Shown here piece after piece: positions 1 to 38,492 of a stretch of DNA of 38,492 nucleotides. The stretch covers positions 1 to 38,492 of IMG/VR virus record IMGVR_UViG_3300017917_004839. One strand, written 5' to 3'. The position numbers and the translations under genes are program-made. Under the pieces are notes generated by a model. The model worked only from the letters and a program-made list of their open reading frames with translations. It ran no database searches and was not told the origin of the DNA. The DNA is from a virus. Position 1 is the stretch's first letter. The number at the start of each line of letters is the position of its first letter.

Positions 1-146
1 AAGTTGGCTGTGCTGAGTTGAAACTTTTGTCCTGTGTTGTCTTGTATTTCATCTTGGGCCAAGCAGCAAGGACGCACAGTACCAATGGGCGAAGCTTCGA
101 GGCTGATCCAAGGCAGCACACAAAATCTATCATGAGGTATATTCAA
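1..146 (-). CDS. Radical SAM protein with N-terminal Twitch domain, partial (cut by left edge)
   Basis: Only the first 48 codons are inside the window. Read on the minus strand from a TTG at 146-144, the frame begins MNIPHDRFCVLPW and continues with SPIGTVRPCC. This closely matches the N-terminal part of the protein at 1396-2679 (FCMLPWIHLHAYPTGEVWPCC), which is the auxiliary cluster-binding (Twitch/SPASM-like) segment found in front of the radical SAM core. The frame is closed by a stop at 161-159, so the start must lie between there and the FCVLPW motif. TTG at 146 overlaps the TGA stop of the upstream gene as TTGA, the analogue of the ATGA couplings used elsewhere in this operon. An in-frame ATT at 149 is a less likely start. 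The competing ATG at 133 is in a different frame and gives a protein without recognisable motifs. The radical SAM core itself lies outside the window and is inferred from the similarity. Confidence 0.72.
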   Translation of the reverse strand, partial: MNIPHDRFCVLPWISLEASPIGTVRPCCLAQDEIQDNTGQKFQLSTAN

Positions 147-1399
147 AATTTGATCTTTCTACCAGCTTGTTGAAATTTCTGCACCAGTTGATCATATTCA
201 GGATGATCGGGATTGTAAATGTTGTTGTCGTCAAACTGTTGTTGTGGCCAGGTGCCCCAATTCCACATTTTTTGAAAATTGATATGAGGTATCCCCAATT
301 GATTGCACAGCTCAACAAACGCAGGAATTTCATTGTAGTTATCACGCTGCACCACAAAGTCTGCTGATAGTTTAGTGTCTGCACCCAGCTGCTGTATCTG
401 CCACTTGACCCATTTTACATTTTCTAACAACAAATTCCAATCCCCGCCCACTCGAGTTTTGGCATAGGTTTCGGCACAGGCAGCATCAAAACTGATTCGT
501 AATTCTTGCACACTGGGCAGCAAGGCCCGAATCTTGTTGGCTTTCTTTTGCAGATAACTGCCATTGGTTTGAATGATGTGACGAATATTGGGTTTGTTTT
601 GAGCAGTGATATAGTCCAAAAGTTCATTGTAAACATCACTGATAAATGGTTCTCCACCACACCAACGTATCAGTATGGGTTGATTTTGTACACGGTCAAT
701 GATTTGTTCCCTTATGACTTGTACTATTCTATCATTGATAGGTCGAATGATGTGGTGTTTGTTGTTGTTGATAACTTCAGTTCTACAACTGGGGCATTTG
801 AAATTGCATGTGTAATCAAAATCAAAAATTAAATTTTTTGGAATTTGATTGACCAAAGTGTCTGCACGAGTTTCAACTGTTAATGGACGGTCATCAACCA
901 CTGGTTCACTGGCATATTGTGTGGGATCAACGTCAGAAAAATAATTACAGATACGGTTGTTGCAGTAAAAATATCTGCCTTTTAATATTTCTTGTCTGAT
1001 ACTCTGTGCTATCTCACTGTTGAGTACTTGATAGATATCCGTGGTCTGCAATATGTTGCCCACAAACAATGGAATCCAACTGGGACTGCTGCAAATATAA
1101 ACATCACCGTTGGAATTTACACCCAGAGTTTCCCAAGGCACTCTGCAAGGACTGGCGCTGAAATATTTCTTGTTGTAAAAAACTTGTTTTTGACGTTGTT
1201 GATTGCCTTGAGCCAATTCGTCGCCAGACTTGATGAGAGCTTCGTGGCTTTGACGCATCATGACTACAAACTGATCTATTTCTTGTTGTATATGACTGTG
1301 ATTGGCCTGCTGACCTGCCACAAAATCATGATAGCTGGGCCAATCTGGACCAGCAAAGGTTTGATAATCACGCTGACTGATAAATGTGCTCAGCTTCAT
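143..1399 (-). CDS. Radical SAM protein with N-terminal SPASM-like domain
   Basis: The 418-aa protein carries the radical SAM signature CxxxCxxC as CNFKCPSC (C198, C202, C205), which holds the [4Fe-4S] cluster that cleaves S-adenosylmethionine. It also has a CGGEP motif (247-251) of the AdoMet-binding strand. Before the core, residues 85-151 contain four cysteines (C85, C103, C146, C151) in a pattern typical of a SPASM/Twitch auxiliary-cluster domain (GDVYIC, then an LxGRYFYCNNRIC segment). In many radical SAM enzymes this domain is C-terminal, so the order here is inverted. Such enzymes carry out radical chemistry on peptides, sugars or small molecules; the substrate is unknown. The ATG overlaps the TGA of the upstream radical SAM gene as ATGA (1396-1399). 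No precursor peptide gene lies next to it. Confidence 0.9.
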   Translation of the reverse strand: MKLSTFISQRDYQTFAGPDWPSYHDFVAGQQANHSHIQQEIDQFVVMMRQSHEALIKSGDELAQGNQQRQKQVFYNKKYFSASPCRVPWETLGVNSNGDVYICSSPSWIPLFVGNILQTTDIYQVLNSEIAQSIRQEILKGRYFYCNNRICNYFSDVDPTQYASEPVVDDRPLTVETRADTLVNQIPKNLIFDFDYTCNFKCPSCRTEVINNNKHHIIRPINDRIVQVIREQIIDRVQNQPILIRWCGGEPFISDVYNELLDYITAQNKPNIRHIIQTNGSYLQKKANKIRALLPSVQELRISFDAACAETYAKTRVGGDWNLLLENVKWVKWQIQQLGADTKLSADFVVQRDNYNEIPAFVELCNQLGIPHINFQKMWNWGTWPQQQFDDNNIYNPDHPEYDQLVQKFQQAGRKIKF

Positions 1400-2679
1400 T
1401 TTTTCAGTGCTTCGAGCTCAGGAATTATATCCAAGCAAGATTCATTGCGTATGGCATCCAGCTGACGAGTCTTAAGCCAAAACTGAGGAATTAATTCACT
1501 ATTATCTGTGGCATTCATGAATGTAATAGCAGATTCGAATCCTTGTGTGGCTCGACGCAACGGATCGCCCACTTGCTTTAGCCATTCTAAATGACTCCAA
1601 TACACCGACTCCAGATGCGCTTTGTAGTCAGGGGGTGCAATGTCAATTCTATAATGAGCAGGATCCTGCAATATATTGATGTTAAAATCCTGAGGTTGAA
1701 TCAGACCTTGTTGTACCCAGCTGCGATGAAACTGTGGTAAATGCAAGGCATTCATTATGCTGAGTGTGGCACTGATGTAAAAATCCACTTCGGGGCAGAT
1801 TTCTAACATTTCTCGTCGATTCTTTTCTACCACTGCCCAGTCCGTACCTTTGCGTATGTATTCTGCTCTGGCACCCATGGCATCCAGACTGGCGCCGATG
1901 GCTACCGATTTGAACTGTTTCCAATATTCAAAGACTGAACGACCTTTTAATTCAGTGTGCGTGAAGTTTGTGTTGTAGATCAGTCTAACATCTGTGCGGC
2001 CACGTTGCAGCAATTCTTCCAGAATATTGTAGTGTTCTTCCATCAACAACGGCTCACCGCCAGCAAAATAGATCTGCTCCACATAGTCCAGGTGAGGAAT
2101 TAATTGTTCCCACATGTCCGTTTCGGTGCGGCCTGCGTAGTTCAATGCTGTGTTACGCTGTTTCCAGTCAGGGCCGGCTAGGCGGGCCTGATCTGCGTAC
2201 CATTGACTGCTGAATATGTGTCCGCAGCTACGACAACGAAGATTGCAAAGATTGCTAAAACGAATGTCCCAATAAGTCATTCGGAAATCAGGCTTGACCA
2301 AATTTATTTTATGAATCTGGTGCCCGTGGTGTTTGTTGGAACTTTGACGATCGCTACGGAATCCCGACGATTCGCGTTCATAACAACGCACACAGTAAGG
2401 ATCAGTTTCGTCGTTGAGCAGGCGTGTGCGCAGTTCTTGCATGCGCGGACTATTCCAAATTTCTTCTAGATTGTTTTGTCTAGCATTGCCCAAGGGTTTG
2501 GCCTTCATACCATCATGTTCGGCAGCACAGCAAGGCCATACTTCTCCAGTGGGATAAGCATGTAAATGAATCCAGGGCAACATGCAAAATGTTTTGGATT
2601 TTTTTAATAAAAATTCTTCTTGTGAATTTAGTTCCACAGGCTTTACTAAATCAGTTGAGTTGTAACTGTATTGAGTCAT
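1396..2679 (-). CDS. Twitch domain-containing radical SAM protein
   Basis: The 427-aa protein has the layout of the N-terminal Twitch radical SAM family. Residues 30-100 contain FCMLPWIHLH, a paired CC (C50, C51), and CVRC (C96, C99), a likely auxiliary iron-sulfur site. The radical SAM core follows with SNLCNLRCRSC (C145, C149, C152) and FAGGEP (205-210). The family is known from bacteria and from environmental phages, but reactions are mostly unassigned. Its start overlaps the stop of the TctC-like gene as ATGA (2676-2679) and its stop overlaps the next radical SAM gene in the same way, so it should be translated together with both. The N-terminal domain is very similar to that of the partial gene at the left edge, so these two may be paralogues. 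Confidence 0.9.
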   Translation of the reverse strand: MTQYSYNSTDLVKPVELNSQEEFLLKKSKTFCMLPWIHLHAYPTGEVWPCCAAEHDGMKAKPLGNARQNNLEEIWNSPRMQELRTRLLNDETDPYCVRCYERESSGFRSDRQSSNKHHGHQIHKINLVKPDFRMTYWDIRFSNLCNLRCRSCGHIFSSQWYADQARLAGPDWKQRNTALNYAGRTETDMWEQLIPHLDYVEQIYFAGGEPLLMEEHYNILEELLQRGRTDVRLIYNTNFTHTELKGRSVFEYWKQFKSVAIGASLDAMGARAEYIRKGTDWAVVEKNRREMLEICPEVDFYISATLSIMNALHLPQFHRSWVQQGLIQPQDFNINILQDPAHYRIDIAPPDYKAHLESVYWSHLEWLKQVGDPLRRATQGFESAITFMNATDNSELIPQFWLKTRQLDAIRNESCLDIIPELEALKK

Positions 2680-3554
2680 TTGGCTTTGTTTATTTCTTCT
2701 CTGAATCTTTCTTGCAATCTGCGAATAGCAGCTATGTTGCGAGCATAATACTGCTCAACTCGTTCTGAGGGCACTACCATTCCACTCAATTGGAAAATTT
2801 CTTGAGAGCCAACCTGTTGTTGAGCAGTTTGCAGTATGGCAGCCAATGTACGACGCATGCCTGCATCCATGTTTCGATGAGCTACCACGATGTTAAACAC
2901 TGTGGGCACATCAATGCCCAGTTCTTTGAGAGTGGGTATGTTTCGGGCCTGCGGCAAACGCTGTGCACAACTGGCTGCATATACCTGCATGCGAGTATTG
3001 GTATGCTGCAAGGCTTCAAAAGCTTCGTATCGGTCAATGGCCAAGTTGACCCCGTGATTGCCTGCTATGTTGACCACTGCATCATTGTTGCTTTTGAATC
3101 CCACATAGGTCACAGGCAGTTTGAATTTTTCACCCAGAGTCAGTGCTGTGAGATGAGCAGCATTACCTGGTCCCACACTGCCTACCATGATTTCACGCAG
3201 TTCTGTCAAGGGTTGGCTTATAATCACTGCCCAGCAGGCTTCGCCCAGGGTCAGCACCGGAACAAAATCATCTTGCTGTACTGTGCCCGATGACACATGT
3301 TCTGCAAATGCCGGAGCAATAATGGCCAAGCTGCGATCATTTATGCCTTGTAGAGCCAGTAATTGATTGCCACCGGGTCGAAATTCCAGCACAAATTTAT
3401 AGGCCGATTGTGATTGGTTGGCTCGATCAATCACTCGCAGCATGGCCGGTGTGCCAGAATGACTGGCGCTGTAGGGCGATAGAATTTTCACAGTTTCCTG
3501 TGCACTGGCCAATTGTGTGACCAACATCAATACAGATAATAATATTTTTTTCAT
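2676..3554 (-). CDS. TctC/Bug-like periplasmic substrate-binding protein
   Basis: The protein (292 aa from the chosen start) begins MKKILLSVLMLVTQLASAQ, a clear Sec signal peptide with a basic start, a hydrophobic core and an ASA cleavage site near residue 18. The mature part resembles the tripartite tricarboxylate transporter binding-protein family (TctC, or Bug in Bordetella): a FRPGGNQLLA segment in the place of the usual RPGAGG loop, a VGSVGPGNAAHL segment, and a PSERVEQYYARN C-terminus. Family members bind carboxylates such as citrate or aromatic acids in the periplasm. The usual N-terminal PGG motif is not conserved, so ligand binding may differ. An upstream in-frame start (3569) exists, but the ATG at 3554 overlaps the preceding stop as ATGA and gives a better signal peptide. 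No TctA or TctB membrane subunits are present, so transport would need host partners or the protein does something else. Confidence 0.82.
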   Translation of the reverse strand: MKKILLSVLMLVTQLASAQETVKILSPYSASHSGTPAMLRVIDRANQSQSAYKFVLEFRPGGNQLLALQGINDRSLAIIAPAFAEHVSSGTVQQDDFVPVLTLGEACWAVIISQPLTELREIMVGSVGPGNAAHLTALTLGEKFKLPVTYVGFKSNNDAVVNIAGNHGVNLAIDRYEAFEALQHTNTRMQVYAASCAQRLPQARNIPTLKELGIDVPTVFNIVVAHRNMDAGMRRTLAAILQTAQQQVGSQEIFQLSGMVVPSERVEQYYARNIAAIRRLQERFREEINKAK

Positions 3555-4876
3555 AATGTTTGATACCACTGTTTTAGTTCTGGAAAATAAGACACAAAAT
3601 CTTTTTGCCTGCGAGCGTCGTACTGCTGATAAAACCGACCAAAATCGTTGTGCAGCTTGGGCATTTCAAATGCATCCGAATGCGGAGTTTTTACCACGTC
3701 AAGATAGTCAATTAGTCGCTGTGTGTGATTGATTTCGTGCTCGTGCAAATAGCTGTGACCACGATGTTCAACCAACCACTGTGCCAAATCTGTTCTGAAT
3801 TGTTCACGCAAGTGATCGGGCAGCACCAGGGCTGATTGAAAGCTGGGGAATCGCAAAATATTTAGCGTGAAGTTTATGCGGTCTCGACCATAAGTCTTTT
3901 TCCATTCCACCAGCTCATTAAGCAGCCTGGGCAGTGTAGTTAAACACAGTGCGTTGATGGTGCACATCACATGCACTGTACGTCCAGCATCCAGCAAGGC
4001 CAGCACATTTTGACGCCACAGTGGATAGTCCAGACCGTCTCTAATATACTCTGCTTGCTTGCCCACTGCTTCCATGGAAGTATAGATTTCCACATCCATG
4101 CCTTCAGTTGAGTCCAGCAGCCGATACACATCCACCTGTGGACCCAGGTTAGAATTGATGGCCAAGCGTGTTTGACTGCGCCCAGGATTGTCGCGAAACC
4201 AGTCAATCAGCTTCCAAGTGGCGCCCGACATCAAGGGTTCGCCGCCAGTGATTCTCAGCTCTTGTAGAGTTCGATGTAGATCCGATTCCCACCAAGCAAA
4301 AAATGCGTCAACATATGGATTGCTTTCGTTAATCGTGTAACGTTGAGCAGCACTGTGAACATGGGTAAAGTGATTGCGCCCATCGCTAATGAGTCCGACA
4401 TATGGTCCGTTATTTTTAATGTCCTTGACCCAAGTGCTACTAAAAGCGGGATTACAATAACTACAAGCGAACTGACAAGTACGGTCAAACGCAATTTCCA
4501 GCGTTCGAAGGTCGACGTCTTGATCTGGTGGTGTATTTCTAGCTTCATGCAGGGCCTGTATGGGATAAATTTTGCTCTTGTACACACGATCGCTCACAGC
4601 ATCACGACCCATGTCTTCGATCTTCCAGCAATACTCACAGCCAGCAGGACGTTCTCCGGCCAGCATTCGACGCCGATCATCTTTCTTTTGATCGGTATTG
4701 TGCAGCAGCTTAGGGTTGGCCGTGACTTTATCAATGTCCACCAAATGAGCTGGGGGATGATGGCAGGATGTTGTCATCCCGCTACCTAACCAAATGGTAG
4801 CATTGTACCATTTTGCTGCACAAAAACTGTCAGAAAGTTTGTCTAAAACTTCCTTGCGAAATTCTAAATCATTCAT
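3551..4876 (-). CDS. Radical SAM protein, SCHHP-type N-terminal Twitch variant
   Basis: The 441-aa protein has a radical SAM core with DRTCQFACSYC (C134, C138, C141) and RITGGEP (208-214). In front lies an N-terminal cysteine domain (C19, C38, C80, C83) with the pattern TSCHHPPAH, NPKLLHNT and a CEYCWKIED ending. The same pattern occurs in the protein at 5920-7293, so the two form a subfamily distinct from the FCxLPW-type proteins at 1-2679. Both also share a C-terminal motif with an aromatic FYxxY/FxxF stretch followed by RR...DF...FPE.K.W. The start ATG is set by an ATGAATGA overlap with the preceding gene (4869-4876), and the stop overlaps the TctC-like gene start. The substrate is unknown. 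Confidence 0.9.
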   Translation of the reverse strand: MNDLEFRKEVLDKLSDSFCAAKWYNATIWLGSGMTTSCHHPPAHLVDIDKVTANPKLLHNTDQKKDDRRRMLAGERPAGCEYCWKIEDMGRDAVSDRVYKSKIYPIQALHEARNTPPDQDVDLRTLEIAFDRTCQFACSYCNPAFSSTWVKDIKNNGPYVGLISDGRNHFTHVHSAAQRYTINESNPYVDAFFAWWESDLHRTLQELRITGGEPLMSGATWKLIDWFRDNPGRSQTRLAINSNLGPQVDVYRLLDSTEGMDVEIYTSMEAVGKQAEYIRDGLDYPLWRQNVLALLDAGRTVHVMCTINALCLTTLPRLLNELVEWKKTYGRDRINFTLNILRFPSFQSALVLPDHLREQFRTDLAQWLVEHRGHSYLHEHEINHTQRLIDYLDVVKTPHSDAFEMPKLHNDFGRFYQQYDARRQKDFVSYFPELKQWYQTL

Positions 4877-5936
4877 TTATAAATCGGAAAAATCTATCGG
4901 GGAATTGAGCGCGAGTTTGAACTGCCAATTCGCGGTGATGTTGCTGGTTGTATTTACTAACATTGTAGCACTCTGCAAGGAATGAGTCAAGATCCTGTTG
5001 ACACAAATCATGAATTACATCAGCAATTCTTTGCAGCCTGTCTTGATTGTTTTCAATCGAATCAAAATTTTCATCTATAACATGTGCATATGTTTGAAAT
5101 CCCAAATTTTTCAAATCTCTGTAAAATCCTGAATTGGCCACCATGATCCAAGGATGACCCATCACAATGGGTTTCCAAGTCTTTTCTGTTCTAAATGAGT
5201 AAGGGATGTCAAACACAGTCTCGCTGACCACACTGAAATAGGTGTCAATATAGGGTGCCGGAGTCAAATAGATTTCTCCCCACTCGTTGTTGAACAAATC
5301 AAACTTTACATAAGAATTGTCACTGACAGGATTGGCACTGTGGCTGTAGCGAGCAACTTCGTAATCAGCGGGCAAGGTACGAGTTTGTCCTGCGGCTGCA
5401 TCCAAATTGGTCCATAAGCTGCGTTCCAGCACACCTGTGTTGTTTAATTTTTCAATCAATTGGGTTCTGTGTGGTCGTCTACGCCCATTTAAAAAAAGAA
5501 AATCATAGGGTTTGTTGTTTTTTTGATATATTGATTCACTGTGTGTGGCTGCTGCAATATTTTCTTCATAGTCTAATATTTCAGGCAAGAACTTGTCATA
5601 GCGCAAACAAGGCCATTCCGGGGGCATGTCGCCGCCGCCGATCAATTTTATTTTGCGTTCTAGCAGCGTGTCACGAAAACCCAAGCGTGTGAGTTGTCCC
5701 ATTAGAGTTTGGGATCCTTCGTGTGGATTGCTGATCACCAGCTGTATGTGATTGTTTTGCACAAGACTCAACAGTAATTCTTTGTGCTGTATACACTGCT
5801 GCCGGCCTATCACATACACAGCATCAGGTTGTACATCGTGCTGTGCCAAGTCCCAAAACTCTGAGTCAGCCCAGGGCTGCAACAGTTTATACACTTCGCA
5901 AAAAGTGTCTAGTACCAGCTTAGGCACGGTTGGCAT
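4869..5936 (-). CDS. Glycosyltransferase-like protein (exostosin/fucosyltransferase-type C-terminal fold)
   Basis: This protein of 355 aa (358 if a GTG at 5945 is used) has no signal peptide. Its middle carries FLFLNGRRRPHRTQLI, and its C-terminal half carries SFRTEKTWKPIVMGHPWIM, then a GFQTYAHVIDENFDSI segment. A pattern of E-K-(T/I)-W-(K/R)-P followed by a hydrophobic strand and a GFxTF motif is typical of nucleotide-sugar binding halves in exostosin-like and GT10-like glycosyltransferases, and is frequent in phage accessory regions. I infer a sugar transfer role, with the acceptor unknown. The same C-terminal pattern is seen in the protein at 8148-9149. The start is uncertain: ATG at 5936 overlaps the upstream radical SAM gene by 17 nt, GTG at 5945 by 26 nt. 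The 3' end overlaps the next radical SAM start by 8 nt. Confidence 0.6.
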   Translation of the reverse strand: MPTVPKLVLDTFCEVYKLLQPWADSEFWDLAQHDVQPDAVYVIGRQQCIQHKELLLSLVQNNHIQLVISNPHEGSQTLMGQLTRLGFRDTLLERKIKLIGGGDMPPEWPCLRYDKFLPEILDYEENIAAATHSESIYQKNNKPYDFLFLNGRRRPHRTQLIEKLNNTGVLERSLWTNLDAAAGQTRTLPADYEVARYSHSANPVSDNSYVKFDLFNNEWGEIYLTPAPYIDTYFSVVSETVFDIPYSFRTEKTWKPIVMGHPWIMVANSGFYRDLKNLGFQTYAHVIDENFDSIENNQDRLQRIADVIHDLCQQDLDSFLAECYNVSKYNQQHHRELAVQTRAQFPDRFFRFINE

Positions 5937-7293
5937 GATACTCACACTCTTGCCACCACGATTTCATTTCAGGAAATGTGCGCAAAAAGTCTGTGCCACG
6001 ACGTCGATCGTGTTCTGAGAAGAAACGATAAAAATCAGCTTTGGTAGCAGTATGGTCTTGACCTTGTCCTTCGCGCATCCAGGCAATGTCTCTGCGCAGT
6101 CGCTGTACTTCGTAGTCTCTAAAACCATGCAAGCCTGTGGTCACTTGTGTTGCCATCCAGTCTGCACACTGTTCCAGTTTGGCAGCATAGCTTTCTGGCA
6201 AGATCTGCAGACTTTGCCAGGCTGGGTTTCTCAGTACAGGTGTATCAAACCACACACGTTGATAAGTTGTTGAGTAGCTTTGTCGTAGACGCAGGATCCA
6301 TTCCATGTACTCACGGAATCCCGACACTGATAAGTTGTTCATTGTGATGATAAATGTCAAACTGTTGCGATATGGAACTTCGTGCAAGTAACGATTCACA
6401 TTTTGATACACACGGTCTGCATTCATGCCATTTCTAATGTATTCTGCCTGAAACCCATTGCCCGAATCCAAACTCACATACTGCATGAAATGTTCAATGT
6501 TGGTGTTGCACAGTTGTTTGACATAGCCCAGATACTTTTCAAACAAAGCATCTTCCACTGAAAAGTTTGAAGTCACGTTTAGGTGTAGGTCAGGTTTAGG
6601 CAGGGCCAACACATAGTCAAATACTCGATAGGTATTGCGATCCATGAGTGGCTCGCCACCAGTCATGCGGAAGTGTCTAAGCTGAGGGTAAAGCTGGGGC
6701 CACCAAGACCAAAACGCTTCAACATAGGGATTATGTTCCCTGGCAGGTATAACACGCCTGGCCCCTGTAAAATGTTCAGGAGCATTATGTGGTACAGATG
6801 TAGGGAAAGCACCATGACGGTTAGCTTCGTCTGCCCAGCTAGAACTGAACTGGGGACTACAGTAACTGCACCTTAGATTACAAGCGTTGTTAAAATTAAC
6901 CTCAACATAACTAGGAACCACATCATCTTCTATGCCGGTTGAATTGCGAATGCGTTCAAAATCCACGGCGGCCCAAGGCTCACCAGACCTGTAGTGTCGA
7001 TCGCTCATTTGACCCAGGTCTTCCATGTTCCAGCAGTATTGGCATTCTGAGGGTCGCTCGTTGCGCAGCATGATTTGACGCTGTTGTTTTTTGTAGGCAG
7101 TGTTGTGAAGTCCCCCGGGATTGTTCTCAATGTCACCGAGTTCGATTCGATGCAAGGGAGGATGATAGCATGAGTTGGTATGTCCTGTGGTCAGGTGTAG
7201 GCTGACCTGTTTCCATTTGGCCAAACACAGTGCAGGCCCCAGTTCGGCTTGCATTTGCTCGGCGCCCGACATAAAATCACTTTTATTTTCCAT
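5920..7293 (-). CDS. Radical SAM protein, SCYHP-type N-terminal Twitch variant
   Basis: The 457-aa protein has the core motif NNACNLRCSYC (C138, C142, C145) and MTGGEP (210-215). The N-terminal auxiliary domain (C23, C42, C84, C87) has NSCYHPPLH, a GLHNT motif and CQYCWNMED, the same plan as the protein at 3551-4876. The pair probably arose by duplication and then diverged. The two genes are separated only by the glycosyltransferase-like gene, with overlaps on both sides. The start ATG at 7293 lies 11 nt inside the upstream gene; an internal ATG at 7272 is an alternative. The presence of two members of one subfamily suggests two successive or parallel modification steps, which is inference. 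Confidence 0.9.
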   Translation of the reverse strand: MENKSDFMSGAEQMQAELGPALCLAKWKQVSLHLTTGHTNSCYHPPLHRIELGDIENNPGGLHNTAYKKQQRQIMLRNERPSECQYCWNMEDLGQMSDRHYRSGEPWAAVDFERIRNSTGIEDDVVPSYVEVNFNNACNLRCSYCSPQFSSSWADEANRHGAFPTSVPHNAPEHFTGARRVIPAREHNPYVEAFWSWWPQLYPQLRHFRMTGGEPLMDRNTYRVFDYVLALPKPDLHLNVTSNFSVEDALFEKYLGYVKQLCNTNIEHFMQYVSLDSGNGFQAEYIRNGMNADRVYQNVNRYLHEVPYRNSLTFIITMNNLSVSGFREYMEWILRLRQSYSTTYQRVWFDTPVLRNPAWQSLQILPESYAAKLEQCADWMATQVTTGLHGFRDYEVQRLRRDIAWMREGQGQDHTATKADFYRFFSEHDRRRGTDFLRTFPEMKSWWQECEYHANRA

Positions 7294-8167
7294 TTACAAA
7301 AAACACTTTCTTTTCTTCTGCCCATATTTGATCACCATGATACACCTCAGGACAAAATTTACATTGGTCAATGGCATGGGTTAGATCGTTTATAAATTGA
7401 GATTTTTGTTCTATTGTGTGATCGATACTCAATGATTTATATCCATGCATCAGCGCACGGTCTTCTGTGGAAAGGTCAAAGACATGCTGCTCAGAAAATT
7501 CTGGCAACAATGCTGCTACTCCACATTTGTACAGTTGTCCTTTGAACATGGTGTAGCAATATTTCATTGAGCAATTGTCATGTGCTTTTTTTACATCGCT
7601 GTTGTATAACGTGAATCCTTGTGCATCAGGTAGCCGGATTAGACTGCCTTGATGAAACCACCAATTATACTCTATCAATACACTGATGCGGTTACGATCG
7701 GTTATGGTTAGTTTTTGATCGTAAGGATTGTCGGTATTAAAATGATATGTAAAAGGTCCAGTAAGGAAATTTTCTACTTCCTGTATGATAAATTTTTTAT
7801 ATTTTTTGTTGTGTATGCCCACTTTGATATGGCAGTTTTTGTGTGACAACAAATAATCGTACAGTCCCGACACCTTGTTTAACCTATAGGCATTGGTCAC
7901 TACATTCAATCGGGTTTTTGGCCAAAGTGAGTGCACGCCATCTATCCATTCCATGATGTCAGGATTCAACAGCGGCTCTCCGCCAAGTATTCCAATGCGT
8001 TCAGTGAATTCTACTTGTTCGGCCCATTGTGCATAGATGTGCTGATAATCTTTCCAACGTTGAAATCCTTTGAATTTATAGTTGTTGAATCTGTTGCAAC
8101 CTTCACATGCCAAGTTACAAACATTGGTGATGTAAAATTCAATATTTTTAATTCTGAGTGGTTTCAT
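7283..8167 (-). CDS. Radical SAM protein, short, with C-terminal SPASM/Twitch-like cysteines
   Basis: The 294-aa protein starts directly with the radical SAM core: ITNVCNLACEGCNRF (C17, C21, C24) and ILGGEPLL (60-67). After the core, a C-terminal cysteine set (C199, C204, C215, C269, C272, with the end CKFCPE) looks like an auxiliary-cluster domain. It therefore has the usual core-then-SPASM order, unlike the other radical SAM proteins in this operon, which carry the cysteine domain first. An AAGG Shine-Dalgarno-like sequence lies about 9 nt before the ATG. The gene overlaps the 3' end of the 333-aa gene by 20 nt. This type of short radical SAM protein is seen in marine and freshwater phage genomes; its substrate is not known. 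Confidence 0.9.
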   Translation of the reverse strand: MKPLRIKNIEFYITNVCNLACEGCNRFNNYKFKGFQRWKDYQHIYAQWAEQVEFTERIGILGGEPLLNPDIMEWIDGVHSLWPKTRLNVVTNAYRLNKVSGLYDYLLSHKNCHIKVGIHNKKYKKFIIQEVENFLTGPFTYHFNTDNPYDQKLTITDRNRISVLIEYNWWFHQGSLIRLPDAQGFTLYNSDVKKAHDNCSMKYCYTMFKGQLYKCGVAALLPEFSEQHVFDLSTEDRALMHGYKSLSIDHTIEQKSQFINDLTHAIDQCKFCPEVYHGDQIWAEEKKVFFVNGK

Positions 8168-9149
8168 TGAAGATTGCCTTGAAGTGGTCTTCCTTTAATT
8201 CTAGAAGCCTGTGCAAATTATAATCCAGCACTGGGGTCATATCCTGATACATGGACTGCAACTCTGACACACTCAGCTGACTCAGTTGTTTTATGTTTTC
8301 AATCATGGCAGGCACATGACATCCATCGGGGTCTTCGCTGTAGCCTTCGTTCCACCATTGATCAAAAGTACGAAACCCCAACCTACGAAGATTTTTTATT
8401 GTTCCTGCTGAACCCTGAATCATAAATGGAGTACGCATCAAAACTGGGCGCCAGATCTTTTCGTCCACATAAAATGTGTTGCCACTGGTGAAAGTCAAAC
8501 TTACCAACTCAACAAAAAACTGCGGATAGTATTTTAAAATATTGAAAGTTTGATCTGCGCCAATGGGATAACGCACCGTGGATTCCAATTTTATAGGTGC
8601 GTGATTCAGCAAATCAAATGCCCATTGCAACTGTTGACTAGTGATAGCTGAATCATGCATCAAATCTTCTAGTCCAATGAATTCCCGATGATAAGAATCA
8701 TGCACGTTACAATGAAAGGACTGTAGAGTTTTTGATGCCTGATTGGCCCATAGATAGCTGCCTAGATGTAATCTTGCCTTGTTGCCGTGCCCCACAAAAT
8801 GACCAAAGTGACAAAAATGGTTGTCAAATATTTTTTTTGTGTTTGGTTTTTGCCGGGCAGCATGATGTGCTGCTGCTAATTCATAGTTTTGGTGCTGTCG
8901 TATCACACAATATCTGGGATGCTGCTCGAGAAAATTAGCAGTGTGAATTTCAATACACTGTGGCGGGTAATCAAATGCCTGGCAAATTTCATCCAACCAG
9001 GAGTATATACCATTGCTGTCACAACAAGGACCTTCGCCGTTGAGATCGATTTTGATTGGTCGGACACCTGCTACCATGGCTTTGACAATGGCAATCATGG
9101 CCTGATCCTTGCCAAAAATCTTGCCTTCGCTGGTTTGAAGTTTTATCAT
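8148..9149 (-). CDS. Glycosyltransferase-like protein, paralogue of the 4869-5936 product at its C-terminus
   Basis: The 333-aa protein shows a C-terminal half with FYVDEKIWRPVLMRTPFMI followed by IKNLRRLGFRTFDQWW. This is the same order of motifs as in the 355-aa protein at 4869-5936 (TEKTWKPIVMGHPWIM, then LKNLGFQTY). The N-terminal half is different and has a cysteine/histidine-rich region (FDNHFCHFGHFVGHGN) that I do not recognise. I infer a nucleotide-sugar-using transferase, but the acceptor and sugar cannot be read from the sequence. It is divergently transcribed from the DegT-type gene with only 30 nt between the start codons. No Shine-Dalgarno sequence precedes its ATG, while a TAAATATC motif ends 7 nt upstream, which would fit a leaderless or very short leader. 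Confidence 0.55.
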   Translation of the reverse strand: MIKLQTSEGKIFGKDQAMIAIVKAMVAGVRPIKIDLNGEGPCCDSNGIYSWLDEICQAFDYPPQCIEIHTANFLEQHPRYCVIRQHQNYELAAAHHAARQKPNTKKIFDNHFCHFGHFVGHGNKARLHLGSYLWANQASKTLQSFHCNVHDSYHREFIGLEDLMHDSAITSQQLQWAFDLLNHAPIKLESTVRYPIGADQTFNILKYYPQFFVELVSLTFTSGNTFYVDEKIWRPVLMRTPFMIQGSAGTIKNLRRLGFRTFDQWWNEGYSEDPDGCHVPAMIENIKQLSQLSVSELQSMYQDMTPVLDYNLHRLLELKEDHFKAIFNETTQN

Positions 9150-9156
9150 AGGGAAA

Positions 9157-9176
9157 GATATTTAACAGTAAATATC
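9157..9176. promoter_or_regulatory. Inverted repeat between divergent genes, possible bidirectional late-type promoter
   Basis: GATATTTA (9157-9164), a 4-nt spacer ACAG, and TAAATATC (9169-9176) form a perfect 8-bp inverted repeat in the 30-nt gap between two divergent start codons (9149 minus, 9180 plus). Each arm presents TAAATATC facing its own gene, resembling the core of the T4 late promoter TATAAATA. Neither gene has a convincing Shine-Dalgarno sequence. It could equally be an operator or a chance AT-rich palindrome. Confidence 0.4.
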
Positions 9177-9179
9177 CAC

Positions 9180-9770
9180 ATGCATGACACAATTGACCAG
9201 TTTGAAAATCGCATTGCACAATTTTACGGCAGTGCTTACGCTGTGTCAACTGATTGTTGTACACATGCTGTTGAGCTGTGCCTGCGCTATCTGGGATCCA
9301 ACGATGTAACCTGCCCAACACATACCTATGTCAGTATTCCCATGACCTTTGAAAAACTGGGACTGCGCTGGTCCTGGAACCACAATACCTGGGAAAATTA
9401 CTATTACATTGGCAATACCAACATTGTGGACGCTGCTGTGTACTGGAAACCCAACGGGTACATTCCGGGATCATTGATGTGTTTGAGTTTTCAATTTCGC
9501 AAACATCTCAATCTCATACGCGGTGGTGCCATTTTGACCAACGATGCAGAGCAATATCGTACTTTAAAAAGCATGAGCTTTGATGGTCGTTTTGGCGATG
9601 CTCCTTGGCGCGATCAAAACATCACGCACATGGGTTATCACTACTACATGCCCATTGAAACTGCCAAACTGGGCCTGGAAAAAATTGACGCTGCCATTGC
9701 CACTGAGCCTAAACAGTGGAGTTATCAAGATTATCCCTATTTGCCAGACTTTGCTGTGTTTCGGTCTTGA
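9180..9770 (+). CDS. Minimal DegT/DnrJ/EryC1/StrS-type aminotransferase-like protein
   Basis: This is the only plus-strand gene in the window. From the ATG at 9180 it codes for 196 aa. It follows the DegT order: an N-terminal FENRIAQFYGSAYAVST segment, CPTHTYVSIPMTFEKLG, NIVDAAV (D84, the position that contacts the pyridine nitrogen of PLP), CLSFQFRKHLN with the candidate PLP lysine K108, RGGAILTND, and a MGYHYYMPIETAKLGLEKI segment. Full-length family members have about 370-400 residues. Here the first-third linker is short and the whole C-terminal small domain is missing, yet the reading frame is intact. DegT proteins make amino sugars for surface glycans. The reading frame is open upstream to 8889, but that part is antisense to the neighbouring gene and lacks family motifs. 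Its 3' end overlaps the SGNH gene by 62 nt, convergently. Activity is uncertain. Confidence 0.75.
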   Translation: MHDTIDQFENRIAQFYGSAYAVSTDCCTHAVELCLRYLGSNDVTCPTHTYVSIPMTFEKLGLRWSWNHNTWENYYYIGNTNIVDAAVYWKPNGYIPGSLMCLSFQFRKHLNLIRGGAILTNDAEQYRTLKSMSFDGRFGDAPWRDQNITHMGYHYYMPIETAKLGLEKIDAAIATEPKQWSYQDYPYLPDFAVFRS

Positions 9771-10455
9771 TGTGTTGATACAATAGTTGTGCATAGTATT
9801 GGTGTGCACGAGCATCCGGATGTACACCGTCCACCGTCCATTGATTTTTTTTGGCAATGTCTTCAAGGCAGTCTTGTTGAAACACACAGTTCCAATCTAC
9901 CAAGCGGCGCAGATGATCAAAACGTCGAAAAAGTTTTATAGGTCGCCAGTGCATGAACAGATAAGGTATGCGTTGACTTTGCAGAACTGCCTGTAAACTG
10001 ATCATTTTCAAATATTCCGACTCTAATATTTGCTTGTAACCCACAACATTGTGGCACGGTCCAAATACTCGACTCACACTGTCTTGTCGTTGACCCTGCA
10101 TATACCCCAGACTGAAAATCCAATTTTTTTCCACATAGTCTTGATCGTTGATAGGATAAACTATTTTGCTGGGCCAGTCATTCTGTGCACTTTGATAGGC
10201 GGAAGTATTCTTGCTGTCAGCAAACTGAGAAATATCTTCTACCCTTAAATCCATGCGCCCACATTCGGCCCACATGATCAGCACAAGATCGTAAGAGCGG
10301 CGAGCTATTTCACTGATCGTGGTTTCATGAATGTATGTGTTGCCGCAGCCAGCTTGAGACAAATTCACCATGTCACAATTCAGCAGTTGCTGTAGATAGT
10401 ATGGCCAGGAATCGGGCCCTCTGCTCACACTGGCTCCGTTGATCAGTACATTCAT
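9709..10455 (-). CDS. SGNH/GDSL-type hydrolase or acyltransferase-like protein
   Basis: The 248-aa protein starts MNVLINGASVSRGPDSWPYY, a block I with GAS (nucleophile candidate S9) in the place of GDS. A block II-like segment NLSQAGCGNTY supplies glycine and N39 for the oxyanion hole. Near the end WTVDGVHPDARAHQYY gives the DxxH pair (D209, H212) of block V. A canonical GxND block III is not seen; MWAECGR stands in that place. SGNH enzymes cleave or transfer acyl groups on polysaccharides and lipids. No signal peptide is visible, so it would act in the cytoplasm. The start overlaps the stop of the ANL ligase gene as ATGA (10452-10455), which suggests they act on the same acyl or acetyl group, although that is inference. 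Confidence 0.75.
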   Translation of the reverse strand: MNVLINGASVSRGPDSWPYYLQQLLNCDMVNLSQAGCGNTYIHETTISEIARRSYDLVLIMWAECGRMDLRVEDISQFADSKNTSAYQSAQNDWPSKIVYPINDQDYVEKNWIFSLGYMQGQRQDSVSRVFGPCHNVVGYKQILESEYLKMISLQAVLQSQRIPYLFMHWRPIKLFRRFDHLRRLVDWNCVFQQDCLEDIAKKNQWTVDGVHPDARAHQYYAQLLYQHIKTETQQSLANRDNLDNSTV

Positions 10456-11531
10456 TGATACATATCCACCAACATGCTGCGAGACACCTTGCCGGCTGCG
10501 TTAACTGGTATGGAATCTACCTTGTGTACCAACTTGGGTGCACAATGAGCATCTATGCTTGTCATGGCGTTTCTTACCTGTTGTTCGGTGGCTGTGCCAG
10601 TATAGATGCACATCACACGACCCCGTCCAAACACAGCAACTTGATCCAGTCCGGGTACTGTATTGTACAACTGATTTTCAATGCTGAGAGGATCTATTTT
10701 GTATCCGCGAATGTCAATTCTGTCTCGAATGCGTCCTAAAATTTTGTAATAACCTTGCTGATCTTGCTCAGCAATGTCTCCGGTACAGTACCAGTCTTGA
10801 GTGTACACACTGGGTCCTTTTATTTCCAATAACCCGTTGACAATTCTGGCTTCAACACCCGAGGGCAGGCCCACAGTGCCCACACGTTGTTCACCGTGCA
10901 GTGGATTGGTAAAGCAATGGCTGCAGGCCTCAGTCATACCAAATGCTTCAATTACCGGCCGACCACTCCAGGCTTTCAAGTCAAGATACAATTGATCGGG
11001 CAGCGCACTGGATGCTGATCTTACAAAACGCAGATCTGTAAATTTTTGTCGCATTAACAAGCGTAAAAAGTCAGGAATGGCGCTGATAAAAGTGGGTGAC
11101 CAATCAATTTTGCTGCGAAGATCTGCAGGCTTGATGTAGCGTACTTCGCATTGGGTTTTTTGTGCTGTCCAGTACAGACCAAGACCATGAGCATGCCACA
11201 ATGGCATAATGCTTAGATAGCGATCATTGGCATTGATATCATATGCTTGAGCTATGGTTGTGGCCACAGCATCTAGTTGAGCTCTAGAGAAGCTGTAAAA
11301 TTTACTGTCGCCAGTGGTGCCTGATGTGTACCAAAGTGCAGCCTCATTGTAATCGCCGCCATTGCGTCGATTGATGCCGGTGTCAGTGACCAACAGCGAA
11401 TAATCTGAATGATCCAAAAGATATTTGAGTCTGGCTGGCGAACTGGCTGGGTTCACAATCATCAAGCTGTAATCTTGATATTGTGGAATATACAGCTCGG
11501 GATTTTGAACACACAGCACTGCTCTTTTCAT
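10452..11531 (-). CDS. ANL-family adenylate-forming ligase (AMP-binding), N-terminally short
   Basis: The 359-aa protein contains the main motifs of acyl-CoA synthetases and NRPS adenylation domains: the phosphate loop WYTSGTTGDSKF (67-78), PLWHAHGL (110-117), FGMTE (197-201), YCTGDIA (248-254), the hinge region ILGRIRDRIDIRGYKIDP (264-281), and a NAAGKVSRS end with the catalytic lysine K348. It should therefore activate a carboxylic acid as the acyl-adenylate. About 120-150 residues of the usual N-terminal subdomain are missing, so the acid pocket may be reduced. No carrier protein or CoA-using partner is visible in the window. It starts 1 nt after the previous stop and overlaps the SGNH gene. 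An ANL ligase is uncommon in phages. The acid substrate is unknown. Confidence 0.88.
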   Translation of the reverse strand: MKRAVLCVQNPELYIPQYQDYSLMIVNPASSPARLKYLLDHSDYSLLVTDTGINRRNGGDYNEAALWYTSGTTGDSKFYSFSRAQLDAVATTIAQAYDINANDRYLSIMPLWHAHGLGLYWTAQKTQCEVRYIKPADLRSKIDWSPTFISAIPDFLRLLMRQKFTDLRFVRSASSALPDQLYLDLKAWSGRPVIEAFGMTEACSHCFTNPLHGEQRVGTVGLPSGVEARIVNGLLEIKGPSVYTQDWYCTGDIAEQDQQGYYKILGRIRDRIDIRGYKIDPLSIENQLYNTVPGLDQVAVFGRGRVMCIYTGTATEQQVRNAMTSIDAHCAPKLVHKVDSIPVNAAGKVSRSMLVDMYQ

Positions 11532-11532
11532 G

Positions 11533-12459
11533 TTACCAACCTTCTTGTTGGCGAATCACATCAATTTCTCTGACCATGACACCACGATTGTGCCAGTTGC
11601 TGAGATAGTGATGTTTAAAAAATTCGCTTTGCTCTTTTTCTAAAATCAGCATGGGCAGATCTAACTGTGTATTGAGTTCAGTGGCCACACGATTGGCCAC
11701 AATTCTAGGTTGTTGATCTTGCACTGTGTTCCATAACTTGGCCAGCTTGTCAAAATCTTGTACCTCTCGATAATCCCAGTTTGTGAGCATGGTCATGTAT
11801 GTGCCCATGCGGCTACCAGCTATGGCCCATTCACCGTAGTCCACGTCCGCACCAATGTTATGCCAAATGGTCAAATGATCAAGATTTCTTTGATGCACAC
11901 GATTTTTGAAATCTGCCACCGAAGGTTTTGCGCCTTTGTTCAAACACATCTTGACGCCTTCCCTAAAACCAGCACGCCAAGCGTGGAATGCATCACTATT
12001 GGGATAGGTAGTGGAGTAACAATCGTGCATGGCCCAGTACAAAGGATCAAAACAAAACTCTACCTGTGTTTCATCACGACCGTCGGTGTTTTCATGAGTT
12101 CGCATGCTGGCCACAAATTCCTTGGTCCAAGAACTTATGCCGCCGTTGCCGTACATCAATCCATTGATATGGTTACGAGCTCGCCAGCGGAACACAGCAT
12201 TCTCATATTCTTCATTAGGAAAAACAAGCGTTTGATTAAAGAACGACGGATCCGGGAGGTTGTCACCATCGATGAGAATGAATCTATCTGTAGTCGACGA
12301 TGCGGCTGCCGCTTTGTGAGCAGCATCGCTGCCCTTAACACCGTCCACCCGTCGGGCCCAAGGCACCATGTTCTTAATTTTGACCCAAAACTCTTCTTTG
12401 TTAGGTTCGTCATAACTCAAATAGATACAATCTAAATCTGCTACATCAATTGACTTCAT
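11533..12459 (-). CDS. GT-A-like glycosyltransferase candidate with IDGDN motif
   Basis: The 308-aa protein begins with a strand-loop pattern (LDCIYLSYDEPNKEEFW), then RRVDGVKGSDAAHKAA and RFILIDGDNLPDP (59-71). A hydrophobic strand ending in DGD is typical of the metal- and nucleotide-sugar-binding DxD site of GT-A folds. The rest (VFRWRARNHINGLMYGNGG, and a DAFHAWRAGFREGVKM helix) is not assignable to a named family by eye. A family of such proteins occurs in T4-like environmental phages. It overlaps the preceding 117-aa gene by 14 nt; a GGAG lies about 11 nt upstream of the ATG. Function as a glycosyltransferase is inference from the DxD-like motif and the neighbours. Confidence 0.6.
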   Translation of the reverse strand: MKSIDVADLDCIYLSYDEPNKEEFWVKIKNMVPWARRVDGVKGSDAAHKAAAASSTTDRFILIDGDNLPDPSFFNQTLVFPNEEYENAVFRWRARNHINGLMYGNGGISSWTKEFVASMRTHENTDGRDETQVEFCFDPLYWAMHDCYSTTYPNSDAFHAWRAGFREGVKMCLNKGAKPSVADFKNRVHQRNLDHLTIWHNIGADVDYGEWAIAGSRMGTYMTMLTNWDYREVQDFDKLAKLWNTVQDQQPRIVANRVATELNTQLDLPMLILEKEQSEFFKHHYLSNWHNRGVMVREIDVIRQQEGW

Positions 12460-12799
12460 TTGTTTTTGTTCTCCAACGTTGATGTGGTTGATCTGTGTCT
12501 ACCACAATGCTGACATCACTGGGATAACACGGTGTGCCAACGCCTGTGTCATTGGGCACAAGCTTTTTAAAGGAAACTGTGTGAATCTCTTCCAGTTGAC
12601 CATTGCGTACTCGCACACGCATGCTGGCTCGCTGATACTGCTCGGGTGTTACTTCTATGTAATTACCTGGTTTGTCTTCCTGACTGTAAAACAACGGTTG
12701 TCCTGCTTCGTCGTGGTACAATCGCCAAAACACCACAGGAGGCTGCCAGGGTTCTAGATTTTGCCAAACTTTCAAAAAGTTTTCTGTGGTTTCATTCAT
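12446..12799 (-). CDS. Small conserved-type phage protein, unknown function
   Basis: The 117-aa protein starts MNETTENFLKVWQNLEPWQ and contains FWRLYHDEAGQPLFYSQED, VTPEQYQRASMRVRVRNG and a proline/aspartate-rich end. I do not recognise a domain. It has no signal peptide, transmembrane segment or cysteine cluster. The reading frame is open 19 codons further upstream (12856), but the ATG at 12799 lies in an ATGAATGA overlap (12792-12799) with the stop of the upstream glycosyltransferase-like gene, the same junction type as at 4869-4876, so I choose it. Being tied translationally on both sides to GT-like genes, it may be an accessory protein of the pathway. Confidence 0.7.
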   Translation of the reverse strand: MNETTENFLKVWQNLEPWQPPVVFWRLYHDEAGQPLFYSQEDKPGNYIEVTPEQYQRASMRVRVRNGQLEEIHTVSFKKLVPNDTGVGTPCYPSDVSIVVDTDQPHQRWRTKTNEVN

Positions 12800-13568
12800 T
12801 GTGCCAGTCCTTGACATGCAGATGAAAGAAGCCCCACTGTGCCACTGTTTGAACACGCATGGGATTGTATTCCCAGATCAATTCATCGGTCCACTTGCGT
12901 GCCGAAAATGGATTGACCCCAGTTTTCATGTGTACTATTTGCGGACCCAGGCCTGGTGGCAGTGTGACTTGTTCGGGTCCCATAATCTGTGCTGCCATAG
13001 CATATACAACATCAGTACTGGGCACATCTTCGGGAAACTTCAACAGCTTCCGATACTCAGCCCAGTGTTCAAATATGTTCTTGACCAGTGCAAAAAACTC
13101 CTGTGCAGTCTTGCTGAGTCTCCAATATGTGACCGCATTGTACACGTCAGGCAGGTTGTTGGCATCAAACACTTGTCTATAGCGTCGATTCTCAGCGGGC
13201 TGATCATAGAATGTTCTACAGCCTTGGCTGATCACAACATCGCGATGTTCAAACATGCTCCACAAATGATCAACTGCACTGGCCACCATTAGATCTGCTT
13301 CTAGTTTGATGGTTTGTCTAAACGGGGTGTTATGGAACACCATCCAGTCATTGGCATAGGGGTTTAGCGTATCGATGCTGTCTACAACTTGTGTGTACTC
13401 AAACAATGCAGGTTCAGCTGCATACTTTTCATTGGTCAGCAAACAAATTTTGGCATCGGGGTGATGCTGCAACAGTGTTTTGGCTAGATGTCTGGCAGCG
13501 TCTACATAGTCAACTTTGCCCACGTTAAAAGCAGGTATGATATACCCACGTTCAGCTACAGGTCGCAA
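12792..13568 (-). CDS. Glycosyltransferase-like protein (GT-A type, degenerate DxD), TTG start
   Basis: The 258-aa protein begins near GYIIPAFNVGKVDYVDAARH and shares its plan with the neighbouring 285-aa protein (ALIFAFNNEHTDYVGLAAW). Both look like GT-A proteins that handle a nucleotide sugar. The expected metal motif reads IKLEADLMV (88-96), with E replacing the first D. The longer frame opens at 13619, but those residues are encoded inside the upstream gene. A TTG at 13568 is preceded by GGAGG with a 6-nt gap, the best ribosome-binding site in the operon, and puts the start just before the conserved strand. The overlap with the upstream gene is then 17 nt. Substrate unknown. Confidence 0.65.
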   Translation of the reverse strand: MRPVAERGYIIPAFNVGKVDYVDAARHLAKTLLQHHPDAKICLLTNEKYAAEPALFEYTQVVDSIDTLNPYANDWMVFHNTPFRQTIKLEADLMVASAVDHLWSMFEHRDVVISQGCRTFYDQPAENRRYRQVFDANNLPDVYNAVTYWRLSKTAQEFFALVKNIFEHWAEYRKLLKFPEDVPSTDVVYAMAAQIMGPEQVTLPPGLGPQIVHMKTGVNPFSARKWTDELIWEYNPMRVQTVAQWGFFHLHVKDWHNE

Positions 13569-14409
13569 TTGCTGCCTCCAAATGTTTTTTGCCCATGGCA
13601 TGAAAGTCCATGCCCACAAGACTGGTGCGTTTGGGCTTGCCGTCCCGATCAGTGTAGTTAAAAGTCCAGACTTCTTGATTGCGATACAATTTTTCCAGGT
13701 CAGGCAGCCGCATTACATCAGCACTGGGTTCTCTTGCTGCTGTGATTTCATAGTCTGGCAGCGCACTGGGCATGCGCCATGGTATTGCATCCACACACCG
13801 AGTATGCCCATTCACAATGCCTAATGCAATGCTGAGTGCATAATCATTGCGATAGTTGTGCTCAACTATGCTGTACAGATTTCTATAATGACTCCAGTTT
13901 TGTTTGATCATGGCCATGGATTCAAATATAAACTGTGCAGTGTTGGACTTGCGAAACATCATCACAGTAGCCCACCACATGGGAAACTGGTTGCGGCCAA
14001 ATGTTGTTAAAAAATCGTTTTCTGGTCTGCTGATGTCATAGGCCTGATTGAATGCCAAAAAATCTTGCTGTGCTTGCAACACTGTAGACAGTGTATTGCT
14101 GCAAATTACATAGTCAGCATCAAGTACCAATGTTTGTTCCCAGGGTGTGAGAGAGTATGCATCAGTTCTGCTGGCATTGTGCCAAGACACAGTTTGTTGA
14201 TAGTCTTCAAACCAACGTTTGCCACCAGACTGTGATTCAGCGTAGATAACTTGGTCTACATCTTTTAATCTGGAATCTGTTGGTGTATCAGTGATCACAG
14301 CAACAGGAATATTCAAGTATCTGTGTACGCGACGAGAACTCCAAGCGGCCAGGCCGACATAGTCAGTGTGTTCATTGTTGAATGCAAATATCAGTGCGCC
14401 AGTAGTCAT
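13552..14409 (-). CDS. Glycosyltransferase-like protein (GT-A type, DAD motif)
   Basis: The 285-aa protein starts MTTGALIFAFNNEHTDY and contains TLVLDADYVICSN (93-105), a canonical strand-plus-DxD site (D97, D99) of GT-A glycosyltransferases, as well as PMWWATVMMFRKS and a TRCVDAIPWRMPS region. The start ATG at 14409 is fixed by an ATGA overlap (14406-14409) with the preceding gene; an upstream in-frame ATG at 14466 would lie within that gene. It is related to the downstream 258-aa protein, which suggests a tandem duplication with one copy keeping an intact metal site. Many T4-like phages carry such proteins after the tail-fibre genes, where they may glycosylate virion or host surface components; this is family-level inference. 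Confidence 0.7.
   Translation of the reverse strand: MTTGALIFAFNNEHTDYVGLAAWSSRRVHRYLNIPVAVITDTPTDSRLKDVDQVIYAESQSGGKRWFEDYQQTVSWHNASRTDAYSLTPWEQTLVLDADYVICSNTLSTVLQAQQDFLAFNQAYDISRPENDFLTTFGRNQFPMWWATVMMFRKSNTAQFIFESMAMIKQNWSHYRNLYSIVEHNYRNDYALSIALGIVNGHTRCVDAIPWRMPSALPDYEITAAREPSADVMRLPDLEKLYRNQEVWTFNYTDRDGKPKRTSLVGMDFHAMGKKHLEAAIATCS
13566..13579 (-). promoter_or_regulatory. Shine-Dalgarno site deciding a TTG start
   Basis: On the minus strand, GGAGG at 13579-13575 region (TGGAGGCAGCAA) is followed after 6 nt by TTG at 13568-13566. This makes TTG, and not the ATGs at 13619 or 13601, the likely start of the glycosyltransferase-like gene. Confidence 0.6.
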
Positions 14410-14711
14410 CGTTTGCTTGAGTTTTGTTCGTGTTCCACCAACCATGCTGTCATTTGCTCTTGCCACCGCTGCTGACTCAAAGCAAACAGTTCTCGAGTGT
14501 TGATCTTAACTGGTGTTTCGTACAAGTCTAATATTACTGCTTCGGTGCCCGGACATGACAATAAAGTTGCATGAAGCTCTGGACCTGCACGCCACATTCC
14601 GCCGTTGTAGGCGAAAACCATTTTGGCTTGATATTTTTCTTTTAAAATTCTTTTTGCGGCCGCATGATCAAAACGGGCTCGCGCATGAGCAACAAGATTT
14701 TCAATGTTCAT
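14406..14711 (-). CDS. Small conserved-type phage protein at head of accessory operon
   Basis: The protein of 101 aa from ATG 14711 (106 from a GTG at 14726) reads MNIENLVAHARARFDHAAAKR at its start (first 20 residues cover the helical part) and later contains FAYNGGMWRAGPELHA and LDLYETPVKINTRELF. I have a sense of similar small proteins next to fibre genes in T4-like marine phages, but no function is known. The start is decided by the promoter: TACAAT ends 7 nt before ATG 14711, so transcription would begin at or next to the ATG and the GTG at 14726 would be outside the message. No Shine-Dalgarno sequence is present, consistent with a leaderless start. Confidence 0.72.
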   Translation of the reverse strand: MNIENLVAHARARFDHAAAKRILKEKYQAKMVFAYNGGMWRAGPELHATLLSCPGTEAVILDLYETPVKINTRELFALSQQRWQEQMTAWLVEHEQNSSKR

Positions 14712-14717
14712 TGGCTG

Positions 14718-14746
14718 ATTGTACACTTAAAGTGTAAAAAAGTAAA
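14718..14746 (-). promoter_or_regulatory. Sigma70-like promoter for the accessory operon
   Basis: On the minus strand TTTACT (14746-14741) and TACAAT (14723-14718) are separated by exactly 17 nt. They match the -35 and -10 consensus at 4/6 and 5/6 positions. The expected transcription start falls at about 14711, on the ATG of the first gene. The -35 element overlaps the end of the terminator hairpin region. Confidence 0.5.
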
Positions 14747-14764
14747 GGGGCACTGGGCCCCTTT
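14736..14764 (-). terminator. Intrinsic terminator after the tail-fibre genes
   Basis: The minus-strand transcript can form an 8-bp perfect stem AAAGGGGC/GCCCCTTT (14764-14757 with 14751-14744) with a 5-nt loop, followed after two bases by six T (14741-14736). It lies 17 nt after the stop codon of the 324-aa structural gene and ends the structural block. Confidence 0.85.
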
Positions 14765-14781
14765 GGTTAACCTTTTGGCTA

Positions 14782-15756
14782 TTAGGCCACAGATGTGGTA
14801 GCGGAAATAGTAATGGCGCCCCAGGAATTGCCAAGATAAGTGGTTTCTGGAGCCACATAGTTTACCACAGTTGTTGGACCTGAACCTGCTGCACCACCTG
14901 TGATGATTTCAGTAGAGCCCGGAGTGGCACTGGATGCGTTGATCCATGCAGTTGTGACAGTGAGTATAGCTGGAGTGGTGTTTGAATCCACTGCCATTTG
15001 CACTCTAATTGAGTCTGCGGTATAAGGTGCAGTATCTGCAGCCTGCTGATACACAGTGGTTGCAGTGGTTGTCAAATTATACCAACCTGTGGTTGTGGCC
15101 AGGGTAGAAGGAGTACCTGTACCACCGGATTTGGTAATGCCTGTGTAGGCTACACCGTTGATGGTGTGTGCTGTGTTGGCCCCACTCAAATAAATTATAC
15201 CAGCAAGAGTTGTAGCAAGGTCGTTCCACTCTGTGTCTGCTTCTGTGCCAGTGGTTGTTTTGGCCACTTGCCATTTGATCAGACCGCCGGAGTTGAAGAA
15301 ATATCGTGCAGCAGCAGCGTTGGCAAAGTTTATGGTGTGCGTGGTTGTAATAGTCCAGGCAGTATTGGGTGTGTTGGTTGCTTGCCACCATGTGCCTGTG
15401 GCAGGGCTGATGGTTGCACCAGAAGTAGCAGCATTTGCTCTGTTGGCAAACAAATTTGTTAGGTCTGTAGCCACGTTGTTCAAAATAGTAATGGTGTTAC
15501 CGGCAACTGGTGCTGTTCTTGATGTGATTGTGACTCCAGTATGGTTACCAATTGAAGTGATTCGGTTGACCAGGTCTGCCCAGGAAGTAGCTGTAACTGT
15601 TCCGCCTACAGCCACTGTGTTCAAGGTAGTTGATTGGCCATATCCATAGTTGCCTGCACCTGCGCCCCAGATAGCATTGACGTTGCCGTTAGCTGTGTTG
15701 GCCGCAAAACCATTGTAATCTGTTGCTTCTATTAGTCCGCCTACTGAATATGTCAT
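14782..15756 (-). CDS. Phage tail-fibre-associated structural protein
   Basis: The 324-aa protein is rich in Thr, Ala, Asn and Gly and poor in charged residues. It starts MTYSVGGLIEATDYNGFAA and continues with AIWGAGAGNYGYGQSTTLN and GTVTATSWADLVNRITSIG, then ARYFFNSGGLIKW. I recognise this N-terminal order (I-x-A-x-DYN, W-G-x-G-x-x-x-x-GYGQ, TATxWAxL) from uncharacterised virion proteins of T4-like environmental phages. It has no coiled coil or enzymatic motif. A GGGA Shine-Dalgarno sequence lies about 9 nt before the ATG. It is the last gene before the terminator and is probably co-expressed with the 429-aa fibre upstream. The exact position in the virion is unknown. Confidence 0.75.
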   Translation of the reverse strand: MTYSVGGLIEATDYNGFAANTANGNVNAIWGAGAGNYGYGQSTTLNTVAVGGTVTATSWADLVNRITSIGNHTGVTITSRTAPVAGNTITILNNVATDLTNLFANRANAATSGATISPATGTWWQATNTPNTAWTITTTHTINFANAAAARYFFNSGGLIKWQVAKTTTGTEADTEWNDLATTLAGIIYLSGANTAHTINGVAYTGITKSGGTGTPSTLATTTGWYNLTTTATTVYQQAADTAPYTADSIRVQMAVDSNTTPAILTVTTAWINASSATPGSTEIITGGAAGSGPTTVVNYVAPETTYLGNSWGAITISATTSVA

Positions 15757-15769
15757 TGTCTTTTCCCAA

Positions 15770-17059
15770 TTATTTGATTGTTACAATTGCTTCAACCAAC
15801 CCGTAATCTGCATTTGTTTTGTTGTCCAAACTACGACCAATCACGTTGAATGCCGTTGCTTCGCCAGGTTTGGCAGCTCTTGCATAGCCATTGCCTGCAG
15901 AAACCAATCTGTCACCTTTGTTGATTACGCCAACTACTTTTACAGGGACTCGACCTGTCATTGCAACCGGTGGATGTGTTTCGTCTGAACCAGCGTTACT
16001 ATTCATCAAATAAGCTGCTCTTGTACTTATGACACCGAACACAGCATCGCTTAATTCGCCAGTTACTTTGGTGATTTCTGCCGTGCCGCCCAGCTCAACC
16101 ACAGTGCCTGCTTCAAGTATTTCGTCGGCAGCAAAGCGTTCTGCTACGTCTGCATAGTTGGCATTGACTTGGTTACCAGCCACTGTACCATTGGCGCCGT
16201 AAATTGTGAGTGCTGTGGTAGGAACGCCGCCGACATTTACAGAGAAATTCAAGTTTTGATTGGTGGTTTGGTTGGCCAGTGTTACTACACCAGCACCACT
16301 CACACTGATTTTTGCATCTTGATCAAGTCCCACAGTAAGACCTGAATCATTGAGCACACCCAATGTGCCAGATGTGGTATCGTTGCTGGTTGAGCTCAAG
16401 AAGCCTGTGGAGTCGATGCCATCCAGTAGTTGACTGTCTGTTGCAGTGCCCTGGAACAGTGGAGTTTGACCTCCCACAGTGGTAGCCATGGTCATACCCG
16501 GACGAACTGTGGTAAAACCTGTAATGGCAGACTGAGGAGTAAATGTAGCATCTTTGCTCATGATGGCCACTACAGCATCTTCCACAAAGAATTTGATAAC
16601 AACGTGGCTGACGGCAGTGTTGTCAACAATGGTGTCAACAATGGCACCTGTGGTTCCTGTGCCAGCAGTAAATGCAGGACCTACCAGCAACCAAGTGGTA
16701 CCTGTGTACACTTTGAGCTGTGCGTTGACAGTGTCGTACCAAAGGTCACCGGATTCGCTGATTGCGCCGCTGGGTGCTGATGCACTGCTGGTGGCTCCAC
16801 CAATTCGTTTCCATGCACTTCCATTGTACACATTCAATATACCATTACCTGAATCCCACCAGATCTGACCTGTGAGTGGGGCGCTGGGTGCTGTGGTGTT
16901 GGCAGCATTTTCCAACAGGTGTATGAAGTTTTCGTCTAGAAATTCTCCGTAGCCAGCGTAGTTCTTACCAACCAGGGTCATTGAACTAGATGTGTTAATG
17001 GTACCGTCTGCAATAGTTGCAAATATAGAACCATTAGTAAGGTTAATTGTATATGCCAT
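15770..17059 (-). CDS. Tail fibre protein
   Basis: The 429-aa protein starts MAYTINLTNGSIFATIADG. It then has two tandem copies of a short fibre repeat (TGQIWWDSGNGILNVYNGSAW at about 63-83 and SGDLWYDTVNAQLKVYTGTTW at about 102-122, each a W(W/Y)D...L.VY.G..W unit). The centre has a VGGQTPLFQGTATDSQLLDG collar-like segment. The C-terminal part (NANYADVAERFAADE, EAGTVVELGG, then TGRVPVKVVGVINKGD) is a domain common at the ends of phage fibres. It should take part in host recognition. A GGAG lies about 9 nt upstream and a late-promoter-like AATAAATA lies about 25 nt upstream. A short duplication encodes IVDT-IVDN near 16620-16645. Confidence 0.85.
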   Translation of the reverse strand: MAYTINLTNGSIFATIADGTINTSSSMTLVGKNYAGYGEFLDENFIHLLENAANTTAPSAPLTGQIWWDSGNGILNVYNGSAWKRIGGATSSASAPSGAISESGDLWYDTVNAQLKVYTGTTWLLVGPAFTAGTGTTGAIVDTIVDNTAVSHVVIKFFVEDAVVAIMSKDATFTPQSAITGFTTVRPGMTMATTVGGQTPLFQGTATDSQLLDGIDSTGFLSSTSNDTTSGTLGVLNDSGLTVGLDQDAKISVSGAGVVTLANQTTNQNLNFSVNVGGVPTTALTIYGANGTVAGNQVNANYADVAERFAADEILEAGTVVELGGTAEITKVTGELSDAVFGVISTRAAYLMNSNAGSDETHPPVAMTGRVPVKVVGVINKGDRLVSAGNGYARAAKPGEATAFNVIGRSLDNKTNADYGLVEAIVTIK

Positions 17060-17081
17060 TTGGGTTACTCCGTCCTAACTT

Positions 17082-17093
17082 TATTTATTTACC
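17082..17093 (-). promoter_or_regulatory. T4 late-promoter-like motif before the tail fibre gene
   Basis: The minus strand reads GGTAAATAAATA here. The embedded AATAAATA (17089-17082) matches TATAAATA at 7 of 8 positions. It lies in the 49-nt gap between the 201-aa gene and the tail fibre start. Whether a T4-like late sigma factor is used cannot be seen in this window. Confidence 0.45.
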
Positions 17094-17108
17094 GATAATC
17101 TATACATA

Positions 17109-17714
17109 TTACGCCTGGCTCAAATTGGTCAAAGTTTGAATGCGCAGGGTATAGTCAATTTGAATTTGACGGTTCAAACTTTTTTGCACAGGGTGAAAAA
17201 TTACATGTGTAATCAGTCGTAGATTTGTTGCTGATCCGTTCCAGCATTTGAGACCTAATTCATCAAACACATATTCGCCGTTGAAATTGGTCGAATTGTC
17301 AAAGGCTTGTTGTCCTGCAGGTTCTCCGTAGTCTAGCAAACAACTAACCAAAATATCAGTATAAACTTTGCCTGTGGTGTGCAGCACAGTCATTTTATTG
17401 TTGGCTGCGTCAGTATTTGCACTGGAATTATCGTCCACTACTTTGGCATAGGTTTCGTTGTACAAGTCAGCATTTTGACCAGTAGTGTTTGGGGGGAGAT
17501 AGGTAATGACACCAGTTGGATCCACAGAACTGCCACCGTTGCCAAATGCCATGAGATATATCCAACCCACATCGCGATTACTCAGCGTTTGAGCCATGGC
17601 AATAGAAATGTTTTCGTAATGAATAGCGTTCTTTTTGTCAACAATGACCTCGCCTGTGTTAGGGTCAAATATTTTTACAAAGCCTTCAATTTTGGCCAAT
17701 CCGGGCTGAATCAT
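17109..17714 (-). CDS. Phage virion structural protein, unknown exact role
   Basis: The 201-aa protein starts MIQPGLAKIEGFVKIFDPNT and continues with EVIVDKKNAIHYENISIAMA, then a VGWIYLMAFGNGGSSVDPTG region and a C-terminal VIFHPVQKSLNRQIQIDYTLR. Similar proteins lie near fibre and baseplate genes in T4-like phages; I do not know their position in the particle. The start ATG overlaps the stop of the 52-aa gene as ATGA (17711-17714). Its N-terminal motif E-G-F-V-(K/R)-I-F-D-P-N-T is repeated in that small gene, so both products may bind the same partner. Confidence 0.75.
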   Translation of the reverse strand: MIQPGLAKIEGFVKIFDPNTGEVIVDKKNAIHYENISIAMAQTLSNRDVGWIYLMAFGNGGSSVDPTGVITYLPPNTTGQNADLYNETYAKVVDDNSSANTDAANNKMTVLHTTGKVYTDILVSCLLDYGEPAGQQAFDNSTNFNGEYVFDELGLKCWNGSATNLRLITHVIFHPVQKSLNRQIQIDYTLRIQTLTNLSQA

Positions 17715-17869
17715 GCTCGTTTCTCCACAAATTTCTCTTTGGTGTTTGGATCAAAAATACGCACAAAACCTTCGACACTGATACTACCAGTCTCATTTGG
17801 CTTTTTGAGCGGCTTTGTTTGTTCCACAACCTGTTGCACAGGCTGTTTTTGGTTGTTTGTTTGAGTCAT
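17711..17869 (-). CDS. Small 52-aa gene sharing the EGFVxIFDPNT motif with its neighbour
   Basis: A 52-codon frame runs from ATG 17869 to TGA 17711. It begins MTQTNNQKQPVQQVVEQTKP, a polar N-terminus rich in Gln, and ends with VEGFVRIFDPNTKEKFVEKR followed by A. The second half aligns with residues 9-28 of the 201-aa protein (IEGFVKIFDPNTGEVIVDKK). The strong amino-acid similarity, the ATGA overlap with the next start and the 17-nt gap to the preceding stop show that this is a real gene and not a chance frame. AGG and a GGTAAATA motif precede it. Its role is unknown. It could be a mini-version or docking peptide for the same structural partner. Confidence 0.8.
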   Translation of the reverse strand: MTQTNNQKQPVQQVVEQTKPLKKPNETGSISVEGFVRIFDPNTKEKFVEKRA

Positions 17870-17873
17870 GGAT

Positions 17874-17881
17874 TATTTACC
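17874..17881 (-). promoter_or_regulatory. Late-promoter-like GGTAAATA before the 52-aa gene
   Basis: GGTAAATA (17881-17874 on the minus strand) matches TATAAATA at 6 of 8 positions and ends 4 nt before the ATG at 17869. It could start a leaderless transcript, or may only be AT-rich spacer. Confidence 0.25.
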
Positions 17882-17886
17882 TAGTT

Positions 17887-20800
17887 TTACAGCCCTCTCA
17901 AGAACCTTGCTGCCTGTGTATTGGTATCTTGCAATGCCACACCGTTGCTGGGGGTATTGACTCCAGGCTCATACCAGTTTACGCCGCGGCGCACAAGTAT
18001 GGTAATGCCTACGCCTTCGGGCGGGGCCGTATCAAAATCAACACTTACAGGGCTGCTGCCTACAACATCATAACCATCTAATATTCTTGTGCCGCCAACA
18101 TACACTTCCACGGCTTCTACCAACAAAGTGCTGTCGGTGTCATCGAACGATATATTGGTAGCGTAGAAAGTGGTTGTAGATCCGTCGCCCAAGAACGAGT
18201 TGCTGACCACATAGTTTTGGAACTCAGCCGGCATGATTTGTCCACGGCCCATGGCATATACTGTGGATCCCACAGCATGTTCATCAACTGCGGTGCCTGC
18301 TGTACCACGACGCAAACTGCTGACTGTGTTGTTTACAATGTCTCTTTCACGATACATGATTCGCTCGCCGCCAATGGTCAGTACACCCCAAATATTGGCT
18401 TCCACATTGGGTTGATCGAGTGCGCCAGCATTTTCCACATAAATTATGTCATCACCCAACTCCAATGTTTGAGTGAGCACTGTGGTAGCATTGGGAGTGA
18501 TTCTATAGGTGGCCTGCAGACCTCGCATGTCTTGGAAAATTCGGAAAGCCATGGCATTGGGTACCACACTGTCGGTAAATTGAGTAATCATTACCACATC
18601 AGTTGCTGTTAAAAGGCCACTAGCCAGTATGATTTCATCGTTGACAATGGTGTAATCATCGCCGTAGAACAGTCTAAATCCGTTGAGAGTCACAACCAAT
18701 CGACTGGGATCCACAATAGTTCGGCCCAGGAATAGGTCGTTGTTGGTAACAATAATACCTGCAGAGTAATCAAAGCTGCCCGGAGCATCATTTACAGTGC
18801 CAGTGTCAAAATTGGTCGAATCATATCCTTCAGCAGCAATTGCACCCGACGACACTGGTCCCACATACACAGTGGTCAAAATATCTTGTTGTCGAGTGTC
18901 GTTCCAAGTGGTCACTGCAATTACATCTCCTGCCACAGGTATCAATCCCTGTGTTGTGTCTATAAACAGTTGAGAACCACCAGTGATTCTGGCCTGAGTA
19001 TTGGTAGTAACAGCAATCAAAATTCTTTCGCCTGTGGCGGGAGGTACGGCAAAAGAAACTTGTCTGTTGCCACCAGTGAACGGATCCACAGTAAAATCAA
19101 CACCCAGTGTTTGTGGTATATCGTTGATGTATACCGACACTTCGTTGTCGGCAATCAAAGCTTGACTAAATCCCAAACGAGTTGGCAATTCGTATCCAGA
19201 ACTGCCATCAGCATAGTATTCTACCCCCGATGCAGTTCTAGCACGCACACCATTCACTGTAACAATCATGTTAGCAGGGTTGGTATAAGCCATGCTGTTG
19301 TCCAAATCAAACAGTGTAGTTGATCCGTCGGCTATGATATATTGAGTAGTTGGACTGCTCCAGCTGTAGTTGACGGTGGTAGAATCAATGGTTGTTGGTC
19401 CTAGCACATAAATTGTCACTACATCGTTGCTAGTGAATGTAGTTGCAAAATCTATCACTGTGGTATTGTTTGTTCCAGCTGTGAATGTGACCCCGGTATA
19501 TTTGGAACCATTGACCCAAACATCTACTTCCTGAATCAGTGAGTACTGTACAGGAACAGTTACTGAATCACCGATATCGTTGCCAGCGTATACTTGTTTG
19601 AACAGTTGATTGCCGCCTCCCACTCCAAACGCAGTCACTTCTACGGAATCGCCCACCGAATATCCGTTGATCAGAGTAAATGTTTGTGCAGGCCAATTAA
19701 CTGTGTAGTCAACATTTTCATATAGAGCAACACCAGTGGAAACATTGACCAAACTCAAAGACACCAAATCTGCAACCTGTTGATACCATGAATCAAAACT
19801 GAATGTTTGAGGCACGGTATCTGTGACCACCGCACCAGAATATGTTTGGAATCCGTGACCATTTTGTGCCCAGTCAGATCCGGGTCTGGTATAAACACGC
19901 ATGTCCAGTGTGTCAAATTCAGATCCTGGTACCAATTCTTCCGGAGCAAAACTGCTGTAAGTGTCAATATAGGCGCCGCCATCTACATTGATATCTGTGG
20001 GGCGTGTGCCCAGATAGATGTCTAAATATTCACTTTCATAGATAGCATCTAAAATACCTGGATCATAGGTTGGGAATCCGCCTGGTCCATAGCTGATATT
20101 GTCAAACACATTTATGTCGTAGTTGCCAACATCAAAACCAGTGTTTTGATTAAATTCAACACCTTTAACCTGCACGCCTGGATATTCAACACCGTCAACC
20201 AGCAGTGGTAGTTGTAGACCTGGCTCATTGGGTGTGGATGTGTAATAGCCCATGGTTCTATCAACGCCGTTTAGATCCCCGGCTGGAACCTGTGTCCAGT
20301 CTGCAATATCAAATTCTGCACTTTGCACTGTTGCATCGGCCGACCAAACACGGTTGTTGTATCTAACCTGTGTGCCTTGCGGATAGTTAACATTGGGCTG
20401 CCATTCAACAATGGTTGAATTATATTGATATCTATCGTATTTGATTGTGGTTTTGATAGAACGCACCAGCCCATTGCCCATGACAGCATATGCTTTGGCG
20501 CCAGTACCGTTGCCGCCTGTGATAGTGATGACTGGTGTGGTACGATAACCTTGGCCTGGATTGATCACGTTAATTGCTACTACCTGACCAGCACTGTTGA
20601 TCACTGCTGTCATTTCAGCAAGCACCACAGCATCACCAGAAACTGTGACTTCTGGAGGCGAAGTATAACCTGAGCCACCGTTGATTATTTCAACTTCGCT
20701 GATGCTTAACAAGTAATTGTTGTACCAATCCAGCCATGGTCGTTTTGTCCAAATTTCAGCATCGGATGCCGCATCAGATATACTGCTGGCAGTTCCTGTA

Positions 20801-23800
20801 CCTACTGCGGTACTCTGATCATAAGGCAACAAAATAGGACTTATATACTGCGGAATTTCCAGTAATCGATCGTAATAACTGGGATTATCAAAGTCGGTCA
20901 TTTGCCCAGCATATTCATCAGATCCGTCATAGGTCAGTTGGAATTCACGAATCTGTACGTGGTAAGGCTTGACTTCTTGGATATAGTCTAACACAAAATC
21001 TTGATTGTCTTGTCTGAATACCTGGAATGGTAGCAGTCTACGAATCTTGTGATTGACATCAATCAAACTGGTTTTTGTCAACCATTCTGGAGCTTGGAAT
21101 TCTGTGAGAATGTAATTGAACATCAATATCAGAGCACGATTGCGTTCAACAGCAAGTTCGCCTATGAACAATTCTTCGTTGATGGCTCTGATAATAAATC
21201 TGGTTTCGATCACTGGTTCTTCGTCAAAGAATTGTGCATCAAATACTTCTACATCAAATCCAAATCTACCAATGGCATAATCCCAAAGTTCTTGTTTGAA
21301 TTCAATGGTTCCGTCTTCCAATCCCACACGGTTCCAACCATCTAGGGTGCGTAGGTAAATTTCAAACTTGCCTTGCGCATTGGCGGTGACTTTGACACTG
21401 GCGCCCACAGGTGTGGTCAGTGCTATAGATGCCAGGGCGCTGTAGTTTGGTACTTCGTTAACTGGCACCACAGACGAATTATATCCTGGGTCATACCAGT
21501 TAATGTAATTCCAATACTGTCTGGTATCGTAGTTTTGCACTCGTGTCAGCAGTGTGGTTCTTTCAAGATTGCCCAAAATGTTGTTGGTTTGAGTCACAGT
21601 ATAAATGGACCATAAACCATTGTAATTGCTATCAGTTGTTACCAAATACTTGTAGCCCAGGGGCACTTCATAAAGATCTTGGTAACTGAGTTCAGCCAAG
21701 TTGGCCACTTTCTTGTTCCATTCTCCACTGGCTGCGGTGGGCTCGGGCTCGCTGCTGTTGAGCAAAGTAAACGATCTACTTTCAGAAATTGGATATTTTG
21801 CCATTACAGAGTTGGCATATTCAAGATAGTTTTGTAAAGCACCAAATCTGTCCAAGAACATGCTCTGTCTAGGGCGGAATTGTACTCCGTATCTTTCGGC
21901 TGGACTTAAAGTTATATCCGGAACTGGAGCACCCACATTGTTTACTCCACAGAAACTGTCCTGTAATTTTCTATACAAACCAGCACTGATAAAACTGTTG
22001 GGATCATCTTGAGCAATCAACTCGTATTCAGTGTGAATATTGTCTTCGGTGTATTCACGATCATATTCAATGTGGATAATAGTATCTGCAGCACTGATAA
22101 ATTCTAATCCGTTGTAGATTGCAAAACTGTCAGCTGTCAACGGTGCAATGTAAGGTATACCTGAACTTCTTGGACTTTCAATATAACGTGCAATACCAAC
22201 AGTGCTCAAAGTTTTGCCAGCAGCAGTATTGATGGTATCTAGACCTGACACCCAGAAATAGTATTGAGTTGTAAAAATACCTTGCTGATTCAATCTTGAA
22301 GTAACTGTATAGTTTTGATTGTTGAGTGGCTGACCTGGTCCAGTGTAATTGGCTGGCGGTACATCGCTTTCAATCCACTGAAACACTTCTACTCGACTGC
22401 CAGGAAACAGTTGTGCCCAACGTCGGCTGGCATACACAATGTCATTTTGATTGGGATCTATAAACCTTACAGAACTGATATCCCACCAAATTTGGCCCAG
22501 ATGTTCTTCGCCCCAAAAATTACCGTTGTTGTTCAAATTGCCTACATTGTATTTTGCTGGGTCATCTGAACCAATGAAATCAATGTTTTGGCGTGCCACA
22601 CCCAAGATTTTACCTTGCAGTGGGTTGATAAAATCAAAGAAATAAGTCTTTGACGACTGTAGCTTGTCGTACATGAACACAGAGTTGATCAAATTGACAT
22701 CTGCCACCGGAGCCTGAATGTGTATTGGTACCCAAGTTGGTTTGTTGTTGGGGTTTTCAAACACACTGACTCTGCCATAATTAGCAGCACTGTCACCTAG
22801 GTCGCTGCCAGGAGAACCCACCAACAATCTTCCCGATTTGTAACTCAGTGCTGATCCCCATAGATCTAGTGTGGCCACACCTGTGTTGTAAATTTGTTGG
22901 CCAAATACAAATTTTCCAGGGTTGGTCACAGATGATTGTGCACTGGGCAAAAAGTCATAAGAGTAAACCACACCAGAATTGAACACATTGTTTGAGAAGG
23001 TTGTGCTCTTGTCATCAAAGAAAGTTGTTTCGTTGTCAAAGGTGTTGGGTTCGTAAACATTGCCATTGGGTGCTCCAACTACCAAAGTAGTGGCATCGCT
23101 GGACACTGTGACAGCAGATCCAAATCTAGCGTATTCTGTAGCATTGGGACTAACAATGGTCTGAGCAAACGCAAAGGTATCAAACCCTATGTCATTGAAC
23201 GCAGTGCCCACAAATCCTGGTAATACTTGCAACTTGTCAAACTCTGTGGCTGCTTCAGAATTAATCACAGAAATGGTCAGCAAACCACCTGCCACCGAAG
23301 AAGTAACATTGGGAATGCCAGATGTATTGATTGCAGTAGACAATCCAGCTATGGTATTGTTGGGCGCAGATGGCACAGCAACTTCTTGATTGTTGATTCT
23401 TATGGTATCACCAGCTGTCAAGGCAGGATTGGAATTTTTGGATGTAATCACTCCATACAGTCTAGACTGATTTACTCGGCGTTCTGTGCTGCCAGCCTGT
23501 ATCAATATTGATCCATCGGTGGGACTGCCAATATACAAACTGCAATTTGTAGGACAAACATCCATGGCATAACCGTACTGAGCTTGATCAAACGGGGTAG
23601 CAGCAGTAAGCTTTTGTATCTTTGTGAAGATATTGTTTTCAATTTCTACAACATCACCAACATTAAGCTCAAGGTCTGCAGACAGCACTACACTATTACC
23701 AACCACAGAGAATTGCCCGTTGATAAACTGTGCTGAGTTTTGCAGATATTGACCATTCAATATCACAGACACTGGTTCAATAAAGTTGTTTGGCAATGTG

Positions 23801-26800
23801 AATGTTTTGTCAGCAGTGTCTTCAACAATATATTCTATTACTCCGCGATCAAACACGTATGCAGCACCGCTGGTGCTGACTGTGGCCGAATCATCTCTGA
23901 TGGCTCCAACAATGATACCGCGGGCGTCAGCGGTTTCTGTAACACTGGATCCAAAACCAGCATTCAACGCCAGCCCTGGCACAGTCAGTGTATCTACATA
24001 CACAAATTGTGTTTTGGCAGAAACTGTGATGGTAGCTCCAGCAGCTGGTACAGTATTAAAAACTAGATCTAGATTGTATAGTGCACTGTCGGAGTTGAAA
24101 TCGTAATCAACATAGGGTCTTTGTAGCACACCGTCTACAGTGACAGATATTGACCAGATATCCACAGCATTGTAGAGATAAGGACTCAACGGGAAGATAT
24201 AGTTATTGCCAACCCCGCTGCCTGAGAATGTAAACGACTCAATGCCATTATTGTCGTCTACTGCGGTGACTGTGATTGTCAAGTTGTTGGGCGCTCCTGG
24301 GGGAGTAGGTCCTGAATTGTCGGTACCAATGTTTGCACCCAAGATTGTAATTGTGTCGCCTGGTTGATAATCTGTTCCAGCCGACACCAAAGATACCGAG
24401 TATGTGCCTCTTGTGTTGGTGACTGTAAACTGAGCTCCGGATCCAATTCCAGATGTGAGGTCTTGTTCAATGCTGTAGTAGGTCTTATTGTCAATCTGCT
24501 GAATTTCCTTACGGAAAATCAACAAGGTCTGACCTTGGGGAGGTATTGTGTTCAGTACAACATTTGATCCGGTAATAACATAATCAGTTGCATATGTGAG
24601 CTGTTTGTTGTTGTATACCACGCTGATTTGTTCAGGCTCAGTAGAGTCAATAACAATGTTGTCTGCAAAAGAAAATATATTGCTGGTGCCATTGGTGGTG
24701 TATTTCACTGATTGGCTTTCCCAATCACGACGAGCAAAGGCATACACTTTGTTCACTCCGGGCGCACCAACAAACATCCAACGTTCATCTTTGCTAACTG
24801 ACACACTGTAGCCAAACTGTGCACCACCAAAATCCAGATCGGGCGGTACTAACAGTTGTCTTTGTTCAAAATCACCGCTGTTTTCTGGACGATTGATTAC
24901 AGTCGCATAACCCATATTGCTGTTGGAAGCACTGGCACCTGCTATACCCCAAACCAAATTACCAATGTCTACACTGTTGCCATAACCGCGCACACCGGTA
25001 GTGCCCAAAGTCAATATCGAACTGTTGGTGTACTGGTTAGCAGTGTCTCTTACATAGGTATATACAGCTCCTTCTGCGTCAACACTGGGAGCAGGAACAT
25101 AGCCTGGACTGCCTACCATAGCAATGGTATTGTTTTCGCCTTGTGCTATGCTTGAACCAAATAGACTGTTCTCTTCAGATGTATCAACGTTCAAATCTGT
25201 TTTGACTGCAAACGGTGGTTGTTTTTCTAAAACTACCCAACGACCTGTACCGTCGTTGTCCACCCAGGCCTTGTTCCCTGAAGTCAAATCATTGGCATAA
25301 CTGAGATTGATAATGTCGCTGGCCTGGGCCACACGCATGGTACGCAGCACAACTGAAATGCCTTTGCCAGACACAGTTTTGTTTAGCGACAGTTCAATTA
25401 TTATAGTATTGGCCGATGGCACTGCCAACACACGATATACACCGTCTACTGCTGAATCAAAAAATCTAATCACTGCCACATCATTGACAGACAATCCGTG
25501 CTTGCCTGAGAATTGTACCACGCTGGTAGAATTCAAATTGTTGCTGACCCTAGACACAAACCCAGGCACGCGAGTGCATCTAAACACTCCCCAATCATAG
25601 CTGTTGATCTTGGCAGCCCAAACTGTGGTTCCGATGCCAATGGTGTCAATTACTCCGGGAGCTAGACCAAGATTTCCATCCAAGGAAAACACTGTTACAT
25701 CAACATCATCTAAATTCACATAGCCAGCTGTGGGCAAGGCCACATCTTGAACTTGACCACTGGTTGTTGGCAAAATGTCCGTGCTGGGTATTTTGTAGCT
25801 TTGTCTCCACAAATCCTGCAACAGCACTGTTTGATCGGCCAAACTGCTTTGATCAGGATTGATTATTTGCACAGTGGCCGGATCAGCCTGTAGGTCGGCC
25901 TCGTTCAACCGAACTTCTATAAAACTTCGATTGGCATTGGCACCATATGTGCCTCTCAATACTGCCCAGTTTTCATAAAGATCATACTCAGCAGTTTCTT
26001 TGTCAGTTTTTGCATTGCCAAAAAGTCGAACACTGCGGATTGTACCTTTGTCTTTCAAGAACTGTTGATAAACATTGACCTGGCTAACATCGCTGAGGTT
26101 CAGCGATGCCATGTATTCTCTAGGTCTAAAGCCTATCAAACCATAAGCCACTAGATCTTGATCAGTTTCAAGGTTCGCTGAATCTACACTATAAGAATTC
26201 TGTAGCTGATTGCTGAGAGTAGGCAAGTTTTGCAACAGGCCTCGTTGAATTTTGGTATAATCGCTCTTTACCCAATCGGCATAATCAAATTCAGCTCTAG
26301 GTTGCACAATGTTTTGTGCCGACCAGTAGTTGTTTTTGTACAGTACAATTTCGCCCTTGGCATATTTGATATTGGGCTCCCACTCCCGTACAGTTCTGTC
26401 ATCGTTGAGAACAAAGCCCTGTGCATCAACTTGACCATTCCAATCAGCACTGACCGTTGCACTGATTGACACTCGGTTTTGTCTTGCGCCAGTTGTGGGA
26501 TCGTAGATCAAATCGTTGAAAATACTGGTGTTGTCCAGCACCACCATGTTTTCAAAACTGGTAAATCGCAGTTCCAGATAGCTAATGGTTTGCTGATTCA
26601 ACGAGGTAACTTTGAAAGTGTTGTCCAGTCTATCGACTACAAGATCGCGAACCGGTATGGTAGTGCGGTTCTGATCTAGAATATTGTTTTCAGGTGTTTG
26701 AGCTACCACGGTATCAATGATGCCTTCGGGGCTGACCACTGTCAACGAGAAAGCTGCAGGATTCAAGTTGATCACCGAACCTGGTTCCCAGCCTTGGTTG

Positions 26801-29800
26801 GCCCAGTACAAAAATTCCTGAGCCATCTGGGGCCAGTTAAGAATACTGCCGTTGAATTTGTCTGTGAATACAAGACCTTTTTGAGTCAACAATTGCCCAT
26901 AACTCAACAAAAAGTCCACTACCACGGTTTTGTTGGTAAACACATAGCCATAGGGCACTCTAACTACCTGATCGGTGTATTGATTTGGCACTCTTACTGT
27001 GCTGCCGCCTGCACTGATTGTGCGAGTTGTACCTGAAGTTTTGCTGGTCAAAATTTCAAAATAGGGGTTGGTAATGCTGTAGCCATAAACTGCATACCCG
27101 CCTTCTACTACCTGAAAGATCACTGAGCTGTAGACAATTTGTTCAAAGGGCTGATTTTTGTAAACCAGCAAATTGTAACTTTCGTCGGGCAGTAGCAAAC
27201 TGCTGTTCAAACTGTTGGGGCTGGATTTCTCTGTGTAAATTTTTAGATACTGTTTGTCTGTGAACGCAGCCATTCTATAGCACAGTCTTACATCCAAGCT
27301 GGCCAGGTCTTGTTCGAGTGCAGTGGTGCTGTTGAATCCAGTCTGCTGATTATAGTCCACAATCCAGTTGATGTAGCTGGCCTTGCTGACGCCATTGCCG
27401 TAGACTTCAACACCATTAGCATCTAGTCTATAACGACCGTTGTAGAGATATTGATCATAGTCTGTGTCAAATTTGTACAAGTCGCGGTCAGCAAACAGCG
27501 AGAAGAATTCTGCTGGTCTTGTCAACGCCAACAGTCTCATTACAGCAAAAGGATAGCTTGAACTCTTGCGCCATGAATATTCTACTGGGCCGCTGTCGCC
27601 AAACACCCATGACTTTTTAAACTGACTACTGTCATAGAAACCAACCACTGAATCAAACGGACTCAACAACTGACCAGATGTATTGGTTGGGATGATTTCT
27701 GTCAGTCTGGGTCTGGCATACTCTGGACGATAGTACACACCAGATGGGTCTGCAACTTTGCCCTCGGCTAGGTCGTCCCATAACACCAAGTTGTCAGCGG
27801 TGTATGGTCCATCTCCATAGACTTCGTTCCACCAGCCAGGTTTGATGCTGAATCCCAACATTTCCCAAGGTGTTGTATTGGGACTAGCAGTGTCGTAGAA
27901 CCAGTCGTAGAGGCCTCGCCAGGCTCCCACAGGCATGGGTTTTTCATTGGGTCCTGTGAGTTTGTTACCAGTGGCGCTGTAATTCCAGGTGAACTCGTTG
28001 TTGGCAATGTAGTCTTGAAATTGGTAATTCAACTTGTTCCAGCCAATCCAGCTCAAGAAATCTCGACTCAAAATTTGATTGATTTCATTTAGAGTGTAGT
28101 CGGTGGTTCTGAACTGACCAGGCACAACTTCTGTGGCCTGCAGTGGAATTTCTGATTTAATTTTTAGGTTGTTGAAAATACGAGTTTCAAACTCTAGCAA
28201 CAGTTCATCTCTAAAATCGTTAAAGGCCATGGTTATACTGCCATCATGACCTTGAATTACTACCTGCGGATTCACATAGTTGGGATCAACATAGATACTG
28301 GGTCTGTAGGCAGGGTACAGTCCCATTTTGGTGGGTGTATTGGGCACAAAGTTGCCATAGGTTGTGCCATACTCTCTAATGATCACAACATCGCCTACCT
28401 GTAATGGCGATGTAATGGTCAAACGCGGACCGTCTACAGCCACAGTATAGTCAGCATCAATGGTCAACAGTCTATCGTTGACATAAACCAAAAGTGCTTT
28501 GTAGTTGGAACTGGTAAAGTCATAGGTTGTACTCAGATCAAATACATTGGTGCTGATAGGTGTAATTGTTGTGGTAGATTGTGTGTAGATTGAACTGGCC
28601 GGCAACATGTCTGACCAGTAGAAGGAATTGTTTTCGGTTTTCCCTATGTTGATGTCATTGATAATGGCAGTCAACATATCAGGTATTGTGTAGTTGGTAT
28701 AATCGTTTCTTACCGCAGTATCCAACAACTGAGCTTTGAATTTTTCATATTCTCTACTGTTGTATTCCAAAGAATTAAAAACATTGAACTCACGGCTGCG
28801 CATGAAATAACCTGCAAGAGTCATAGGAGAACTTTGTTGCAGGATGTTTGTTCCGTAAGGAATAATATTGCCTAGGTCTCTGGTATTGTTGGCTCCGTTG
28901 ATGGGACCAACTATGTTTTTTAAATTTTCGCCAATGGTTTCATAGTGACTTCTCACAGTGCCCAGTGTGAAATATTCACTGTTGGCATTGAGAGGATTGT
29001 TTTCAAGGTTATCGGGTACTTGATAAAAGGCCACATTGCTTACCACTGAACTCAATGCTTCAACTTCAATTACATCTCCCACAGAGTACAGACCACTGCC
29101 GGCCTGCAAAGTAATGATGGTTCGGTCGCCTTGTATTTGAAAACTATAGTTGCTGGGATCTATAAATTTGGATGCAACATACAGTTGCAGTGCTGGAAAC
29201 TTGCTGTTGGTGGTTACTGGCACATCCAAGATCAATGGGCTACCGTCGTAATTGAATCTGAATTGCTGTCTGATCACACTCTTGGCCGCAGCAGTCTGCC
29301 AACCAATTTCTTTTATGAAATCTGTGCGATTGCTGTATTCACGCACATATCCTGTGCTGATTGGCACAGTGCTGGACACGCTGTCTCTGGTATATGTGAA
29401 TGTATCTGTATAAAGATTGTTGTCGAACACAATGTCGCCAACATTTCTGAGACTTAGATATCGCAGCGGAAACTGCAAAACAGGATCAACAGTGCCTGAG
29501 CCAACTGCATATGAAAAAAGTTTTGATCCGGCAAAATTGGTAGAAGGATACTTGGCCAAGTCGCCAAAACTCACTCCGGCTGTGTCATAAACATCAAACA
29601 ATGGGGGTTGATTTACAGATGTTTTTTGTTGACCGGGGCGCCAGTCTACACCATCAAAATAAAAGCTTATACCTTGTTGTGTGTTGCCACTCAAACAAAC
29701 CACAGTTTGTGCAGGAAGAACAGTGGCATCATCTGCAGGAACCAAGTTTATGATAGGTTCAGGAATTAAAGGCGCCACTGTGTCTGGTACAATAAACTGT

Positions 29801-32088
29801 ACCTCATAGATTTTGTTTCTTACCTGTGGGTCCACATCAGCAGCAAAAATCACACGACTGCCGTTGATCAAGGTGTATCCATCTATGCCATAGCCAATTG
29901 ACCCGTTGATTGTGCTGAGCGCATCTGTGGCATTGAAATCAATTACATCAACTGGTTGTTTGCTTTGTGTGCCAAAATTATACAGTCTGGTTCCAGCACG
30001 GTATTCGAGAATAGGTCGTTTGGCACGGAAATTGTTGTCCACCACTGCCACTGTGTTGTTGTAGACAGCACTGGCATTGATCACATCAATGTGAAACCAT
30101 CGATTTGATCTGGCCCAAGCATTTAGATCGGGAGCAGCACGATTGATTGTTAAGTAGTCGGGCACCAGCGGTTGATTCAAACTGGCATCATAGTTACCTA
30201 TATCATAACCAGTGCTGTCATACGGTATGGTGGCACTTTGTGTGTAAGTTTCTGGGGTTACATAATTTTGTACTGGCAACAATTTTATTCCGGTGCCCAC
30301 ACCTTCAACATAATAGCTGTTGTTTTGATAGGAACTGGGAACCACAGTGCCAATGAATGTGACTTTGAGTCCGTTGGTGAATACCACACCGTTGGGGCTG
30401 GTATAATTGGGCTTGCCTAAAATATCATTGATGTCAATTACATCAGAATTATCTTGATCGAACAGTCTAATCTGTCCAAATATTTCAGGATCTGTACCGT
30501 CTTGGTAATACAACACACTCTTGGCCGCAGTCAGCAAAGGAATTTGTTCAAAGTAGCCATTGGCATTTTTGTACCATTGAGTGCTGCTGTAGGTTGTGCC
30601 AGACAATATATCAAACTTGTCATAGTTCGACACTGAAAAAATATTGGTCAATCTAATGTAAGGATTGCCAGCATCTGTAGTAACATAGTTGACTTGCCAT
30701 ACATCATAGCGCACAGACTCCGGAATTACTGTGGTTTGATCAAACAAGGTGGTGTCATATGACCCCAATTTTCCATTATTGGATGTGCCCTGCAACAGCG
30801 GGTCAAACTGTGATTGATCTTGCCAGCCGCCGGACTCAGCATCAGGATTTTGATTGATAAAAACCAAAGTTTTACCATCAAGATTGGTGATGCCATCAAT
30901 GCCATTGGGGTGTTCGACCAAAAATCTGTCCACAAACACATTGTTGAGCTGATCAAAATTCAAGTTACAGATCAGATCTACTCCATTGGTTGGCAGTTGA
31001 GAGTCAATGCTGTTTAAAGTGTAGTAAAAGTTTTGTGCAGTGGCCAGAGGCACGTTGAAAGTGACTGTACCTAGGTCTTCGCCGTTGTTGACCACGCCTA
31101 GAACATCTCGACCGCTGATATTGGGTGTAGCAATTAGCTTACCATCTACGCCTGGATCTACCTGAATCCAAAACCCAGGGCCTGTGCCGGGTGTGCCATC
31201 AATGATGTTGAAAGTGCCTTTTAGGTTAGCAATTAGATCATTGGCATAATAAAGTGTATCAGGAGCATCAGTGGGTACCACAAATGTAATTTGTCCTGAG
31301 ATTGCACCGTTGTTGGTTACCCCTTGGGTAAATTGGTTGGTTGTACCCAGAGTTGGCAGTGTTTTGATATAAAAAGCGTAGGGATCTTTCAAAGACAAAT
31401 CAAACACATAGGTATTACCTCGAACCAATGTAAGTGTGGGATTGGGTTGATAGTCGATCACAAAAGCAGAGGTACTGTCGTTGGTCACGCGATAGTTCAC
31501 AGTTTCTTTGGCATTTTGAGCTACCTGAAACTGATATGACCCGCCGCGTACAAGATTGATTACAGGATTTTCTCCGGCAACACCACTGAAAGTGTAAACT
31601 CCGTTGTCTCTTGTGACTGTAAAGGTGTCTGTCAGTGGTAATTGTCCGGCAAACACATCAACTGCATCAGGACCTCCGGGCAACCAATAATATTGGCTGA
31701 AATTTACCAGTTTGTCAAAGTCAACAAACGGGTCCCAGGTATAGTATTCGCTGGTATACAATCTGTCTGCATTGTCAGTAAATCCCCCGGCAAGACCTAT
31801 AGCATCGGTAATTCCAGGATAGGTGATGGCATCGCGCACAGCATTTTGATTGCGCTGTTTGAGAATGACTCCTGGCTCTAGTTGATAATTGGTGCGCTCA
31901 GCAGTGTCTTCTTTGACATATTCATCGTTGGGATTGACACCAGGGCCAACTTGTCGACCCACAAAACCTTGTATTCTTTTTACTGATGGTTCTTGCACCA
32001 GTTGATCTAATGTGGCCGCCAGAAACTGTTTATTGGTTGAGGTTTGAAAAATCTCAGGTAAAAAGTCTACTGTTCTAACTCGGGCCAT
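17887..32088 (-). CDS. Giant phage tail/baseplate structural protein (4733 aa)
   Basis: One uninterrupted frame of 14.2 kb takes up more than a third of the window. The N-terminus (MARVRTVDFLPEIFQTSTNK, then QGFVGRQVGPGVNP and FSQYYWLPGGPD) matches a type of large virion protein seen next to gp6 in T4-like environmental phages. In order I see: N-terminal structural part (1-1170); a beta module (about 1170-1240); a conserved tryptophan-rich part (about 1240-1600); a CBM5/12-like module (about 1900-1945); seven FG-GAP-like propeller units (about 2310-3120) interrupted by two or more beta modules; YIQEVKPYHVQIREF (about 3700); glycine-rich GSGY repeats (about 3800-3865); a second CBM-like module (about 3895-3935); and tandem beta modules to the end (about 4085-4733). 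It follows gp6 after 1 nt with GGAG 9 nt before the ATG. The position suggests a gp7-like wedge or peripheral baseplate role; this is inference. Confidence 0.88.
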   Translation of the reverse strand: MARVRTVDFLPEIFQTSTNKQFLAATLDQLVQEPSVKRIQGFVGRQVGPGVNPNDEYVKEDTAERTNYQLEPGVILKQRNQNAVRDAITYPGITDAIGLAGGFTDNADRLYTSEYYTWDPFVDFDKLVNFSQYYWLPGGPDAVDVFAGQLPLTDTFTVTRDNGVYTFSGVAGENPVINLVRGGSYQFQVAQNAKETVNYRVTNDSTSAFVIDYQPNPTLTLVRGNTYVFDLSLKDPYAFYIKTLPTLGTTNQFTQGVTNNGAISGQITFVVPTDAPDTLYYANDLIANLKGTFNIIDGTPGTGPGFWIQVDPGVDGKLIATPNISGRDVLGVVNNGEDLGTVTFNVPLATAQNFYYTLNSIDSQLPTNGVDLICNLNFDQLNNVFVDRFLVEHPNGIDGITNLDGKTLVFINQNPDAESGGWQDQSQFDPLLQGTSNNGKLGSYDTTLFDQTTVIPESVRYDVWQVNYVTTDAGNPYIRLTNIFSVSNYDKFDILSGTTYSSTQWYKNANGYFEQIPLLTAAKSVLYYQDGTDPEIFGQIRLFDQDNSDVIDINDILGKPNYTSPNGVVFTNGLKVTFIGTVVPSSYQNNSYYVEGVGTGIKLLPVQNYVTPETYTQSATIPYDSTGYDIGNYDASLNQPLVPDYLTINRAAPDLNAWARSNRWFHIDVINASAVYNNTVAVVDNNFRAKRPILEYRAGTRLYNFGTQSKQPVDVIDFNATDALSTINGSIGYGIDGYTLINGSRVIFAADVDPQVRNKIYEVQFIVPDTVAPLIPEPIINLVPADDATVLPAQTVVCLSGNTQQGISFYFDGVDWRPGQQKTSVNQPPLFDVYDTAGVSFGDLAKYPSTNFAGSKLFSYAVGSGTVDPVLQFPLRYLSLRNVGDIVFDNNLYTDTFTYTRDSVSSTVPISTGYVREYSNRTDFIKEIGWQTAAAKSVIRQQFRFNYDGSPLILDVPVTTNSKFPALQLYVASKFIDPSNYSFQIQGDRTIITLQAGSGLYSVGDVIEVEALSSVVSNVAFYQVPDNLENNPLNANSEYFTLGTVRSHYETIGENLKNIVGPINGANNTRDLGNIIPYGTNILQQSSPMTLAGYFMRSREFNVFNSLEYNSREYEKFKAQLLDTAVRNDYTNYTIPDMLTAIINDINIGKTENNSFYWSDMLPASSIYTQSTTTITPISTNVFDLSTTYDFTSSNYKALLVYVNDRLLTIDADYTVAVDGPRLTITSPLQVGDVVIIREYGTTYGNFVPNTPTKMGLYPAYRPSIYVDPNYVNPQVVIQGHDGSITMAFNDFRDELLLEFETRIFNNLKIKSEIPLQATEVVPGQFRTTDYTLNEINQILSRDFLSWIGWNKLNYQFQDYIANNEFTWNYSATGNKLTGPNEKPMPVGAWRGLYDWFYDTASPNTTPWEMLGFSIKPGWWNEVYGDGPYTADNLVLWDDLAEGKVADPSGVYYRPEYARPRLTEIIPTNTSGQLLSPFDSVVGFYDSSQFKKSWVFGDSGPVEYSWRKSSSYPFAVMRLLALTRPAEFFSLFADRDLYKFDTDYDQYLYNGRYRLDANGVEVYGNGVSKASYINWIVDYNQQTGFNSTTALEQDLASLDVRLCYRMAAFTDKQYLKIYTEKSSPNSLNSSLLLPDESYNLLVYKNQPFEQIVYSSVIFQVVEGGYAVYGYSITNPYFEILTSKTSGTTRTISAGGSTVRVPNQYTDQVVRVPYGYVFTNKTVVVDFLLSYGQLLTQKGLVFTDKFNGSILNWPQMAQEFLYWANQGWEPGSVINLNPAAFSLTVVSPEGIIDTVVAQTPENNILDQNRTTIPVRDLVVDRLDNTFKVTSLNQQTISYLELRFTSFENMVVLDNTSIFNDLIYDPTTGARQNRVSISATVSADWNGQVDAQGFVLNDDRTVREWEPNIKYAKGEIVLYKNNYWSAQNIVQPRAEFDYADWVKSDYTKIQRGLLQNLPTLSNQLQNSYSVDSANLETDQDLVAYGLIGFRPREYMASLNLSDVSQVNVYQQFLKDKGTIRSVRLFGNAKTDKETAEYDLYENWAVLRGTYGANANRSFIEVRLNEADLQADPATVQIINPDQSSLADQTVLLQDLWRQSYKIPSTDILPTTSGQVQDVALPTAGYVNLDDVDVTVFSLDGNLGLAPGVIDTIGIGTTVWAAKINSYDWGVFRCTRVPGFVSRVSNNLNSTSVVQFSGKHGLSVNDVAVIRFFDSAVDGVYRVLAVPSANTIIIELSLNKTVSGKGISVVLRTMRVAQASDIINLSYANDLTSGNKAWVDNDGTGRWVVLEKQPPFAVKTDLNVDTSEENSLFGSSIAQGENNTIAMVGSPGYVPAPSVDAEGAVYTYVRDTANQYTNSSILTLGTTGVRGYGNSVDIGNLVWGIAGASASNSNMGYATVINRPENSGDFEQRQLLVPPDLDFGGAQFGYSVSVSKDERWMFVGAPGVNKVYAFARRDWESQSVKYTTNGTSNIFSFADNIVIDSTEPEQISVVYNNKQLTYATDYVITGSNVVLNTIPPQGQTLLIFRKEIQQIDNKTYYSIEQDLTSGIGSGAQFTVTNTRGTYSVSLVSAGTDYQPGDTITILGANIGTDNSGPTPPGAPNNLTITVTAVDDNNGIESFTFSGSGVGNNYIFPLSPYLYNAVDIWSISVTVDGVLQRPYVDYDFNSDSALYNLDLVFNTVPAAGATITVSAKTQFVYVDTLTVPGLALNAGFGSSVTETADARGIIVGAIRDDSATVSTSGAAYVFDRGVIEYIVEDTADKTFTLPNNFIEPVSVILNGQYLQNSAQFINGQFSVVGNSVVLSADLELNVGDVVEIENNIFTKIQKLTAATPFDQAQYGYAMDVCPTNCSLYIGSPTDGSILIQAGSTERRVNQSRLYGVITSKNSNPALTAGDTIRINNQEVAVPSAPNNTIAGLSTAINTSGIPNVTSSVAGGLLTISVINSEAATEFDKLQVLPGFVGTAFNDIGFDTFAFAQTIVSPNATEYARFGSAVTVSSDATTLVVGAPNGNVYEPNTFDNETTFFDDKSTTFSNNVFNSGVVYSYDFLPSAQSSVTNPGKFVFGQQIYNTGVATLDLWGSALSYKSGRLLVGSPGSDLGDSAANYGRVSVFENPNNKPTWVPIHIQAPVADVNLINSVFMYDKLQSSKTYFFDFINPLQGKILGVARQNIDFIGSDDPAKYNVGNLNNNGNFWGEEHLGQIWWDISSVRFIDPNQNDIVYASRRWAQLFPGSRVEVFQWIESDVPPANYTGPGQPLNNQNYTVTSRLNQQGIFTTQYYFWVSGLDTINTAAGKTLSTVGIARYIESPRSSGIPYIAPLTADSFAIYNGLEFISAADTIIHIEYDREYTEDNIHTEYELIAQDDPNSFISAGLYRKLQDSFCGVNNVGAPVPDITLSPAERYGVQFRPRQSMFLDRFGALQNYLEYANSVMAKYPISESRSFTLLNSSEPEPTAASGEWNKKVANLAELSYQDLYEVPLGYKYLVTTDSNYNGLWSIYTVTQTNNILGNLERTTLLTRVQNYDTRQYWNYINWYDPGYNSSVVPVNEVPNYSALASIALTTPVGASVKVTANAQGKFEIYLRTLDGWNRVGLEDGTIEFKQELWDYAIGRFGFDVEVFDAQFFDEEPVIETRFIIRAINEELFIGELAVERNRALILMFNYILTEFQAPEWLTKTSLIDVNHKIRRLLPFQVFRQDNQDFVLDYIQEVKPYHVQIREFQLTYDGSDEYAGQMTDFDNPSYYDRLLEIPQYISPILLPYDQSTAVGTGTASSISDAASDAEIWTKRPWLDWYNNYLLSISEVEIINGGSGYTSPPEVTVSGDAVVLAEMTAVINSAGQVVAINVINPGQGYRTTPVITITGGNGTGAKAYAVMGNGLVRSIKTTIKYDRYQYNSTIVEWQPNVNYPQGTQVRYNNRVWSADATVQSAEFDIADWTQVPAGDLNGVDRTMGYYTSTPNEPGLQLPLLVDGVEYPGVQVKGVEFNQNTGFDVGNYDINVFDNISYGPGGFPTYDPGILDAIYESEYLDIYLGTRPTDINVDGGAYIDTYSSFAPEELVPGSEFDTLDMRVYTRPGSDWAQNGHGFQTYSGAVVTDTVPQTFSFDSWYQQVADLVSLSLVNVSTGVALYENVDYTVNWPAQTFTLINGYSVGDSVEVTAFGVGGGNQLFKQVYAGNDIGDSVTVPVQYSLIQEVDVWVNGSKYTGVTFTAGTNNTTVIDFATTFTSNDVVTIYVLGPTTIDSTTVNYSWSSPTTQYIIADGSTTLFDLDNSMAYTNPANMIVTVNGVRARTASGVEYYADGSSGYELPTRLGFSQALIADNEVSVYINDIPQTLGVDFTVDPFTGGNRQVSFAVPPATGERILIAVTTNTQARITGGSQLFIDTTQGLIPVAGDVIAVTTWNDTRQQDILTTVYVGPVSSGAIAAEGYDSTNFDTGTVNDAPGSFDYSAGIIVTNNDLFLGRTIVDPSRLVVTLNGFRLFYGDDYTIVNDEIILASGLLTATDVVMITQFTDSVVPNAMAFRIFQDMRGLQATYRITPNATTVLTQTLELGDDIIYVENAGALDQPNVEANIWGVLTIGGERIMYRERDIVNNTVSSLRRGTAGTAVDEHAVGSTVYAMGRGQIMPAEFQNYVVSNSFLGDGSTTTFYATNISFDDTDSTLLVEAVEVYVGGTRILDGYDVVGSSPVSVDFDTAPPEGVGITILVRRGVNWYEPGVNTPSNGVALQDTNTQAARFLRGL
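17890..19830 (-). repeat. Tandem beta-sandwich modules at the C-terminus of the giant protein
   Basis: About five modules of 55-75 residues follow each other (about residues 4085-4733), each with a strand V.V.(V/L)NG, then a DY(T/D) step and a closing (P/S).G(D/E).(V/I).(V/I) strand. Examples are VWVNGSKYTG, VTVNGVRARTA, VYINDIPQTLGVDFTV, VTLNGFRLFYGDDYTI and VYVGGTRILDGYDVV. Related copies are inserted earlier (about 1170, 2475-2660 and 2755). They look like fibre-type Ig/beta modules that multiplied by duplication. Confidence 0.6.
22745..25145 (-). repeat. Seven FG-GAP-like beta-propeller units inside the giant protein
   Basis: Within the 4733-aa product, units with the pattern (Y/F/W)GxSV....(D)....(I/L)(V/I)G(A/S)P recur: IAMVGSPG (about residue 2315), VWGIAGASA (2370), FGYSVSV...MFVGAPG (2426), FGSSVTE...IIVGAIR (2710), YGYAMDV...LYIGSPT (2836), FGSAVTV...LVVGAPN (2990) and WGSALSY...LLVGSPG (3075). 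Each is followed by a VY(T/S)Y or similar strand. This spacing and the GAP/GSP motifs are those of FG-GAP repeats of integrin-alpha-type propellers. Seven copies would close one seven-bladed propeller. The residue positions are estimates from nucleotide positions. Confidence 0.6.
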
Positions 32089-32089
32089 A

Positions 32090-35000
32090 TTAAATTACTC
32101 CACTGCCAGGAGCAGTACGCAGGTTGGTACTGGTCAAGGCTTCAATCACTTCAATGTTATTTACTGTTGCTGCATTTACAAAAATTTGGTTTGGTGCCGA
32201 CCGAACCTCATATAGGTCGCCAAAACTCTTTTGTGGATTCAACGGAACCAACACCACTGAACTTATGATGCCTCCGAGTTCGGCGTGCAAGTATGCTGCT
32301 AGTTCTGAAAAATAGAATGTGTCGCCAAAGTCCCACTTGTCAATGCTGAAATAATTATTCATGGCATTGACCACAGCATTTTTGATTTCGCTCACTGAAG
32401 CAGTACTGTTGAATGCTTTGATTACTTTGATTGTGCCTCTGAGACTTTCTTGGGCTTTTTCACCAAACAAAGGTTTGAACTCCACACTGTTTACAATCAC
32501 AGAGTCTGAAATCATTTTAAAATCTTGCAGTCCTTGATATGCAGTAGACAATTCATTGATAGTAGGTGGCAATGGTTCAGGCACTGTGCCTGTAACGTCA
32601 CGAATGTAGTTTTGATACGCAGTATAATATTGTAATGTAACAACATACAAATCAATGATGTTTGTTGTGCCTGGATCAATACGATTGGTCAGCGGACTGT
32701 TGTGACGGTATTGGAAATATAGATCTTGTCGACCGGTTCTAGCAATCCATTCATTGCTGAGAGTCAAAGTTCTGACTCCGGTTGCAACATTAACAGACAA
32801 CACATAAAACAATTGTGTTTCGGTGGCATAAAAAACCTGGCCATCAATGAACTGTGATTTGACCAGTTCAATGTCGTCGAGTGTGGCATAGTCAGCATTG
32901 ACTCGACCTTTTTCCACCAGTAGGTAGCGTTCAAGATTGTCAAAGTCCACGGTCTTTTCAAAGAAAACCAATTTTGTATTGGGATTGACACTGGGGGCCA
33001 CAATGTCATTGAAAAAGTCTGGATTGTCGGGTACACCATCCACATCAGAATCTCTAAAACTCACAAGCACTTGAAAATCGTCCACAAAGCCATCACTCAA
33101 CACAGGTTGATCCACAATGGTCAGTTTGATGTCCTCAGACAAAGGCAGAGCTGAGTCTGGTTGACTATTGGTTTTTAAAACGTTGACAAAGTCTTTGATC
33201 ACTGTGCCAGTGCGACTATCGTAGACTTGTTGATCACCATAGAAGAAAAATCTGGTTTGAAGCACACTGCCAAACAAATACTCCAAGGCACGAGAACTCA
33301 CAGTGTAAGTGCTGCCGTCTGTGATAAACTGTACCAGCCAGCTGGCATCTTGTGCAGTGCCCGATGTGTTGCCTGCGTTGGCCAAACTGAAATCAGCATC
33401 CACTGCTAGATTGGTCGATGTGATCAAATACCAGTTGCCTGCGCTGCCAGTGACTGTGCCTAAACTGTCATAACCAATGCCAAAATTTCTATTAAACAAA
33501 ATTTGCTCGGCCATTTGGCTTTCGAATGCTGTGGGCAAATCTGTCACAAATATTGGAATCACTTGTGTGGCCACCGCACCTGTGGGCACATAGTTGTTCA
33601 ACGTTACTGGTCCAGTACCATTGGGCAAATTACCCAGGCCATCATTGGTTCCGTCGCCTATCACAGCAGTTGGACTGGCCCAAAGCACCAACTTTTCGTC
33701 GGGCCGAATAGGCGTACCAACTTTTAGTCTATTGTTGGCATCGAAGTAATATCCCGGCGGTGGTTCAAACTTGACCAAACTACCGACCACAATATACTTT
33801 TTATTGTCACTGGTAAATGGCCCAATGGACACAGGATTGTTCAATGTGTTTTTAAAATACCCCGTGGTGGTGTTGGCAATAGAAGTGCTAAGATTCCAGG
33901 ACACTGCCAGCGGCACAAGACTGGGACGAATAAATTCAGCATAGTAAAATTGCTGCATCAAGCTAGAACGCAAAATAGGTTGTACTTGATTTGCAATAAT
34001 GTTGGCAACTTCGTTGTTGGTAGTATATGTAAACTGAAAACTAGGCAGCCCGTAGTTGCGATAAAGTGCACCATCACTGGAAAATATGTTGGTGCTGGCA
34101 TACTTGCCTGTGCCATCAATCAATTCCAAATATCTACTGGTGCCAATACTGGCACGATTCAATGCCTTGCTTTTGAGTATGGAGTTGTAGGCTGTGAACG
34201 GAAAGTTATTGTAGTCTTCGCCGTTGACCATGCGGTTCTGAGTATAGTAACGAGCAGGAGCTCGTTGTTTGATTTCGTTGATGTTTTCTCTGGCCTGACT
34301 GTTGCTGACAGGAGTTGTCAGTCCGCAAGTAAAAGTAATAGTTTCAAGTTGTCCTGTGCGACTGACATAGCTGATGGGTATGACCACACTCTGCATTTCT
34401 TCAGGATTGATAATATACTGAAGACCGTTGCTGGCTCTGACATAAGCGCGGAAGCTGCCCACAGGAATAGCAGAAAATACACCATCACCAAAATTCAGTG
34501 TGATCTGATCGTTGGTTCTGCTGGTAATGGAATAAATGCGTCTAACACCTGGTTCAGTTTGTTCAGCAGCAGCTCCATACACGCTCTGCACAAACTGCCA
34601 TTCCCCAGCCACTGATCCTACATCGTCTAATTGATACAACCAATGGTCTTCGTTGTTGCACCCTTCAATGTTGATGGGCACTGTTCTATTGGACACACGA
34701 TCCGCAAGATTGAAGTCTTGGTTTTGCAGCACACCTTGTTTGAAATAAAAGAAGTAACCTGTGTTAGCCGAGTTGAATCCCAGCTGATCATTACGGAACA
34801 ACACATTGAACTGTCCATTTGGCAAGGGACTGGGTTCGTACACAAAGTCTTTGTTTACGGTTGTGGCGTTGACCACTTCAAACGGCATGCTGACACCGTC
34901 TACTGTGGAAGTATATGGAATTACTGGCAGAAAACCGGGTACTAGGTTCACTGTGTACTCTGCGGTATCTACACCCAGAATAGTTGTCCGGTTGGCTGGA

Positions 35001-35515
35001 CGACCAATGCGTTGACTGCTAACCAGGCTGGCATTGAGAATGGCCGTGAATTGATCTTGCCAGTTAAAGTTTGTGGGGTCTGCCCAGTTTACTGTGATGT
35101 TGGCCAAATTGATGCCATTGATGTCGGTGACGTTTTCTGTGGTTGTAACACTGAAAACTTTGAGATATCCTGAAGCAGCAATGTTTCTCTTGGGTGTGTA
35201 ACTGACCAGGTTGGCCAATCGCACTACCGAATCTCGTCGTTCTGCTGTATCTAAGTAGTTTTCCCGAGCATTGAGATCGTTGCGAAAAGCCAAGCTCTGA
35301 CCCATAAATGCAATGACGTCAAGAAGAGCAATAAATTCTGAACTTTCAATGTAGTCGTTGAAAGTTTCTGGGTAGTAGAGACGCAGATAATCTACAAAAC
35401 TTTTGCGAAGAGTCTCAAAATCATAGCTTTGAAAATCAGCTTCACGATAGGTCTGGTAGATGCGTTTCCAGTCTTCGACGCCAAAAATTGCTGTTTGTCT
35501 GGTAGTCTTAGCCAT
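32090..35515 (-). CDS. Baseplate wedge protein, gp6-like
   Basis: The 1141-aa protein starts MAKTTRQTAIFGVEDWKRIY. Its N-terminal part (FETLRKSFVDYLRLYYPETF, IALLDVIAFMGQSLAFRNDL, ARENYLDTAERRDSVVRLAN, LVSYTPKRN) is characteristic of T4 gp6-type wedge proteins. A central baseplate-J-like segment (INEIKQRAPARYYTQNRMV then GEDYNNFPF) further supports this. T4 gp6 has about 660 residues, so this copy is nearly twice as long, with extra beta-rich parts in the second half (around DVDGVPDNPDFFNDIVAPSV). gp6 forms the iris around the hub and links the wedges. A GGA lies 6 nt before the ATG. It comes directly before the giant protein and after the gp25-like gene, as in T4-like baseplate clusters. Confidence 0.9.
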   Translation of the reverse strand: MAKTTRQTAIFGVEDWKRIYQTYREADFQSYDFETLRKSFVDYLRLYYPETFNDYIESSEFIALLDVIAFMGQSLAFRNDLNARENYLDTAERRDSVVRLANLVSYTPKRNIAASGYLKVFSVTTTENVTDINGINLANITVNWADPTNFNWQDQFTAILNASLVSSQRIGRPANRTTILGVDTAEYTVNLVPGFLPVIPYTSTVDGVSMPFEVVNATTVNKDFVYEPSPLPNGQFNVLFRNDQLGFNSANTGYFFYFKQGVLQNQDFNLADRVSNRTVPINIEGCNNEDHWLYQLDDVGSVAGEWQFVQSVYGAAAEQTEPGVRRIYSITSRTNDQITLNFGDGVFSAIPVGSFRAYVRASNGLQYIINPEEMQSVVIPISYVSRTGQLETITFTCGLTTPVSNSQARENINEIKQRAPARYYTQNRMVNGEDYNNFPFTAYNSILKSKALNRASIGTSRYLELIDGTGKYASTNIFSSDGALYRNYGLPSFQFTYTTNNEVANIIANQVQPILRSSLMQQFYYAEFIRPSLVPLAVSWNLSTSIANTTTGYFKNTLNNPVSIGPFTSDNKKYIVVGSLVKFEPPPGYYFDANNRLKVGTPIRPDEKLVLWASPTAVIGDGTNDGLGNLPNGTGPVTLNNYVPTGAVATQVIPIFVTDLPTAFESQMAEQILFNRNFGIGYDSLGTVTGSAGNWYLITSTNLAVDADFSLANAGNTSGTAQDASWLVQFITDGSTYTVSSRALEYLFGSVLQTRFFFYGDQQVYDSRTGTVIKDFVNVLKTNSQPDSALPLSEDIKLTIVDQPVLSDGFVDDFQVLVSFRDSDVDGVPDNPDFFNDIVAPSVNPNTKLVFFEKTVDFDNLERYLLVEKGRVNADYATLDDIELVKSQFIDGQVFYATETQLFYVLSVNVATGVRTLTLSNEWIARTGRQDLYFQYRHNSPLTNRIDPGTTNIIDLYVVTLQYYTAYQNYIRDVTGTVPEPLPPTINELSTAYQGLQDFKMISDSVIVNSVEFKPLFGEKAQESLRGTIKVIKAFNSTASVSEIKNAVVNAMNNYFSIDKWDFGDTFYFSELAAYLHAELGGIISSVVLVPLNPQKSFGDLYEVRSAPNQIFVNAATVNNIEVIEALTSTNLRTAPGSGVI

Positions 35516-35533
35516 AGTAGTCCATTATTTGTT

Positions 35534-35541
35534 TATTTATG
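35534..35541 (-). promoter_or_regulatory. T4 late-promoter-like motif before the gp6-like gene
   Basis: The minus strand reads CATAAATA, 7 of 8 matches to TATAAATA, in the 45-nt gap between the gp25-like stop (35561) and the gp6-like start (35515). The distance to the start codon (about 18 nt) leaves room for a short leader with the GGA ribosome site. Confidence 0.5.
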
Positions 35542-35560
35542 GAACTTAAAAACGGCTCAG

Positions 35561-35935
35561 TTAAACGTAGCTGGCTGTGCGTGTGAGTTGATCAAAGAAA
35601 ATGCTTAGGCGTTCGGCATCTGTGCTGGGCACAATCATGATTTCTACCTGCAACAAAATGCCATTTTCCTGGGGAAAAACTTCAACGTTGGAAATTTGCA
35701 GCCTTGGATCGCCGCCGGCCACACGCTGTATTTCTCTAGTGATTGAGTCAGCAATTTCTGTGGTTTGATTTTCAAACAGGTTGTCCCAAAGAATGGTACC
35801 AACCTGGGGACGACCTGGAACTTGCCCCTGTCTAATGTTTAAGGCATTGAGTAAATCTCTGCGAACCAAGGCACTGTCGGTCAGCGTAAACTTTTTGAAT
35901 TGTCCTTGTGTGTTGAATCCAATAAAAACAGGCAT
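35561..35935 (-). CDS. Baseplate wedge subunit, gp25-like
   Basis: The 124-aa protein has the compact form of gp25-like wedge proteins (T4 gp25: 132 aa). It contains LVRRDLLNALNIRQGQVPGR and PQVGTILWDNLFENQTTE, in which the GxxxxxPxxGxxLwdxLFE signature is clear. These are followed by ADSITREIQRVAGGDPRLQI and a C-terminal strand pair ILLQVEIMIVPS. gp25 joins gp6 and gp53 in the wedge and starts sheath assembly in T4. The gene lies between the hub (8 nt upstream) and gp6, which fits the usual T4-like order. TTAAATA precedes the ATG by 5 nt and the nearest AAGG is 12 nt away, so the ribosome site is weak. Confidence 0.92.
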   Translation of the reverse strand: MPVFIGFNTQGQFKKFTLTDSALVRRDLLNALNIRQGQVPGRPQVGTILWDNLFENQTTEIADSITREIQRVAGGDPRLQISNVEVFPQENGILLQVEIMIVPSTDAERLSIFFDQLTRTASYV

Positions 35936-35943
35936 ATGTGTAT

Positions 35944-38469
35944 TTAACCTTGTTTGTTACCTGGTGCAAACCGGAAAGTACCATCCTCACCAGTTGATGT
36001 TGGTGTTACAGCTATGACTGCTGCGTTGGCTACATTGGCTTGTGTTTGAGTCACTCTAACCGACGGGGAAGCAGTGGCAATCGAAGCCACAACTTCTGCA
36101 AAACCAGGTGTTGCTGCTGATTGCAAGATTCCATCATCCTGTTCTGGAAGTACTTCAGTTACTGTTTCAGGCTCTGGGGTAGTATACTGTGGTACTTCTA
36201 TCTTTTCGTTGTCGATTATTTGTGCTGTTTCCTCATCGATCACTTGCCTTTCTACAGCATTGTCTATGGCGTTGGCCACTGGTTCCAACTCAACTTCGTC
36301 GGCATAGTTGTCGATAAGATCTACAGCATACTGACCTTGTCGTGCAGCTATTTCCAAGTCTCTGGTCAACACACTGTCTGAACTAAATCCATCTACCCAT
36401 TGAACTGTGGCTTCTACTCCATATTCCGTGGCAGGTTGCAAAAATGTTGCAACGTATCTTGGAGGTTCATCACCACTGATCACACCCGAATCAATTAAAC
36501 CTGCAAATGCGCCTGCCACTATGACCAACTGTGCAACGTTCTGTATCTGACGAGATTTCAAATAATCAGACAGATTGTTTACACCCAGTTGACCAGTCCA
36601 TACACCCGAAGAATTCAACACCGTGGCAGTATCGACTCCAGTTTTGACCAAGGTCAACGCCTCTGGTTTTACAAAGCCAGCACTGACCAACACATTGAGT
36701 TTTTGTCCGTAAACTCCCACACCTCGATTGCTGATGTCTGGTCCAGAATAGTAAGGATTACCCAGATCATCTAGTTGCCAATTTGGCAGTAGTTGGCCTT
36801 GACTGTCGTAGGCTGGATGTTTTACGGCCATGGCTTTGGCTGTTTGTGCAGTGAGTGCAGTGACTTGAATGGCTGTGGATGCGCCCACAGTTAATGTACT
36901 CAAAGGTTCCTTTACAATATCTTCTACGGTCACACCGTTTTCTACTGTGGGCACAGCATTGATTCTATTGTAGGTAGAATTTGCGTTGCTGTTATTGGCC
37001 ACTGCTGGCACTTTGGGATTGAGGTCCGTGGTAACATCTGCTCCTCGACCTGCATAGGCATAGGGCTGATGTGTTGGAGCACGAGTTACAATAGTTTGCA
37101 GAGCCTCTTGTTTGACAACCCAGCCTTGTCCTTGTACATAACCGGTGTCGGCCAACTTGAAATTGGCCATAGAAGGGATGGCCGGCACAGGAATTGAGCC
37201 GCCACTGTTGAGATTGATCAAAGACCCTTGTAAACTCAGAATGCCGGAGCTTTTCCAAGAACCCCTTGATCCCTGTAGAGCCAGTGTGCCATCGCTGCGG
37301 ATACCCAGACCCGACTTGCCCGAAATCAAAGCTTGTTTGTTGCTGTTCAGAAACAAATTTTCTACAGTTTCAACAATTGTGCTTTTTCCACTTTTCATTC
37401 TGATGGAACCGCCAGTGTACATGTTGATGCCTGCGTCAGCATGAAAGTTCAGCTGACCTTGAGTGCGTAGATTGATTGAATTGGCCGAGTACACATCCAC
37501 AGTTCCCTGTTTGCCCAGTTCTATCCAGGTCATCCCGTTGGCATGCGTGATAAAAAACGCATCGCCATCGTCGCTCATGGTAATTTGATGTCCTTTGGCG
37601 GTTCTAATCCGTATCAAAGTATCTTTGCCTTCGATGTCACCGTCATCCATGACAAAGGTATGACCACCTTGACGACCAATCACTGCAATATCTTGCAATC
37701 TCACCTGACCTTTTTCCAAGGCTTCTTTTAATTTTTTGGGATCGTTGTATCCACCTTGATAAATGGGCTTGCCGGGTGTGGAAATTCCGTAAACGTTGCT
37801 GGGGCTTTCTCGCTGCGCACTGCTTTTGATAGGTCCACGAACAGGATCCCGGTTCAGTCCCTGCTGAAACATCACTGCTTCTACCACACTCTGCACAGGT
37901 TTTTTCTGATCAAAGAATCTAGGATTGTCTGTGATTTGTTGATTGGCATTGTTGATTTCTGCTACTGGGGCTGTGGGTACACCTTTCAATATCTGTGCCA
38001 TTGCTGGACTGCCTGGCTGATAATTGCTGCTGGCACCAATGGCTGGAATCATGTGGTTGAGGCCGTCTTCGGGTATGCAACCAATATAGTACCCCCCGGC
38101 TGTGGGATCACCACTCACAAAGAAGCACAGTACCTTGGTACCCAGGTCCGGAGGAGTAAACCACATGCCGTAGCTGTTGGGATTTCCAGGATAGGTGCCT
38201 ACGCCTGCTGAACCAGTTTGGGCTGTAGCTCCATAGAAGGGAGTGATATATCTCACAGTGCGCCATACTGTTGGATCTTTTAGATTGGGACTGCCGTCTA
38301 CGTTGTAGCTACCAAACTGTTCAATCCAAACCTGTAATCGACCTCCGCGTGTGTTGTCAACGTTGTTGACCACTATACCTATGTAAGGACCAAATTCCGT
38401 AGGTACGCCGCCGCGATCAAAACGATATTCTTGTGGTCGTCCAGTACTTCTACCTAGGTTCTCTGCCAT
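35944..38469 (-). CDS. Baseplate hub protein, gp5-like, without lysozyme domain
   Basis: The 841-aa protein has a gp5/VgrG-type OB-fold at about residues 25-150 (FGPYIGIVVNNVDNTRGGRL, then VWIEQFGS, YITPFYGAT, DLGTKVLCFFVSGDP and GYYIGCIPEDGLNHM). A beta-helix-like part follows (GHTFVMDDGD, GHQITMSDDGDAFFITHANG, WIELGKQGTVDVYSANSINL), as in the gp5 needle. No lysozyme catalytic triad segment could be found between them, unlike T4 gp5. The C-terminal half has a SNRGVGVYGQKLNVLVSAGF module and a Glu/Thr-rich tail. It would form the central puncture device. A clear AAGGA lies 6 nt before the ATG. This is the first gene in the window in transcription order, and only 23 nt upstream are visible. 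Confidence 0.88.
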   Translation of the reverse strand: MAENLGRSTGRPQEYRFDRGGVPTEFGPYIGIVVNNVDNTRGGRLQVWIEQFGSYNVDGSPNLKDPTVWRTVRYITPFYGATAQTGSAGVGTYPGNPNSYGMWFTPPDLGTKVLCFFVSGDPTAGGYYIGCIPEDGLNHMIPAIGASSNYQPGSPAMAQILKGVPTAPVAEINNANQQITDNPRFFDQKKPVQSVVEAVMFQQGLNRDPVRGPIKSSAQRESPSNVYGISTPGKPIYQGGYNDPKKLKEALEKGQVRLQDIAVIGRQGGHTFVMDDGDIEGKDTLIRIRTAKGHQITMSDDGDAFFITHANGMTWIELGKQGTVDVYSANSINLRTQGQLNFHADAGINMYTGGSIRMKSGKSTIVETVENLFLNSNKQALISGKSGLGIRSDGTLALQGSRGSWKSSGILSLQGSLINLNSGGSIPVPAIPSMANFKLADTGYVQGQGWVVKQEALQTIVTRAPTHQPYAYAGRGADVTTDLNPKVPAVANNSNANSTYNRINAVPTVENGVTVEDIVKEPLSTLTVGASTAIQVTALTAQTAKAMAVKHPAYDSQGQLLPNWQLDDLGNPYYSGPDISNRGVGVYGQKLNVLVSAGFVKPEALTLVKTGVDTATVLNSSGVWTGQLGVNNLSDYLKSRQIQNVAQLVIVAGAFAGLIDSGVISGDEPPRYVATFLQPATEYGVEATVQWVDGFSSDSVLTRDLEIAARQGQYAVDLIDNYADEVELEPVANAIDNAVERQVIDEETAQIIDNEKIEVPQYTTPEPETVTEVLPEQDDGILQSAATPGFAEVVASIATASPSVRVTQTQANVANAAVIAVTPTSTGEDGTFRFAPGNKQG

Positions 38470-38492
38470 TATTGATCCTTAACTATTAACTG

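Follow-up and report, generated by a model that had tools for sequence, protein, structure and literature searches.

The radical SAM proteins examined here belong largely to NF033640 (N_Twi_rSAM), a broad NCBIfam subfamily whose name gives no function, and we know of no substrate or activity for any of its members; to our knowledge, radical SAM enzymes acting on sugars have been characterised in few cases, and a genome keeping five non-redundant ones together in a fixed operon would be an unusual case anywhere. Aminoglycoside biosynthesis employs a BtrN-type Twitch dehydrogenase, a DegT aminotransferase, a StrB amidinotransferase and a TobZ/NodU carbamoyltransferase, and equal enzyme classes occur together in our window and its relatives; this is a resemblance of parts only, and unlike that pathway the Twitch is N-terminal here, five radical enzymes stand against one, and no cyclitol synthase was seen. 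The Vibrio phage K566/K567 array is alike in having six clustered N_Twi_rSAM matches in one isolate genome, but is merely about 22–25% identical and falls outside the enzyme families A–E described below in the tree. For a marine T4-like environmental virus, TARA_ERS488813_N000010, Nishimura et al. (2017, PMC5332604) reported 12 radical SAM genes, so that it shares the richness in such genes per phage genome, whereas that paper, in its accessible part, groups them as Fe-S proteins and does not go into operon order, subfamily, bacterial counterpart or a glycan pathway. Similar in setting is the pelagimyophage host recognition cluster with its glycosyltransferases (GTs) and radical SAM cassettes (mSystems 2020, PMC7029224), which has the same site after the tail genes, GTs and variable cassettes, and for which host-surface alteration was proposed; our locus is likewise what that study defines as such a cluster, i.e. 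a hypervariable region past the tail genes with GTs and cassettes. In pelagimyophages, however, the radical SAM genes are described as cassettes added between two genomes, while a conserved five-gene core separable from the cargo is found here, with five distinct NF033640 members in a fixed operon with named partners. This core and its bacterial counterpart apparently have no earlier description in the literature open to search.

The window, i.e. the whole 38.5-kb stretch analysed, is a piece of a large-phage record and encodes, on the minus strand, five radical SAM proteins in full and the beginning of a sixth. The original prediction of these overlapping genes was accurate in all coordinates, with same-strand overlaps at 8148/8167, 7283/7293, 5920/5945, 4869/4876, 2676/2679, 1396/1399 and 143/146, and a DegT-like gene on the opposite strand (about 9066–9770) sets the run apart from the genes rightward. 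The run is far beyond chance, and its layout recurs in 81 unique contigs; because the tail-to-operon layout is alike in all of them, an assembly join between a bacterial island and a phage contig was ruled out; the phage operon is real. As one unit of six, it stood for the four core genes (5920, 3551, 1396 and the edge stub) and not for those at 143 and 7283, which were present in only 6 and 5 of the 81 contigs, respectively. The proposal that six radical SAM genes are exceptional for a phage failed, as each large record of this group carries 5–21 N_Twi rSAM genes, the run being part of the ordinary contents of the group, and as the marine T4-like virus mentioned above has 12 radical SAM genes; that of several architectural types among the proteins was supported.

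Five N-terminal-Twitch enzymes make up the core; their order, D-C-A-B-E, is fixed and their junctions overlap in the 81 freshwater-type contigs, and the set is flanked by a GT-A-type transferase and by a carbamoyltransferase lying past the window edge. Profile search, which had been suggested as a check, assigned D (5920–7293, SCYHP motif, 80/81 contigs), C (3551–4876, SCHHP) and A (1396–2679, FCxLPW, 81/81 contigs) to N_Twi_rSAM at 311, 294 and 400 bits, far over the whole-protein cut-off of 170 bits, as did B and E in relatives, and the tree also supported the placement of A. Enzyme B is present as its beginning only (3–146, N-terminal Twitch, FCVLPW...RPCC), being truncated by the contig end; this stub matched the start of NF033640 (30 bits over 33 residues) and clustered with family B, which is 405 aa long and found in 78 of the 81 contigs. 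Pfam SPASM (PF13186) was above and Radical_SAM (PF04055) marginally below cut-off in A, and C passed NF033640 yet had no Pfam match to either. The CxxxCxxC and the N-terminal C...C...CxxC were retained in the consensus sequences of all five families, and the cysteines of the radical SAM motif and of the N-terminal Twitch were invariant in alignment A1, which was too diverse for use as a search query. The A–E paralogs share only 22–31% identity, and the five gene trees are congruent, with Bdellovibrionota followed by marine and then freshwater phages, so that a recent tandem duplication of the core was ruled out. Against the viperin model (NF038283, cut-off 180 bits), the window radical SAM proteins reached only 18–44 bits, and the AlphaFold model of A (pLDDT 66) was too weak for use. 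The core set is widespread in large phages, with at least 598 pattern matches of enzyme C among viral contigs.

Interspersed with the core is variable cargo, likewise on the minus strand. In the A-to-B slot, 143–1399 encodes a radical SAM protein with N-terminal SPASM/Twitch, in which Pfam SPASM and then Radical_SAM both scored above cut-off and N_Twi_rSAM at 98 bits (below 170); it belongs to family 32 and has 16 relatives among viral contigs. The slot before D holds a small radical SAM protein with a Cys-rich C-terminus (7283–8167; Pfam Radical_SAM 37 bits, N_Twi_rSAM 36 bits and so below 170; 12 relatives), for which a core-then-SPASM architecture had been proposed; Radical_SAM is its only Pfam domain, and the C-terminal Cys run looks SPASM/Twitch-like, although no model calls it. 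Between C and A, 2676–3554 is a variable insert (3/81 contigs) encoding a probable secreted TctC-like periplasmic binding protein with a signal-peptide-like start MKKILLSVLMLVTQLASA, which matched Pfam TctC at 26.2 bits, slightly below the cut-off of 27, and had zero pattern matches across viral contigs and weak homologs only. Further cargo comprises an AMP-binding (adenylating) enzyme (10452–11531; Pfam AMP-binding 93.5 bits; 6/81 contigs) and an SGNH/GDSL-like protein (9709–10455) with a weak DUF6071 match; the marine relative L240 also encodes a DUF6071 protein, with E on one side of it and the carbamoyltransferase on the other.

As to the partners, a GT-like protein is encoded between D and C (4869–5945, minus strand) in 79 of the 81 contigs, with the motif F..VTET...EK..KP...P....G..GF.TF, and a second one of this motif class, about 20% identical to it (alignment A5), is variable cargo at 8148–9149 (minus strand, 9/81 contigs). 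The two are putative glycosyltransferases by their motifs. No named family covers the 4869 protein: searches against Pfam, NCBIfam, PHROG and the PDB gave no match, a GT10-like identity was dropped after the PDB sequence search, and the GT assignment stays motif-based. Upstream of the run, 11533–12459 (minus strand, 79/81 contigs) encodes the conserved core partner, a GT-A-fold transferase with a DGDN motif, whose AlphaFold model (pLDDT 80) matched GT-A/nucleotidyltransferase proteins in the PDB, with low TM-scores. It is preceded by a conserved minus-strand block (12446–14726; families 12, 6, 7 and 10; 66–76 of 81 contigs) of a small protein (12446–12856), two GT-like proteins (12792–13619 and 13552–14466) and another small protein (14406–14726), none with a Pfam match, and by the tail/virion proteins (14782–17714, minus strand) that anchor the operon position in identical order in relatives, 15770–17059 having a Peptidase_G2 match near cut-off. 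The neighbours further include a NodU-type carbamoyltransferase and an arginine amidinotransferase family, both of which lie, in relatives, beyond the edge of the window contig, as well as GT2, an ABC-2 exporter, a nucleotidyltransferase, an NDP-sugar epimerase, two DegT aminotransferases, PIG-L, a Gfo/Idh/MocA oxidoreductase and a 347-aa protein with no Pfam or PDB match.

Mapping the gene set elsewhere, another proposed check, extended it beyond the 81 contigs. A marine phage contig (L240) kept the order D-C-A-B-E between the GT-A gene and the carbamoyltransferase, and a Bdellovibrionota chromosomal region (L232) adjoining rpmA/obgE/rsfS carries orthologs of all five core enzymes. An initial search of cellular genomes using A as the sole query gave no match. 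In Bdellovibrionota, 18 of 291 genomes encode a member of the GT-A family; these 18 all fall within the 95 that have N_Twi rSAM, and the two are often adjacent. One bacterial protein is a carbamoyltransferase fused to a SPASM-rSAM. Freshwater phages of large size, one marine phage and certain predatory-type bacteria have the five-enzyme set in common, encoded among genes for sugar handling. For the uncharacterised NF033640 family, this defines subtypes and partners and supplies a counterpart in cells; its function can hence be tested in bacteria rather than in an uncultured phage. A Bdellovibrionota gene of 320 aa after C was considered as a relative of the 4869 protein and ruled out by comparison.

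We directly observed the gene set, its order, its co-inheritance, its Cys motifs and its glycan-related neighbours. With about an even chance of being right, the core is a conserved glycan-tailoring module, whose five radical SAM enzymes would form a multi-step pathway on host surface glycan; a multi-step radical pathway, already proposed earlier, gains support from five non-redundant paralogs in fixed phage order with orthologs of all five in one bacterial region, and the glycan substrate is made plausible by the glycan-gene neighbours and the carbamoyltransferase-SPASM-rSAM fusion. As to substrate, reaction types and surface location, we infer that D, C, A, B and E may act one after another on one substrate family, the CxxxCxxC [4Fe-4S] cluster of each cleaving SAM and abstracting hydrogen, and the N-terminal Twitch cluster most likely accepting the electron, so that the net reactions would probably be oxidations (hydroxyl to ketone, BtrN-like), epimerisations or deoxygenations, with a sugar or cyclitol as substrate. 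The GT-A transferase and other GT-like proteins would build or transfer the sugar unit, to be completed by the aminotransferase, amidinotransferase and carbamoyltransferase, and the product would most likely be placed on host surface glycan during infection, altering phage receptors. If A–E share one substrate, the operon would be a radical cascade of uncharacterised chemistry, probably on sugars. A bolder version, namely that large phages encode an entire multi-radical pathway, also present in Bdellovibrionota, that yields a decorated sugar of aminoglycoside type (oxidised, aminated, amidinated and carbamoylated) for remodelling the infected-cell surface, is speculative and on balance unlikely. 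Against the glycan reading, phage host-recognition regions often contain glycan genes, whose presence here could reflect position alone.

That the operon directly follows tail genes in all 81 contigs would also suit enzymes that modify a phage virion protein, e.g. the upstream tail proteins, which would also be glycosylated by the GT-like proteins, and proteins or peptides are common SPASM/Twitch substrates; this is an unlikely explanation, as the five-enzyme set and its GT-A partner reside on Bdellovibrionota chromosomes beside housekeeping, not tail, genes, and the carbamoyltransferase fusion and amino-sugar genes indicate sugars. Somewhat less likely again, the host-recognition region might gather genes independently and the array be a by-product of repeated capture and duplication: the slot from 11533 to D held 137 inserted genes of 62 families, and the 143 and 7283 genes are such cargo. 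For the five-gene core this reading is disfavoured by the constant order in freshwater and marine phages, the congruent trees, the five orthologs in one bacterial region and the low paralog identity.

A RiPP-type pathway, in which the substrate would be a small ribosomal peptide with its gene at another site in the phage or in the host, is quite improbable. Maturation of RiPPs is a typical role of radical SAM/SPASM enzymes, and most characterised SPASM/Twitch enzymes have peptides as substrates; moreover, the best PDB sequence match to A was a radical SAM core protein (8vpo), a reference structure in a RiPP paper, and a PqqD-like protein occurs in one Bdellovibrionota region only, both of which, together with the motif-only GT calls and the low TM-scores of the GT-A fold match, are counterpoints to the glycan reading. 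However, the absence of a small peptide gene, and with it of a supported RiPP product, was confirmed in 73 complete D..E regions, where three gaps >60 bp contained 4 small ORFs that had no homology across contigs; no short precursor gene of the kind placed near the maturase in RiPP clusters was found in the core regions examined, no RRE/PqqD-like recognition domain in the window proteins scanned, core ones included, and no RiPP-type export or peptidase gene was seen. Least probable of all, the radical enzymes and carbamoyltransferase would hypermodify phage DNA or host tRNA: in other phage systems, nucleic acids are modified by QueE-like radical SAM enzymes and by carbamoyl transfer, but the QueE model gave weak matches only (about 19–22 bits versus a cut-off of 260), and the phage context is tail and glycan, not replication, with glycan genes in the bacterial context as well.

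In addition, an Rfam search gave no match and a plasmid search two weak ones. A 'Pacearchaeota' host suggested by locus L189 was rejected, since phage-like genes and a portion of the operon lie on this MAG contig, which is probably a mis-binned phage.

The window covers 38,492 bases of an IMG/VR virus record. On its minus strand, tail genes lead into a block of glycosyltransferase (GT)-like genes, after which comes a series of overlapping genes; among these are genes for five complete radical SAM proteins and the beginning of one more. Three of the window radical SAM proteins widely exceeded the 170-bit cut-off of NF033640, the N-terminal Twitch radical SAM family (N_Twi_rSAM). The 32090-35515 protein shares about 32-35% identity with the baseplate wedge proteins known from large phages such as Sinorhizobium phage Phosso, Agrobacterium phage Atu_ph07 and Pseudomonas phage PA5oct, and a single 4733-residue protein (17887-32088, minus strand), probably structural, is flanked by baseplate genes on one side and tail genes on the other.

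Relatives of four window radical SAM proteins were fetched from IMG/VR, and gene families were built from 81 contigs, i.e. the window and the 80 best matches to gene 3551; because the contigs were picked by similarity to one member, phages with mere subsets of the core may be under-counted. In transcription order, the constant genes encode tail proteins, a small protein, two GT-like proteins, another small protein and the GT-A-type protein 11533, then, after a variable slot, radical SAM D (5920), GT-like 4869, radical SAM C (3551), A (1396), B and E, a 347-aa protein without assigned function and a NodU-type carbamoyltransferase (Pfam). The C and A families were found in all 81 contigs, D in 80, 4869 and 11533 in 79 each, B in 78, E in 74, the 347-aa protein in 67 and the carbamoyltransferase in 65, many absences being ends of the contig or locus. 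Core junctions mostly overlap, with median gaps of -4 to -26. From these relatives, the window's E, carbamoyltransferase and most of B (stub at 3-146) are predicted to lie beyond its left edge. An amidinotransferase gene comes next on the opposite strand in 31 of the 81 contigs, with arginine:glycine amidinotransferase as PDB match (E 5e-15). The predicted model of 11533 (pLDDT 80) resembles GT-A folds and nucleotidyltransferase folds; its TM-scores to them are modest.

In IMG/VR, 27 records between about 150 and 364 kb have from 5 to 21 N_Twi_rSAM genes; Vibrio phage K566 has six. Searching A and D against 50,697 isolate phage records yielded distant matches only, none of which fell in the large phages whose baseplate protein is most similar. 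To date, therefore, uncultured phages seem to be the only carriers of the core operon; those termed freshwater are presumed to be so from their metagenome numbers. The marine phage contig L240 has the order GT-A, D, a relative of the 347-aa protein, C, A, B, E, a DUF6071 (SGNH-like) protein and carbamoyltransferase, and all five of its radical SAM proteins passed NF033640. Adjoining on the opposite strand are genes for an NDP-sugar epimerase, two DegT aminotransferases, a PIG-L deacetylase and a Gfo/Idh/MocA oxidoreductase. Other phage contigs (L244-L247, L249, L250 and L258) are laid out differently, with a carbamoyltransferase, several 11533-type GT-A-family genes and then N_Twi radical SAM genes. 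A contig titled Candidatus Pacearchaeota archaeon ARS103 (L189) carries phage-like genes and the B-E-carbamoyltransferase end of the operon; its genome bin, with 10 N_Twi_rSAM matches, is probably marine phage itself or contaminated with it. Earlier publications describe radical SAM cassettes within the host recognition cluster of pelagimyophages (PMC7029224) and a marine T4-like virus that has 12 radical SAM genes (PMC5332604). Among the papers listed on Bdellovibrio with radical SAM and on related topics, a set covering few subscription papers, none describes this operon in its title and abstract.

A bacterial counterpart was surveyed in one phylum, that of a Bacteriovorax MAG (Bdellovibrionota, 291 genomes). 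With kinship between genomes uncorrected throughout, N_Twi_rSAM genes occurred in 95 of the 291, E orthologs (>350 bits) in 7, C orthologs (>460 bits) in 12 and both in 6; the GT-A family occurred in 18, all within the 95, often with an N_Twi gene as immediate neighbour. One region (L232), adjoining rpmA, obgE and rsfS (named from their sequences), holds orthologs of all five families A-E. Window or freshwater proteins share 36-51% identity with their Bdellovibrionota orthologs, versus 22-31% between paralogs (blastp). In the tree, all five families A-E place the freshwater phages together with the marine phage and Bdellovibrionota outside, and some of these joins have support of 80-93. The Bdellovibrionota regions also hold GT2 proteins, nucleotidyltransferases and an ABC-2 exporter with its ATPase. 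In another region (L234), one open frame (1-2651, minus strand) encodes both carbamoyltransferase domains, then SPASM and Radical_SAM; a PqqD-like protein and an ABC exporter of polysaccharide type are encoded nearby. Many Bdellovibrionota genomes (L220-L239) have N_Twi genes clustered with radical SAM genes of other kinds, and some have 20 or more candidates.

The operon's reaction type and substrate are inferred. The L234 fusion, the GT2, ABC-2 and nucleotidyltransferase neighbours in Bdellovibrionota and the amino-sugar set of the marine phage are evidence for a glycan. A RiPP product is argued against by the 73 complete D-to-E regions, where only three gaps exceeded 60 bp, holding four small ORFs with no homologs in other contigs. 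The Twitch enzyme BtrN oxidises a hydroxyl of a cyclitol; sugars or cyclitols are amidinated by StrB-type enzymes and carbamoylated by those of TobZ/NodU type. Radical oxidation followed by transamination, amidination and carbamoylation is therefore a coherent guess. Operon position and the published pelagimyophage argument (PMC7029224) suggest that the product may be placed on the host surface.

The window's variable cargo comprises 143, 7283, 8148 and the TctC-like, AMP-binding and SGNH-like genes, each in 3-9 of the 81 contigs; insertions in the slot between 11533 and D alone amount to 137 genes from 62 families. The TctC-like secreted solute-binding protein (2676-3554, minus strand), lying within the radical SAM operon, is present in just 3 of the 81 contigs. 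A DegT-like aminotransferase fragment (9066-9770, plus strand, start uncertain) lies opposite and between two operon genes, overlaps both, is shorter than usual and may be decaying or compact. In the variable slot, the AMP-binding enzyme (10452-11531, minus strand) adjoins the SGNH-like protein, a possible acyl-decoration cassette.
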